From contig JAFDHG010000009.1 in assembly GCA_019308925.1 (NCBI GenBank), positions 1 to 44,852 of the forward strand: 44,852 nt of DNA, given 5' to 3'. The translations under genes and the position numbers were made by a program. The DNA comes from Deltaproteobacteria bacterium. GTDB taxonomy: Bacteria; Desulfobacterota; B13-G15; RBG-16-54-18. The notes under the pieces are model-generated. The model worked only from the letters and a program-made list of their open reading frames with translations, did not search any database and was not told the DNA's origin. Of the stretch, positions 1 to 44,852 are shown one piece after another (within the stretch, counting starts at the first letter, position 1; every line of letters starts with the position of its first letter).

Positions 1-59
1 AACAAGGGATCTTCCACCTGGAATGGTAAACTTTTGAGACCGAGATAAGGGGGTAACCA

Positions 60-1826
60 TTACAACTTATGATGTTGACTAATAGCCAATTCCAAATCAC
101 ATTGCAGACAGCGTTTTGCTTCCCTGATTGCTTGCTCTTCACCAAGGCAGAGGTCAACTTCGGCAAAGTTCGTGTGTCGTTCTTCAACAGGGAGTTTCGG
201 TACGTCCTCTCGCTTCAGGTCCGCAAATCCTCTGTCCCTTCTTCCTGTTGCAGGTTCTTCAGGCGGCATTTCCACGAAGGTCTCGTCTATATTACCGTCT
301 CCGCCTAAAAATTTATCAATAGAGCTGGCAGCCCTTCGGCCAGCGGCAATTGCATCTATAATGGTACCAGGGGCCTTAGTTACATCACCACCGGCAAAGA
401 CACCGCGCATGTCTGTTTCCTGTGTATCTTGGTCAACCACAATCAGACCCTTATCAACCTTCAACAACCCTTGAATATCAACAAAAGAAAGATCCGCGGT
501 TTGACCTATGGCCAGTATAACCTGATCAACCTCCACTATCTCTTTGGTGGCACTGTCAAAGCTGGGGCAAAAATTACCCTCGCTGTCAAAGACCGAGGTG
601 CATCGGACCAGCTCTATTCCTGAAACCTTCCCATTTGTTCCCATTATTCTTGAAGGACCCCAGGAAGGCATCAATTTGACCCCTTCTTCGACGGCCTGTT
701 CGATTTCCCACGGGTTGGCTGGCATCTCTTCCCTGCTTTCCAGGCAAGCCATTGTTACTTCTTTGGCCCCAAGACGTAATGTGGTGAGTGATACATCAAT
801 GGCCACATTACCCCCTCCAACCACCAGTACCCTGTCTTTAACCGGAACCTCTTTCCCTTCTCTTACGTCACACAGAAAATCGACACCCCAGAAAACGTCA
901 TTCAGATCTGCCCCTTCCAGGTCTATCTTTCGACTTCCCTGAGCCCCGACTGCTAGAAACACGGCTTCATACCCATCTGATTTTAACTGGTTTAAATCAA
1001 AATCTCTGCCCAATTTCGTTTCTGGTTGCAATTGAATTCCGAGATCAAATATCTGCTTGATTTCCTTCTCGACAATTTCCTGGGGTAAACGGTAGGCCGG
1101 GATGCCATAACGCATCATTCCACCTGGTTCTGATCGTTCTTCAAAAACAGTGACCTGATGGCCCTTCTTTCTCAGATAAAACGCCGCTGTCAAACCGGCA
1201 GGACCGGCCCCAACGATGGCCACCTTATGGCCAGTATCCTTTTCTATCCTTGATACCTGCTCTGGTACACCGTCTTGGTTATCCGCCACATAACGCTTGA
1301 GCGCGCATATTGCAATGGGCTGGTTGAAGACATCCACGCGCCTACATGCATCTTCACACGGATGGGTGCAGGCACGACCCAAGATACCTGGAAACGGGAC
1401 CTTTTCCCGAATCAAGGCATAGGCCTCATTAATCCTTCCCTCCGCAATGAGCCTCAAGTAGCCGGGTATATTTAAATTCACTGGACAGGCAAGCACACAA
1501 GGGATTCCCTCTGGGACCCATTCCGGAGAAGACAACTGGCGCAGGATCCGTATAATGTCCAGGATTTCAATACCGTTGGGGCACGCCTCTTCACACCTGC
1601 CACACGTGGTGCAAAACCACGGCAGAGGGGAGTCAGCAACTTCATTTATTAAATCAAGCTCTATGTGTCTTATAATACGACGGATATTGAAGCCATCTAC
1701 ACCGGTCAACGGGCACGCAGAGCTACAACGCCCGCACTGTTCGCAGGCCCTAAACATCGATACATCATAAATTTTGTCTCCTAGAGCGATCTTGCTTGTC
1801 TCCGTCTCTGTTGTTGCTAATTCCAT
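60..1826 (-). CDS. HdrC-GltD fusion: iron-sulfur NAD(P)H oxidoreductase
   Basis: This 588-residue protein joins two modules. The N-terminus has two [4Fe-4S] motifs of the HdrC/succinate-dehydrogenase-B type (Cys 28, 31, 34, 38 and Cys 72, 75, 78, 82). The rest resembles the small subunit of glutamate synthase and related NAD(P)H-dependent flavoproteins: a Cys-rich linker around 110-161, an FAD GxGxxG at 206-211, a pyridine-nucleotide GGGNVA motif at 337-342, and a C-terminal CLQC. No glutamate synthase large subunit is nearby, so it probably exchanges electrons between NAD(P)H and iron-sulfur partners. It is the last gene of the leftward operon, 6 bp downstream of the HdrA-MvhD gene, and the two products are likely partners (inference). 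The start is an ATG. Family assignment is firm; which nucleotide and which partner are not known. Confidence 0.88.
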   Translation of the reverse strand: MELATTETETSKIALGDKIYDVSMFRACEQCGRCSSACPLTGVDGFNIRRIIRHIELDLINEVADSPLPWFCTTCGRCEEACPNGIEILDIIRILRQLSSPEWVPEGIPCVLACPVNLNIPGYLRLIAEGRINEAYALIREKVPFPGILGRACTHPCEDACRRVDVFNQPIAICALKRYVADNQDGVPEQVSRIEKDTGHKVAIVGAGPAGLTAAFYLRKKGHQVTVFEERSEPGGMMRYGIPAYRLPQEIVEKEIKQIFDLGIQLQPETKLGRDFDLNQLKSDGYEAVFLAVGAQGSRKIDLEGADLNDVFWGVDFLCDVREGKEVPVKDRVLVVGGGNVAIDVSLTTLRLGAKEVTMACLESREEMPANPWEIEQAVEEGVKLMPSWGPSRIMGTNGKVSGIELVRCTSVFDSEGNFCPSFDSATKEIVEVDQVILAIGQTADLSFVDIQGLLKVDKGLIVVDQDTQETDMRGVFAGGDVTKAPGTIIDAIAAGRRAASSIDKFLGGDGNIDETFVEMPPEEPATGRRDRGFADLKREDVPKLPVEERHTNFAEVDLCLGEEQAIREAKRCLQCDLELAISQHHKL

Positions 1827-1832
1827 GGCCCT

Positions 1833-3908
1833 TCACACAAGGTTAAGTTGTTTGTGCATCTCTCTCATCGTATTTGCGAACTTCGGCCCATCTGCTGCTG
1901 AACACCATATGACCCAAAGTCTATCCGGATCATATCCTTCCTTAAGCAACTTCTTCTTGAGCCGTTCCATCCGTGTTTCGGCTTTATAATTACCGACAAT
2001 GTAATGGCATGTTGGAAATTCGCATCCTCCTACTAAGACCCCGGCGGCCCCGAGTTCAAAGGCACGAAGCACAAATTTAGAAGCAACTCGTGCTGAACAC
2101 ATGACCCTTATCAATCGTGCATTAGGCGGATATTGAAGCCTGCTGACGCCGGCCATATCCACTGCGCCCAAAAAGCACCAGTGACAAACGAAACCAATGA
2201 TTTTTTCCTCAGGCTTTTCCTCCAGGGCAGCTTCTATCTGGGCATAGATCTGCTCGTCCGAGAAATGGATAATAGTTATGGCATTTGTGGGACAGTCTGC
2301 CGCACACAGACCACATCCCTTACACAACGCCTTGATCACATTGGGTTTATCATCCATCCACTGTATAGCGTTATAAGGGCAATTTTCAATGCAGAGGCCG
2401 CACTTCTTCCTGCTTTGACTACCAGTGCACTTATTTAGGTCTATCTCTGCAACAATTCCTTCCGCCTCAATGTACCCTCTCTTCATAGGAATAGAGGCCC
2501 TCATTGCTGCTCCCATTGCTTCTTCACAGGCCTCTTTCACATTTTTTGGAGATCGGGCACCCCCACAGAGAAAGACACCATCAGCAGGAAAATCTAGCGG
2601 ACCCAGCTTGATATGCGCCTCTTGGAAGAATCCCTCTGCATTTGCAGATACCTTCAAATGACCTTTAATCTGCTCTATACTGCTGTCTCCTTCAAAACCA
2701 GTAGTTAACACAAGCAAATCAGCTGGGATGGTAAATTCTCTGCCGAGGAGGACGTCGTAGACCTTCACTGCTAACTGGCCATTATTCTTTGATACCTCTG
2801 GATAATGGTCATCAGGAAACCGTATGAACTTGACGCCCGCGCGTTTCGCTTTTTCGACGAGCCCCCGTTCCTCTTTTACCATGCATAGGTCCCTATACAA
2901 GATGTGAACATTAGCACTGCCCTTCAGCTCCTTTAACCCAAGGGCATTCTTAACCGAGACCTCACACCCGATATTACAACAGCCACGGGACTCATTCATG
3001 GAATTGACGCAGTTGATTACTACTACGTCATTTACGTTATCGATCTTTTTCTCTTTCAGCATCCCCTCCAGTTGCAGCTGCGTTACCGCGCGCGGGTCAT
3101 CACCGTAGCCATATTGACCCACGGGCTCTATCTCTTGCATTCCGGTCGCTACAATGATTGTAGAGGCGTCGAATATCTCGCTCGATCCATTGGATTTCAC
3201 CGTAACTTTGTAGTTTCCGATATAGCCCTCAACGTTTTCTATCTCAGCATTCGTATAGACTTTGATATTAGGGTGATTGTAGACGGGCTCCGCTCGAGCC
3301 TTAACCAAATCATCCGCATCAATCTCCGTGCCATCATTCCAAATGCGCCATACTTTGTTGGGAAGACCCCCAAGTTGCGGTTCCCTCTCCACGATTTTCA
3401 CGTTAAAGCCTTGATCAGCCAGACTCAGCGCAGCAGTCATGCCAGCCATTCCACCGCCGATTACCAAGGAATCTGTTTTGACAGGGAGTCTAATTTCTTC
3501 TCCTTCTTCAAGGAGTCTGACCTTGGCCACACCCATCTTTACGAGATCTTTTGCCTTTTCCGTAGCCCTTAGGGGGTCTGCCCTATGAACCCAGGAAACC
3601 TGTTCCCTGATACTTACGAATTCAAGTAGATAGGGGTTTACTCCTGCCTCCTTTACCGTCCTTCTGAAAAGGGGTTCATGGGTCCTTGGCGTACAGGACG
3701 CAATAACCACCCTATTGAGATTATGTTCCTTTATGCATTCCTGCATATGAGCTAAGTAGTCCACAGAACATGACCACTTCCCCTCTTCAGCAAAGACAAC
3801 ATCTTTGAGTCCCGCGGCATACTCCACCACCGCGGGCACATTCACAACACCAGCAATGTTTGAACCACAATCACAGACAAATACACCAACCCTGATATCC
3901 TCACTCAT
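1833..3908 (-). CDS. HdrA-MvhD fusion flavoprotein
   Basis: The 691-residue product begins with the HdrA N-terminal domain (GVFVCDCGSNIAG near residue 8). An FAD-binding GGGMAGM motif follows near 150, then two ferredoxin-type [4Fe-4S] motifs near 490-545 (KKCGLCIENCPYNAI and CKGCGLCAADCPTNAI). The final ~130 residues match MvhD, the delta subunit of F420-non-reducing hydrogenase, with Cys pairs in CHWC, MCSAR and GGCEFPTCHY. In methanogens MvhD passes electrons to HdrA, the flavin-bifurcating subunit. Here the two are one polypeptide, as in many anaerobic bacteria. Its start overlaps the stop of the upstream HdrA gene by 8 bp, implying coupled translation. No HdrB, which would carry the heterodisulfide active site, is encoded nearby, so heterodisulfide reduction is unlikely to be its job. 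Confidence 0.9.
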   Translation of the reverse strand: MSEDIRVGVFVCDCGSNIAGVVNVPAVVEYAAGLKDVVFAEEGKWSCSVDYLAHMQECIKEHNLNRVVIASCTPRTHEPLFRRTVKEAGVNPYLLEFVSIREQVSWVHRADPLRATEKAKDLVKMGVAKVRLLEEGEEIRLPVKTDSLVIGGGMAGMTAALSLADQGFNVKIVEREPQLGGLPNKVWRIWNDGTEIDADDLVKARAEPVYNHPNIKVYTNAEIENVEGYIGNYKVTVKSNGSSEIFDASTIIVATGMQEIEPVGQYGYGDDPRAVTQLQLEGMLKEKKIDNVNDVVVINCVNSMNESRGCCNIGCEVSVKNALGLKELKGSANVHILYRDLCMVKEERGLVEKAKRAGVKFIRFPDDHYPEVSKNNGQLAVKVYDVLLGREFTIPADLLVLTTGFEGDSSIEQIKGHLKVSANAEGFFQEAHIKLGPLDFPADGVFLCGGARSPKNVKEACEEAMGAAMRASIPMKRGYIEAEGIVAEIDLNKCTGSQSRKKCGLCIENCPYNAIQWMDDKPNVIKALCKGCGLCAADCPTNAITIIHFSDEQIYAQIEAALEEKPEEKIIGFVCHWCFLGAVDMAGVSRLQYPPNARLIRVMCSARVASKFVLRAFELGAAGVLVGGCEFPTCHYIVGNYKAETRMERLKKKLLKEGYDPDRLWVIWCSAADGPKFANTMREMHKQLNLV

Positions 3909-5268
3909 TTGACTCCCTCTGATTATTTCTCGATGCTGCTTTCAGGCTCGCTGCTGACGCCTGGACGACCGATTCGGAGATATCGATTGGACCTGTGGCA
4001 CCGCCACACAGATAGATCCCTTCGGCATTGGTCTCCAAAGGCGCCAGTAAGGAGTCTTTTTCTTTAAAGAAACCGTATTCGTCTAGCTCAATCCCCAGCA
4101 CTTTTGTCAGCCTTTTATTCCGGTCGCTCGGCACAAGGCCCATCGACAGAACCAGTAGCTCTACCTCCTCTTCCCCAATCTTACCTGTATCCAGATTCTC
4201 GTATCTCACCGTCAAATTCTTGGTCTCGGGATCTTCAAACACATCAAAAGGCCTCGCCTTTACATAGCGTACTCCGTTCTCGATGGCTTTCTGATAGAAG
4301 GCCCAGAACCCTTTACCATAGGCCTTTAGATCGTTATAGAAGATCACCGTCTCCACAGAGCGATCGTGTTCCTTCGTAATGATCGTCTGCTTGGCAGCAA
4401 TCATACAACATACCTTTGAACAGTATGGCAGTCCCTCTTTAAGCCCGCGACCAACACATTGGATCCAGGCGATCTTCTTCGCATGTTTCTTATCTGATGG
4501 CCTGATAATCTCTCCCGCTGTGGGACCACCTGCATTCATTAATCGTTCAAACTGAATATTGGTGATTACATTCTCGTAAATATCGTAGCCATACACCCCT
4601 GTATCTGGCTCCGCGGGCCTTATGCCCGTAGCTACAATAATGCTTTTTACATCAACGTCCATGCGCTTATCAGCCTGCCAGAGCACCACTGCATCTTTTC
4701 CTTCTTTCTTACACGCCAGGACACAAAGGGCAATAGGGCATTCGCGACACTGGCTGCAGTCTACAACACACCCCCCTACACAAGCACCTTGCTCCCGCAT
4801 CTTTCCATAACGGCACTGTGGGTCAATGACACTGACATTTGGTACAGCTTGTGGAAAGGCCATGTAGATCAACTTCCTCATTCCACCGATTTTTCCATCC
4901 AGTTCATCAAGAACACTGACTGGACAGGCCTCTACGCATGCTCCGCAGCCAGTGCATTTTTCTTCGTCAATAAATTTGGCCTTCTTCAGCAATCGAACCT
5001 TGAAGGTACCATTGCTCTTATTAATCCTTCGAACTTCAGTATTGGTGAGGATCTCTATATTGGGATGATTGTCAACCTCATACATCAGGGGAGATTCAAT
5101 GCATATGGAGCAGTCATTTGTAGGGAAGGTCTTGTCCAGCCTTGCCATCATCCCACCGATGCTGGGTGTATCATCAAGCAGATAGACCTTACAACCATAA
5201 TCGGCAGCATTTAAGGCAGCGTTGATACCAGCAATGCCTCCACCGATTATTAGAATTGAGTCAGACAT
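3901..5268 (-). CDS. HdrA-like FAD/iron-sulfur protein
   Basis: This 455-residue HdrA homologue carries an FAD motif at the N-terminus (IIGGGIAGINAALNAADYG), the HdrA signature FPTNDCSICIESPLMYEV, a ferredoxin motif KCTGCGACVEACP, and a further Cys-rich stretch (CVGGC, CSQCRECPIALC). It is shorter than the fusion encoded next and has no MvhD domain. HdrA proteins bind FAD and several [4Fe-4S] clusters and can bifurcate electrons. Two different HdrA genes in tandem resemble the electron-input modules of class II benzoyl-CoA reductases (BamE/BamF type), but no Bam catalytic subunit is in the window. The ATG start follows a GAGGTAATAC ribosome binding site. Family is clear; the specific role is inferred. 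Confidence 0.88.
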   Translation of the reverse strand: MSDSILIIGGGIAGINAALNAADYGCKVYLLDDTPSIGGMMARLDKTFPTNDCSICIESPLMYEVDNHPNIEILTNTEVRRINKSNGTFKVRLLKKAKFIDEEKCTGCGACVEACPVSVLDELDGKIGGMRKLIYMAFPQAVPNVSVIDPQCRYGKMREQGACVGGCVVDCSQCRECPIALCVLACKKEGKDAVVLWQADKRMDVDVKSIIVATGIRPAEPDTGVYGYDIYENVITNIQFERLMNAGGPTAGEIIRPSDKKHAKKIAWIQCVGRGLKEGLPYCSKVCCMIAAKQTIITKEHDRSVETVIFYNDLKAYGKGFWAFYQKAIENGVRYVKARPFDVFEDPETKNLTVRYENLDTGKIGEEEVELLVLSMGLVPSDRNKRLTKVLGIELDEYGFFKEKDSLLAPLETNAEGIYLCGGATGPIDISESVVQASAASLKAASRNNQRESNE

Positions 5269-5305
5269 ATGTATTACCTCTACACTTTCAGATTTCGTTG
5301 AGAGA

Positions 5306-5518
5306 TTATATTTCGGTTATAATGATAGCTTCTTTTTCACAAATTGCTCTGCATGTGTCACACCCTAAGCAATTTTGGGGACTTACAGGGATTGGTTTGC
5401 CATCTCGGGCCTCAAAAACATCTACTGGACAACATTCTATGCATTGACCACATCCATTGCATCTTTTAGCGTCAACCTTTATTAGAAAGACCTCATATTC
5501 CTTCTCTTGTCTAGTCAT
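5306..5518 (-). CDS. 2[4Fe-4S] ferredoxin
   Basis: This 70-residue ferredoxin has two complete cluster motifs: CxxCxxCxxxCP at Cys 20, 23, 26, 30 and CxxCxxCxxxC at Cys 50, 53, 56, 60. It sits directly upstream of the two HdrA genes in the same operon and is a natural low-potential carrier or small subunit for them. The second motif ends in CEKEA rather than the usual CP. The ATG start has an AAGGG a short distance upstream. Family is certain; its partner is inferred from position. Confidence 0.9.
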   Translation of the reverse strand: MTRQEKEYEVFLIKVDAKRCNGCGQCIECCPVDVFEARDGKPIPVSPQNCLGCDTCRAICEKEAIIITEI

Positions 5519-5612
5519 AAGACCCTTTTTCCTTGCCTGAATTTTAGGTAATTATCCCCGGGCTTTTCCTCTGTTATGCAACCAAAGGAAGGAGCTTAAG
5601 GTGCTGGAGTTC

Positions 5613-6812
5613 CTATTCTGGCAGTCCAAAGATAGTCACTGCACTGACATGGATACCGACATTACCCCCTACATTATGGATGAGGCCAAGCCTGGGATTC
5701 TTCACCTGCCTTTCAGGATTGTCAACCTTTCCCTGTAGTTGTTTGTAGATTTCGTAGGTCATTCGAAGTCCACTTGCCGAGAGGGGATGACCAAAACACT
5801 TCAAGCCACCATCCGTGTTAATTGGTTGTTCACCTTTAAGAAGGAATCTACCAGCCATAACATCTTCTGGGGCCTTACCCCGAGGACTGAATTCCAAATC
5901 CTCAATGGTTATAAGCTCAGTAGAGCTGAAACAATCATGGAGCTCTGCAATACTTATCTCTTCACGAGGGTTCGTTATCTCCGCCTCTTGATAGGCAGCC
6001 TTAGCAGCAGCTACATTTTCTGGAATATGGACAAAATCAAATTCAGGGTGCATTGTCGATTGAGCAGCACCGGTTGCCAATGCCTGGGCCTTCACCAGAA
6101 TGTAATCCTTTCTCAGGGTCTTGGCTATTTCGGGCGTCGTTACAATGGCAGCGGCTCCGCCATCACTCATACCGCAGGCATCGTATAAGGTAAATGGCCA
6201 GGAAATGATGCGTGCCGTAAGCACGTCCTCAATGGTTATCTTCCTGTGCAGGTGAGCCTTGGGGGTTAACAATCCATTATCGTGGTTTTTTACATCGATT
6301 ATAGCCAATACTCGCTTGAAGCCTTCAAAATCCCACTTATAATAGTCGCGATAGTGGTAAAAATACCTGGTTGCATATTGGCCAAACTGACTTGCCGGAG
6401 GTATGTCCCACTCTGTCATCCCCCTGTCCAATGGCTCCTGGATGAAGAGACCAAAGCCACCATGATGATCCTTGGTCTTCTCCACACCGCAGGCCAAGAC
6501 GAGATCATAAACACCTGAGGCTACCCCGAGGCATGCATTTCTCAGGACATCCTGTCCTCCACAGCAGAAGTTTTCGACCCTGGTTATCGGTAAGTAGTTT
6601 GTCTTCAAGGCTCGGGCCAAGTGTGCACCAGTAAACCCTGACTCACGGCTCGCATACCAGGCCGCCTGGATATCCTTGGGGTCTATGCCAGCGTCCTCAA
6701 ATGCCTCATAGCAGGAGTCTACGGTGAGATCCTCAATACTCTTATCCCATAGCTCCCCAAATTTGGTGCAACCCATCCCGACTATGGCCACTTTGTCCTT
6801 AATACCTTCCAT
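5613..6812 (-). CDS. Thiolase (SCP2/archaeal acetoacetyl-CoA thiolase type)
   Basis: The ~399-residue protein belongs to the thiolase superfamily and would cleave or form a C-C bond in 3-oxoacyl-CoA. The likely nucleophile is Cys83 in ENFCCGGQ. The C-terminal GGLKCFGHPLSASG motif gives the active-site His, and HNVGGN replaces the CxG motif of classical thiolases, as in archaeal and SCP2/Ltp2-like members. I chose the ATG at 6812 because AAGGAG lies 8 bp upstream; a GTG at 6821 is also possible. It follows the HMG-CoA-synthase-like/DUF35 gene by about 30 bp. Archaeal thiolases of this type are known to form a complex with HMG-CoA synthase and DUF35 proteins. Alternatively it is a retro-aldolase like Ltp2, which also needs a DUF35 partner. 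Confidence 0.85.
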   Translation of the reverse strand: MEGIKDKVAIVGMGCTKFGELWDKSIEDLTVDSCYEAFEDAGIDPKDIQAAWYASRESGFTGAHLARALKTNYLPITRVENFCCGGQDVLRNACLGVASGVYDLVLACGVEKTKDHHGGFGLFIQEPLDRGMTEWDIPPASQFGQYATRYFYHYRDYYKWDFEGFKRVLAIIDVKNHDNGLLTPKAHLHRKITIEDVLTARIISWPFTLYDACGMSDGGAAAIVTTPEIAKTLRKDYILVKAQALATGAAQSTMHPEFDFVHIPENVAAAKAAYQEAEITNPREEISIAELHDCFSSTELITIEDLEFSPRGKAPEDVMAGRFLLKGEQPINTDGGLKCFGHPLSASGLRMTYEIYKQLQGKVDNPERQVKNPRLGLIHNVGGNVGIHVSAVTIFGLPE

Positions 6813-6840
6813 AATTGTCACTCCTTGCTTTTTTGTTCCC

Positions 6841-8259
6841 TTAGGCCCTCAAGGGCTTGGCTTCCCAGAAGTAAAGATAGACACCTTCTCTGAGTGCTAT
6901 CTCTTCCCACAACGTATACCTCCGGAAGGTCATTTCTACCGGCAGACCAACTTCAACTCTGTCCACATCCACTTCAGTCATGTAGCACTGGATTCTACCG
7001 CCCCCCTCAAAATCCACCTCTACGGTCACTGTAGGGACCTCAGCCCGGGGAGTTATATAATCCAGGGTGTAGGTAAATATTTTTCCTTTCTTACCCACGA
7101 AGCTATATGGTTCCATCTGATCCTTGGCATAACAGTGGGTACATACCCTCTGGGGTGGATATTGGATATATCCACAGGCATTACATCGGGAACCATGGAG
7201 ACTAATGTTCCGATCATACTCCCTTTTCGCTGCCACAGCCGAATAGGCTGCAACAGGTCCTGGCGTCTTCTCTATAGGCAATATCCCACGCCACCTCAGA
7301 TATTTTAAATAGTCAGTCATCACCCTTTTGGAGGCCAGGTTCCCGTTTAACCCTAAGCCCTGCCCTCTAATCTTGTCGATATTCTCAGTTACTCTGCAGG
7401 CAAAGGCATCAGCCCCGTTCCCATAACTGGCGAGCAGAATCAGGTCATCAACTTTCGCTTCCTCAAGGGTTGCCACCAATAACATTAACGCTGAGGCAGC
7501 ACCAGTGTTGCCCATAATGTCAATCAACGGGTTCTGTAACTGTGCTTTGATATCAAACCCCAGACCACGTGCTAATTGAGTACTTCTTCTGCCATCAGGA
7601 CTATAAAAAACAACCTTAGCAAAATCAGAAGGTTTGTAATGAAACTTTTCCATTAGCCCAGCAACTGCCTGATGCATAGAGGGTAGGTAACCCTGTTCTA
7701 TGGCAAATCTGTCTTCCCAGGTGTGCACGAAGCGATCAGCGTCACTCCGCCATACGTCAATTATTTCATTGTAGACCGAGTAGGTGCCCTCCATGGTGAC
7801 AGCAACATCTGTATCGCCAATGAGTAGGGCAGCCGCGCCATCACCAAAGTTTCTCTCTAAGGCTGAGCCCGGGGGTCCTAGCCGACAGTCAGCAGCACTT
7901 ACAAGGACATTCTTGGCTGAACCCGCCTTAACTGCATCGATGCCTGCCTTAAAGGCCGCTGTTCCTGCCCTCAGTGAACTACCAAATTCAGCGGCATATA
8001 CATTCTCTTTGAGGTCAGAGGCCATAGCGATCGTTGTAGCACCTAAATGTTCCTTGTACAGCGAGGTAGTAGTGCCGAAATAGAGGGAATCAACCATCTC
8101 TCTATCTTTCCCCTTAAGACAATTGTTAATGGCCTCCACGGCCATGGTTATGCTGTCTTCATCGAAGTTACAGATAGCCTTCTCGCCTTTCCCACCTATG
8201 ACCTTCTTGTCCAACCGAAATAACGGGACATAAGTACCATACGCAGTAACGCCAACCAA
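6841..8259 (-). CDS. HMG-CoA-synthase-like protein fused to DUF35 Zn ribbon/OB fold
   Basis: Residues 1 to ~330 have the HMG-CoA synthase/KAS III thiolase-like fold (FDEDSITMAVEA at 32-43, GDGAAALLIGD at 139-149, GNTGAAS at 250-256). Residues ~350-472 are a DUF35 domain with a zinc ribbon (Cys 359, 362, 373, 376) followed by an OB fold. In archaea these are separate proteins that assemble with thiolase; here two are fused and the thiolase gene is next. By my alignment the three catalytic residues of HMG-CoA synthase are absent: Glu is replaced by Thr in FGTTTS (61-66), Cys by Ser in EFGSSLRAGT (91-100), and His by Tyr219 in VFYSPD. It may therefore be a scaffold or act on another chemistry. 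The start is a TTG. Confidence 0.83.
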   Translation of the reverse strand: MVGVTAYGTYVPLFRLDKKVIGGKGEKAICNFDEDSITMAVEAINNCLKGKDREMVDSLYFGTTTSLYKEHLGATTIAMASDLKENVYAAEFGSSLRAGTAAFKAGIDAVKAGSAKNVLVSAADCRLGPPGSALERNFGDGAAALLIGDTDVAVTMEGTYSVYNEIIDVWRSDADRFVHTWEDRFAIEQGYLPSMHQAVAGLMEKFHYKPSDFAKVVFYSPDGRRSTQLARGLGFDIKAQLQNPLIDIMGNTGAASALMLLVATLEEAKVDDLILLASYGNGADAFACRVTENIDKIRGQGLGLNGNLASKRVMTDYLKYLRWRGILPIEKTPGPVAAYSAVAAKREYDRNISLHGSRCNACGYIQYPPQRVCTHCYAKDQMEPYSFVGKKGKIFTYTLDYITPRAEVPTVTVEVDFEGGGRIQCYMTEVDVDRVEVGLPVEMTFRRYTLWEEIALREGVYLYFWEAKPLRA

Positions 8260-8322
8260 TTTCTCTTCCTCCCTTCTTACCCGTAACCCTTCCGGGCACT
8301 AAGATTTAGCCTTACTTCAGGT

Positions 8323-10347
8323 TTACTTTTTGTACACTGGCTGTCTTTTCTCAAGGAAGGCGGATATCCCTTCTTTGGCAGCATCAGTGCAAGCAATTTC
8401 ACCAAAGCCTTGATAGCCAATCTCCAGGGCGTCAGTGAAACGATCGGCAGCGGCCCCCTCTTTAATTATCTTCACTATTATCGAAATGGCCTCCTTGCTC
8501 AAAGGCAGCTTGCCAGACATTGGCTGTTCCGGAACTTTCACATCAGGTATATCGACCCTGTCGTCTGGAATCCGCTTGACCTTACCCTGGAGATTATTGA
8601 CCTCTTTTACCGCCTCTTGGATCATGTCAAAATAGTTATTTGTCAGCCTTGTCACCATACCAATATCTGCCGCCTCTTTTGCATCAATCGGTTTGGCTAA
8701 ACAAAGCATTTCATGGAAGGCATCTGCTCCCCCAGGCCACTTTCGATAAGGAACAATACATCCGCCGATGCCAGGCGAAATTCCAAGGGTAATCTCTGGA
8801 AATTGGAACCTTGCATTCTTAACGGCTACCATACTGTGACAGCGAAGTGCCACCTCTAAGCCTCCACCGAGGGCCAAACCATTGATAGCTGCAACCACTG
8901 GTTTATCCATCTGATCCATAAACAATTGTAACTTTGCACAATCACGGGCATATTGGGCTGATGCTTCCTTGTCGCCAAGCATCTGCGGAAACTTGCCGAT
9001 GTCTGCTCCCGCTGAGAAGGCAGTGAGGCCATATCCCGTGATCACAAACCCTTTAGTTCCTGGATCATCTAAATATTCTTTCAGGACTTTTAAGATCTCG
9101 TCATTTACGTCATCACTGATGGCGTTCATCGCCTGTGGACGACGGATAGTGATAATCTTGACCCCGTCTATGTCGTCTACCACTACAAAACGCCTGAAAT
9201 CTTGATATTCAGAGTAGGTCTTCTGCGGCCCAGGGAAACCTGGTCTTTCCGCCCCAAACTTTCTTATGATCCGGTCAACTTCCGCCTCACCCAGATCTCT
9301 CATGGTATCCATAGGCCCCTTGCGGAAGCCCAAGGCCACTTGGCAACCAAAGTTAAGGTCCTCCAAAATGCCTATCCCACGATCGATGATATCAAAGGAT
9401 TGAGAGAAGAGAACTCCCAACAGACGGTCCCGAACAGTATTTCTTGCATCCTCTGGCACCTCTATTTTGGTCCCGGGTCCCGGGGTTTGCCACTCTTTTA
9501 CTGAGAGTAAAATCGGTGCCGGTCGATAATGTTCCCCCTCTTCCATCTGGAGCGTGTTGGTTTCGAAAACAATTGGGTTGCCGTTCGCCAGGTTCAGGAC
9601 AAAGAATGGCCCTGCAGCGACAAATTCTTCAGCTACATGATCAATCTCGCTGGCAGATGCAATATCCAGGAGGTAAGCTGCGTCATTGCACCAGTTATCG
9701 AAGACCCGATCCAGCATAAAACAGATGGCATTGTCAGTGACGATGGGGGCCTTGCCTGTGGTGGCAAACATCCACAAGAGATAATCTACCACTTCTTGAC
9801 TTACCTTTTCCCATGTGATGACTTCTACCGGAAGGCTTCGCCATGCCGGCGCAAAGAAGTGGGTGATGGTAGCTCGTTGAGGTTTCTTCATTTTCAAGAA
9901 GATTCGGTCAGCAGGTATGGAACTCGTGTTAGAGGTGATAATGGTATCCTCATTCACGAAGTCTTCTATCTGCGCAAAGATCTTCTGCTTGAGCGGGATG
10001 TTTTCAGTCGCAGCCTCAATAACCAAGTCCGCATTCCTGATTTCGGAATAGTTGGTCGTATAGACGATATTTCTAAGGACCTTTTCGGCCTGATCTTCTT
10101 TCATCTTTCGTCTCTCGACCGCTTTTTTTGCATATCCCGTAAGGCGGCCCTCTGCCTTCTTTAAAGGTTCTTCCACGATATCTACCAGGAAAAGTTTAAT
10201 CTCTGGCAATGCTGTCTTGAGGTAATAACCAATATCGGGACCAATAGTTCCGGCACCAACTATGGCCACTTCCCCAGGAAGGGGACGCTCAGGTTTGATT
10301 AATAAAGGGTTAAGGGCTGAGGGATACAGCTTCGTTTTGTAATCCAT
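8323..10347 (-). CDS. 3-hydroxyacyl-CoA dehydrogenase / enoyl-CoA hydratase fusion
   Basis: This 674-residue bifunctional beta-oxidation enzyme hydrates enoyl-CoA and oxidises the 3-hydroxyacyl-CoA with NAD+. The dehydrogenase comes first: a Rossmann motif GAGTIG at 31-36 and the catalytic His163 in THFFAPAW. The hydratase domain follows from ~388, with both catalytic Glu residues visible (Glu498 in GGGLEVAL, Glu518 in FPEITLG). The order is the reverse of bacterial FadB and matches the archaeal-type fusions. The start codon ATG is preceded by a strong GAGGAGGAAT. It lies between EtfA and the HMG-CoA-synthase-like gene in the operon. Confidence 0.92.
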   Translation of the reverse strand: MDYKTKLYPSALNPLLIKPERPLPGEVAIVGAGTIGPDIGYYLKTALPEIKLFLVDIVEEPLKKAEGRLTGYAKKAVERRKMKEDQAEKVLRNIVYTTNYSEIRNADLVIEAATENIPLKQKIFAQIEDFVNEDTIITSNTSSIPADRIFLKMKKPQRATITHFFAPAWRSLPVEVITWEKVSQEVVDYLLWMFATTGKAPIVTDNAICFMLDRVFDNWCNDAAYLLDIASASEIDHVAEEFVAAGPFFVLNLANGNPIVFETNTLQMEEGEHYRPAPILLSVKEWQTPGPGTKIEVPEDARNTVRDRLLGVLFSQSFDIIDRGIGILEDLNFGCQVALGFRKGPMDTMRDLGEAEVDRIIRKFGAERPGFPGPQKTYSEYQDFRRFVVVDDIDGVKIITIRRPQAMNAISDDVNDEILKVLKEYLDDPGTKGFVITGYGLTAFSAGADIGKFPQMLGDKEASAQYARDCAKLQLFMDQMDKPVVAAINGLALGGGLEVALRCHSMVAVKNARFQFPEITLGISPGIGGCIVPYRKWPGGADAFHEMLCLAKPIDAKEAADIGMVTRLTNNYFDMIQEAVKEVNNLQGKVKRIPDDRVDIPDVKVPEQPMSGKLPLSKEAISIIVKIIKEGAAADRFTDALEIGYQGFGEIACTDAAKEGISAFLEKRQPVYKK

Positions 10348-10406
10348 ATATTCCTCCTCATTGCAGCCTCAAATGTCTTGTCTGTAACAGAAAACATATT
10401 CTACAT

Positions 10407-11408
10407 TTAAATAGCCAGTAAAGCCCTGCATTTCTCAATCAATGGGGGTAGAGCCTTCCTATAATCGCCAACAACCCCGAAATCGGCTTCCTTGAATATA
10501 TGAGCCTCGGGGTCCTTGTTTATCGCTACAATGCACTTTGAGCCTGAGCAACCGGCAAGGTGCTGCAGGGCACCAGAAATGCCGACAGCAATATAGAGGT
10601 CTGGGCTCACCATGTGACCAGTTTGTCCAATTTCCAGGCTGATTGGCATCCACCCCTCATCACAGGGGACTCTGCTTACCCCTACGGTGCCGCCGAGAAC
10701 CTGTGCCAGCTCTTGCAGTAGCTGGAAGCCTTCGCTGCCACCAATCCCCCCACCCCCGGTCACAATAACCTTAGCTTCTTCAAGCCTTATCCCTTTGATC
10801 TCCTCTTTAACCGTCTCCACGAGTTTACCCTTAATCATTGAGTCGTCCACACCAGTGCTAACGGGTACAATCTCACCTTTCCGTGAGGTATCTGGCTCAG
10901 CCGGCTCTCCTACCCGTGGTCTCAGGGTGACTACTTGAGGCTGATAATCTTCGGAAACCCACACCGCCATTGCGTTTCCCCCATAAACTGGCTTGGTTTG
11001 AACCAGTAGCCTGGTCTCCTGGTCTATTGCCACCTCAACGCAATCCATGCAGACGGTGGTTCCCAGCTTGGCAGCTACTCTGGGGGCAATGTCACGCCCC
11101 ATATCAGTCTGACCCAGGAGAATGATTGAGGGGGCTATTCGCTTGCCAACATCAACGATCATAGCAGTATAGTGCTCAGGATGTGATTCAGCAAACGGAG
11201 TACCATCAGCGGTATAGACCTTGTCAGCACCGAGGAAGACAGCCTCTTTGGCTGCCTCATCGATATCCCGCCCGATAAGGAGAACACTCAGTGGCTGGTT
11301 GAGGTCATCGCTGAGCCTCCTGCCGGTAGTCATTAGTTCTTTGGTGATGGTGGTAATCCTCCCATCCACCACCTCACCACAGATTAATATGCCTTGATAC
11401 TCTGCCAT
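10407..11408 (-). CDS. etfA: Electron transfer flavoprotein alpha subunit (first copy)
   Basis: The 333-residue protein has the EtfA C-terminal FAD-binding region in order: GGGIGG, a Cys/Asp segment, [21 protein letters not shown], then [10 protein letters not shown] and GVVGD. With EtfB it accepts electrons from acyl-CoA dehydrogenases. It is 21 bp downstream of etfB and in an operon with fixC and fixX, so the four probably form a FixABCX-type complex, which in other organisms can reduce quinone and ferredoxin together. Whether this one bifurcates cannot be settled from sequence by eye. A second, divergent copy lies at 25519-26511. Confidence 0.92.
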
Positions 11409-11429
11409 GGTCTTCTCCTTGGTAATAGT

Positions 11430-12230
11430 CTATATCACTCCTGCTTCCCTTAATCTGGTGGCGAGTCTTGCCGATGCCTCCTCTGTGGTTTCCTCCTCAA
11501 TAATCTCACATTTCCTCTCCCGCACTGGAATGAAAAGCTTGACCAGTTTTCTTCGTGCTGCGCTAGCTCCAACTTGGGATGGGTCAGCACCGATATCAGC
11601 AGCATTCCACACTGGGACTTCTTTTCGCGCTGCCGATATAATCCCCCACCCCGATGGCAGTCGAGGTTGACCAACCTGATTGCTTACTGTTACCAGTGCT
11701 GGCGTAGGAACGGCAAATACCTGATAGCCGTCAAGGGTTACCCGCTTTACCCTTAGTTCCCCATCAACAGCATCTACTGCTTCAGCCAGTGTTACCAGGG
11801 GCAAACCCAGTTTCTCAGCAATTATTGAGCCAACTACACCCTCATCCCAATCAGCAGCCTGCCTGCCGCATAGTATGAGGTCATAATCTCCCACTTTTTG
11901 TATCGCCTTGGTCAGGATGTAGGCCGCAGAGAAACTATCTGAGCCCTCAAATGCCTCATCAGCCAAAACAGTACCTTCATCAGCACCCATCGATAGGGCA
12001 TGCTTGACAATACTGGCAGCGGCAGGGCTGCCAAGAGTTAATACTGTTATTTTGCCTTTGTGTTTCTCCTTCAGCCTTAGCGCCAGTTCAACTGCCTGCT
12101 CATCATAGGGGTTTATCACTGGCGGTATTCCTTCTGGGGGTATAACTCGCTTGGACTCAGAATCCAGTCTAAATTTTGCCGGCGGTATCTCAGGGTCCAG
12201 TATTTGTTTAATACAAACTATGGTATTCAT
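11430..12230 (-). CDS. etfB: Electron transfer flavoprotein beta subunit (first copy)
   Basis: This 266-residue EtfB starts with NTIVCIKQILDPE and contains NPYDEQAVELALRLKE and LCGRQAADWDEGVVGS, the conserved nucleotide/FAD-binding segments of the family. It pairs with the EtfA encoded immediately downstream. The gene follows fixX by about 12 bp, giving the transcription order fixC-fixX-etfB-etfA. The plus-strand set later in the window has the order etfB-etfA-fixC-fixX, so the two modules were assembled or rearranged independently. Confidence 0.92.
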   Translation of the reverse strand: MNTIVCIKQILDPEIPPAKFRLDSESKRVIPPEGIPPVINPYDEQAVELALRLKEKHKGKITVLTLGSPAAASIVKHALSMGADEGTVLADEAFEGSDSFSAAYILTKAIQKVGDYDLILCGRQAADWDEGVVGSIIAEKLGLPLVTLAEAVDAVDGELRVKRVTLDGYQVFAVPTPALVTVSNQVGQPRLPSGWGIISAARKEVPVWNAADIGADPSQVGASAARRKLVKLFIPVRERKCEIIEEETTEEASARLATRLREAGVI

Positions 12231-12242
12231 CTCTGTCCCTTT

Positions 12243-12521
12243 CTATCCATATTGGTAACATATACCAAATCCCCCTCTGGGGAGATTCCACTCTACAGCT
12301 CCCTTATCACATACAATCTGGCAACTACCACATTCCAGACAACCCTCGTGGGAATAGGTAATGTGCCCCTCAGTTAGCTTAAAGCAGCTAGCTGGACAGG
12401 CATACAAACAGTAATGTTCATTACATGTCTTACAAATATCCTCGTGTATGTTGATGTGAACATCTCTATCAATATCGTATTTGTTAACTGCTAGTTTATC
12501 CTCTACGCTCATAGGTTTCAT
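12243..12521 (-). CDS. fixX: FixX-like ferredoxin (first copy)
   Basis: The 92-residue protein is a FixX/ETF-quinone-oxidoreductase-associated ferredoxin. It has a Cys-rich segment CKTCNEHYCLYACPASC and a second motif CLECGSCQIVC, and ends in the family's typical VEWNLPRGGFGI.YQYG. It carries electrons between FixC and the membrane quinone or another acceptor. Its start overlaps the stop of fixC by 4 bp, indicating translational coupling. Confidence 0.9.
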   Translation of the reverse strand: MKPMSVEDKLAVNKYDIDRDVHINIHEDICKTCNEHYCLYACPASCFKLTEGHITYSHEGCLECGSCQIVCDKGAVEWNLPRGGFGICYQYG

Positions 12522-13807
12522 ATGGCCCCTTTTCCCCTTATCAGGTCACAAGCTATCTGCCCAAATGCGACCCTCCCTTTCATCGCCCCCCGCAATAACT
12601 GCCAGGTCTTCTTTCTCGGCTTGCCATCATTAGTAAAAATCCTCTCAGCTAAATTACAGGCTAGCTCAGGATAGGAACTGTAGATTCGAGGATTAGCTAA
12701 AAAATGGTGGGCCTTCCTGTACGTTTTCAGGTCCTTGAGGACGAAGTTCTGTTCTAATAATTCTCGATAGTGGGAAAGGGTCTTCGCAGAAAAATCGCCT
12801 TTCTTTTTAGCCCTTATCGCTGTCTCAGCTGCAGAAATACCTGAAGCAACGGCAAAATTGGCTCCCTCCAGTATTAAACCTGTACCGACAACGAAAGAGG
12901 CTGCATCACCAGCTACAAGAAACCCGTCTGTATATAAAGTAGGCATCATATCTACCCCAGAAACGGGTATCAGATGTGCTGAGTATTCTACAAGTTTACC
13001 ATCGGCAAGAAAGTTTGCTACTGTTGGGTGTTCCTTGAATTCATTGAGCAGGTCGTTAGCCTCAATCTTATTCTCAATGAGTGCACTTAGCTGAACTACA
13101 ATCCCTACTGATAGGCTTTCTTTATTTGTATAAATAAAGGCACCGCCAGGCAATCCCTTAGTACAGGAACCGATAAACTCCCAGGCTAGGCCCTCGTCGC
13201 CCTTTAGGTTGAAACGTTGCTCAATAGTTTCACGGGGTAGCTCGATTACCTCTTTTACTCCCTGCTTTATATCATATGGTAAAATCTTTCCCCTGAGCCC
13301 AGCTTCCTGAGCCAGGATAGAATTCACTCCGTCACAGGCAACCACAACATCGGCTGGTAACTCATCGCCTCCTGCCTTTATGCCTACAATCTGATTTCCG
13401 TCACGAAGAAGGCCATCGGCTTGAAGTCCCGTAGCAACGATTGCTCCTGCCTGCTCAACCTTAGTAGCAAACCAACGGTCAAATTTGGAGCGCAACAGGG
13501 TGAAACCATTATACGGAGGTTGGCCAAATTTCTCTGTGGTAAATTCAGCGGATAGACAGGCGTCTTGAGTGAGTGATGAAAACTTATGGTGAGCAACGTA
13601 CCTCTCTATGGGTGCTTCTTCCCAGAAATTAGGTAGCAGTTTACCCATACTCGGGCCATAGAAAGCCCCACCCCACATATTCTTTGCCCCGGCAAATTTC
13701 CCCCTCTCCACCACCAATACTTCTAAGCCAGCCTTTGTTAATGTGTAACCACAGGCGCAACCTGCCGGGCCTGCCCCAACTACTATGGCATCAAACCTTT
13801 GTTCCAT
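12518..13807 (-). CDS. fixC: FixC-like ETF:quinone oxidoreductase flavoprotein (first copy)
   Basis: This 429-residue FAD protein starts with the dinucleotide motif VVGAGPAGCACGYTLTKAGLEVLVVERG and has GDAASFVVGTGLILEGANFA, the C-terminal FAD contact of the geranylgeranyl-reductase/FixC family. It lacks the C-terminal ferredoxin of full-length ETF-QO, which is supplied by the neighbouring fixX. It likely takes electrons from EtfAB. It lies 18 bp downstream of the acyl-CoA dehydrogenase gene, consistent with that enzyme being the electron source. Confidence 0.9.
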   Translation of the reverse strand: MEQRFDAIVVGAGPAGCACGYTLTKAGLEVLVVERGKFAGAKNMWGGAFYGPSMGKLLPNFWEEAPIERYVAHHKFSSLTQDACLSAEFTTEKFGQPPYNGFTLLRSKFDRWFATKVEQAGAIVATGLQADGLLRDGNQIVGIKAGGDELPADVVVACDGVNSILAQEAGLRGKILPYDIKQGVKEVIELPRETIEQRFNLKGDEGLAWEFIGSCTKGLPGGAFIYTNKESLSVGIVVQLSALIENKIEANDLLNEFKEHPTVANFLADGKLVEYSAHLIPVSGVDMMPTLYTDGFLVAGDAASFVVGTGLILEGANFAVASGISAAETAIRAKKKGDFSAKTLSHYRELLEQNFVLKDLKTYRKAHHFLANPRIYSSYPELACNLAERIFTNDGKPRKKTWQLLRGAMKGRVAFGQIACDLIRGKGAI

Positions 13808-13825
13808 ATTTATACTCAGTATCTA

Positions 13826-14980
13826 CTAAGTAAAAGCAGCCATCTCCAAAAGCTGCTGCCCGATGGTCAACTGGTGTATTTGAGCGGTGCCGCCAAGTAT
13901 AGTAGCTGTGATTGCATCTTGGTAGTGATGCCCTACCGGATAGTCGTCAAAAGTGCCGAAGGAGCCGTGAATCTTAACTGCCTGTGATGTCACCCAAAGA
14001 GCAGTCTCAGTAGAAAAATACTTGGCATAGGACATCTCTTTAATATGCCTAACCCCTCGGCTCTTCATATCAGCCACACGATAGGTAAGCCATCTAGCTG
14101 CCTCAATCTTGGTCGCCATATCGGCAATTATCCCCTGTATCAACTGGTGACCACCGATAGGCTTGCCAAACTGGATTCGCCCCTTGGCATACTTTATAGA
14201 GGCATCAAGGCAACTCTGGGCTATACCAACACAACCAGCAGCTAGGAACAGACGAGCAGTATCAATGCCTCGCAGGGCATCCCTTAAGGCGCGCCCAGGC
14301 TCGCTAATTTGGTTCTCTAAGGGAAGTTCCATATCGGTGAATCGGATGTTGCCCTCACTACCACCTCGCCAACTTATTCTCCCCTTCTGTGGTGTACTAG
14401 AAAAGCCTGGTGTGCCTCTCTCTACAATAAAGCTAACAAGCCCCCTAATACCCTTAGTTTTATCTGTCTGGGCGATAAATAAGACTACATCAGCTATTTC
14501 GCCATTGGTAATAAAGGTTTTGGTACCATTGATGACCCAGTGATCATCCTTGCGAACAGCAGTAGTCTCAATCATTGACGAATCACTACCGGCATTGGGC
14601 TCAACTACAGCCCCGGACAGGACCAAATCACCGCTACACACTGGGGGCAGGTATTTCTGCTTCTGCTCCTCGCTGCCGGCGTCGAGAAGATTGGTTCCTG
14701 GTTGAATGGCACCACTGGTGGCCGCCTGGGTTACTGCCAAACTAGCCCAGCAGAGCTGCTCCCAGATAATAGCTGAGGTAACATAATCCAGCCCCAAGCC
14801 CCCATACTCCTGGGGCATATGGGGAGCCAGTAGCCCCTGTGAACCCATCTTTTTGATAATCCCCTTATCGAATCTCTCTTGACGCTCGTTTTCTTTGAGC
14901 GTGGGTAAAATCTCCTGCTCGGCGAACTTCCGGGCCATATCCCGAAACATCAACTGTTCCTCAGTTAGCTCGAAATCCAT
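13826..14980 (-). CDS. Acyl-CoA dehydrogenase (first copy)
   Basis: The 384-residue flavoenzyme has the usual acyl-CoA dehydrogenase layout: N-terminal helices (FELTEEQLMFRDMARKFAE), FAD/substrate motif (GAVVEPNAGSDSS near 123-135), and C-terminal helical domain with QFGKPIGGHQLIQ. I chose the ATG at 14980 because it begins the conserved FELTEEQ segment and lies just after the upstream gene's stop, with GGAATGAGG upstream. The usual catalytic Glu in the (I/Y)EGT motif is Gly363 (ILGGTAQI), and the alternative helix-G position used by isovaleryl-CoA dehydrogenase appears to be Ala242. Substrate is unknown; an unusual catalytic base or a cyclic substrate is possible. Confidence 0.88.
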   Translation of the reverse strand: MDFELTEEQLMFRDMARKFAEQEILPTLKENERQERFDKGIIKKMGSQGLLAPHMPQEYGGLGLDYVTSAIIWEQLCWASLAVTQAATSGAIQPGTNLLDAGSEEQKQKYLPPVCSGDLVLSGAVVEPNAGSDSSMIETTAVRKDDHWVINGTKTFITNGEIADVVLFIAQTDKTKGIRGLVSFIVERGTPGFSSTPQKGRISWRGGSEGNIRFTDMELPLENQISEPGRALRDALRGIDTARLFLAAGCVGIAQSCLDASIKYAKGRIQFGKPIGGHQLIQGIIADMATKIEAARWLTYRVADMKSRGVRHIKEMSYAKYFSTETALWVTSQAVKIHGSFGTFDDYPVGHHYQDAITATILGGTAQIHQLTIGQQLLEMAAFT

Positions 14981-14984
14981 ATCC

Positions 14985-15380
14985 TCATTCCTTTTCCACC
15001 AACTCAACAAGGATGCCATGAGTCCCTCGGGGGTGAAGGAAGACACTCATTCCCTCAGCACCTGGTCTCGGTTCACCCAGAACTTCCATCCCCTTGGCCT
15101 TAAGTGAGTCAACTTCGGCGTTGATATCATCCACCTCATAACAAATGTGGTGGATACCCTCGCCGCGCTTTGCCAGGAATTTCGCCATAACCCCCGCGTT
15201 TCCGATAGGCTGCAACAGCTCAATTATAATGTTACCCGCCTCAATCATGCTCACCTGATTCATTCCATCACCACTGATAATGGGGTCAGACGATTCAAGC
15301 CCAAAGACCGAGCGATAGTAATCCCTCGCTTCTTGGAGGTCTTTCACCGCCACACCCAGGTGACTAATTCCTTTTATCAT
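14985..15380 (-). CDS. Methylmalonyl-CoA epimerase-like VOC protein
   Basis: This 131-residue glyoxalase/VOC protein matches methylmalonyl-CoA epimerase in length and motifs. The four metal-ligand positions of the family are all filled: His7 (SHLGVAV), Glu54 (IIIELL), His77 or His78 (EGIHHICYEV) and Glu126 (LVELVEK). It would epimerise methylmalonyl-CoA or a related 2-methyl-branched acyl-CoA. The start is ATG with GGGAG about 8 bp upstream. It sits between the acyl-CoA dehydrogenase and what looks like a mutase tail fragment, which supports a link to branched-chain CoA metabolism. Confidence 0.8.
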   Translation of the reverse strand: MIKGISHLGVAVKDLQEARDYYRSVFGLESSDPIISGDGMNQVSMIEAGNIIIELLQPIGNAGVMAKFLAKRGEGIHHICYEVDDINAEVDSLKAKGMEVLGEPRPGAEGMSVFLHPRGTHGILVELVEKE

Positions 15381-15383
15381 CTG

Positions 15384-15501
15384 TCGTCTCCCATGTGATA
15401 AAATTTCTTTTTTTGAGGGTATTAGTAACCTCGCCTATGATAGTGGTATAGGCTTCAACTGCTTCCACCAGGGGAGGGATTACTGAGGCACATCTCGCCC
15501 C
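15384..15501 (-). pseudogene. Remnant of a methylmalonyl-CoA mutase large-subunit C-terminus
   Basis: The gap between the two VOC genes holds an open minus-strand frame reading SVIPPLVEAVEAYTTI, then IGEVTNTLKK. This closely parallels the conserved end of methylmalonyl-CoA mutase large subunits; the intact mutase in this window (29472-31112) ends with NVMPYLLEAVKAYATVGEMTE. One extra residue (II) and the absence of a start codon or of the rest of the gene mark it as a leftover. The sequence differs enough from the intact copy that it is not a recent duplicate of it. The call rests on a short match made by eye. Confidence 0.5.
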
Positions 15502-15505
15502 GAAA

Positions 15506-15925
15506 CTATTTTTTGAATTCTTCCCACTTATAATCTATCAATTCAAGCAGCACGCCGTTTACCGCCTTGGGGTGAATGAAGGCGAATTCACAATCCCTGA
15601 AGGGTCTGGCACCACCGATAAAGGGATAACCTTTTGCTTTCAATTCATCCATGGCCTCGCGGGTATTGTCTACATTGAAGCTGACTATCATGATACCTTC
15701 ACCCCTCTTCTCAACGAACTTGGCCACATCTCCATCTGGAGCGGTTGATTCCATCAGCTCAAAGCCCACTTCTCCCAACCAATATCGAGCCACTCTGATC
15801 TTCTCTGGTTCATCCACATAGGCATCATCAGGTTCCGATTTCCCCAAAATGGGTTCCCACTTCTTCCGGGCCTCCTCCAAATTTTTCACGGCGACGCATA
15901 TATGATCTATCTTGTTAATCTTCAT
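15506..15925 (-). CDS. Divergent VOC-family protein (epimerase-like)
   Basis: The ~139-residue protein is a paralogue of the methylmalonyl-CoA epimerase-like protein encoded downstream. His8 (DHICVAV), Glu56 (GFELME) and Glu128 (LLELI) are kept, but the third ligand segment reads GEGIMIVSF where the true epimerase has GIHHI, so a metal-binding His is missing. It may have another substrate, another activity, or a role as partner. I chose the ATG at 15925 because GGGGG lies 4-5 bp upstream; a GTG at 15937 is in frame but lies inside that ribosome binding site. Confidence 0.78.
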   Translation of the reverse strand: MKINKIDHICVAVKNLEEARKKWEPILGKSEPDDAYVDEPEKIRVARYWLGEVGFELMESTAPDGDVAKFVEKRGEGIMIVSFNVDNTREAMDELKAKGYPFIGGARPFRDCEFAFIHPKAVNGVLLELIDYKWEEFKK

Positions 15926-15944
15926 CTTTACCCCCACACAGTTG

Positions 15945-16151
15945 TTAAAAGGTTACAGATTCAAGAGGAATGGAGATAGCATGGTCCGGGCATATGTAGC
16001 CACACTCATTGCAGTCTTCACACAAAAACTCAGTGACCACAATTCTATCATCCTGAACCCTGATAGCCTCATCCGGACACACCTCTACGCAGAGAGGTTG
16101 AGTTATCCCTCCACACTTTGTGCATTTTTGCGGATCTACCTGAGCAGCCAT
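15945..16151 (-). CDS. Ferredoxin, two [4Fe-4S] motifs
   Basis: This 68-residue protein has a ferredoxin fold with one spaced motif, CxxCx7CxxxCP (CTKCGGITQPLCVEVCP), and one regular motif CEDCNECGYICP. The seven-residue spacing of the first motif resembles clostridial-type ferredoxins with an enlarged loop. It lies between the ATC-hydrolase-like gene and the VOC gene and may be the electron carrier for the flavoprotein at the head of the operon (inference). Confidence 0.88.
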   Translation of the reverse strand: MAAQVDPQKCTKCGGITQPLCVEVCPDEAIRVQDDRIVVTEFLCEDCNECGYICPDHAISIPLESVTF

Positions 16152-16166
16152 ATGACCTCCTCCTAA

Positions 16167-16700
16167 TTATTTATCTTCTGGTTTGTATAATCTCCGGACA
16201 CACACACCATCTCCCTTTGGGATGGCCTTTTGCGTCTCTATCTTCAAATTTGTACCCAAGAAGGCGTTTACTTCTTCAAGAAATGCTTGAAGATATCTGT
16301 CGCAGCCTAAAAGATCCTCTTTCATAGAAGCACCGTATTCTTTGGCTGAGGTAGGCCAGGGACATCTTTCCCATATTATAAAGATTTCACTAGGGCTTTT
16401 GCCCTTTTCGATCTTTACCACGGCCCCATTGGTTGTCCATAATCCTTGATAGGCCCTAGCAACATTCATCATTAAGCCCTCTTCGCCTTTGAGCAAATTC
16501 ATGCGTGGGAGATATGATTTACCTGTGTCTTTACCAATGATCTCCCAGGCCTTAACAGCGATATCAAGAGGGTTTGCATCAGGACCAGCAACCTCAATCG
16601 CTGCCTGTCGCATTTGATAGAATGTTCTCCTGGTTGCCCCCTGTGCACCTTGCAATGCCCTCCACAAGCTACTTATTTCTTTTTCTGGGTCAAGTGCCAT
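16167..16700 (-). CDS. ATC-hydrolase-like protein (PF14196-type), function unknown
   Basis: The ~177-residue product resembles the L-2-amino-thiazoline-4-carboxylate hydrolase family by its C-terminal pattern: CPWPTSAKEYG, then a second Cys (GCDRYLQ), then a GD..C element (KGDGVCVRRLY). Family members are often annotated without proven activity, so the substrate here is unknown. Start at ATG 16700 is set by AGGAGG 6 bp upstream; the in-frame TTG at 16706 overlaps that site. It lies just downstream of the flavin oxidoreductase gene, 14 bp away, suggesting a shared step. Confidence 0.55.
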   Translation of the reverse strand: MALDPEKEISSLWRALQGAQGATRRTFYQMRQAAIEVAGPDANPLDIAVKAWEIIGKDTGKSYLPRMNLLKGEEGLMMNVARAYQGLWTTNGAVVKIEKGKSPSEIFIIWERCPWPTSAKEYGASMKEDLLGCDRYLQAFLEEVNAFLGTNLKIETQKAIPKGDGVCVRRLYKPEDK

Positions 16701-16713
16701 TTTCAACCTCCTT

Positions 16714-18696
16714 TTAGATCCGAATACCTATTCTGTAACCATCATGAACCGCACTTGATAGATTTCGAGGTACCAGTGCGTCACCGATTACAAAAAGTTC
16801 AATACCATTTTCCTGAACTACATCTTTCAAGACAGTGTTTGCCTCTCTCTCTGAACAGACTACAGTGTCTGCCTTCACCGGAATCCTATAACCATCGTAA
16901 GTTATAACAGTCACACCATCATCTGTAATTTCTTCAATATCGCAATCGTTATAAGTTGCTACCTTATTTTGCCTTAAGTAGCCAACATATCGCCATAAAA
17001 AGGAGGGATTAATATCCTTTCCAAGCTTTTTTTCTTTTCCTACGATGGTCACCTTTTTCCCCTGTTTGGCCAAGAACAGGGCCACTCCGATCCCCGGCTT
17101 CATGTTTCCCCAGACAACAACATTATCACCAACCTGGGCTGTTCCATTCAGGACATCCAGTACCGTGACAACATTTTCTCGATCAAAACCAGGGGCAGTA
17201 CCCTTAACATACTGAGGGCCAGTTGCCAGGACAACAGTGTCTGGCATCTCCTCTTCTATTAACTCTTCGGTAACTTCTGTGCCTAAATGGAAATTTACTC
17301 CTGCCTTTTCACATTGAGCCTTGTGAAAATTTATTACTCCATAGAGCTCATCATCTCCATAGGGCGCCTTGGATGCCTCGATAATAGTTCCGCCCAATTC
17401 CTCTCTCTTATCGTACACATGGACCTCATGACCTCTTTGGGCTGCCACCCAGGCACACTCAAGACCTGCCGGCCCAGCACCGACAATTATAATATTCTTT
17501 TCCATCTCTGCTGGTTTGACCTGATACTTTGGATCCCATTCGTGGGCACAAACAGGGTTAATATAGCAGGTCATGGGGGCATCGCGGAAAAGCCTTGCCA
17601 GACAGAGATTGCATGCAACACAAGGTCTTATCTCGTCCTCTGTTCCTTCCAGGACCTTTTTGGGCATAAGTGGGTCAGCAATCATCGGTCGGCACATCTC
17701 CCAGATATCCAGTTTGCCCTCTTCAATAGCTTTATTGGGTAGCTCCGGGATAAAGAGCCTATACGCCATCATGACAGGAATTTTGAGGTGTTGTTTGGCA
17801 CGCTCAGCCAAATGGAGCCAGTTACCCTGGGGAATGTCTCTGCTGATCACGGGGTAGATCGATTCTTGCCAACCAAGGGTAACACTCATGTAGTCTACTC
17901 CTGCCTCCTCTGCCATTTCATAGGTGATCATCGATTCTTCAGGTGTATTTCCACCCACATCATCTAAGAGCTCATCAGAACAGAGCCTGATACCAACGGG
18001 TACATTATCGCCGCATACCTTTTTCACCTCTTGGATGCATTCCACAACAAACCTCATCCTTCCCCGTATATCCCCACCATACTCGTCTGTGCGCCTATTG
18101 GTATAGCTGGATAGGAAGTTGGAAAGAAGATAACCCACAATCCCGGAAATCTCAACGATGTCAAATCCCGCTTTGAGCAGTCTCTCGGTGGCCTCAGCAT
18201 GTTCCTTAAGACACTGTTTAATGTCTGCCTTGGTCATCTCTTGGACAGGCCTAAAAATCCTCAATCGTTGGGGAACAGCCGAGGGCCCTTGGCAATATTC
18301 CGTCTCAATCGCTCCGACTCGTCCACAGTGCATCAACTGGCAGGCAGCTATTGCCTTTTCTTCATGAATGACATCGGCAAGCCTTTTTAAGCCAGGTATG
18401 AATTTGTCATCCCAGGCTGCAGCCTGACCAACGTATCCCTGACCTTGTCGGCCCTTATCCATATATACACCCTGCATAGTGCATATACCACCGACAACTC
18501 CTTTAGCCCTTTCCCGTAAGTAGGCTACGCCTGCATCGGTAACAAAACCGTCTCTGCCGTTTAAATTATCCTCAGTAGCAGCATATTTTATCCGGTTTGG
18601 GATGGTTAGCTTACCGATCTGAATCGGCTTAAACAGATGGGGGTAGTTTTTGTACCCTGGGTATTTGGTATAATCCCACTTAACTTCGGTCCCCAT
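16714..18696 (-). CDS. 2,4-dienoyl-CoA reductase/old yellow enzyme-type flavin oxidoreductase
   Basis: The ~660-residue protein has the three-part layout of FadH-type reductases. An N-terminal FMN TIM barrel (HLFKPIQIGKLTIPNR, QLMHCGRVG, SNFLSSYTNRRTDEYGG) is followed by a [4Fe-4S] cluster motif (CVACNLCLARLF, then Cys about 12 further) and an FAD/NAD(P)H domain (IIIVGAGPAGLECAW, VVVWGNMKPG). Such enzymes reduce conjugated enoyl-CoA; anaerobic 2-naphthoyl-CoA reductases also belong to this family, and I cannot tell these apart by eye. The start ATG at 18696 is chosen for GAGGAGG about 6 bp upstream. It is the first gene of the leftward operon. Confidence 0.87.
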   Translation of the reverse strand: MGTEVKWDYTKYPGYKNYPHLFKPIQIGKLTIPNRIKYAATEDNLNGRDGFVTDAGVAYLRERAKGVVGGICTMQGVYMDKGRQGQGYVGQAAAWDDKFIPGLKRLADVIHEEKAIAACQLMHCGRVGAIETEYCQGPSAVPQRLRIFRPVQEMTKADIKQCLKEHAEATERLLKAGFDIVEISGIVGYLLSNFLSSYTNRRTDEYGGDIRGRMRFVVECIQEVKKVCGDNVPVGIRLCSDELLDDVGGNTPEESMITYEMAEEAGVDYMSVTLGWQESIYPVISRDIPQGNWLHLAERAKQHLKIPVMMAYRLFIPELPNKAIEEGKLDIWEMCRPMIADPLMPKKVLEGTEDEIRPCVACNLCLARLFRDAPMTCYINPVCAHEWDPKYQVKPAEMEKNIIIVGAGPAGLECAWVAAQRGHEVHVYDKREELGGTIIEASKAPYGDDELYGVINFHKAQCEKAGVNFHLGTEVTEELIEEEMPDTVVLATGPQYVKGTAPGFDRENVVTVLDVLNGTAQVGDNVVVWGNMKPGIGVALFLAKQGKKVTIVGKEKKLGKDINPSFLWRYVGYLRQNKVATYNDCDIEEITDDGVTVITYDGYRIPVKADTVVCSEREANTVLKDVVQENGIELFVIGDALVPRNLSSAVHDGYRIGIRI

Positions 18697-18763
18697 TTTT
18701 AACCTCCTCAAATTTTCTTTTTATACCAGTATATTATAAACTGTGAGGACTTAATTGTGAACA

Positions 18764-18791
18764 ATTTTACAATTACGAGCGTTTTTGTCAA
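18764..18791 (-). promoter_or_regulatory. Leftward promoter for the 17-gene operon
   Basis: On the minus strand a -35 TTGACA (18786-18791) and a -10 TAAAAT (18764-18769) are separated by 16 bp, about 65 bp before the start codon of the flavin oxidoreductase. Both hexamers match sigma-70 consensus at 6/6 and 5/6. A second TTGACA (18842-18847) has no matching -10. Confidence 0.6.
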
Positions 18792-18875
18792 GCACCTTTT
18801 ACACAGACCCCTTGGAAAAGACCGAGGAGTAATCTGTTTTTTGTCAAGTGCTGTTTTGTTGATTGCAAGAAATTG

Positions 18876-18903
18876 TTGATAAAATAAGATCATATTGTAT
18901 ACT
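18876..18903 (+). promoter_or_regulatory. Rightward promoter overlapping the operator
   Basis: A -35 TTGATA (18876-18881) and a -10 TATACT (18898-18903) are spaced by 16 bp and point toward the acyl-CoA dehydrogenase gene. The -10 lies inside the inverted repeat at 18892-18914, so a protein bound there would block polymerase. A weaker leftward pair (minus-strand TTGATT 18926-18931 and TATACA 18903-18908, 17 bp apart) overlaps the same repeat. Confidence 0.55.
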
Positions 18904-18914
18904 GTATACAATAT
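18892..18914. promoter_or_regulatory. Operator 1: perfect 11-1-11 inverted repeat, probable GntR/FCD site
   Basis: The arms ATATTGTATAC and GTATACAATAT are perfect complements around a central T. The core TGTATAC recurs at two other promoters in the window, and the arrangement fits the yGTM-N(0-1)-KACr style of FadR/GntR sites. It sits in the ~395 bp between the divergent flavin oxidoreductase and acyl-CoA dehydrogenase genes. The rest of that gap holds the promoters above and a direct repeat of TTTTTGTCAAG (18782 and 18838); I see no gene in it. Confidence 0.7.
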
Positions 18915-19091
18915 TGACTTTTAAAAATCAAGATCTTTTTTGATGCCTATGGAGTAGACAGGTTTAAGGTGATTATGTTATTTAGGGAATGTTGGTGAAA
19001 ATCGTTGGGAGACGAATTCATATGGAGTCCATTCTTCCCTGTTATCGTTTTGGTCAAGTCTTCAAGTAATACTAAAAGAGTATCTGATATC

Positions 19092-20234
19092 ATGATGCTA
19101 ACACGAGAACATCAATTCTTCAGAGAAGAGATATCTAAGTTTGTGGCAAAAAGGATCGCTCCTCTTGCCGCAGAGATAGACAGCAGGGATGAGTTTCCCA
19201 TAGAACTCTTCAAGGAGGTGGGGAGATTGGGTTATTTCGGCATCAGATATCCTGAGGAATACGGTGGAGTAAATGCCGACGCCATCACATTTTCGATCTT
19301 TGCCGAAGAGCTAGCCAAAGGGTCCCTGGCCTTCGCAGCCTTGTGCATGATGCAATCTTTGATGGGTACTGATTTCCTTTATCGCTTCGGAACTCGGGAG
19401 ATAAAGGAGCGATTGTTCAAGCCGGCATTGAGGGGGGAGAAGATTGGAATCATTGCCTTTACAGAGCCTAACTGCGGTTCTGATCTGGCATCTACCGAGA
19501 CTACGGCTAGAAGGGAAGGTGATCTCTACATTCTCAATGGTGCAAAGACGTGGATCACAAATGCTCCTTTCGCTGATTTCTTTACGGTAGTGGCCACTAC
19601 AGACAGGAGCCTGGGATTGAAGGGCCTGAACTTCTTTTTGGTCGAAAGGGGGACAGACGGCTTCTCTGTGGGGAAGAAGATAGAAAAGATGGGGGCCCTC
19701 GGCGCCTGGGTAGGTGAGATTGCCTTTGATGGTTGTAGGATCCCGCGGGATTATCTCTTGGGCGAGGAGGAGAACAAAGGGGTGATATATCTGGGCTGGA
19801 TATTGAACGAAATAAGGATCATGATGGGATCCCTTGCCCTTGGTCTTGGCAAGGCTGCCCTGGAGGCGTCTATACGATATGCAAAGGAAAGGCAGGCCTT
19901 TGGCAGGCCAATAGGGAAGTACCAGTTGATACAGGAAAAGATCTCCCGAATGGCCACAGAGCTGGAGGCCTCCAGGTGGTTGTTGCATAGGGCGTGTACC
20001 CTGAAGGATGAGGGCCTTCCCTATGCTACGGAGGCAATGATGGCCAAGGTCCATGCAGTGGAAGCAGCCATTATGATAGTCGATGAGGCGAGGAGGATCC
20101 ATGGGGCCTACGGATATTCTCGAGAGTATCCAGTAGAGAGGATGTTCAGGGACGCAGGGTTCCTCCTATATGGTGGTGGCACCCAGGAGATCCTTAGGCT
20201 GAATATCGCTAGGGAGATTATGAGGAGGATGTGA
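19092..20234 (+). CDS. Acyl-CoA dehydrogenase (second copy)
   Basis: The ~380-residue flavoenzyme has the family's AFTEPNCGSDLAST motif (near 122-135), ILNGAKTWITNA and QAFGRPIGKYQLIQ. The frame is open from a TTG at 19005, but the conserved protein begins at the ATG pair 19092/19095, with only a weak AAAGAG upstream. The usual catalytic Glu of the C-terminal (I/Y)EGT motif is Gly362 (LLYGGGTQEI); Glu240 (WILNEIRIM) sits near the helix-G position used by isovaleryl-CoA dehydrogenase and is a candidate base. It is transcribed divergently from the large operon under the shared operator. Substrate unknown. Confidence 0.88.
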   Translation: MMLTREHQFFREEISKFVAKRIAPLAAEIDSRDEFPIELFKEVGRLGYFGIRYPEEYGGVNADAITFSIFAEELAKGSLAFAALCMMQSLMGTDFLYRFGTREIKERLFKPALRGEKIGIIAFTEPNCGSDLASTETTARREGDLYILNGAKTWITNAPFADFFTVVATTDRSLGLKGLNFFLVERGTDGFSVGKKIEKMGALGAWVGEIAFDGCRIPRDYLLGEEENKGVIYLGWILNEIRIMMGSLALGLGKAALEASIRYAKERQAFGRPIGKYQLIQEKISRMATELEASRWLLHRACTLKDEGLPYATEAMMAKVHAVEAAIMIVDEARRIHGAYGYSREYPVERMFRDAGFLLYGGGTQEILRLNIAREIMRRM

Positions 20235-20280
20235 TTTTGAGATTGCAGTCCCTCTTTTCCGAGGGCCAAGGAAAAAACGC

Positions 20281-20310
20281 TTGACAAAAGAGTTCCTTAA
20301 GTTGAATAAT
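20281..20310 (+). promoter_or_regulatory. Promoter of the TRAP transporter operon
   Basis: A perfect -35 TTGACA (20281-20286) and a -10 AATAAT (20305-20310) are separated by 18 bp. The predicted transcription start near 20317 is immediately before operator 2, a typical repressor arrangement. The leader to the dctP start is about 160 nt and contains an AAGGAGG followed by ATG-TAG (20391-20406). Confidence 0.6.
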
Positions 20311-20318
20311 TGGCATGG

Positions 20319-20328
20319 TTGTATACAA
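20319..20328. promoter_or_regulatory. Operator 2: TTGTATACAA palindrome
   Basis: The 10-bp perfect palindrome TTGTATACAA shares its core with operator 1 (18892-18914) and operator 3 (23443-23459) and sits at the predicted transcription start of the TRAP operon. Unlike the other two it has no spacer base and a single core. Confidence 0.55.
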
Positions 20329-20475
20329 TTTTGTTCTTATATATAGTTTTTAACTAGCTTAAATTAAAGAATAATTTAAAATCTTATTAAGGAGGTGAAA
20401 TTATGTAGAGGAAAGGTGAGGGGGTAAGTTTAGGTTAGGGAAACGGGGTAAACAATCTTTTAAGGAGGTGTGATG

Positions 20476-21519
20476 ATGAAAGGGAAAAGATTTTTCAGTG
20501 GAGCAGTGGTATTGTTGGGGGTTCTGGCACTGTTATCCATCAGCATAGTATCTCCCCCATCTGCAAGCGCTGGGGTGATAAAACTCAGTTATGCCAACTT
20601 CCCACCTGCACCTACCTTCCCCTGCGTCCAGATGGAGCGGTGGGCAAAGGAGGTGGAGAAGCGTACCGATGGTAAGGTCAAGATCGACACATACCCTGGG
20701 GGGACCTTGCTCGGTGCCAAGAATATGATGGATGGTGTGATCGCAGGCACTGCCGATATCGGCTGCCTCTGCATGGCCTATCAGCCAGGTCGCTTTATCG
20801 TAACGAATGCGACTGCCCTTCCCGTTGGCTTTCCTAATGCCACGGTAGCCAGCCTTACATTATGGGATATTTACAATAAGTATCAACCGAAGGAATTTGC
20901 CGATGTGAAGGTCCTGACCATGTTTACCTGCGCGCCTTCCAACATCATGTCCAAAAAACCGGTACGAACTTTGAGCGATATCAAAGGCATGAGCCTGCGA
21001 GCTTCAGGTGGCGCTGCCCAGATTCTCAAGGCATGGGGAGCGAACCAGGTAGGGATGCCCCAGTCAGAATGTCCCGAAGCGCTACGAAAGGGCGTGGTTC
21101 AGGGGTTGTTTTCTTCTCTTGAGGTCCTTATGGACTTCAAATATGCTGAGATCTGCCGGTATGTGACAGTAACCAATACGGTTATTTACCCCTTTGCTGT
21201 GGTGATGAATAAGAAAAAGTGGAACTCCTTGCCTGCCGATGTAAAAAAGGTCATGGAAGATCTAGGAAGGGAACAGGCCGAGTGGACAGGCAAATACATG
21301 GATGATCATGTCAACAAGTCCATTGCCTGGTCGAAAAAGACCTATGATATTGAAGTATATATCCTTCCGAAAAAAGAGATGGCCAAGTGGAATAAATTGC
21401 TGGAACCGATATCGGATAAATGGGTCAAAGACGCTGCAGCAAAAGGCATTCCGGCAAAGAAGATCTTAAAAGACATAAAGAAGCTGAATAAAAAATACAG
21501 CAAAAAATACGGAGGCTAG
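20476..21519 (+). CDS. dctP: TRAP transporter substrate-binding protein (DctP family)
   Basis: The ~347-residue exported protein binds an organic acid for the TRAP carrier. A clear signal peptide comprises a basic start (KGKRFF), a hydrophobic core and an A-S-A-G cleavage region near residue 32. The mature part follows the DctP pattern (LSYANFPPAPTFPC, TYPGGTLLGAKNMMDGVIAGTADIG, GMSLRASGGAAQ). In-frame starts exist at 20470 (GTG), 20473 and 20476; AAGGAGG at 20462-20468 best fits the ATG at 20476. Genes for both membrane subunits follow. The ligand cannot be predicted; the neighbouring CoA-transferase and dehydrogenase suggest a carboxylic acid that is then activated to a CoA ester. Confidence 0.92.
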   Translation: MKGKRFFSGAVVLLGVLALLSISIVSPPSASAGVIKLSYANFPPAPTFPCVQMERWAKEVEKRTDGKVKIDTYPGGTLLGAKNMMDGVIAGTADIGCLCMAYQPGRFIVTNATALPVGFPNATVASLTLWDIYNKYQPKEFADVKVLTMFTCAPSNIMSKKPVRTLSDIKGMSLRASGGAAQILKAWGANQVGMPQSECPEALRKGVVQGLFSSLEVLMDFKYAEICRYVTVTNTVIYPFAVVMNKKKWNSLPADVKKVMEDLGREQAEWTGKYMDDHVNKSIAWSKKTYDIEVYILPKKEMAKWNKLLEPISDKWVKDAAAKGIPAKKILKDIKKLNKKYSKKYGG

Positions 21520-21530
21520 TCCTGCAGTAT

Positions 21531-21562
21531 CCGGCAGAGGGGTTTGTGTGCCCCTCTGCCGG
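21531..21562 (+). other. Intercistronic hairpin between dctP and dctQ
   Basis: CCGGCAGAGGGG and CCCCTCTGCCGG form a perfect 12-bp stem with an 8-nt loop directly after the dctP stop codon. No T-run follows, so it is not a standard terminator. A hairpin here could protect the dctP message and limit read-through so that binding protein exceeds the membrane subunits. Confidence 0.8.
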
Positions 21563-21587
21563 CAGAGACGGGGTACAGGAAGGGGCA

Positions 21588-22082
21588 ATGGTTAACTATC
21601 TGGAAAAGATAAGCACATTCCTGAATCAACTGCTTCTTTGGGTTGGTGGTATCACCTTGGTAGGAATGATACTTCTGACATGCTCCAATATATTTCTCCG
21701 TGTTGTTTGGATCCCTATCAGGGGCACTTTTGAGCTTATGGGTTTTTTTGGTGCCATCGTTGCTGGCTTTGCCCTGGGCTATACTCAAATTAAGCGGGGT
21801 CATATTGCAGTGGATATCTTGGTGAATCAATTTCCCCAAAAGACCCAGGCAATTTTAAACAGTATCAACTATTTTATCTGCATGATTTTCTTTGCTATTG
21901 CTGCCTGGCAGATTGCGAAGTGGGCTACAATCCTCTGGAGGACAGGAGAAATAACCGAAACGCTGAGAATCATCTATTTCCCCTTTACCTATGGGCTTGC
22001 TTTGGGATGCGCTGTTCTCTCCTTGGTGTTGTTGACCGATCTATTGAAGTCGTTCATGCAGGATAAGGATCTGAATACGTGA
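21588..22082 (+). CDS. dctQ: TRAP transporter small membrane subunit (DctQ family)
   Basis: The ~164-residue protein has four hydrophobic segments and the DctQ arrangement (FLNQLLLWVGGITLVGMILLT, a polar loop with GTFELMGFFGAIVAGFALGYTQIKRGHI, then two more helices). It forms the transporter with DctM. I chose the ATG at 21588 because AGGAAGGGG lies 4-5 bp upstream and the earlier in-frame residues are encoded by the intercistronic hairpin region. It overlaps dctM by 4 bp. Confidence 0.9.
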   Translation: MVNYLEKISTFLNQLLLWVGGITLVGMILLTCSNIFLRVVWIPIRGTFELMGFFGAIVAGFALGYTQIKRGHIAVDILVNQFPQKTQAILNSINYFICMIFFAIAAWQIAKWATILWRTGEITETLRIIYFPFTYGLALGCAVLSLVLLTDLLKSFMQDKDLNT

Positions 22083-23383
22083 GCTTAGCTGTTATCGGAA
22101 CAATTGGAATAGTCATCCTTCTCCTTGCCTTATTCTTTCTGGGAATGCCTGTTGGTTTTGCCATGGCAGTGGTGGGCTTCTGCGGGTTTTGGTATGTGGT
22201 TTCGTTTGAAGCAGCTCTCGGCGTGGTAAGTACTGACTTGTGGACTACATTTTCCAAATATGGTCTGACTGTAATCCCCCTTTTCATCTTTATGGGTGAG
22301 ATTGCCTTCTATTCTGGCGTAAATGAAAAGTTGTATAATACAGCCTATAAATGGATAGGACAGGTTCGCGGGGGTATTGCCATGGCTACGGTGATGGCAT
22401 GTGCCGGTTTTGCCGCTATCTGTGGTTCTAATGCAGCGACAGCGGCTACCATGACCGCGGTAGCTCTTCCCGAGATGAAAAAATATCAATATAAACCAAT
22501 GCTGAGTACTGGCGCTATTGCCTGTGGGTCCACCCTTGGTGTTGTTATTCCTCCCAGTGTAGTCCTTATTGTTATAGGTCTATACACTGGGCAGTCTATA
22601 GCTAAGCTTTTCTATGGTGGGGTTTCGGCCGGTATTATACTGGCTATCCTTTTTATGATAACCATTTATATTTTGTGCTCGGTAAATGCCGAGTGGGGGC
22701 CTGCCGGCCCTAAAACAAGCTTTAAGGAGAAGCTGATATCCCTTCCAGGCGCCTTAGAGATGCTCATTCTATTCCTACTCGTTATGGTCGGTCTTTATTT
22801 TGGTTTCTTTACCCCCACAGAAGCCGGGGCTGCAGGTTCTTTTATGGCGCTCATTATTGTTCTTGCGGAGCGGAGACTGAGTTGGAGAGGGTTTGTTGCC
22901 TCGGTTGTGGATACCTTGCGAATATCATGTATGGTCATTGTTATCGTTACTGGTGCAGTTATCTTTGGAAGATTTCTGGCGGTAACCAGGATTCCCTTTG
23001 ACATTGCAACCTGGGTTACCGCACTCCCTGTACCCAACATGATGATTATGGCGATTATTTTTTTTATTTATATGATAGGCGGCGCGGTTATGGATGCCCT
23101 TGCCCTACTTATGATTACTATCCCGATCTTTTACCCTGTGGCCTTAGAACTCGGCTATGACCCTATATGGTTTAGCGTGACCATAACTGTCGTAACGACT
23201 ATGGGCGCAGTAACACCGCCGGTGGGGGCGACGACCTACGTGGTTGGCGGGATGGCCAAGGACGTTCCTCTAGCAAGCGTCTTCAGAGGAGTAACCTACT
23301 TTTTACCAGCGTATGTTGTGTGTGTTATAATATTGATGATGGTTCCCCAGGTCGCAACATTTTTACCCAGCCTTATAAAATAG
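22079..23383 (+). CDS. dctM: TRAP transporter large membrane subunit (DctM family)
   Basis: The 434-residue integral membrane protein carries about a dozen hydrophobic segments and DctM motifs such as ACAGFAAICGSNAATAATM, the PPS motif in VVIPPSVVLI, and TPPVGATTYV near the C-terminus. It is the ion-coupled permease of the TRAP system. It starts at a GTG overlapping the dctQ stop (GTGA), implying coupled translation. No terminator is visible before the CoA-transferase gene 100 bp downstream. Confidence 0.93.
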   Translation: MSLAVIGTIGIVILLLALFFLGMPVGFAMAVVGFCGFWYVVSFEAALGVVSTDLWTTFSKYGLTVIPLFIFMGEIAFYSGVNEKLYNTAYKWIGQVRGGIAMATVMACAGFAAICGSNAATAATMTAVALPEMKKYQYKPMLSTGAIACGSTLGVVIPPSVVLIVIGLYTGQSIAKLFYGGVSAGIILAILFMITIYILCSVNAEWGPAGPKTSFKEKLISLPGALEMLILFLLVMVGLYFGFFTPTEAGAAGSFMALIIVLAERRLSWRGFVASVVDTLRISCMVIVIVTGAVIFGRFLAVTRIPFDIATWVTALPVPNMMIMAIIFFIYMIGGAVMDALALLMITIPIFYPVALELGYDPIWFSVTITVVTTMGAVTPPVGATTYVVGGMAKDVPLASVFRGVTYFLPAYVVCVIILMMVPQVATFLPSLIK

Positions 23384-23442
23384 GAGATCGAGGAGGACTA
23401 GGGAAAGACCACAAGGGAGGATCGGCATAAAGATCATAAAAA

Positions 23443-23459
23443 TTGTATACAGTATGCAA
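23443..23459. promoter_or_regulatory. Operator 3: TTGTATAC-A-GTATGCAA inverted repeat
   Basis: This 8-1-8 inverted repeat differs from the operator 1 core by one base in the right arm. It lies 25 bp before the CoA-transferase start codon. No convincing -35/-10 pair is visible next to it, so its effect may be on a promoter overlapping the site or on read-through from the TRAP genes. Confidence 0.6.
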
Positions 23460-23483
23460 ACTTTGTTTTGTGAGGGTTAGAAG

Positions 23484-24683
23484 ATGAAAGAGGAAAAACT
23501 TTTTGCAGGTATCACAGTCTTGAGTTTAGAGCAGGCCACTGTGCTTCCTTATCTGACTTATCGTCTGGCACAGGATGGGATGAAGGTGATTCGGCTGGAA
23601 CATCCTGTATATGGCGACCCCAACAGGAAGGTTGGGGAGGACAGGCTGGGAGATCCTTTGCTGAGGACCTATTTCTTGCCCATAAATTCTGGCAAGAAGG
23701 CCATCACCCTCAATTTAGGGGTGCCAGAAGGAAGAGAGTTATTGTATCGCCTGATCGAGCAATTAAATGTGGCCATATTCGCCACCAACCAACTCCCCAG
23801 AAACTATCAAAAGCTCGGCATAGACTATGAGACCCTGTGTGGGGTTAAAAAGGATATCATCTGGTTTGGTGTGACTGGATTCGGTCCTGATAGCAATGAG
23901 GCCGCCTATGAGCCTATCCTGGAGGCGAGGGGGGGGTTGATGGAGATGACCGGGGAGAAGGGTGGTACCCCGATGGTCTTGGGGGTCCCACTTTCTGATA
24001 TGGGAAGCAGCGAACATGGATATGGCCTTATTATGAAGGCCCTTTATAGACGCCAACTCACAGGGGAGGGGACGCGCATAGACCTCGCCATGTTTGAGAG
24101 CACCGTCTCTTGGCTGACAGTCCCCATTACCCTTACCAAATCGTTCGGCAAAGAGATCACCCGCCGGGGGAATACCCACGAGTTCTTCGCCCCGGTTTCG
24201 GTATATGAGAGCAAAGATGGATATGTGTATATCGCGGTTGGCAACGATCGCCAATGGGAAGACTTTACGAAGATACCTGGCTTTGAATCTTTGAGCAAAG
24301 AGGAATATAAGACCAATGCCGGCCGTATTGCCGATGTACAGGACCTCAACAGACAAATAAACGAGATCACCAAGCAATTTTCCACTGAGGAGCTCATCGA
24401 TATCTTCAATCAACGGACCATCCCGGTCTCCAAGATCAACACCATTGAAGAAGTCATCCAAGACCCGCTGGTGGCGAGGAGATTGCTCATCACCAAGGAC
24501 CCCAAGACAGGGACCGAGATCACCCTCCCTCCTCCTCCCTATATGACACCTTACTTGCAGTCCATAAATAGGACCTTATCTTTCCCCCCCCGTTTCGGGG
24601 AGCACAATGAAGAGATCTACGGAAAGACGCTGGGCATGGGCCCTGAGGAGATTGCGGGGTTGAAGGAAAAGGGAATAATCTAG
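23484..24683 (+). CDS. Family III CoA-transferase (CaiB/BaiF type)
   Basis: The 399-residue protein belongs to the CaiB/BaiF/Frc family, which moves CoA from a donor ester to a carboxylic acid. Family segments seen are ITVLSLEQATVLPYLTYRLAQDGMKVIRLE, SGKKAITLNLGVPEGRELL and GLIMKALYRRQLTGEGTRIDLAMFE. The usual catalytic Asp appears to be within VPLSDMGSSEHG (near 170). It directly follows operator 3 and probably activates the imported acid. It starts an operon with etfB-etfA-fixC-fixX and the GntR regulator. The donor CoA ester cannot be deduced. Confidence 0.88.
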   Translation: MKEEKLFAGITVLSLEQATVLPYLTYRLAQDGMKVIRLEHPVYGDPNRKVGEDRLGDPLLRTYFLPINSGKKAITLNLGVPEGRELLYRLIEQLNVAIFATNQLPRNYQKLGIDYETLCGVKKDIIWFGVTGFGPDSNEAAYEPILEARGGLMEMTGEKGGTPMVLGVPLSDMGSSEHGYGLIMKALYRRQLTGEGTRIDLAMFESTVSWLTVPITLTKSFGKEITRRGNTHEFFAPVSVYESKDGYVYIAVGNDRQWEDFTKIPGFESLSKEEYKTNAGRIADVQDLNRQINEITKQFSTEELIDIFNQRTIPVSKINTIEEVIQDPLVARRLLITKDPKTGTEITLPPPPYMTPYLQSINRTLSFPPRFGEHNEEIYGKTLGMGPEEIAGLKEKGII

Positions 24684-24716
24684 GCAAAGACCAGTTGGAG
24701 AAAGAAGGGTTTGGTC

Positions 24717-25508
24717 GTGAATATTGTGGTCTTGGTGAAGCAGGTGCCGGACAGCGAGGCGATGGTCCAGTTGAAGGCCGATAGGTCGGCAGTGGAGGTG
24801 GAGGATAAATATACCCTGAACTTCTTCGACTCCCTGGCAATGGAAGAGGCCTTGCGGATCAAGGAACAGGTAGGCGCCGGTAAGGTGACGGTTATCTCTC
24901 TAGGGACGCAAAAATCTGTTGAGGCCTTGCGGACTGGGGTGGCGATGGGGGCTGATGAGGCTGTCTTATTGGAGGATCCGGCCTTTGAGGGTGGGGACGA
25001 GTATACCACGGCCAAGGCCCTGGCCCAGGCCATTAAAGAAATGAAGTATGACTTGGTCTTTTGCGGTAGAGAGGCCTTTGATGATTCCTCGGGGGCAGTG
25101 GGTCCCTTGGTAGCGGAGTTTTTAGGTATCCCTCATATTACCGTAGTAGTGAAGGTGCAGGTCTCCCCTGAGGAGCGGGCGGTTGTTGTGGAGAGAGAAA
25201 TAGAGGGAGGCAAGGAGGTAATAAGGACCCCCCTGCCTGTCCTTATTTCTGCGCAAAAGGGGCTCAATGAACCTCGTGTGCCGCCCGTAATTGGAGTGAT
25301 GAAGGCCATGCGGGCAGAGATCAAGAGATTAAATTTGGATGCCCTTGGTCTTTCTCCGGATGAAGTAGGGCGTGCGGGGGCCAAAGAGGAGGTACTGCGC
25401 TATTATCGACCCCCTGAGAGGCCTTCTGTTACCATGCTAGAAGGCGAGGCACCTGATGTGGTGAGGGAGCTGGTAGAGCTCCTTAAAGAAGAGGCCAAGG
25501 CTATCTAG
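24717..25508 (+). CDS. etfB: Electron transfer flavoprotein beta subunit (second copy)
   Basis: The protein begins MNIVVLVKQVPDSE, the standard EtfB start, when read from the GTG at 24717, 7 bp after GAAGGG; a TTG two codons upstream is less likely. Conserved segments include DSLAMEEALRIKEQ, GADEAVLLEDPAFEGGDEYTTAKAL and FCGREAFDDSSGAVGP. The last differs from the more common GRQA.D of the first copy (11430-12230). It pairs with the EtfA encoded next. Confidence 0.9.
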   Translation: MNIVVLVKQVPDSEAMVQLKADRSAVEVEDKYTLNFFDSLAMEEALRIKEQVGAGKVTVISLGTQKSVEALRTGVAMGADEAVLLEDPAFEGGDEYTTAKALAQAIKEMKYDLVFCGREAFDDSSGAVGPLVAEFLGIPHITVVVKVQVSPEERAVVVEREIEGGKEVIRTPLPVLISAQKGLNEPRVPPVIGVMKAMRAEIKRLNLDALGLSPDEVGRAGAKEEVLRYYRPPERPSVTMLEGEAPDVVRELVELLKEEAKAI

Positions 25509-25518
25509 GAGGTATGAG

Positions 25519-26511
25519 GTGTCAGGAGGGGTATGGGTCTTTGCAGAACATCAGGATGGCAGGATCAGGAAGGTGGCCTTAGAGCTATTGGGCAAGGGGA
25601 GGGAGTTGGCGGAGAAACTGGGTCTGGAACTGGCCGCCCTACTGTTCGGTTCAGGGGTGGATGGTCTGGCCAAAGAATTGACCCTGTACGCTGATAAGGT
25701 CTATCAATGGGACGACCCCCTTTTGGAGAAGTACAACTGTGATGTCTATCTTCAGCTCCTATCAGATCTGGCAGTTAAAGAGACGCCTCAAATCCTCTTA
25801 GCTGGAGCCACTGTTTTGGCCAAAGACTTGTTCCCCCGTGTGGCGGGCAGGTTGAGTACTGGGATTGCCATGGATTGTTTGGACCTCGAGCTGGGGGATG
25901 ATGCCCTCATGATAGCCAGAAAGCCGTTTTTTGGCGGCAAGGTCTGGGCTGACGTTGCCTGTCGTGAGGGGAGGTCCCAGATTGCGCTGGTAAGGCCCAA
26001 CACGTTTCCAGTCCCTACTGCCAGTGGGGATATCACAGGAGAGGTGCTTAAACAAGCAGTTGAAGTTGATCCCACCCAAGTCAGGTTGGAGGTGCTAGAG
26101 ATAGTTAGGGCCGCCAAAGAGAGGTTAGACCTCACCGAGGCAGAGGTCATCGTCACGGGGGGGAGGGGGATGAAGGGTCCGGAGAACTTCCAGTTGTTGG
26201 AGGAGTTGGCCGATTGCCTAGGGGCCACCGTAGGGGCCACCAGGGCAGTGGTGGACAGCGGATGGAAGCCCCATGATGACCAAGTGGGCAAGAGTGGCAA
26301 GACCGTTTCCCCCAAGCTCTACTTTGCCATTGGGCTCTCCGGGGCCATTCAACACATTATGGGGATGGATACCTCCAAGGTGGTGGTGGCCATCAATAAA
26401 GACCCCAGGGCCTCCATCTTCCAATACGCCGACTATGGGATCGTGGGGGATCTCTTTGAGATCGTTCCGCTTTTGACGTCAGAACTAAAAAAGGAATTGG
26501 GTAAGAGATAG
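25519..26511 (+). CDS. etfA: Electron transfer flavoprotein alpha subunit (second copy)
   Basis: The 330-residue EtfA begins at a GTG with AGGAGG 6 bp upstream. The FAD domain is complete, with VTGGRGMKGPENFQLLEELA, then DSGWKPHDDQVGKSGKTVSP, LYFAIGLSGAIQH and VVAINKDPRASIF. The flavin-contacting QTG of most EtfA proteins (present in the first copy as IGQTG) is KSG here. This may tune the flavin potential. It lies 10 bp after etfB. Confidence 0.9.
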   Translation: MSGGVWVFAEHQDGRIRKVALELLGKGRELAEKLGLELAALLFGSGVDGLAKELTLYADKVYQWDDPLLEKYNCDVYLQLLSDLAVKETPQILLAGATVLAKDLFPRVAGRLSTGIAMDCLDLELGDDALMIARKPFFGGKVWADVACREGRSQIALVRPNTFPVPTASGDITGEVLKQAVEVDPTQVRLEVLEIVRAAKERLDLTEAEVIVTGGRGMKGPENFQLLEELADCLGATVGATRAVVDSGWKPHDDQVGKSGKTVSPKLYFAIGLSGAIQHIMGMDTSKVVVAINKDPRASIFQYADYGIVGDLFEIVPLLTSELKKELGKR

Positions 26512-26515
26512 TACC

Positions 26516-27805
26516 GTGGAGAGGATAGATGCAGTGGTGGTAGGGGGAGGGTTAGGGGGACTTGCAGCCGCCTACTGCCTTGCCAAGGAGGGTATCCAGG
26601 TCCTGGTCTTGGAGCGGGGTGACCATCCTGGCAGCAAGAACGTGACCGGTGGTAGGATCTACCTGAATCCTGTACGTTCCTACCTGCCTGACCTCTGGGA
26701 GGAGGCACCCCTGGAGAGGTTGGTTACCAAGGAGATAATTACGGTAATGGGGGACGATACGTCCTTATCTTTGCAATTTACGTCGAAGAAGTTTCGCGAA
26801 GGACCTCCACATAGCTATACGATCCTTAGATCGAGATTCGATAGGTGGTTTGGTGAACGAGTGACGGAAATGGGGGGGTTTGTAATCCCTCAGCGGCGGG
26901 TCACCGATCTCATGAAGGAGAATGGCCGTGTGCTGGGTGTGGTGTCCGAGGGTGAGGAGATACCGGCCAATATAGTCATCATTGCCGATGGTGCCCTTTC
27001 CTTGATGGCGGAGAAGGCTGGTTTGCGCAAGCCCTTGCCGCCCAAGCATGCGGCAATGGGGGTCAAAGAGGTAATAAAGCTCTCGCCAGAGGTAATTGAG
27101 GAGCGTTTTGGCTTAAAGTCAGGGGAAGGGGTTGCGCAACTCTTCTTTGGGTCCATCACCCATGGGATCTTCGGCAGTGGGTTTCTCTACACCAACCGGG
27201 ATACCATCTCTCTTGGTTTGGTAGTGGGGATAGAGTCTTTTTTAAAGAGTCAGCCCCCCATTGAGGTTCATCAACTCCTCGAGGAATTCAAGAAAAGGAA
27301 AGAGGTGGCAAGCCTTATCAAAGGTGGGGAATTGATGGAGTATTCCGCCCACCTTATCCCCGAGGGGGGAGACAGGCCTCTGCCCAGACCCTATGGCGAT
27401 GGAATAGTGGCGGTGGGAGACGCCGCAGGCCTTGCCCTCAATATGGGGATCACCGTGCGAGGGATGGAATTTGCCTTTGCCTCGGGGTACATGGCAGCCC
27501 AGACGGTCATGAAAGCCAAGGAGGAGGGAGATTTCTCCGCCTCCACGCTCGCTCACTATGAGACCCTGCTCAGGGAGAGCTTTGTCCTGAAGGATATGGA
27601 GACCTTTCGCAACAGCTTGGAAGTGTTAGAGAATCCTCGGTTAGTAAGCTTTTATCCCCATTTGCTGTGCAGGATTATGGAGGAGCTTTTCTGGATAGGT
27701 GAGGGGCCCAAGGAGAAGATTTCATCCACCCTGTGGAAGGGAATAAAGGAGGGGGTTTTTAACCTGGGGGGCCTTAAGGACCTCTGGATGTTCAGGAGGA
27801 TATGA
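26516..27805 (+). CDS. fixC: FixC-like flavoprotein (second copy)
   Basis: The 429-residue FAD protein starts from a GTG 4 bp after etfA and has the dinucleotide motif VVVGGGLGGLAAAYCLAKEG and GDAAGLALNMGITVRGMEFA near the C-terminus. It is the same length as the first FixC (12518-13807) and aligns along its whole length, but with many substitutions. It likely takes electrons from the EtfAB encoded upstream and overlaps fixX by 4 bp. Confidence 0.9.
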   Translation: MERIDAVVVGGGLGGLAAAYCLAKEGIQVLVLERGDHPGSKNVTGGRIYLNPVRSYLPDLWEEAPLERLVTKEIITVMGDDTSLSLQFTSKKFREGPPHSYTILRSRFDRWFGERVTEMGGFVIPQRRVTDLMKENGRVLGVVSEGEEIPANIVIIADGALSLMAEKAGLRKPLPPKHAAMGVKEVIKLSPEVIEERFGLKSGEGVAQLFFGSITHGIFGSGFLYTNRDTISLGLVVGIESFLKSQPPIEVHQLLEEFKKRKEVASLIKGGELMEYSAHLIPEGGDRPLPRPYGDGIVAVGDAAGLALNMGITVRGMEFAFASGYMAAQTVMKAKEEGDFSASTLAHYETLLRESFVLKDMETFRNSLEVLENPRLVSFYPHLLCRIMEELFWIGEGPKEKISSTLWKGIKEGVFNLGGLKDLWMFRRI

Positions 27806-28080
27806 TGGACCCTGCTTCTAAACTTGCCCTAGATGCCTTCAAGAACGACAAGGAATCCCATATCCTCATCCGACAGGAGATCTGTAAGAGCTGTGCTGAG
27901 AAGTACTGCCTCTATGTATGTCCGGGAGGACTCTATTCCATAAACGAGGAGACGGGAGAGCTTCTGATCGAATATGCGGGTTGTCTGGAGTGCGGTAGTT
28001 GTCGGGTGGCCTGCCCCTACGGCGCCTTGGAATGGAGTTACCCCCGAGGCGGTTTTGGGGTACAATACAGGTATGGTTAA
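27802..28080 (+). CDS. fixX: FixX-like ferredoxin (second copy)
   Basis: The 92-residue ferredoxin has CKSCAEKYCLYVCPGGLY and CLECGSCRVACPYGALEWSYPRGGFGVQYRYG, the FixX signature. Compared with the first copy (12243-12521) the first motif lacks its fifth Cys. The start overlaps the fixC stop, and its own last codons overlap the start of the GntR gene, making etfB through gntR one tightly packed unit. Confidence 0.9.
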   Translation: MMDPASKLALDAFKNDKESHILIRQEICKSCAEKYCLYVCPGGLYSINEETGELLIEYAGCLECGSCRVACPYGALEWSYPRGGFGVQYRYG

Positions 28081-28765
28081 GAGAGGACTTTGGGAAATCA
28101 AGGACCGAGAACGCAAGACTTTGCGTGAGGTTGTCTACGAAAGGATCAAAAGGGGTATCCAGAGGGGGGAATTTAAGGCCAAGGAACGGCTCATCGAACA
28201 GAGGCTGGCTGAGGACTTGGGGGTGAGTCGGACCCCCATTCGTGAGGCCGTCTCCAGGCTGGAGCAGGAAGGGATGCTAGACAAGGTCCCCCGAGGAGGG
28301 ATAGTGGTGAGGGGGACCACCAACGAGGAGATCGAGGAGGTCTTCGGTCTCAGGGCGATCCTGGAGAGTTATGCAGCCTCCCTGGCCACCAAAAAGATGG
28401 GTGAGAAGGTGTTGACAAACCTGCAGGGGATCATCGATAGGTCGCAGCAGGCCCTGGAGAGGGGGAACATCGATAAATTCATCCAGTTAAACACCGAGTT
28501 TCATGAGGTGATATATCGCTCAAGCCGCAGTGATAAGCTCTATCAGATGATCAACAACCTGCGGGACTATTTTTATAAGTACCGGGTCTTCATCTTAAGG
28601 ATAAAGGGCATGCCGCAAATGTCCTTGCGAGATCACCAACTGATGGTGCAGGCCATGAGGGAAGGGAATACCCAAAAGGTGGAGGAGCTGGTCAAAGAGC
28701 ACATCTTGAGGGGAAGAGAGAGACTATTGAAGGCGATAGAGAGAGGGAGGCTTCCCTTAGAATAA
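28073..28765 (+). CDS. GntR-family regulator, FCD (FadR-like) subfamily
   Basis: The ~230-residue regulator has an N-terminal winged helix (LREVVYERIKRGIQRGEF, LAEDLGVSRTPIREAVSRLEQEG, residues ~17-68) and an all-helical FCD ligand domain with metal/ligand His residues in NTEFHEVIY, RDHQLMVQAMREGN and EHILRGRERL. The frame is open from 27974, but the real start is the ATG at 28073, overlapping the fixX stop by 8 bp. FCD regulators usually sense an organic acid or acyl-CoA and release DNA. Operators 1-3 carry the same core and are the likely targets, one of them upstream of its own operon, giving feedback control. That link is inference. Confidence 0.9.
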   Translation: MVKRGLWEIKDRERKTLREVVYERIKRGIQRGEFKAKERLIEQRLAEDLGVSRTPIREAVSRLEQEGMLDKVPRGGIVVRGTTNEEIEEVFGLRAILESYAASLATKKMGEKVLTNLQGIIDRSQQALERGNIDKFIQLNTEFHEVIYRSSRSDKLYQMINNLRDYFYKYRVFILRIKGMPQMSLRDHQLMVQAMREGNTQKVEELVKEHILRGRERLLKAIERGRLPLE

Positions 28766-29025
28766 GGATTCAAGGGATCAAGGATTCCAGTGGTCAAGTG
28801 AAATACTTAAGAATTATTGGGGGTTAAAAGCTTGATTGAGATTTATAAAGTTACAAAGGCCTTCCGAGAAAGGAAAGACATGAGTTAACATCACAGATGA
28901 GGAAGGAGTCCTATAAGAGGTATAGGAGATGTTGAAAGGATGAACGAGGCACTTATCAAATTATTGAATCCTTGGGAAACAAACACTTGAATCCTTGAAT
29001 CCTAGAATCCTTGGACCCTTTTTTG
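28765..29025. repeat. GAATCCTTG repeat family, inverted copies
   Basis: The non-coding stretch between the regulator and the mutase genes begins with AAGGATTCAAGGGATCAAGG and ends with inverse-oriented copies (28985-29020) built from GAATCCTTGAATCCTAG units followed by a T-run. A single GAATCCTTGG lies between them at about 28972. The arms could pair over ~200 bases. Otherwise I see no gene or clear promoter here. Confidence 0.6.
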
Positions 29026-29061
29026 AAGAAGAACCTAGAATAAATGGATAAGGAGGGGGCT

Positions 29062-29460
29062 GTGAAGAGGCGGATAAAGGTATTGATGGCCAAACCGGGT
29101 CTAGATGGACATGATCGGGGGGCCAAGGTGGTGGCCCACGCCTTGCGAGATGCGGGGATGGAGGTGGTCTATACAGGCTTGCATCAGACCATCGACCAGA
29201 TCATCAATGCCGCCATTCAAGAGGATGCGGATGTCCTTGGGCTGAGCATCATGTCCGGGGCTCATCTCCCCATCTGTGAAAAGATCATGAAGAGGGTAAG
29301 AGAAGAAGGGATGGATGATATCTTGGTGGTGGTGGGGGGGGTCATCCCGACCAAGGATATCCCTAAGCTAAAGGAGTTGGGGGTAGATGGGGTTTTCCCA
29401 GGAGGGACGCCATTTCCAGAGATAACAACCTTTATTAAAGAGAATGCGAGAAAGGGATAG
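29062..29460 (+). CDS. Methylmalonyl-CoA mutase B12-binding (small) subunit
   Basis: The ~132-residue protein is a stand-alone cobalamin-binding domain with the DxHxxG motif (KPGLDGHDRGAKVV), LGLSIMSGAH and GGVIPTKD. It joins the catalytic subunit encoded 11 bp downstream. An ATG at 29044 is in frame, but AGGAGG at 29051-29056 lies after it and 5 bp before the GTG at 29062, so the GTG is the better start. Confidence 0.92.
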   Translation: MKRRIKVLMAKPGLDGHDRGAKVVAHALRDAGMEVVYTGLHQTIDQIINAAIQEDADVLGLSIMSGAHLPICEKIMKRVREEGMDDILVVVGGVIPTKDIPKLKELGVDGVFPGGTPFPEITTFIKENARKG

Positions 29461-29471
29461 GGAGGAAGACC

Positions 29472-31112
29472 ATGGGTGTGGCCAAGTACAACAAGGGAGA
29501 AAAGGATGCTGTGGAGGAGGTTATCCTTCAGTCAGGCATGCGAATAAAGCCCGTATATACCCCCCAGGATTTGGAGGAGATAGGTTTCGACTATGCCCAA
29601 GACCTGGCTGACCCAGGTATATACCCTTTCACCAGGGGGATCCACAAACTGGGGTACAGGAGCCGGGCCTGGACCACAAGACAGTACACCGGTTTCGGCA
29701 CCCCCAAGGAGACCAATGAACGGTTTAAGCTCATGATCTCCCAAGGTCAGACCGGCCTCAACGTGGCCTTTGACCTCCCCACCCAGATGGGGCTTGACTC
29801 CGATGACCCTTTGGCTGAAGGAGAGGTGGGGCGAGTTGGGATGGCAGTGGATACCCTGAGGGATTTTGAGATTGCGTTTGCTGACATCCAGCTCGATCGC
29901 ATCGGCAGCGGCCTCACCATCAATGCTGTTGCCTCCATCATGTTAGCTATGTACCAGGCAGTGGCCGAGAAGTTTGGGTACTCTCCCAAGGTGATCAGTG
30001 CCACCCCCCAAAATGATATCCTCAAGGAGATGATTGGGAGGGGAATGTGGATCTTTCCGGTGGATCCCGCTGTCAGGCTTATTGGGGATACCATGGAATA
30101 CAGCATTACTACCATGCCCCGAACCAATCCGGTGAGCGTATGCGGTTATCACATCAGGGAATCGGGTGCTACACCTGCCCAAGAGATCGCCTATGGTTTT
30201 CAGATCGCCAACTCCTACATCGAGGAGGTGGTTAAACGGGGTTATCACATAGATCAGTTTGCCCGGGGGATCACCTTCAACTTTAATATCTTTGGTAACC
30301 TATGGGAGCAGGTCGCCAAGTTTAGGGCGGCCCGTAAGCTGTGGGCAAAAATACTCAAGGAACGGTGGGGGGCCAAGGACAACCGGACCATGTTCCTGAG
30401 GGGGCTGTTCGGGGGTGGAGGATCAGGGCTCACCAAGGAGCAACCTATCATAAATGCTGTGCGGAGTGCCTATTATGCCCTTGCTGCAGCCTTGGGTGGA
30501 GCACAGACCACTGCCCTGTGCTCTTACGATGAGGCCTATACCATCCCCACCCCCTATTCTGCACTTATTTCCTTGCGAACTTGCCAACTTTTGATGGATG
30601 AGGTGGGGCTACGCGACACCGTGGACCCCTTAGCTGGCTCCTATTTCATCGAGACACTCACAAAACAGATGGAGGATAGGATTCTGGAGGAGATAGAGGA
30701 AGTCGATAGGGTAGGGGGTATGAAGGATGCAGTTGCCACAGGCTATGTCCAAAGGAAGGTGGCTAGGCAGGCCTATGAATGGCACAGGGGGTTGGAGACC
30801 GGTGAATACGTCAAGATCGGGATCAACAAATACACCGATCCTGGCGCCTTGGGTAGTGAGGGGAAGGTAGAGCTCCACGAATATGATTCACGCACTGCCG
30901 AAGAGCAAATCCAGACCCTGAATGAGGTGAAGCGCACCCGCAATGGGCGAGAGGTCGCCATGCGATTGAGGGAATTAGAGGGTGCAGCCAGGTCGAGTAA
31001 GAATGTTATGCCCTATCTTTTGGAGGCGGTTAAGGCATACGCCACTGTGGGGGAAATGACCGAGGTCTTTAAAGAGGTCTACGGGAAGTTTCAGGAGCCG
31101 AGCATCTTTTGA
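29472..31112 (+). CDS. Methylmalonyl-CoA mutase large (catalytic) subunit
   Basis: The 546-residue TIM-barrel subunit lacks its own B12 domain, which is supplied by the preceding gene. Positions that set substrate in the acyl-CoA mutase family match methylmalonyl-CoA: Tyr72 (TTRQYTGFG), Arg190 (LKEMIGR) and His227 (CGYHIRESG), equivalent to Tyr89, Arg207 and His244 of the Propionibacterium enzyme. Isobutyryl- and 2-hydroxyisobutyryl-CoA mutases differ at the first two. The enzyme interconverts succinyl-CoA and methylmalonyl-CoA. No MeaB-type chaperone gene is in the window. Confidence 0.93.
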   Translation: MGVAKYNKGEKDAVEEVILQSGMRIKPVYTPQDLEEIGFDYAQDLADPGIYPFTRGIHKLGYRSRAWTTRQYTGFGTPKETNERFKLMISQGQTGLNVAFDLPTQMGLDSDDPLAEGEVGRVGMAVDTLRDFEIAFADIQLDRIGSGLTINAVASIMLAMYQAVAEKFGYSPKVISATPQNDILKEMIGRGMWIFPVDPAVRLIGDTMEYSITTMPRTNPVSVCGYHIRESGATPAQEIAYGFQIANSYIEEVVKRGYHIDQFARGITFNFNIFGNLWEQVAKFRAARKLWAKILKERWGAKDNRTMFLRGLFGGGGSGLTKEQPIINAVRSAYYALAAALGGAQTTALCSYDEAYTIPTPYSALISLRTCQLLMDEVGLRDTVDPLAGSYFIETLTKQMEDRILEEIEEVDRVGGMKDAVATGYVQRKVARQAYEWHRGLETGEYVKIGINKYTDPGALGSEGKVELHEYDSRTAEEQIQTLNEVKRTRNGREVAMRLRELEGAARSSKNVMPYLLEAVKAYATVGEMTEVFKEVYGKFQEPSIF

Positions 31113-31180
31113 ACAAGATCAAGCATTCGGTTATATGAACAGTGTAGAGAAAAGTAGGTTGGGGACTCAGGAGGTGTTGC

Positions 31181-33274
31181 GTGGATAGAGGATTGTACCG
31201 CTTGGGGTGTGATATCGGCGGCACCTTTACCGATTTCGTGCTCTTAAACGATGAAACTGGGGAGATCCAGATCAACAAATGCCTCACGACCCCCGTGGAT
31301 CCTTCCGAGGCTGTGGAGGGGGGGATCCGGCAGATGCTGGACCGGACCCCGGGCTTTATGGAGCACCTTGAGGAGATAATTCACGGGACCACCCTGGTCA
31401 TCAATTCTATCATTGAAAGAAAGGGGGCCAAGACCGGGCTAATCACAACAAAAGGCTTTAGAGATGTATTGGAGCTGGCTAGGGAAAAGCGATATGATAC
31501 CTATGACATCTTTGCCGTCTATCCAGAGCCACTTGTCCCCAGGCCTCTGCGGATGGAAGTAGATGAGAGGATTACCAGCGATGGGCGTATATTGAAAAAA
31601 TTGGACCCTGAAGAGGTGAAGAGGGTTTTAAATAAGCTCATTGATATGGGTATTGAGTCATTAGCGGTGTGTCTTATAAATTCTTTTGAGAACCCGGTTC
31701 ATGAGTTGATGATCAAGGATATTGTATCCAGAGAAGCTCCTGACCTATCCCTCTCTATTTCCTACGAGGTTCTACCTCAAATAAGGGAATTCGAGAGAAC
31801 AAGTACCACAGTGACCAACGCTTATGTCAAACCCCTTACTGGAAGGTATATAGCTAGGCTATCCCAACGCCTAGATTCACTAGGTTCTACAGGGAAGTTG
31901 TTTATCATGCTCTCTAGTGGCGGTATTACCTCAGCAGAAACAGCCACGGAGTTTCCAGTAAGGGTTATCGAGTCGGGACCAACGGCAGCCGTTATTTCCG
32001 CGGTATACTTTGGCAAGATGTTCGATGTTAAAGATATTTTTTGCTTTGATATGGGAGGGACAACCGCCAAATCCTGCTTAATTCAAAAGGGAGAGCCAGG
32101 AATGGTGTCAACCTTTGAGGTCGGTCGTGTTCACCGGTTCAAAAAGGGTAGCGGTCTTGACATTCAGGTGCCAGTGGTTGATTTGATGGAAATCGGGGCT
32201 GGCGGCGGGAGTATAGCTAGAATCAGTAAAATGGGACTCCTCCAAGTAGGTCCAGACAGCTCTGGAGCTGACCCTGGTCCTGTATGTTACGGTTTAAGTG
32301 GAAAAGAGCCAACGGTTACCGATGCTGATCTGGCCTTGGGCTATCTAGACCCCGACTATTTCCTGGGCGGAGAGATGAAGCTTGATAAGGAGTCGGCGCA
32401 GCAGGCTATTGAAGAAAAGATTGCCAAGCCTCTAGGGGTAACTCCCATAGAAGCTACTTGGGGTATTCACGACCTTATCAATGAGACCATGGCTGGTGCG
32501 GCAAAGACACACATTGCTGAAAAGGGAGGTAACCCCAAGATCGTTACCGTTTGTGCCTTTGGCGGAGCAGGTCCAGTTCATGCCTATGGCTTAGCCAAAA
32601 AGCTGGAAGCACCTAGAATCCTTGTCCCACCTATAGCCGGGGTGGGGTCTGCGCTGGGATTTTTTACCGCACCTAGAGCCTTTGACTTAGTTCGAAGCCA
32701 TAAAGTCGGCCTCCAAGACGCTGATTTCGCCGAAATTGAAAAGCTATTCCAAGATATGGAGAAGGAAGGGGCCGTTATCCTGCAAAAGGCGGGGACCATA
32801 GAGAACACCACCTATGAGAGGTCGGTTGATATGCGCTTTGTCGGGCAAGGGGCTGAGACCAACGTTCCTCTCCCAAATCGGGATTTCTCCCAGGTTATAA
32901 AGGAGGAAGTGCGGAACCTATTTGACCAAAGATACCAGGCTCTTTATGGTCGAACCTACCCTGAATCCCCGGCTGAGTTTGTAAACTTCAGGGTGAGGGC
33001 CAGCCTTCCCGAGCGCCCCTTACGTTTACCTAAAATAGAGAAGAGAGTAACCTCAGTTAAGGATGCAGTCAAGGGACAGCGTCCTGCCTATTCAGCAATT
33101 GCCAGAGATTTCATTCCCTACAGTGTATATGACCACTACAGCCTGTTTCCTGGAGCGCAATTTGATGGTCCAGCCATTGTTGAGGAGCGGGAATCAACTG
33201 CTATTATCGGCGAGGATGCTTCTGTCTCTGTGGACGATTATGGGTTTTTGTGGATTAATTTCAAGGAGGTATAA
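31181..33274 (+). CDS. Hydantoinase/oxoprolinase A-type (HyuA) ATP-binding subunit
   Basis: The 697-residue protein has the HyuA N-terminal motif CDIGGTFTDFVL, the conserved HGTTLVINSIIERKGAKTGLITTKGF, and the central MGGTTAKSCLI and GAGGGSI elements. This family includes 5-oxoprolinases, N-methylhydantoinases and the ATP-hydrolysing subunits of acetone and acetophenone carboxylases. Only the A and B subunits are present here; the gamma subunit of acetone carboxylase is missing. It starts at a GTG with AGGAGG upstream and is followed 2 bp later by HyuB. The substrate is open. Confidence 0.9.
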   Translation: MDRGLYRLGCDIGGTFTDFVLLNDETGEIQINKCLTTPVDPSEAVEGGIRQMLDRTPGFMEHLEEIIHGTTLVINSIIERKGAKTGLITTKGFRDVLELAREKRYDTYDIFAVYPEPLVPRPLRMEVDERITSDGRILKKLDPEEVKRVLNKLIDMGIESLAVCLINSFENPVHELMIKDIVSREAPDLSLSISYEVLPQIREFERTSTTVTNAYVKPLTGRYIARLSQRLDSLGSTGKLFIMLSSGGITSAETATEFPVRVIESGPTAAVISAVYFGKMFDVKDIFCFDMGGTTAKSCLIQKGEPGMVSTFEVGRVHRFKKGSGLDIQVPVVDLMEIGAGGGSIARISKMGLLQVGPDSSGADPGPVCYGLSGKEPTVTDADLALGYLDPDYFLGGEMKLDKESAQQAIEEKIAKPLGVTPIEATWGIHDLINETMAGAAKTHIAEKGGNPKIVTVCAFGGAGPVHAYGLAKKLEAPRILVPPIAGVGSALGFFTAPRAFDLVRSHKVGLQDADFAEIEKLFQDMEKEGAVILQKAGTIENTTYERSVDMRFVGQGAETNVPLPNRDFSQVIKEEVRNLFDQRYQALYGRTYPESPAEFVNFRVRASLPERPLRLPKIEKRVTSVKDAVKGQRPAYSAIARDFIPYSVYDHYSLFPGAQFDGPAIVEERESTAIIGEDASVSVDDYGFLWINFKEV

Positions 33275-33276
33275 AT

Positions 33277-35001
33277 TTGGCGAAAAAATTTGACCCTATA
33301 ACCTTGGAGATTCTATGGCGGAGAATAATCTCTATTGTGGATGAGGCTGACGCCTCTGTAGCTCGAACCGCCTTTTCCAGCCTTCTTCGTGATGCTCATG
33401 ACTATACCTGCACCTTCACTGACAGAAAAGGACGATTGTTAGCTCAGGGAACCTTCTGTACTCCGGGACAAGCCGGGGCAATGACACTAGGCGTCAAGAG
33501 GTGGATTAATATGCTCCCTGAGGAGAGCTATAAGCCGGGTGATGTTTTCATTACTAATGACCCATGGCTCCTTGCCGGTCACCTTAACGATGTTTGTGTG
33601 ATGAGTCCAATCTTCTACAAGGAGAAGGTGGCAGGTTTCACGGCATGTGTTTTTCATCACTCAGATATAGGAGGTCGGGTCTCATCTGACAACCGTGATG
33701 TCTATGAGGATGGCCTATTCATCCCTCCGGTAAGGCTTTACGATGCCGGTGTCCTTAACGAATCCATCATGAATTTAATTCGATGGAATGTTCGCACACC
33801 GGAAGAGGTTACCGGTGATATAAGGTCACAGGTGGCAGCCAATTATGTATGTTCACAAAAGGTAGTAGAGATGATGGAAGATGTTGGCTTAGATACCCTG
33901 GATGACCTTGCTACTCAGATTATGGATGTGACTGAGAAAAGCATGAGAGATGCCATTGCCGAAATTCCCGATGGTGTCTATCCCTACGAAGGAACTGTCG
34001 AAGCACCCGGGGGGAGAGAGGATATAAAGATCAAGGTATTAGTACAGGTGAAGGGAAGCGATGTAATTGTTGACCTTGATGGATCATCCCCTGAGGTGGA
34101 ATGGGGAGGTAATGTAGTCTACAATTTCACATATGCCTACGTGTTTATGGCGATAAAGAGCGCCTTTAACCCGGATATACCCAATAACGAAGGTTGTGCT
34201 CGGCCGATAACTATGAAAGCCCCTGAGGGGACTGTGATAAACTGCAAGTTTCCAGCAGCAGTTGCTGCTCGGCTCCAGATTGGGCATTTCATGACCGAGA
34301 TGGTCTATAGGGCATTAGCCCCAGCGGCACCAAACAGAATCATAGCCGCAAGTGGCGGGACACCGGCGTGGATGCAGGTGTTTTATGGCAAAAGACATGA
34401 CGGAAGCAAATTCCACTCGGTGTTAATCAGAGGTGGCGGTATGGGAGCCAATTACAAGCAAGATGGTCACTACTGCGCTATCTTTCCTGCCAATGGTGCC
34501 AACACACCCTGCGAAATCTTCGAAAGCGATTCCCCACTTATTATGGAGAAAAGGGAACTCCTTTGTGATTCAGGTGGTCCTGGGAAGATGAAAGGAGGAC
34601 TGGGGCGGCAGGTCGTCTTCAGGGTACCTGATGATGAATATGCCCCCAGTTCACCAATTGCCATAGGCATTCAGGGAGGAAGGTTCCGTTATGCAGCCGA
34701 TGGTCTAGTTGGCGGCAAGCCAGGCGCCAAATCAAAGTTCCTAATTAATGGTGAGCCTAAAGACCCGGGTACGTTGAATTTCGCCAATCCCGGCGATGTA
34801 ATAACCTTCTATAACCCAGGGGGAGGAGGATATGGAGATCCTCTGGAGCGTGACCCGGAAATGGTACAGAGCGATGTCATTAATGGATATGTCAGCCTGG
34901 AGAAAGCCAAGGAGGACTATGGGGTTATCATTGACCCAGTGACGATGAAGGTGCATCTCAAGGCCACCGAAAGACTGCGCGCATCAAGAAAAGGAGGTTG
35001 A
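33277..35001 (+). CDS. Hydantoinase/oxoprolinase B-type (HyuB) subunit
   Basis: The 574-residue protein matches HyuB: FDPITLEILWRRIISIVDEAD at the start, DYTCTFTDRKGRLLAQG, FITNDPWLLAGHLNDV, HHSDIGG and the C-terminal PGGGGYGDPLERDP. It works with HyuA in an ATP-dependent amidohydrolase or carboxylase. The start is a TTG 7 bp after AAGGAGG. A GC-rich repeat (35069-35158) separates it from the next gene. Confidence 0.92.
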   Translation: MAKKFDPITLEILWRRIISIVDEADASVARTAFSSLLRDAHDYTCTFTDRKGRLLAQGTFCTPGQAGAMTLGVKRWINMLPEESYKPGDVFITNDPWLLAGHLNDVCVMSPIFYKEKVAGFTACVFHHSDIGGRVSSDNRDVYEDGLFIPPVRLYDAGVLNESIMNLIRWNVRTPEEVTGDIRSQVAANYVCSQKVVEMMEDVGLDTLDDLATQIMDVTEKSMRDAIAEIPDGVYPYEGTVEAPGGREDIKIKVLVQVKGSDVIVDLDGSSPEVEWGGNVVYNFTYAYVFMAIKSAFNPDIPNNEGCARPITMKAPEGTVINCKFPAAVAARLQIGHFMTEMVYRALAPAAPNRIIAASGGTPAWMQVFYGKRHDGSKFHSVLIRGGGMGANYKQDGHYCAIFPANGANTPCEIFESDSPLIMEKRELLCDSGGPGKMKGGLGRQVVFRVPDDEYAPSSPIAIGIQGGRFRYAADGLVGGKPGAKSKFLINGEPKDPGTLNFANPGDVITFYNPGGGGYGDPLERDPEMVQSDVINGYVSLEKAKEDYGVIIDPVTMKVHLKATERLRASRKGG

Positions 35002-35068
35002 TGATAATCTGGTAATAATTAACCATGGCGGGCTCCCCACTCACTAACCATGAAAATTCAATTTACTT

Positions 35069-35158
35069 CCCTCCCCCTTGATGGGGGAGGGTGAGGGTGG
35101 GGGTGAATAGGGAAATTTAGTTCCCCCTCCCCTTTATCCCCTCCCCCCAGGGGAGGGG
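35069..35158. repeat. GC-rich palindromic repeat (two 9-bp hairpins)
   Basis: CCCTCCCCC (35069-35077) pairs with GGGGGAGGG (35083-35091) across a 5-nt loop, and CCCCTCCCC (35138-35146) with GGGGAGGGG (35150-35158) across 3 nt. The segment resembles dispersed intergenic repeats found in many bacterial genomes. Without a T-run it is not a standard terminator. Confidence 0.7.
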
Positions 35159-35212
35159 AAGGATTTGAGTAATGTTATTTTCAGAGTAGCTAAAAAGAAA
35201 AAAGGAGAGAAA

Positions 35213-36508
35213 ATGGCTGCCAAGACTTTTATGCCAGATATAAAATCGCTGGACGAGCTGAAGGAGATTCAGCTCGAGGGGTTGAAGTGGACAGTGAAGC
35301 ATGCCTATGAGGGATCTAAGGAATACCGTAAGCGCCTGGATGAGGCAGGGGTACGGCCCGAGGACATCAAGGGACTTGACGACCTAGCGAAGCTTCCCTT
35401 CACTACTGCTGATGATCTGCGAAAGGGCTATCCTTTTCCACTCCTTTCCGTACCCCCTGAGAAGGTGGTGCGGATCCACGCCTCCTCAGGAACTACGGGA
35501 AAGAGGAAGGTCCTGTGCTACACACAGAAGGATATCGACGATTGGGCGGATATGTTTGCCCGCTGCTATGAGATGGCCGGTTTGGGCGAAGAGGACCGGA
35601 TACAGATTGCAGTGGGTTATGGGGTCTGGACCGCTGGAGTGGGATTTCAATTGGGGTGTGAGCGATTCGGGGCCATGGCTGTCCCTGCTGGACCAGGCAA
35701 CATTGATATGCAATGTCAATTTCTAGAGGATTTTCAATCCACGGTCCTTTGCTGTACTGCCTCCATGGGGTTGCTGATGGCTGAGGAGGTGGAGCGTAGG
35801 GGGCTTCGTGACAAGATAAACCTCAAAAAGGTAATATTTGGTTCAGAGCGCAGCAGCGACGCCATGCGACGGAAGATTAAGGAACTGTTGGGGGTAGAGG
35901 ACATATTCGACATACCTGGGTTGACGGAGTTGTACGGTCCGGGCACTGGTCTCGACTGCCCCAAGCACGAGGGTATCCATTACTGGGCGGATTACTATAT
36001 CCTGGAGATCCTGGATCCGGAAACGCTAAAACCCGTGCCACCAGGGGAGGTTGGGGAGATGGTGGTGACTACCTTGGTTAAGGAAGCGGTGCCTCTGATT
36101 AGGTATAGGACGCGAGACCTCACCAGGTTGATCACCCATACCTGCTCCTGCGGCAATGTATTACCTATGCACGATCGCCTGCTGGGAAGATCCGATGACA
36201 TGTTTATTTTCAGGGCGGTGAATGTCTATCCGGGCCAGATCGATCACATCCTCTCACATACGCCTGGAGTGGGGAGCGAATATCAGATAATCTTGGAGAG
36301 GAAGGCGGATGGTAAGGATTACATGACCATCAAGATAGAGCGGGAAGACGGCGGTGACCCCTCCCGTGATCAGGAGCTGGGCAAGAGGGTTGAGGGCGAG
36401 ATCAAGAAACAGGTTATGGTGAGTGGGCGGGCTCAGATCGTCGACTATGGAGCGCTGCCCCGCTCGGAACGCAAGTCCAAGAGGGTCTTTGATATGAGGG
36501 AGGAATAA
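35213..36508 (+). CDS. Phenylacetate-CoA ligase family enzyme
   Basis: The ~431-residue adenylate-forming enzyme belongs to the PaaK family, which activates aryl acids with ATP and CoA. It has the P-loop-like SSGTTGKRKV, the GLTELYGPG substrate/AMP region, YRTRDLTRLI, and the C-terminal LGRSDDMFIFRAVNVYPGQI. I chose the ATG at 35213, after AAGGAGAG, over the track-length start at 35165. It is 29 bp before the molybdenum hydroxylase genes, suggesting its CoA ester may be their substrate (inference). The specific acid is unknown. Confidence 0.88.
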   Translation: MAAKTFMPDIKSLDELKEIQLEGLKWTVKHAYEGSKEYRKRLDEAGVRPEDIKGLDDLAKLPFTTADDLRKGYPFPLLSVPPEKVVRIHASSGTTGKRKVLCYTQKDIDDWADMFARCYEMAGLGEEDRIQIAVGYGVWTAGVGFQLGCERFGAMAVPAGPGNIDMQCQFLEDFQSTVLCCTASMGLLMAEEVERRGLRDKINLKKVIFGSERSSDAMRRKIKELLGVEDIFDIPGLTELYGPGTGLDCPKHEGIHYWADYYILEILDPETLKPVPPGEVGEMVVTTLVKEAVPLIRYRTRDLTRLITHTCSCGNVLPMHDRLLGRSDDMFIFRAVNVYPGQIDHILSHTPGVGSEYQIILERKADGKDYMTIKIEREDGGDPSRDQELGKRVEGEIKKQVMVSGRAQIVDYGALPRSERKSKRVFDMREE

Positions 36509-36537
36509 AGAGGAGAGATGAAAAGAGGAGATCTATC

Positions 36538-37497
36538 ATGAAACGCTTTGATTATCTAAAGCCATCCACAGTGCAGGAGGCTATCTCCCTGCTGCATGAG
36601 CACGGGGAGGGCGCGATGCTCATCGCCGGTGGGACGGACGTGATTGTAGGGATCAAAAAGCGCAATATCGCCCCCAAGGCCCTCATCTCACTTCAGGGTA
36701 TCAAGGGGCTAGAATATATCGAGCCCCAGGATGGGGGGGTGAGGATCGGGGGTATGACCACACATAGAGCTCTGGAAAGATCACCTCTGATTAAAGAAGG
36801 ATTCCCTGCCTTGGCGGATGCCGTGGAGAAGCTGGGCTCTGTTCAGATCAGAAATGTGGCCACCATCGGGGGAAATATCTGCAACGCCGCCCCCTCTGCC
36901 GACACGGCCCCACCCCTGCTCGCCTTGGGTGCCGAGGTGAGGATCAAGGGACCTCAAGATGAAAGGACCATACCCTTAGAGGAGTTCTTCGTAGGAGCGG
37001 GTGAGACGGTCCTTAAGGGAGATGAGATCCTTGTGGAGTTTATCATTCCTGCTTCCCCTCCCCATACGGGTAGCGCCTATTGGAAGCACACCCGCCGGCA
37101 GGCCATGGATTTGCCCATCCTGGGTGTAGCCTTGTCCCTGAGTATCGACAAGGCTGAGGCACCGAACTTACAGAAGCTCATCAAGGATTCTGCCCCCCAA
37201 GAAGAAATCTTGTCCTCCTTGGAGGAGAGCGGATTGGTGTGTCAGGAGGCAAGAATTGCCCTAGGTGTGGCTGCCCCTACGCCCATGCGGGCCAAGGGGG
37301 CAGAGGGCGTATTAAAAGGAGTAACCTTGACTGCAGGTACGTTGGATGAAGCGGCGAGGGTTGCCTCCCAGGAGGCCCAGCCCAGGGATACCTTGAGGGG
37401 TGCGGCCTGGTATCGTAGGGAGATGATCCAGGTCCTCAGCAAGAGGCTGGTCATCACGTGTTTGGAGAGAATCTTTAAAATAGGGGAGAAGCAATGA
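36538..37497 (+). CDS. Molybdenum hydroxylase FAD subunit (CoxM/XdhB type)
   Basis: The 319-residue FAD subunit has LIAGGTDVIVGIKKRN and ATIGGNICNAAPSADTAPPLLALGA, the two flavin-binding signatures. It is somewhat long for the family because of an extra segment of about 35 residues near 205-240 with no Cys. The [4Fe-4S]-binding insertion of the 4-hydroxybenzoyl-CoA reductase beta subunit is absent, arguing against that enzyme. It overlaps the next gene by 4 bp. Confidence 0.9.
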   Translation: MKRFDYLKPSTVQEAISLLHEHGEGAMLIAGGTDVIVGIKKRNIAPKALISLQGIKGLEYIEPQDGGVRIGGMTTHRALERSPLIKEGFPALADAVEKLGSVQIRNVATIGGNICNAAPSADTAPPLLALGAEVRIKGPQDERTIPLEEFFVGAGETVLKGDEILVEFIIPASPPHTGSAYWKHTRRQAMDLPILGVALSLSIDKAEAPNLQKLIKDSAPQEEILSSLEESGLVCQEARIALGVAAPTPMRAKGAEGVLKGVTLTAGTLDEAARVASQEAQPRDTLRGAAWYRREMIQVLSKRLVITCLERIFKIGEKQ

Positions 37498-37979
37498 AGC
37501 GGACCATATCGTTTGTTCTAAATGGAGAAAAGATAGAGACAGAGGTAGAGCCTCACTGGACCCTATTATACCTTTTGCGGGAAAGGTTTGAGTTGACCGG
37601 TGCAAAGGAAGGATGTGGTATGGGAGAGTGTGGAGCGTGCACTGTTCTTGTAGATGGGAACGCAGTGACAAGTTGTATCTTTCCTGTAATGGAAGTTGAT
37701 GGTAAGGATGTTCTGACGATAGAAGGGCTGTTAGGGGAGGGAAATGAGCTTCATCCTTTGCAGCAGTCTTTTCTGGATAACGCAGGGGTTCAGTGCGGAT
37801 TCTGTACACCAGGGATGATCATGTCGGCCAAGGCGCTGCTGGCTGAGAATCCAAGGCCAACTGAAGATGAGATACGGTATGCCATCGCTGGGAACATCTG
37901 CCGTTGCACAGGATATGCACAAATAGTAAAATCCATCAAGGAGGCAAGTGAGGCAAAGTCCAATAAGCAGGAAAAATAA
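37494..37979 (+). CDS. Molybdenum hydroxylase 2[2Fe-2S] subunit (CoxS/XdhC type)
   Basis: The 161-residue subunit carries a plant-type [2Fe-2S] motif (CGMGECGACTVLVDG, then Cys about 8 residues on) and the C-terminal cluster motif CGFCTPGM plus ICRCTGY. It passes electrons between the molybdenum centre and FAD. It is encoded between the FAD and molybdopterin subunits. Confidence 0.95.
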   Translation: MKRTISFVLNGEKIETEVEPHWTLLYLLRERFELTGAKEGCGMGECGACTVLVDGNAVTSCIFPVMEVDGKDVLTIEGLLGEGNELHPLQQSFLDNAGVQCGFCTPGMIMSAKALLAENPRPTEDEIRYAIAGNICRCTGYAQIVKSIKEASEAKSNKQEK

Positions 37980-38002
37980 CGCCAAAGTTTAAGGGGAGAG
38001 AG

Positions 38003-40396
38003 ATGGAAGAGTTATTTGTAGGGCAATCATACCCAAGGGTAGATAAGGACAAGGTTACAGGAAGGGCCCAGTATGTCAATGATATCAGACTTCCCAGAAT
38101 GCTTTACGGTAAGATCCTTTACAGTGAATATGCCCATGCGAGAATCAAAAGTATCGACACCTCAAAGGCGGAAAGGCTGCCAGGCGTCAGGGCAGTACTG
38201 ACCGGCTACAATACGCCTGATGTCAGGGTGGGATTTATCGGGGACCAGACACCTCTCAAGAAGGATAAGGTACGGCAATACAGGGATGAGGTTGCGGCGG
38301 TTGCGGCCACTGATCCTGAAATAGCAGAGGAGGCCCTGGATCTGATCAAGGTTGAATACGAGGAGCTTCCTGCTATCTTTGATCCCTTAAAGGCGATGAA
38401 GGAGGAGGCTGTGCTCATCCATGAAGTTGATGCCCGCGGAAGACCTCGGAGGAACAACATCCTCCCGCTGCCTTGGAAACTTGAGGTGGGTGACGTGGAT
38501 AAGGCACGGGAAGAGTCTGCCTATGTAGTAAAGGATGGGTTTAGGACAACCTGGGTAGCCCAATGCTGCATGGGGACCAGCGGCTGTATAGCTGAGTTTG
38601 ATTTAAATAACAACCTCACCATCTATAGTGTAACGAACGTTCCCTTTGGAGGAAAGGATCGACTCGATACATTTCTGAGGAATATCGGGATCAACGGGAC
38701 CACCAGAGTGCTCACGCCTGTTGTCGGCGGCAGCTTTGGTACTAAGCTGGATACGGACATGTATGAATTCATCGCCGTATTGCTCGCGTGGAAGACCAGG
38801 TGTCCCGTTAAGATCCTCTTTTCGAGAGAAGAGGAGTTCAAGACATGCCCCCCGAGACAACCCACCATTACCTCTATTGAGCAGGGATGCGATAAGGATG
38901 GGAAGCTGACATTTCGGAATGTAGAGATGATCCTGGACAACGGGGCATACACCTCCTGGGGAGCGACTACACCATCAGTAATGATGGTTCCAGTGTCATC
39001 CCTGTACCGTGTTCCTAATGTCCTTTATAAAGCCACCTGCGTGTATACAAATAACATCTACTGTCAGGCCATGAGGGGATACGGAAATCCCCAGGGTACC
39101 TTTGCTGTTGAATGCTCTATGGACCAGTTAGCTGAGGAGGCAGGAATCGACCCGATGGAATTCAGGGAGATCAACGCCAATGTGCCGAACGAGACCTCTC
39201 CCATGGGTCTAAAAATCACCACCTGTCCCATGAAGGAGTGCCTCGCTGAAGTAAAGGAGCGACTGGATTGGAAGAACAAGCACGGTAAGAGGAATGGCCG
39301 TGGTGTCGGTTTGGGATCACTGATCCATGTGGGTGGTGGTGCCCGTGTCTATCTTTCAGACGGTCAGGGGGTCATCCTCAAGGTGGACGATGAGGGTAAT
39401 GTCACTATCATCACTGGTGGGACCGATCAAGGACAGGGGTCGGAAACCATAATCAGACAGATGGTTGCCGAGGCAATCGGCTTCAGGCCAGAAAATGTGT
39501 TCATTGTAACAGGTGATACAAATATCTGTCCTTGGGACGTGGGGACCCATGCCAGTCGACACACCTTTATCACCGGCAATGCGGCGATACTAGCCTGTGA
39601 GGATGCAAAACGCAAAATCCTTGATCTGGCTGCGAAGATTATGTCCAAAGAGATCCAGTCCGGTTTCAAGAAGAAGGCCAAAAAGGATCCCGAATTCAAG
39701 ATCCCAGATCTGGATTACAGTATGGTATCGGATCCGAGCAATCTGGATATTAAGAATGGGATCATATTCCCGAAGACAGATCCAACAAATAAATATTTCC
39801 AGGTGCCAGCTGCCAGGATACTTCGCAGGGCCCATATGGTTGGGACGGGCAAGGGTGAGATGGTCATGTCCGAGGTCTTCTATGATCCACCAAATGAGAT
39901 GTTGGATAGAGAAGGGAAAGGGAACCTCTCCTGTGCGTATACCTTCGGTACTCACGGGGTTGAGGTGGAGGTAGACAAACAGACGGGTCAGGTAAAGATA
40001 CTAAACTATGTCGCTGCACACGACGTAGGGCGGTCAATCAACCCGATGCTTATCGAGGGGCAAATCTACGGGGCAGCCTATATGGGAACCGGCTATGGAC
40101 TCACGGAAGAGATCAAGTGTGTTAACGGAAAAGTAGAAAATCCAGACTTTCTCGATTACAAGATCCTCACAGCAAAGGATTATATTCCCATTGAGCCAAT
40201 TATTGTCGAACCGATCGATCCTGCTGGCCCTTTCGGTGCGAAGGGGATTGGGGAACCTGCCTGTGTACCGTCAGCCCCAGCAATTGCCAATGCAATTTAC
40301 GATGCTGTGGGGGTACGTATTAAGGACCTGCCTATCACGCCGGAAAAGGTACTCGCAGCTCTGAAGGAGAAAGAAAAACAAGACAAAGAAGGTTAA
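38003..40396 (+). CDS. Molybdenum hydroxylase catalytic subunit (CoxL/XdhA type)
   Basis: The 797-residue molybdopterin subunit has the usual layout: an N-terminal Aldehyde_Xan_dh_C domain (VDKDKVTGRAQYVNDI), GGSFGTKLD, MRGYGNPQG, GGTDQGQGSETI and the catalytic-Glu motif GPFGAKGIGEPA near the C-terminus. These enzymes hydroxylate or dehydroxylate N-heterocycles, aldehydes, purines or aryl-CoA esters. No active-site-loop signature for CO dehydrogenase (CSFR) is present. A strong terminator follows. Confidence 0.93.
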   Translation: MEELFVGQSYPRVDKDKVTGRAQYVNDIRLPRMLYGKILYSEYAHARIKSIDTSKAERLPGVRAVLTGYNTPDVRVGFIGDQTPLKKDKVRQYRDEVAAVAATDPEIAEEALDLIKVEYEELPAIFDPLKAMKEEAVLIHEVDARGRPRRNNILPLPWKLEVGDVDKAREESAYVVKDGFRTTWVAQCCMGTSGCIAEFDLNNNLTIYSVTNVPFGGKDRLDTFLRNIGINGTTRVLTPVVGGSFGTKLDTDMYEFIAVLLAWKTRCPVKILFSREEEFKTCPPRQPTITSIEQGCDKDGKLTFRNVEMILDNGAYTSWGATTPSVMMVPVSSLYRVPNVLYKATCVYTNNIYCQAMRGYGNPQGTFAVECSMDQLAEEAGIDPMEFREINANVPNETSPMGLKITTCPMKECLAEVKERLDWKNKHGKRNGRGVGLGSLIHVGGGARVYLSDGQGVILKVDDEGNVTIITGGTDQGQGSETIIRQMVAEAIGFRPENVFIVTGDTNICPWDVGTHASRHTFITGNAAILACEDAKRKILDLAAKIMSKEIQSGFKKKAKKDPEFKIPDLDYSMVSDPSNLDIKNGIIFPKTDPTNKYFQVPAARILRRAHMVGTGKGEMVMSEVFYDPPNEMLDREGKGNLSCAYTFGTHGVEVEVDKQTGQVKILNYVAAHDVGRSINPMLIEGQIYGAAYMGTGYGLTEEIKCVNGKVENPDFLDYKILTAKDYIPIEPIIVEPIDPAGPFGAKGIGEPACVPSAPAIANAIYDAVGVRIKDLPITPEKVLAALKEKEKQDKEG

Positions 40397-40420
40397 CATC
40401 ACAAAAGCAAGGGATTGATA

Positions 40421-40461
40421 GGGGGATCGTGTTCTGCAAAGGGCGATCCCCCCTTTTTTTT
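40421..40461 (+). terminator. Rho-independent terminator after the Mo-hydroxylase operon
   Basis: GGGGGATCG (40421-40429) pairs with CGATCCCCC (40444-40452) across a 14-nt loop and is followed by eight T residues (40454-40461). It lies 25 bp after the catalytic subunit's stop codon. Confidence 0.92.
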
Positions 40462-40565
40462 GATTGAAATAACTGATAAAATATAAAAGATGTCTATTAC
40501 GTAGAAAATAAATTTAATTAAAACATTCCCCTTTTCGACTTGGGGGAGAGGCCTGCGGCGAGCTC

Positions 40566-40606
40566 CCTTCGGTCTGAGCGTTCGACTGAGCTCACGCCGA
40601 AGCCTC
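40566..40606. repeat. CTTCGG...CCGAAG hairpin repeat
   Basis: CTTCGG-tc-TGAGC and GCTCA-cg-CCGAAG form an imperfect hairpin between the terminator and the aminotransferase gene. It resembles a dispersed intergenic repeat. A TCGA-containing outer pair (TTTTCGACTTG and CAAGGTCGAAG) may extend it. Confidence 0.5.
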
Positions 40607-40644
40607 AAGGTCGAAGACAGCCGAGGCGATAAAGGTGAGGGCTG

Positions 40645-41862
40645 ATGAAAAACATCATTTATATGGACAATGCAGCCACCTCTTTCCCCAAACCACCTGA
40701 GGTTACCCGGGCAATGGTGCATTTCATGGAAGAGGTAGGTGGCAATCCTGGCCGCTCAGGACACGTGTTGGCCCTCGAGGCGGAACGCATTGTGTCGGAG
40801 ACCCGTGGACGGCTTGCCAAATTGTTTGCTATATTAGATCCTAGCCGCATAGTGTTTACTGCAAACGCTACCGAATCGCTCAACACCGTCATTTATGGGT
40901 ACCTGAAGCCTGGAGACCACGTTATCGCCACAGGAATGGAACATAACTCGGTCATGCGTCCCTTAAGGCACCTGGAACAGACGGGAACGATCAGCCTATC
41001 TATTGCCCCCTGCGACAAATTAGGGAGATTGGATATCGAATCGCTGCCAGGACTGATCCGGAACAACACCGCCTTGATGGTTCTCAACCATGCCTCCAAT
41101 GTCTGCGGCACAATTCAGGACATCAGTGCGGTTAAGAGGGCCATCGGAGACATACCCTTGCTCCTTGATGCAGCTCAAACCGCCGGGGTCTATCCCATCG
41201 ATGTTGAAGCAGAGGGGATAGATTTTCTTGCCTTCACCGGACACAAGGGTCTGTTAGGGCCCCAGGGGATCGGAGGACTCTATATTCGTGAAGGTTTGGA
41301 AGTTCGTCCTCTTAAGCGCGGTGGTACTGGAAGTATTTCTGAGCGAGAGGAACAGCCTGATTTTTTCCCCGATGCATTTGAGAGCGGGACCCTCAATACT
41401 GTTGGCATTGCCGGGCTCGGCGCAGGAGTCGGTTTCATTTTAGAGCGGGGAGTAGAATCTATCCGCGCACATGAGATGGACCTGTTAACCGCCTTCATTG
41501 ATGGGCTTAGCGATGTGCTGGGCATTACCTCGTATGGACTACTTGACTCAGAGCTGCAAACGGCAATTCTTTCCATCACCTTTGATAGCGCCCTTCCCCC
41601 TGAACTGCATCATACCTTCGGTGGATGTGGAGGGGTAGCACTCCCTGCCACATTTGAAAGTGTCCTGCCTTCTGAGGCCGGGCAGAGCCTTAAGGAACAA
41701 TTTCACATCCTTGTGCGCACAGGCCTGCACTGTGCCCCAATGGCACACAAGACATTGGGGTCCTTTCCCGACGGTACCGTACGTTTCAGTATGGGATATT
41801 TCAACACCCTTGAACATGTGTCGTATGCTGTTAAAGCGGTTAAAGAGATTGCCCAAAGATAA
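40645..41862 (+). CDS. Cysteine desulfurase-like class V aminotransferase
   Basis: The 405-residue PLP enzyme has YMDNAATSFPKP, the cofactor lysine in FTGHKGLLGPQGIGG, and the C-terminal GLHCAPMAHKTLGSFPDGTVRFSMGYFNT, which matches a cysteine-desulfurase subfamily (am_tr_V_EF2568 type) whose Cys lies in HCAP. It likely releases sulfur from cysteine. Its position behind the molybdenum hydroxylase suggests a role in sulfurating the Mo cofactor, as xanthine-dehydrogenase-family enzymes need. That is inference, since a strong terminator separates them. Confidence 0.85.
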   Translation: MKNIIYMDNAATSFPKPPEVTRAMVHFMEEVGGNPGRSGHVLALEAERIVSETRGRLAKLFAILDPSRIVFTANATESLNTVIYGYLKPGDHVIATGMEHNSVMRPLRHLEQTGTISLSIAPCDKLGRLDIESLPGLIRNNTALMVLNHASNVCGTIQDISAVKRAIGDIPLLLDAAQTAGVYPIDVEAEGIDFLAFTGHKGLLGPQGIGGLYIREGLEVRPLKRGGTGSISEREEQPDFFPDAFESGTLNTVGIAGLGAGVGFILERGVESIRAHEMDLLTAFIDGLSDVLGITSYGLLDSELQTAILSITFDSALPPELHHTFGGCGGVALPATFESVLPSEAGQSLKEQFHILVRTGLHCAPMAHKTLGSFPDGTVRFSMGYFNTLEHVSYAVKAVKEIAQR

Positions 41863-41920
41863 ACTACCAGCAGAAGTGTTTAGAAGGGGCTTTTTGTGTC
41901 GAAATCGGATGTGAATCCTC

Positions 41921-42736
41921 TTAAGGAACACATAACCTTTCCAAGATATCATTAATGGTCCCAGCGCCAAAAAACAGTTGAACACCCATATCCTCCAAGA
42001 GCTGCCTATCCTTTTTTTCAATGTGCTTGGATAGGAGAGCCTGGCAGTCAGAAACGATGCTGTACACGTCAAATGTATTCATGTGTTGCATGGTCTTAGA
42101 AAGCTTATTAGATCTCTTCTCAAGGAGCATAAACTTGCCTCTTTGATCCGATTGATAGATGGCAAAGAATTTTGAGCGCTCAAACATGCCAGGATAAACC
42201 GTACGACCATCCTTTGTTGCCACGGCAATTTTACGAAACACCGGGGTTGCCACAGCATAAAAATGAAAAGTCTCCTCACCACAGTTGATGGGTTTTAAGC
42301 CTGATTTGGTTAAGAGTTCAATGACTTCTCCAACGGAATAATACCTTTCAGAAACGCCTGTTTGAACGCCCTTTTTCCAATCCACAACGATCAACCTTCC
42401 CTTCCATGCCAGTTTGGTAAACATCTGGGAGAAAAATGTGGATGGGTCCTTAAAATGATGAAGGCTCATAAGTGTGTAGGCTAGGTGGAATAAGCCTGGT
42501 AGTTCTTGTACTTTCTCCGCCTTCAACTTGACGAGCTGAAGCCTGTTTGCACCCCGTGCAGAAAGGTGTGGGTCTATACCAACACCTCGAATGGGGTAAT
42601 GCTGGACGAGTTCATGCAGCACTTCACCATTTCCGCAACCAACATCCAAAACTCTCCTACCTTCGGTCAGTAAAGGAGAAAGCAATTTTAGAAGAAGTTG
42701 TCTGCCCGATTCTTCCATAGCTTCCAGGTTGGACAT
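41921..42736 (-). CDS. SAM methyltransferase fused to a NifX/NifB-type cofactor-binding domain
   Basis: The first ~150 residues form a class I methyltransferase with the SAM motif VLDVGCGNGE (29-38), GVGIDPH and a SLHHFKDP segment typical of UbiE/ArsM-like enzymes. The remainder from ~160 looks like the dinitrogenase iron-molybdenum-cofactor domain (Nitro_FeMo-Co): KIAVATKDGRTVYPGMFERSKFFAIY, then a middle Cys (SDCQALL) and LLEDMGVQLFFGAGTINDIL. I am not aware of a defined function for such a fusion. Start ATG at 42736 follows AAAGGAGGG by about 12 bp; an upstream TTG at 42802 has no ribosome binding site. Confidence 0.72.
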   Translation of the reverse strand: MSNLEAMEESGRQLLLKLLSPLLTEGRRVLDVGCGNGEVLHELVQHYPIRGVGIDPHLSARGANRLQLVKLKAEKVQELPGLFHLAYTLMSLHHFKDPSTFFSQMFTKLAWKGRLIVVDWKKGVQTGVSERYYSVGEVIELLTKSGLKPINCGEETFHFYAVATPVFRKIAVATKDGRTVYPGMFERSKFFAIYQSDQRGKFMLLEKRSNKLSKTMQHMNTFDVYSIVSDCQALLSKHIEKKDRQLLEDMGVQLFFGAGTINDILERLCVP

Positions 42737-42826
42737 GTCAAACAGCTCCCTCCTTTTTTCATGCGAAAAACAATGATACACTATGGTATAGATTGGGCGC
42801 AATTCTATTTCATTATGGAGGCAAAA

Positions 42827-43618
42827 ATGCGTAAATTAAATAGGATAATTTTATTCTTTATACTTGCCATATCATTTGCACCCCCAGCGGTTGCAAAGGA
42901 TTTGGATCTTACCATAGTTTATGACAATAATCCCTATAATGAAGAGCTGGAAACACGATGGGGCTTTTCCTGCCTGGTAGAAGGGCTTGAGAAGATAATC
43001 CTATTTGATGTCGGCGGTGAGGGGTCTGTACTCCTTAAGAATATGGAAAAGCTCAAGATTGACCCTAAAACAGTGAATGTAATAGTTCTCTCCCACATTC
43101 ACTATGACCACATTGGGGGGCTATCCCATTTTTTGAAGAAAAATCCTCATGTTACTGTTTATATGCCAAGATCTCTGCCTCAAAGTGTTAAAGACAAGGT
43201 CAGGCTCGTAGGCGCCCAATTAGTTGAGGTTCATAAACCAATCAAGATCTGCAAGGATGTCTATTCTACGGGTGAGCTAGGGACCTTTATAAAAGAGGAG
43301 TCGCTTATAATAAAGACATCTAAGGGATTAGTAGTAATTACCGGTTGCGCTCATCCAGGGGTTGCAAACATAGTGAAAAAGGCAAAAGAGATGCTAAGAT
43401 CCGATGTCTATTTAGTATTGGGTGGATTTCATCTATGCTGGATGAATCTTTCCCAAGTAAAGAGAATAGTCAACAGAGTTAAAAAAGAAGGGGTTAAGAA
43501 GGTGGCACCATGTCATTGTTCAGGTGATCTCGCTAGAAAACAGTTTAAAAAGGCCTATGGAAATGACTTTATTCTTGTCGGTGCAGGGAAGAAGACAAAA
43601 ATAAAAGATGCTTTCTAA
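42827..43618 (+). CDS. Exported metallo-beta-lactamase-fold hydrolase (COG1237-like)
   Basis: The ~263-residue protein has a signal peptide (RKLNRIILFFILAISFAPPAVA) and the metal motif SHIHYDHIGG with His90, His92, Asp94 and His95; further ligands are in TGCAHPGVANIV and GGFHL. It resembles the dihydropterin-related COG1237 group, most members of which are uncharacterised and lack an export signal. The start at 42827 is set by GGAGG 5 bp upstream. It is divergent from the NifX-domain methyltransferase and overlaps the next gene by 11 bp. Confidence 0.82.
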   Translation: MRKLNRIILFFILAISFAPPAVAKDLDLTIVYDNNPYNEELETRWGFSCLVEGLEKIILFDVGGEGSVLLKNMEKLKIDPKTVNVIVLSHIHYDHIGGLSHFLKKNPHVTVYMPRSLPQSVKDKVRLVGAQLVEVHKPIKICKDVYSTGELGTFIKEESLIIKTSKGLVVITGCAHPGVANIVKKAKEMLRSDVYLVLGGFHLCWMNLSQVKRIVNRVKKEGVKKVAPCHCSGDLARKQFKKAYGNDFILVGAGKKTKIKDAF

Positions 43619-44258
43619 TTCTCTCAAATTACTGATGGCCGGTTTTGTCATGGGTTGGGGTCCATGTCTTACTTACACTGCTCCATTGCTCTTGCCTTAT
43701 ATTGGGGCCACAAAGAGAAGTTGGCAGGATGGCTTAAAAGTCGGGTTGGTGTTTTCAATTGGTAGACTCTTGGCGCTTGCCATTTTGGGTGGACTTGCAA
43801 CCGTGGTCTTTAGTTTTATCAATCAATTCTTCCCACCTCACAAGTCCGGTTGGCTCTATTTAATCGCCGCCCTCTTTATGATAGCAATGGGTATTCTTAT
43901 CATTTTAGGCAAAGGACTTAGAATGCATATCGGAGATAAGATATTAGATAAAGGAACTGAGAGTATGTTCTTAATGGGCTTTTTGATGGGGGTTGCGCCC
44001 TGTGTCCCCTATGTAGCAATCCTCACCTATATTGCCTGTGTAGCAGAAGATGTCGTTCTAGCAGGAATATTGTATGCAGCGGTGTTTGCAACAGGCACAG
44101 CAGTTGCCCCTATAGTATTAGGGGCTTTAATGGGCATCATTCCAGAAAAATTATTTAAGTCGGCTAAATTGCTCAGAACTTTTCAGGTAGTTTGTGGAGT
44201 GGTTCTCGTTCTTTTTGGAGCACAGCTTATCTATTATGTGTTGAATCTTGTTTTTTAA
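43608..44258 (+). CDS. DsbD/CcdA-like (DsbD_2, TauE/SafE) membrane protein
   Basis: The 216-residue protein has six hydrophobic segments and two Pro-Cys motifs, GWGPC (Cys20) and GVAPC (Cys132), placed as in CcdA/DsbD_2 electron-transfer membrane proteins. It probably moves reducing equivalents across the membrane to a periplasmic partner. Its gene overlaps that of the exported hydrolase, so the two are likely made together. The TauE/SafE family name is only a label; sulfite export is not implied. Confidence 0.8.
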   Translation: MLSNSLKLLMAGFVMGWGPCLTYTAPLLLPYIGATKRSWQDGLKVGLVFSIGRLLALAILGGLATVVFSFINQFFPPHKSGWLYLIAALFMIAMGILIILGKGLRMHIGDKILDKGTESMFLMGFLMGVAPCVPYVAILTYIACVAEDVVLAGILYAAVFATGTAVAPIVLGALMGIIPEKLFKSAKLLRTFQVVCGVVLVLFGAQLIYYVLNLVF

Positions 44259-44341
44259 AAAAAGAGCAACCCTTTGCCTTTTGAATTTGATGATTGACAT
44301 CCGCAAATTTTTGATTAAAATGCTGTTTTGCGGCAATATTC

Positions 44342-44667
44342 GTTCCCAGAGATGATCACGGAAGATTAACCGTTAGATTTTCATATAATCATGCCTTTAT
44401 CCAGAAGATCAAGACCCTAAAAGGTCACTGCTGGCATCCTGAGGGGGAGGTAGTCAAGATCCTCTCTGTATTATCTATTTCCTGAAGAGTGGAACAGCCC
44501 TGAGATATATTCAGGAACTTTTAGGTTATAAGAGTTCGAAAACGACCGAAATTTATACCCACGTAAGTGAGAGAGATATTGTGCGCATCCATAGTCCATT
44601 AGATACGTTTCAGAAAGGAGGTGAACAAGGTCACAAAAAACTGGAAGGAAAAGGTCAGCCAGAGTAG
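44342..44667 (+). pseudogene. Tyrosine recombinase (integrase) remnant with internal deletion
   Basis: Frame 2 reads GRLTVRFSYNHAFIQKIKTLKGHCWHPE, which matches the N-terminal arm of a common integrase family, and stops at 44483-44485. Frame 1 then reads GTALRYIQELLGYKSSKTTEIYTHVSE followed by RIHSPLDTF, the C-terminus of the same family, including the catalytic Tyr in EIYTH, and ends at 44665-44667. The central ~250 residues with the Arg-His box are missing and the frame shifts at the junction, so the gene is dead. This is the only mobile-element trace in the window. Confidence 0.8.
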
Positions 44668-44670
44668 GAA

Positions 44671-44735
44671 ATAAACGAAATAGGTTCGGATTATTTCCAA
44701 TTTTGGTAGCATAAACGAAATAAGTTCGGTTATTT
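44671..44735. repeat. Pair of 26-bp direct repeats (ATAAACGAAATA.GTTCGG)
   Basis: ATAAACGAAATAGGTTCGG followed by ATTATTT (44671-44696) and ATAAACGAAATAAGTTCGG followed by TTATTT (44711-44735) repeat with a 40-bp period directly after the integrase remnant. Each contains the small inverted pairs CGAA/TTCG and AAATAA/TTATTT. They could be recombinase core or arm-type sites. Confidence 0.65.
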
Positions 44736-44819
44736 TAAGTGGCTGTGGTACAACTAAAAACTGAAAGCTGGTAGCCGAGTGGCCTGGAAATTGGTCAATA
44801 GGCAAGCCAGCTGATTTTT

Positions 44820-44831
44820 TGCTCTTTGACA
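44820..44831 (+). promoter_or_regulatory. boxA-like antitermination motif
   Basis: TGCTCTTTGACA matches the rRNA boxA consensus TGCTCTTTAACA at 11 of 12 positions. boxA elements precede rRNA operons and, in several bacteria, CRISPR arrays. The transcribed region would lie beyond the window's right edge. Confidence 0.4.
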
Positions 44832-44852
44832 AAAGGATATCAAGTTGGAAAG

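Follow-up and report, generated by a model that had tools for sequence, protein, structure and literature searches.

The window analysed here is a 44,852-nucleotide stretch of DNA from a Deltaproteobacteria bacterium (contig JAFDHG010000009.1), whose genome assembly amounts to 2.4 Mb in 120 contigs and is 98.97% complete. An OYE-type FMN/FAD oxidoreductase gene (16714-18711, minus strand) is the first gene of a leftward beta-oxidation operon. On the plus strand lie an acyl-CoA dehydrogenase gene, acd1 (19005-20234, start probably at 19092), the TRAP transporter genes dctP, dctQ and dctM (20470-23383), and an operon in the order caiB-etfB-etfA-fixC-fixX-regulator. This operon comprises a class III CoA-transferase gene of the CaiB/Frc type (caiB, 23484-24683), etfB, etfA and a gene for a fixC-type ETF:quinone oxidoreductase (24711-27805), a fixX-type ferredoxin gene (92 aa, 27802-28080) and a gene for a GntR/FCD regulator (230 aa, 28073-28765), the start of which overlaps the fixX stop. 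Further along the same strand are mcmBA, hyuAB, paaK and cutMSL (29044-40396), which are syntenic with the regulator in relatives and probably belong to the same pathway as the caiB operon. The B12-dependent mutase encoded at 29044-31112 is closest to 2-hydroxyisobutyryl-CoA mutase.

The fixX gene is missing from an earlier note on this DNA and is conserved in frame in the related genome G007. Its product has no Pfam or NCBIfam match at the cut-offs used; the assignment as fixX draws on cysteine motifs and on the position behind fixC. The regulator can also be read as a longer frame starting at 27974, but the 5' part of that frame overlaps the conserved fixX, which is encoded on the same strand in a different frame. 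We therefore place the start at the ATG at 28073; the overlap explains the false 33-residue N-terminal extension of the longer frame. The regulator matches PF00392 with 58.7 bits (cut-off 27) and PF07729 with 89.7 bits (cut-off 24.3) and, with a GntR winged helix and an FCD domain, is a member of the FCD subfamily of the GntR family. It is the sole regulator in the window and the last gene of the third operon, as the earlier note had described it. Genome-wide, we identified one FCD domain and one GntR domain, both in this protein, and a single GntR protein in the genome makes operator assignment unusually clean.

Three palindromes with a common word had been proposed as operators, and both the palindromes and the word were recovered. 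Site 1 (ATATTGTATACTGTATACAATAT, 18892-18914) is a perfect 11-1-11 palindrome containing the 17-bp form of the motif, site 2 (TTGTATACAA, 20319-20328) is the 10-bp form, and site 3 (TTGTATACAGTATGCAA, 23443-23459) is again the 17-bp form, an 8-1-8 repeat with one mismatch, with the caiB start 24 bp downstream; none of the three is assigned a strand. Considered as a bare palindrome, site 1 is exceptional, being the one 11-1-11 palindrome in the window, compared with 0.017 in shuffled sequences. Sites 2 and 3 are ordinary in this respect, with 33 ten-bp palindromes in the window vs 42 in shuffles, and 21 vs 20 for 8-1-8 repeats when up to one mismatch is allowed. The word common to the sites, TTGTATAC/GTATACAA, is overrepresented, with six occurrences in the window vs 0.77 in shuffles. 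A GT-AT-AC core is present in TTGTATACAA and in both halves of the 17-mer and agrees with the operator consensus of the FadR subfamily, a palindrome with a GT-N2-3-AC core (PMC4494728), although the T of GT varies among some of the homologous sites.

The motif is rare in the home genome. The 17-mer TTGTATACNGTATACAA, allowing at most one mismatch, occurs at two places in 2.4 Mb, which are sites 1 and 3. We also used a motif model derived from 32 sites, all from other genomes, with the core TGNATACWGTATNCA; these sites agree without exception at four G/C contact positions, which is partly built in, as the sites were chosen by motif similarity. With E values up to 10 allowed, a scan of the whole home genome with this model returned only site 1 (8e-5) and site 3 (4e-4). 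Frequent occurrence at unrelated promoters, which the earlier note had named as one outcome that would speak against a regulon, was thus not seen. Near-matches with three mismatches are not clearly commoner in the home genome than those of the reversed control pattern (12 places in all vs 6), and those looked at are either within coding sequence or close to genes without a clear link. In a scan of the window alone site 2 ranked third, with an E value of 0.65 that is not significant. The 10-mer TTGTATACAA has three copies genome-wide, about the number expected by chance: site 2, a copy within coding sequence, and a copy located 80 bp before an acyl-CoA ligase gene (L100:16667-16676, on contig C55 of the home genome, G000). 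The last of these is a possible fourth operator of the home genome. It is only a lead, since an acyl-CoA ligase gene preceded by a perfect 17-mer in genome G008 encodes a protein just 33% identical to the C55 ligase.

Promoter-like sequences are found close to two of the three sites. The -10 element of the putative acd1 promoter (TTGATA-16-TATACT, 18876-18903, plus strand, 10/12 matches) lies within site 1, and site 2 occupies approximately positions +3 to +12 relative to the putative promoter of the TRAP operon (TTGACA-18-AATAAT, 20281-20310, plus strand, 11/12). No promoter above threshold overlaps site 3, and the caiB genes may be read also from the TRAP promoter. On the leftward side the best candidates, two promoter-like sites on the minus strand (18733-18791, 11/12 each), are about 100 bp from site 1, and control of the OYE-led operon by this site is unproven. 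OYE orthologues were tried as a footprint for the left side of site 1 and set aside, as the best matches have only 32-35% identity. In other genomes we examined 28 operators, many of them from related loci that are not independent cases; 54% coincide at least in part with a promoter of 10/12 or more matches, compared with 2% of random positions. In several loci of the Desulfuromonas/Geobacter type the operator supplies the -10 element (TTGACA-16-TACAAT); in L121, L123, L126, L134, L137 and L145 this promoter is that of the FCD homologue itself. Upstream of caiB in L066 and L068, a strong promoter has a 10-bp operator on either side, the two being separated by about 53 bp, and this arrangement might allow DNA looping.

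We then turned to the conservation of the sites. Homologues of the regulator are present in 99 of 148 relatives, and 40 neighborhoods were compared, with regulator identities from 71% down to about 32%. The cluster caiB-(acd)-etfBA-fixCX-FCD-mcmBA-hyuAB-paaK-cutMSL recurs, whole or in part, in many families of the phylum, and homologues of acd1 are located in the caiB operon of relatives. We scored caiB as preceded by an operator if a 17-mer with at most one mismatch, or TTGTATACAA, was found within 250 bp upstream, which was the case for 11 of 14 loci. Two of the 14 had been found by the motif itself and were left out of an unbiased count of loci chosen by regulator similarity, in which nine of 12 carry the operator and three have none within this distance; the frequency in dinucleotide shuffles is about 0.1% per locus. 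In G007, a 17-mer identical to site 3 stands 21 bp before caiB. In some genomes the 10-mer (L063, L066, L068) replaces the 17-mer (L070, L071) at the same place before caiB. When the regulator gene leads the operon (L065, L067, L069), the operator precedes the regulator. Distant FCD homologues from Desulfuromonas/Geobacter (e.g. L121, L123, L126, L134) have the operator before their own gene, and no other cluster gene was found in those loci.

For the TRAP genes, we collected 16 dctP orthologues by protein similarity alone (at least 54% identity). An operator-like site lies within 300 bp upstream of eight of them and the other eight have none within this range, a count made without a shuffle control. 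The eight sites include one perfect 17-mer (in G008, with the same gene order) and two copies of TTGTATACAA, the rest being weaker. Support for site 2 therefore comes from its promoter position and from these orthologues, without significance of the sequence itself. We counted the 17-mer in 19 related genomes, allowing one mismatch, and found 0-3 copies per genome and 13 places in all, compared with one for the reversed control pattern. Seven of these places are before caiB and one each before an FCD gene, dctP, an acyl-CoA ligase gene, a VOC-family gene, iorA and livK; permuted control motifs are likewise rare in 2 Mb of neighborhood sequence. These comparisons support the view that the operator travels with the regulator subfamily and with its putative caiB and dctP targets across many families. 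Additional operators were seen before genes for an acyl-CoA ligase, dctP, iorA and livK (loci L198, L208, L210 (G008) and L209 (G007)), and the regulon appears to gain or lose members from one genus to another.

An AlphaFold2 model of the regulator, computed as a monomer with homologous sequences, has a pLDDT of 89.9 and six helices within residues 84-223. Since six helices in the C-terminal domain characterize the VanR group of FCD proteins and the FadR group has one more, the model places the regulator in the VanR group. Its best predicted-fold matches are Atu1419, McbR and PmiR; it also matches AlkR and TM0439. Residues N140, H144, H188 and H210 correspond to Asn137, His141, His192 and His214, described as the zinc ligands of Atu1419 (PMC7797058), and the three histidines are invariant in 17 homologues. 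The regulator thus carries the Asn/Asp and three His residues that mark metal-binding FCD proteins, and a metal site is predicted. That VanR proteins can respond to acyl-CoA is known from AlkR (PMC12042122). With the predicted metal site in a VanR fold, a carboxylate is no less likely than an acyl-CoA to be the ligand, and acyl-CoA is just one of the options. In an alignment, the B12-dependent mutase has the Tyr and Arg of methylmalonyl-CoA mutase, residues that we take to occupy the substrate positions, and this hints at a carboxylated substrate.

Among characterized proteins, Atu1419 of Agrobacterium fabrum (VanR group, PDB 6z74/6za3) shares the predicted fold and the Asn-His3 metal site, and is reported to bind the 10-mer ATGTATACAT (PMC7797058), which is likewise a 10-bp palindrome with a GTATAC core, at sites before its own operon and a neighboring target. 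Atu1419 stands for a type of FCD protein in which a tetramer binds two operators and loops the DNA. It differs in having only about 24% identity to the window regulator and in controlling hydroxycinnamic acid genes, and the excerpts of the Atu1419 report available to us describe no doubled 17-bp operator. PmiR of Pseudomonas aeruginosa (PDB 7xp0/7xp1) is the best sequence-profile match among solved structures and has a close fold (TM 0.85 by target) at about 26-28% identity; it is described as a regulator of carboxylic-acid catabolism that senses 2-methylisocitrate (Cui et al. 2022, through PMC13086498). AlkR (VanR group, PMC12042122) and FadR are, like the window regulator, FCD regulators of acyl-CoA-related genes, and the AlkR palindrome overlaps -10 regions as site 1 does, but AlkR has a different operator (ATTGTCAGACAAT), different targets and long-chain acyl-CoA ligands. 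NanR of E. coli (PMC8012715) is an FCD protein acting on closely repeated short elements, a possible parallel to the doubled 17-bp site. Its repeats are direct, (GGTATA)3, and its cooperativity requires a 32-residue N-terminal extension, whereas the window regulator has a short N-terminal tail only.

Taken together, we consider it highly probable that the FCD protein is a VanR-group repressor of caiB, the TRAP genes and acd1, which acts through two operator forms, is released by a ligand and represses itself. The regulator would bind a palindromic operator either in its 17-bp form, TTGNATAC-W-GTATNCAA, or in its 10-bp form, TTGTATACAA, and would thereby occupy site 1 at the acd1 -10 element, site 2 where the TRAP transcript begins and site 3 ahead of caiB-etfBA-fixCX-FCD; at these places the bound protein would block RNA polymerase sterically. 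Release would be caused by a compound of the pathway, most likely either a carboxylate bound at the metal site or the corresponding CoA ester. Site 3 stands at the head of an operon whose last gene encodes the regulator, so the protein would repress its own synthesis in a negative feedback. The sites, their rarity, their conservation with regulator and targets, the promoter overlap and the predicted fold are read from the sequence; binding, the sign of the regulation (repression, not activation), the nature of the ligand and any control of the leftward operon are what we infer. The single GntR/FCD regulon with feedback proposed in the earlier note is supported for caiB and acd1, by the comparative data and by rarity, and is probable for the TRAP genes; its extension to the leftward flavoprotein operon is the part that did not find proof.

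Other explanations of the same sites have to be weighed. It is unlikely that only sites 1 and 3 are operators, with site 2 a chance match and the TRAP operon outside the regulon. The chance-level count of TTGTATACAA, with a copy in coding sequence, and the non-significant model score would fit such a reading, but site 2 lies just behind the start set by an 11/12 promoter, a site is present at eight of the 16 dctP orthologues, in one case as a perfect 17-mer in the same order, and other genomes carry the 10-mer form in front of caiB. We regard activation by the ligand-bound protein as similarly improbable. CitO of Enterococcus, an FCD protein, is described as binding and inducing in the presence of citrate, and the lack of a strong promoter overlapping site 3 would suit an activator. 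On the other hand, about half of the loci have an operator lying across the -10 or +1 region, and the closest relative solved with DNA, Atu1419, is described as a repressor. Least probable by a clear distance is that another transcription factor reads the palindromes and that the FCD gene is a bystander in the operon. The pairing of FCD protein and operator is a prediction from sequence alone, yet the motif accompanies FCD homologues across many families, and does so also in the Geobacter-type loci where no other cluster gene was found, and its core half-sites agree with the specificity known for FCD proteins.

The repressor circuit favored here is of a well-known kind, of which this regulator is a new example. 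Less usual is that one regulator family appears to use two kinds of site, one of 10 bp and a doubled one of 17 bp; in a literature search, neither the 17-mer nor TTGTATACAA together with GntR led to a paper on such an operator. We tentatively suggest that a single VanR-type repressor reads both the 10-bp palindrome and the 17-bp site, which has two GTATAC cores 7 bp apart and may hold two dimers side by side, and that the form of the operator sets the strength of repression. If true, operator form would tune repression across a conserved and uncharacterised acid-degradation regulon of the phylum. The regulon proposed here is testable and concerns a conserved acyl-CoA pathway with CoA-transferase, ETF, B12 mutase, HyuAB and molybdenum hydroxylase, on which our literature search found no study, and knowledge of the regulator would offer a route to the substrate of the pathway through the ligand.
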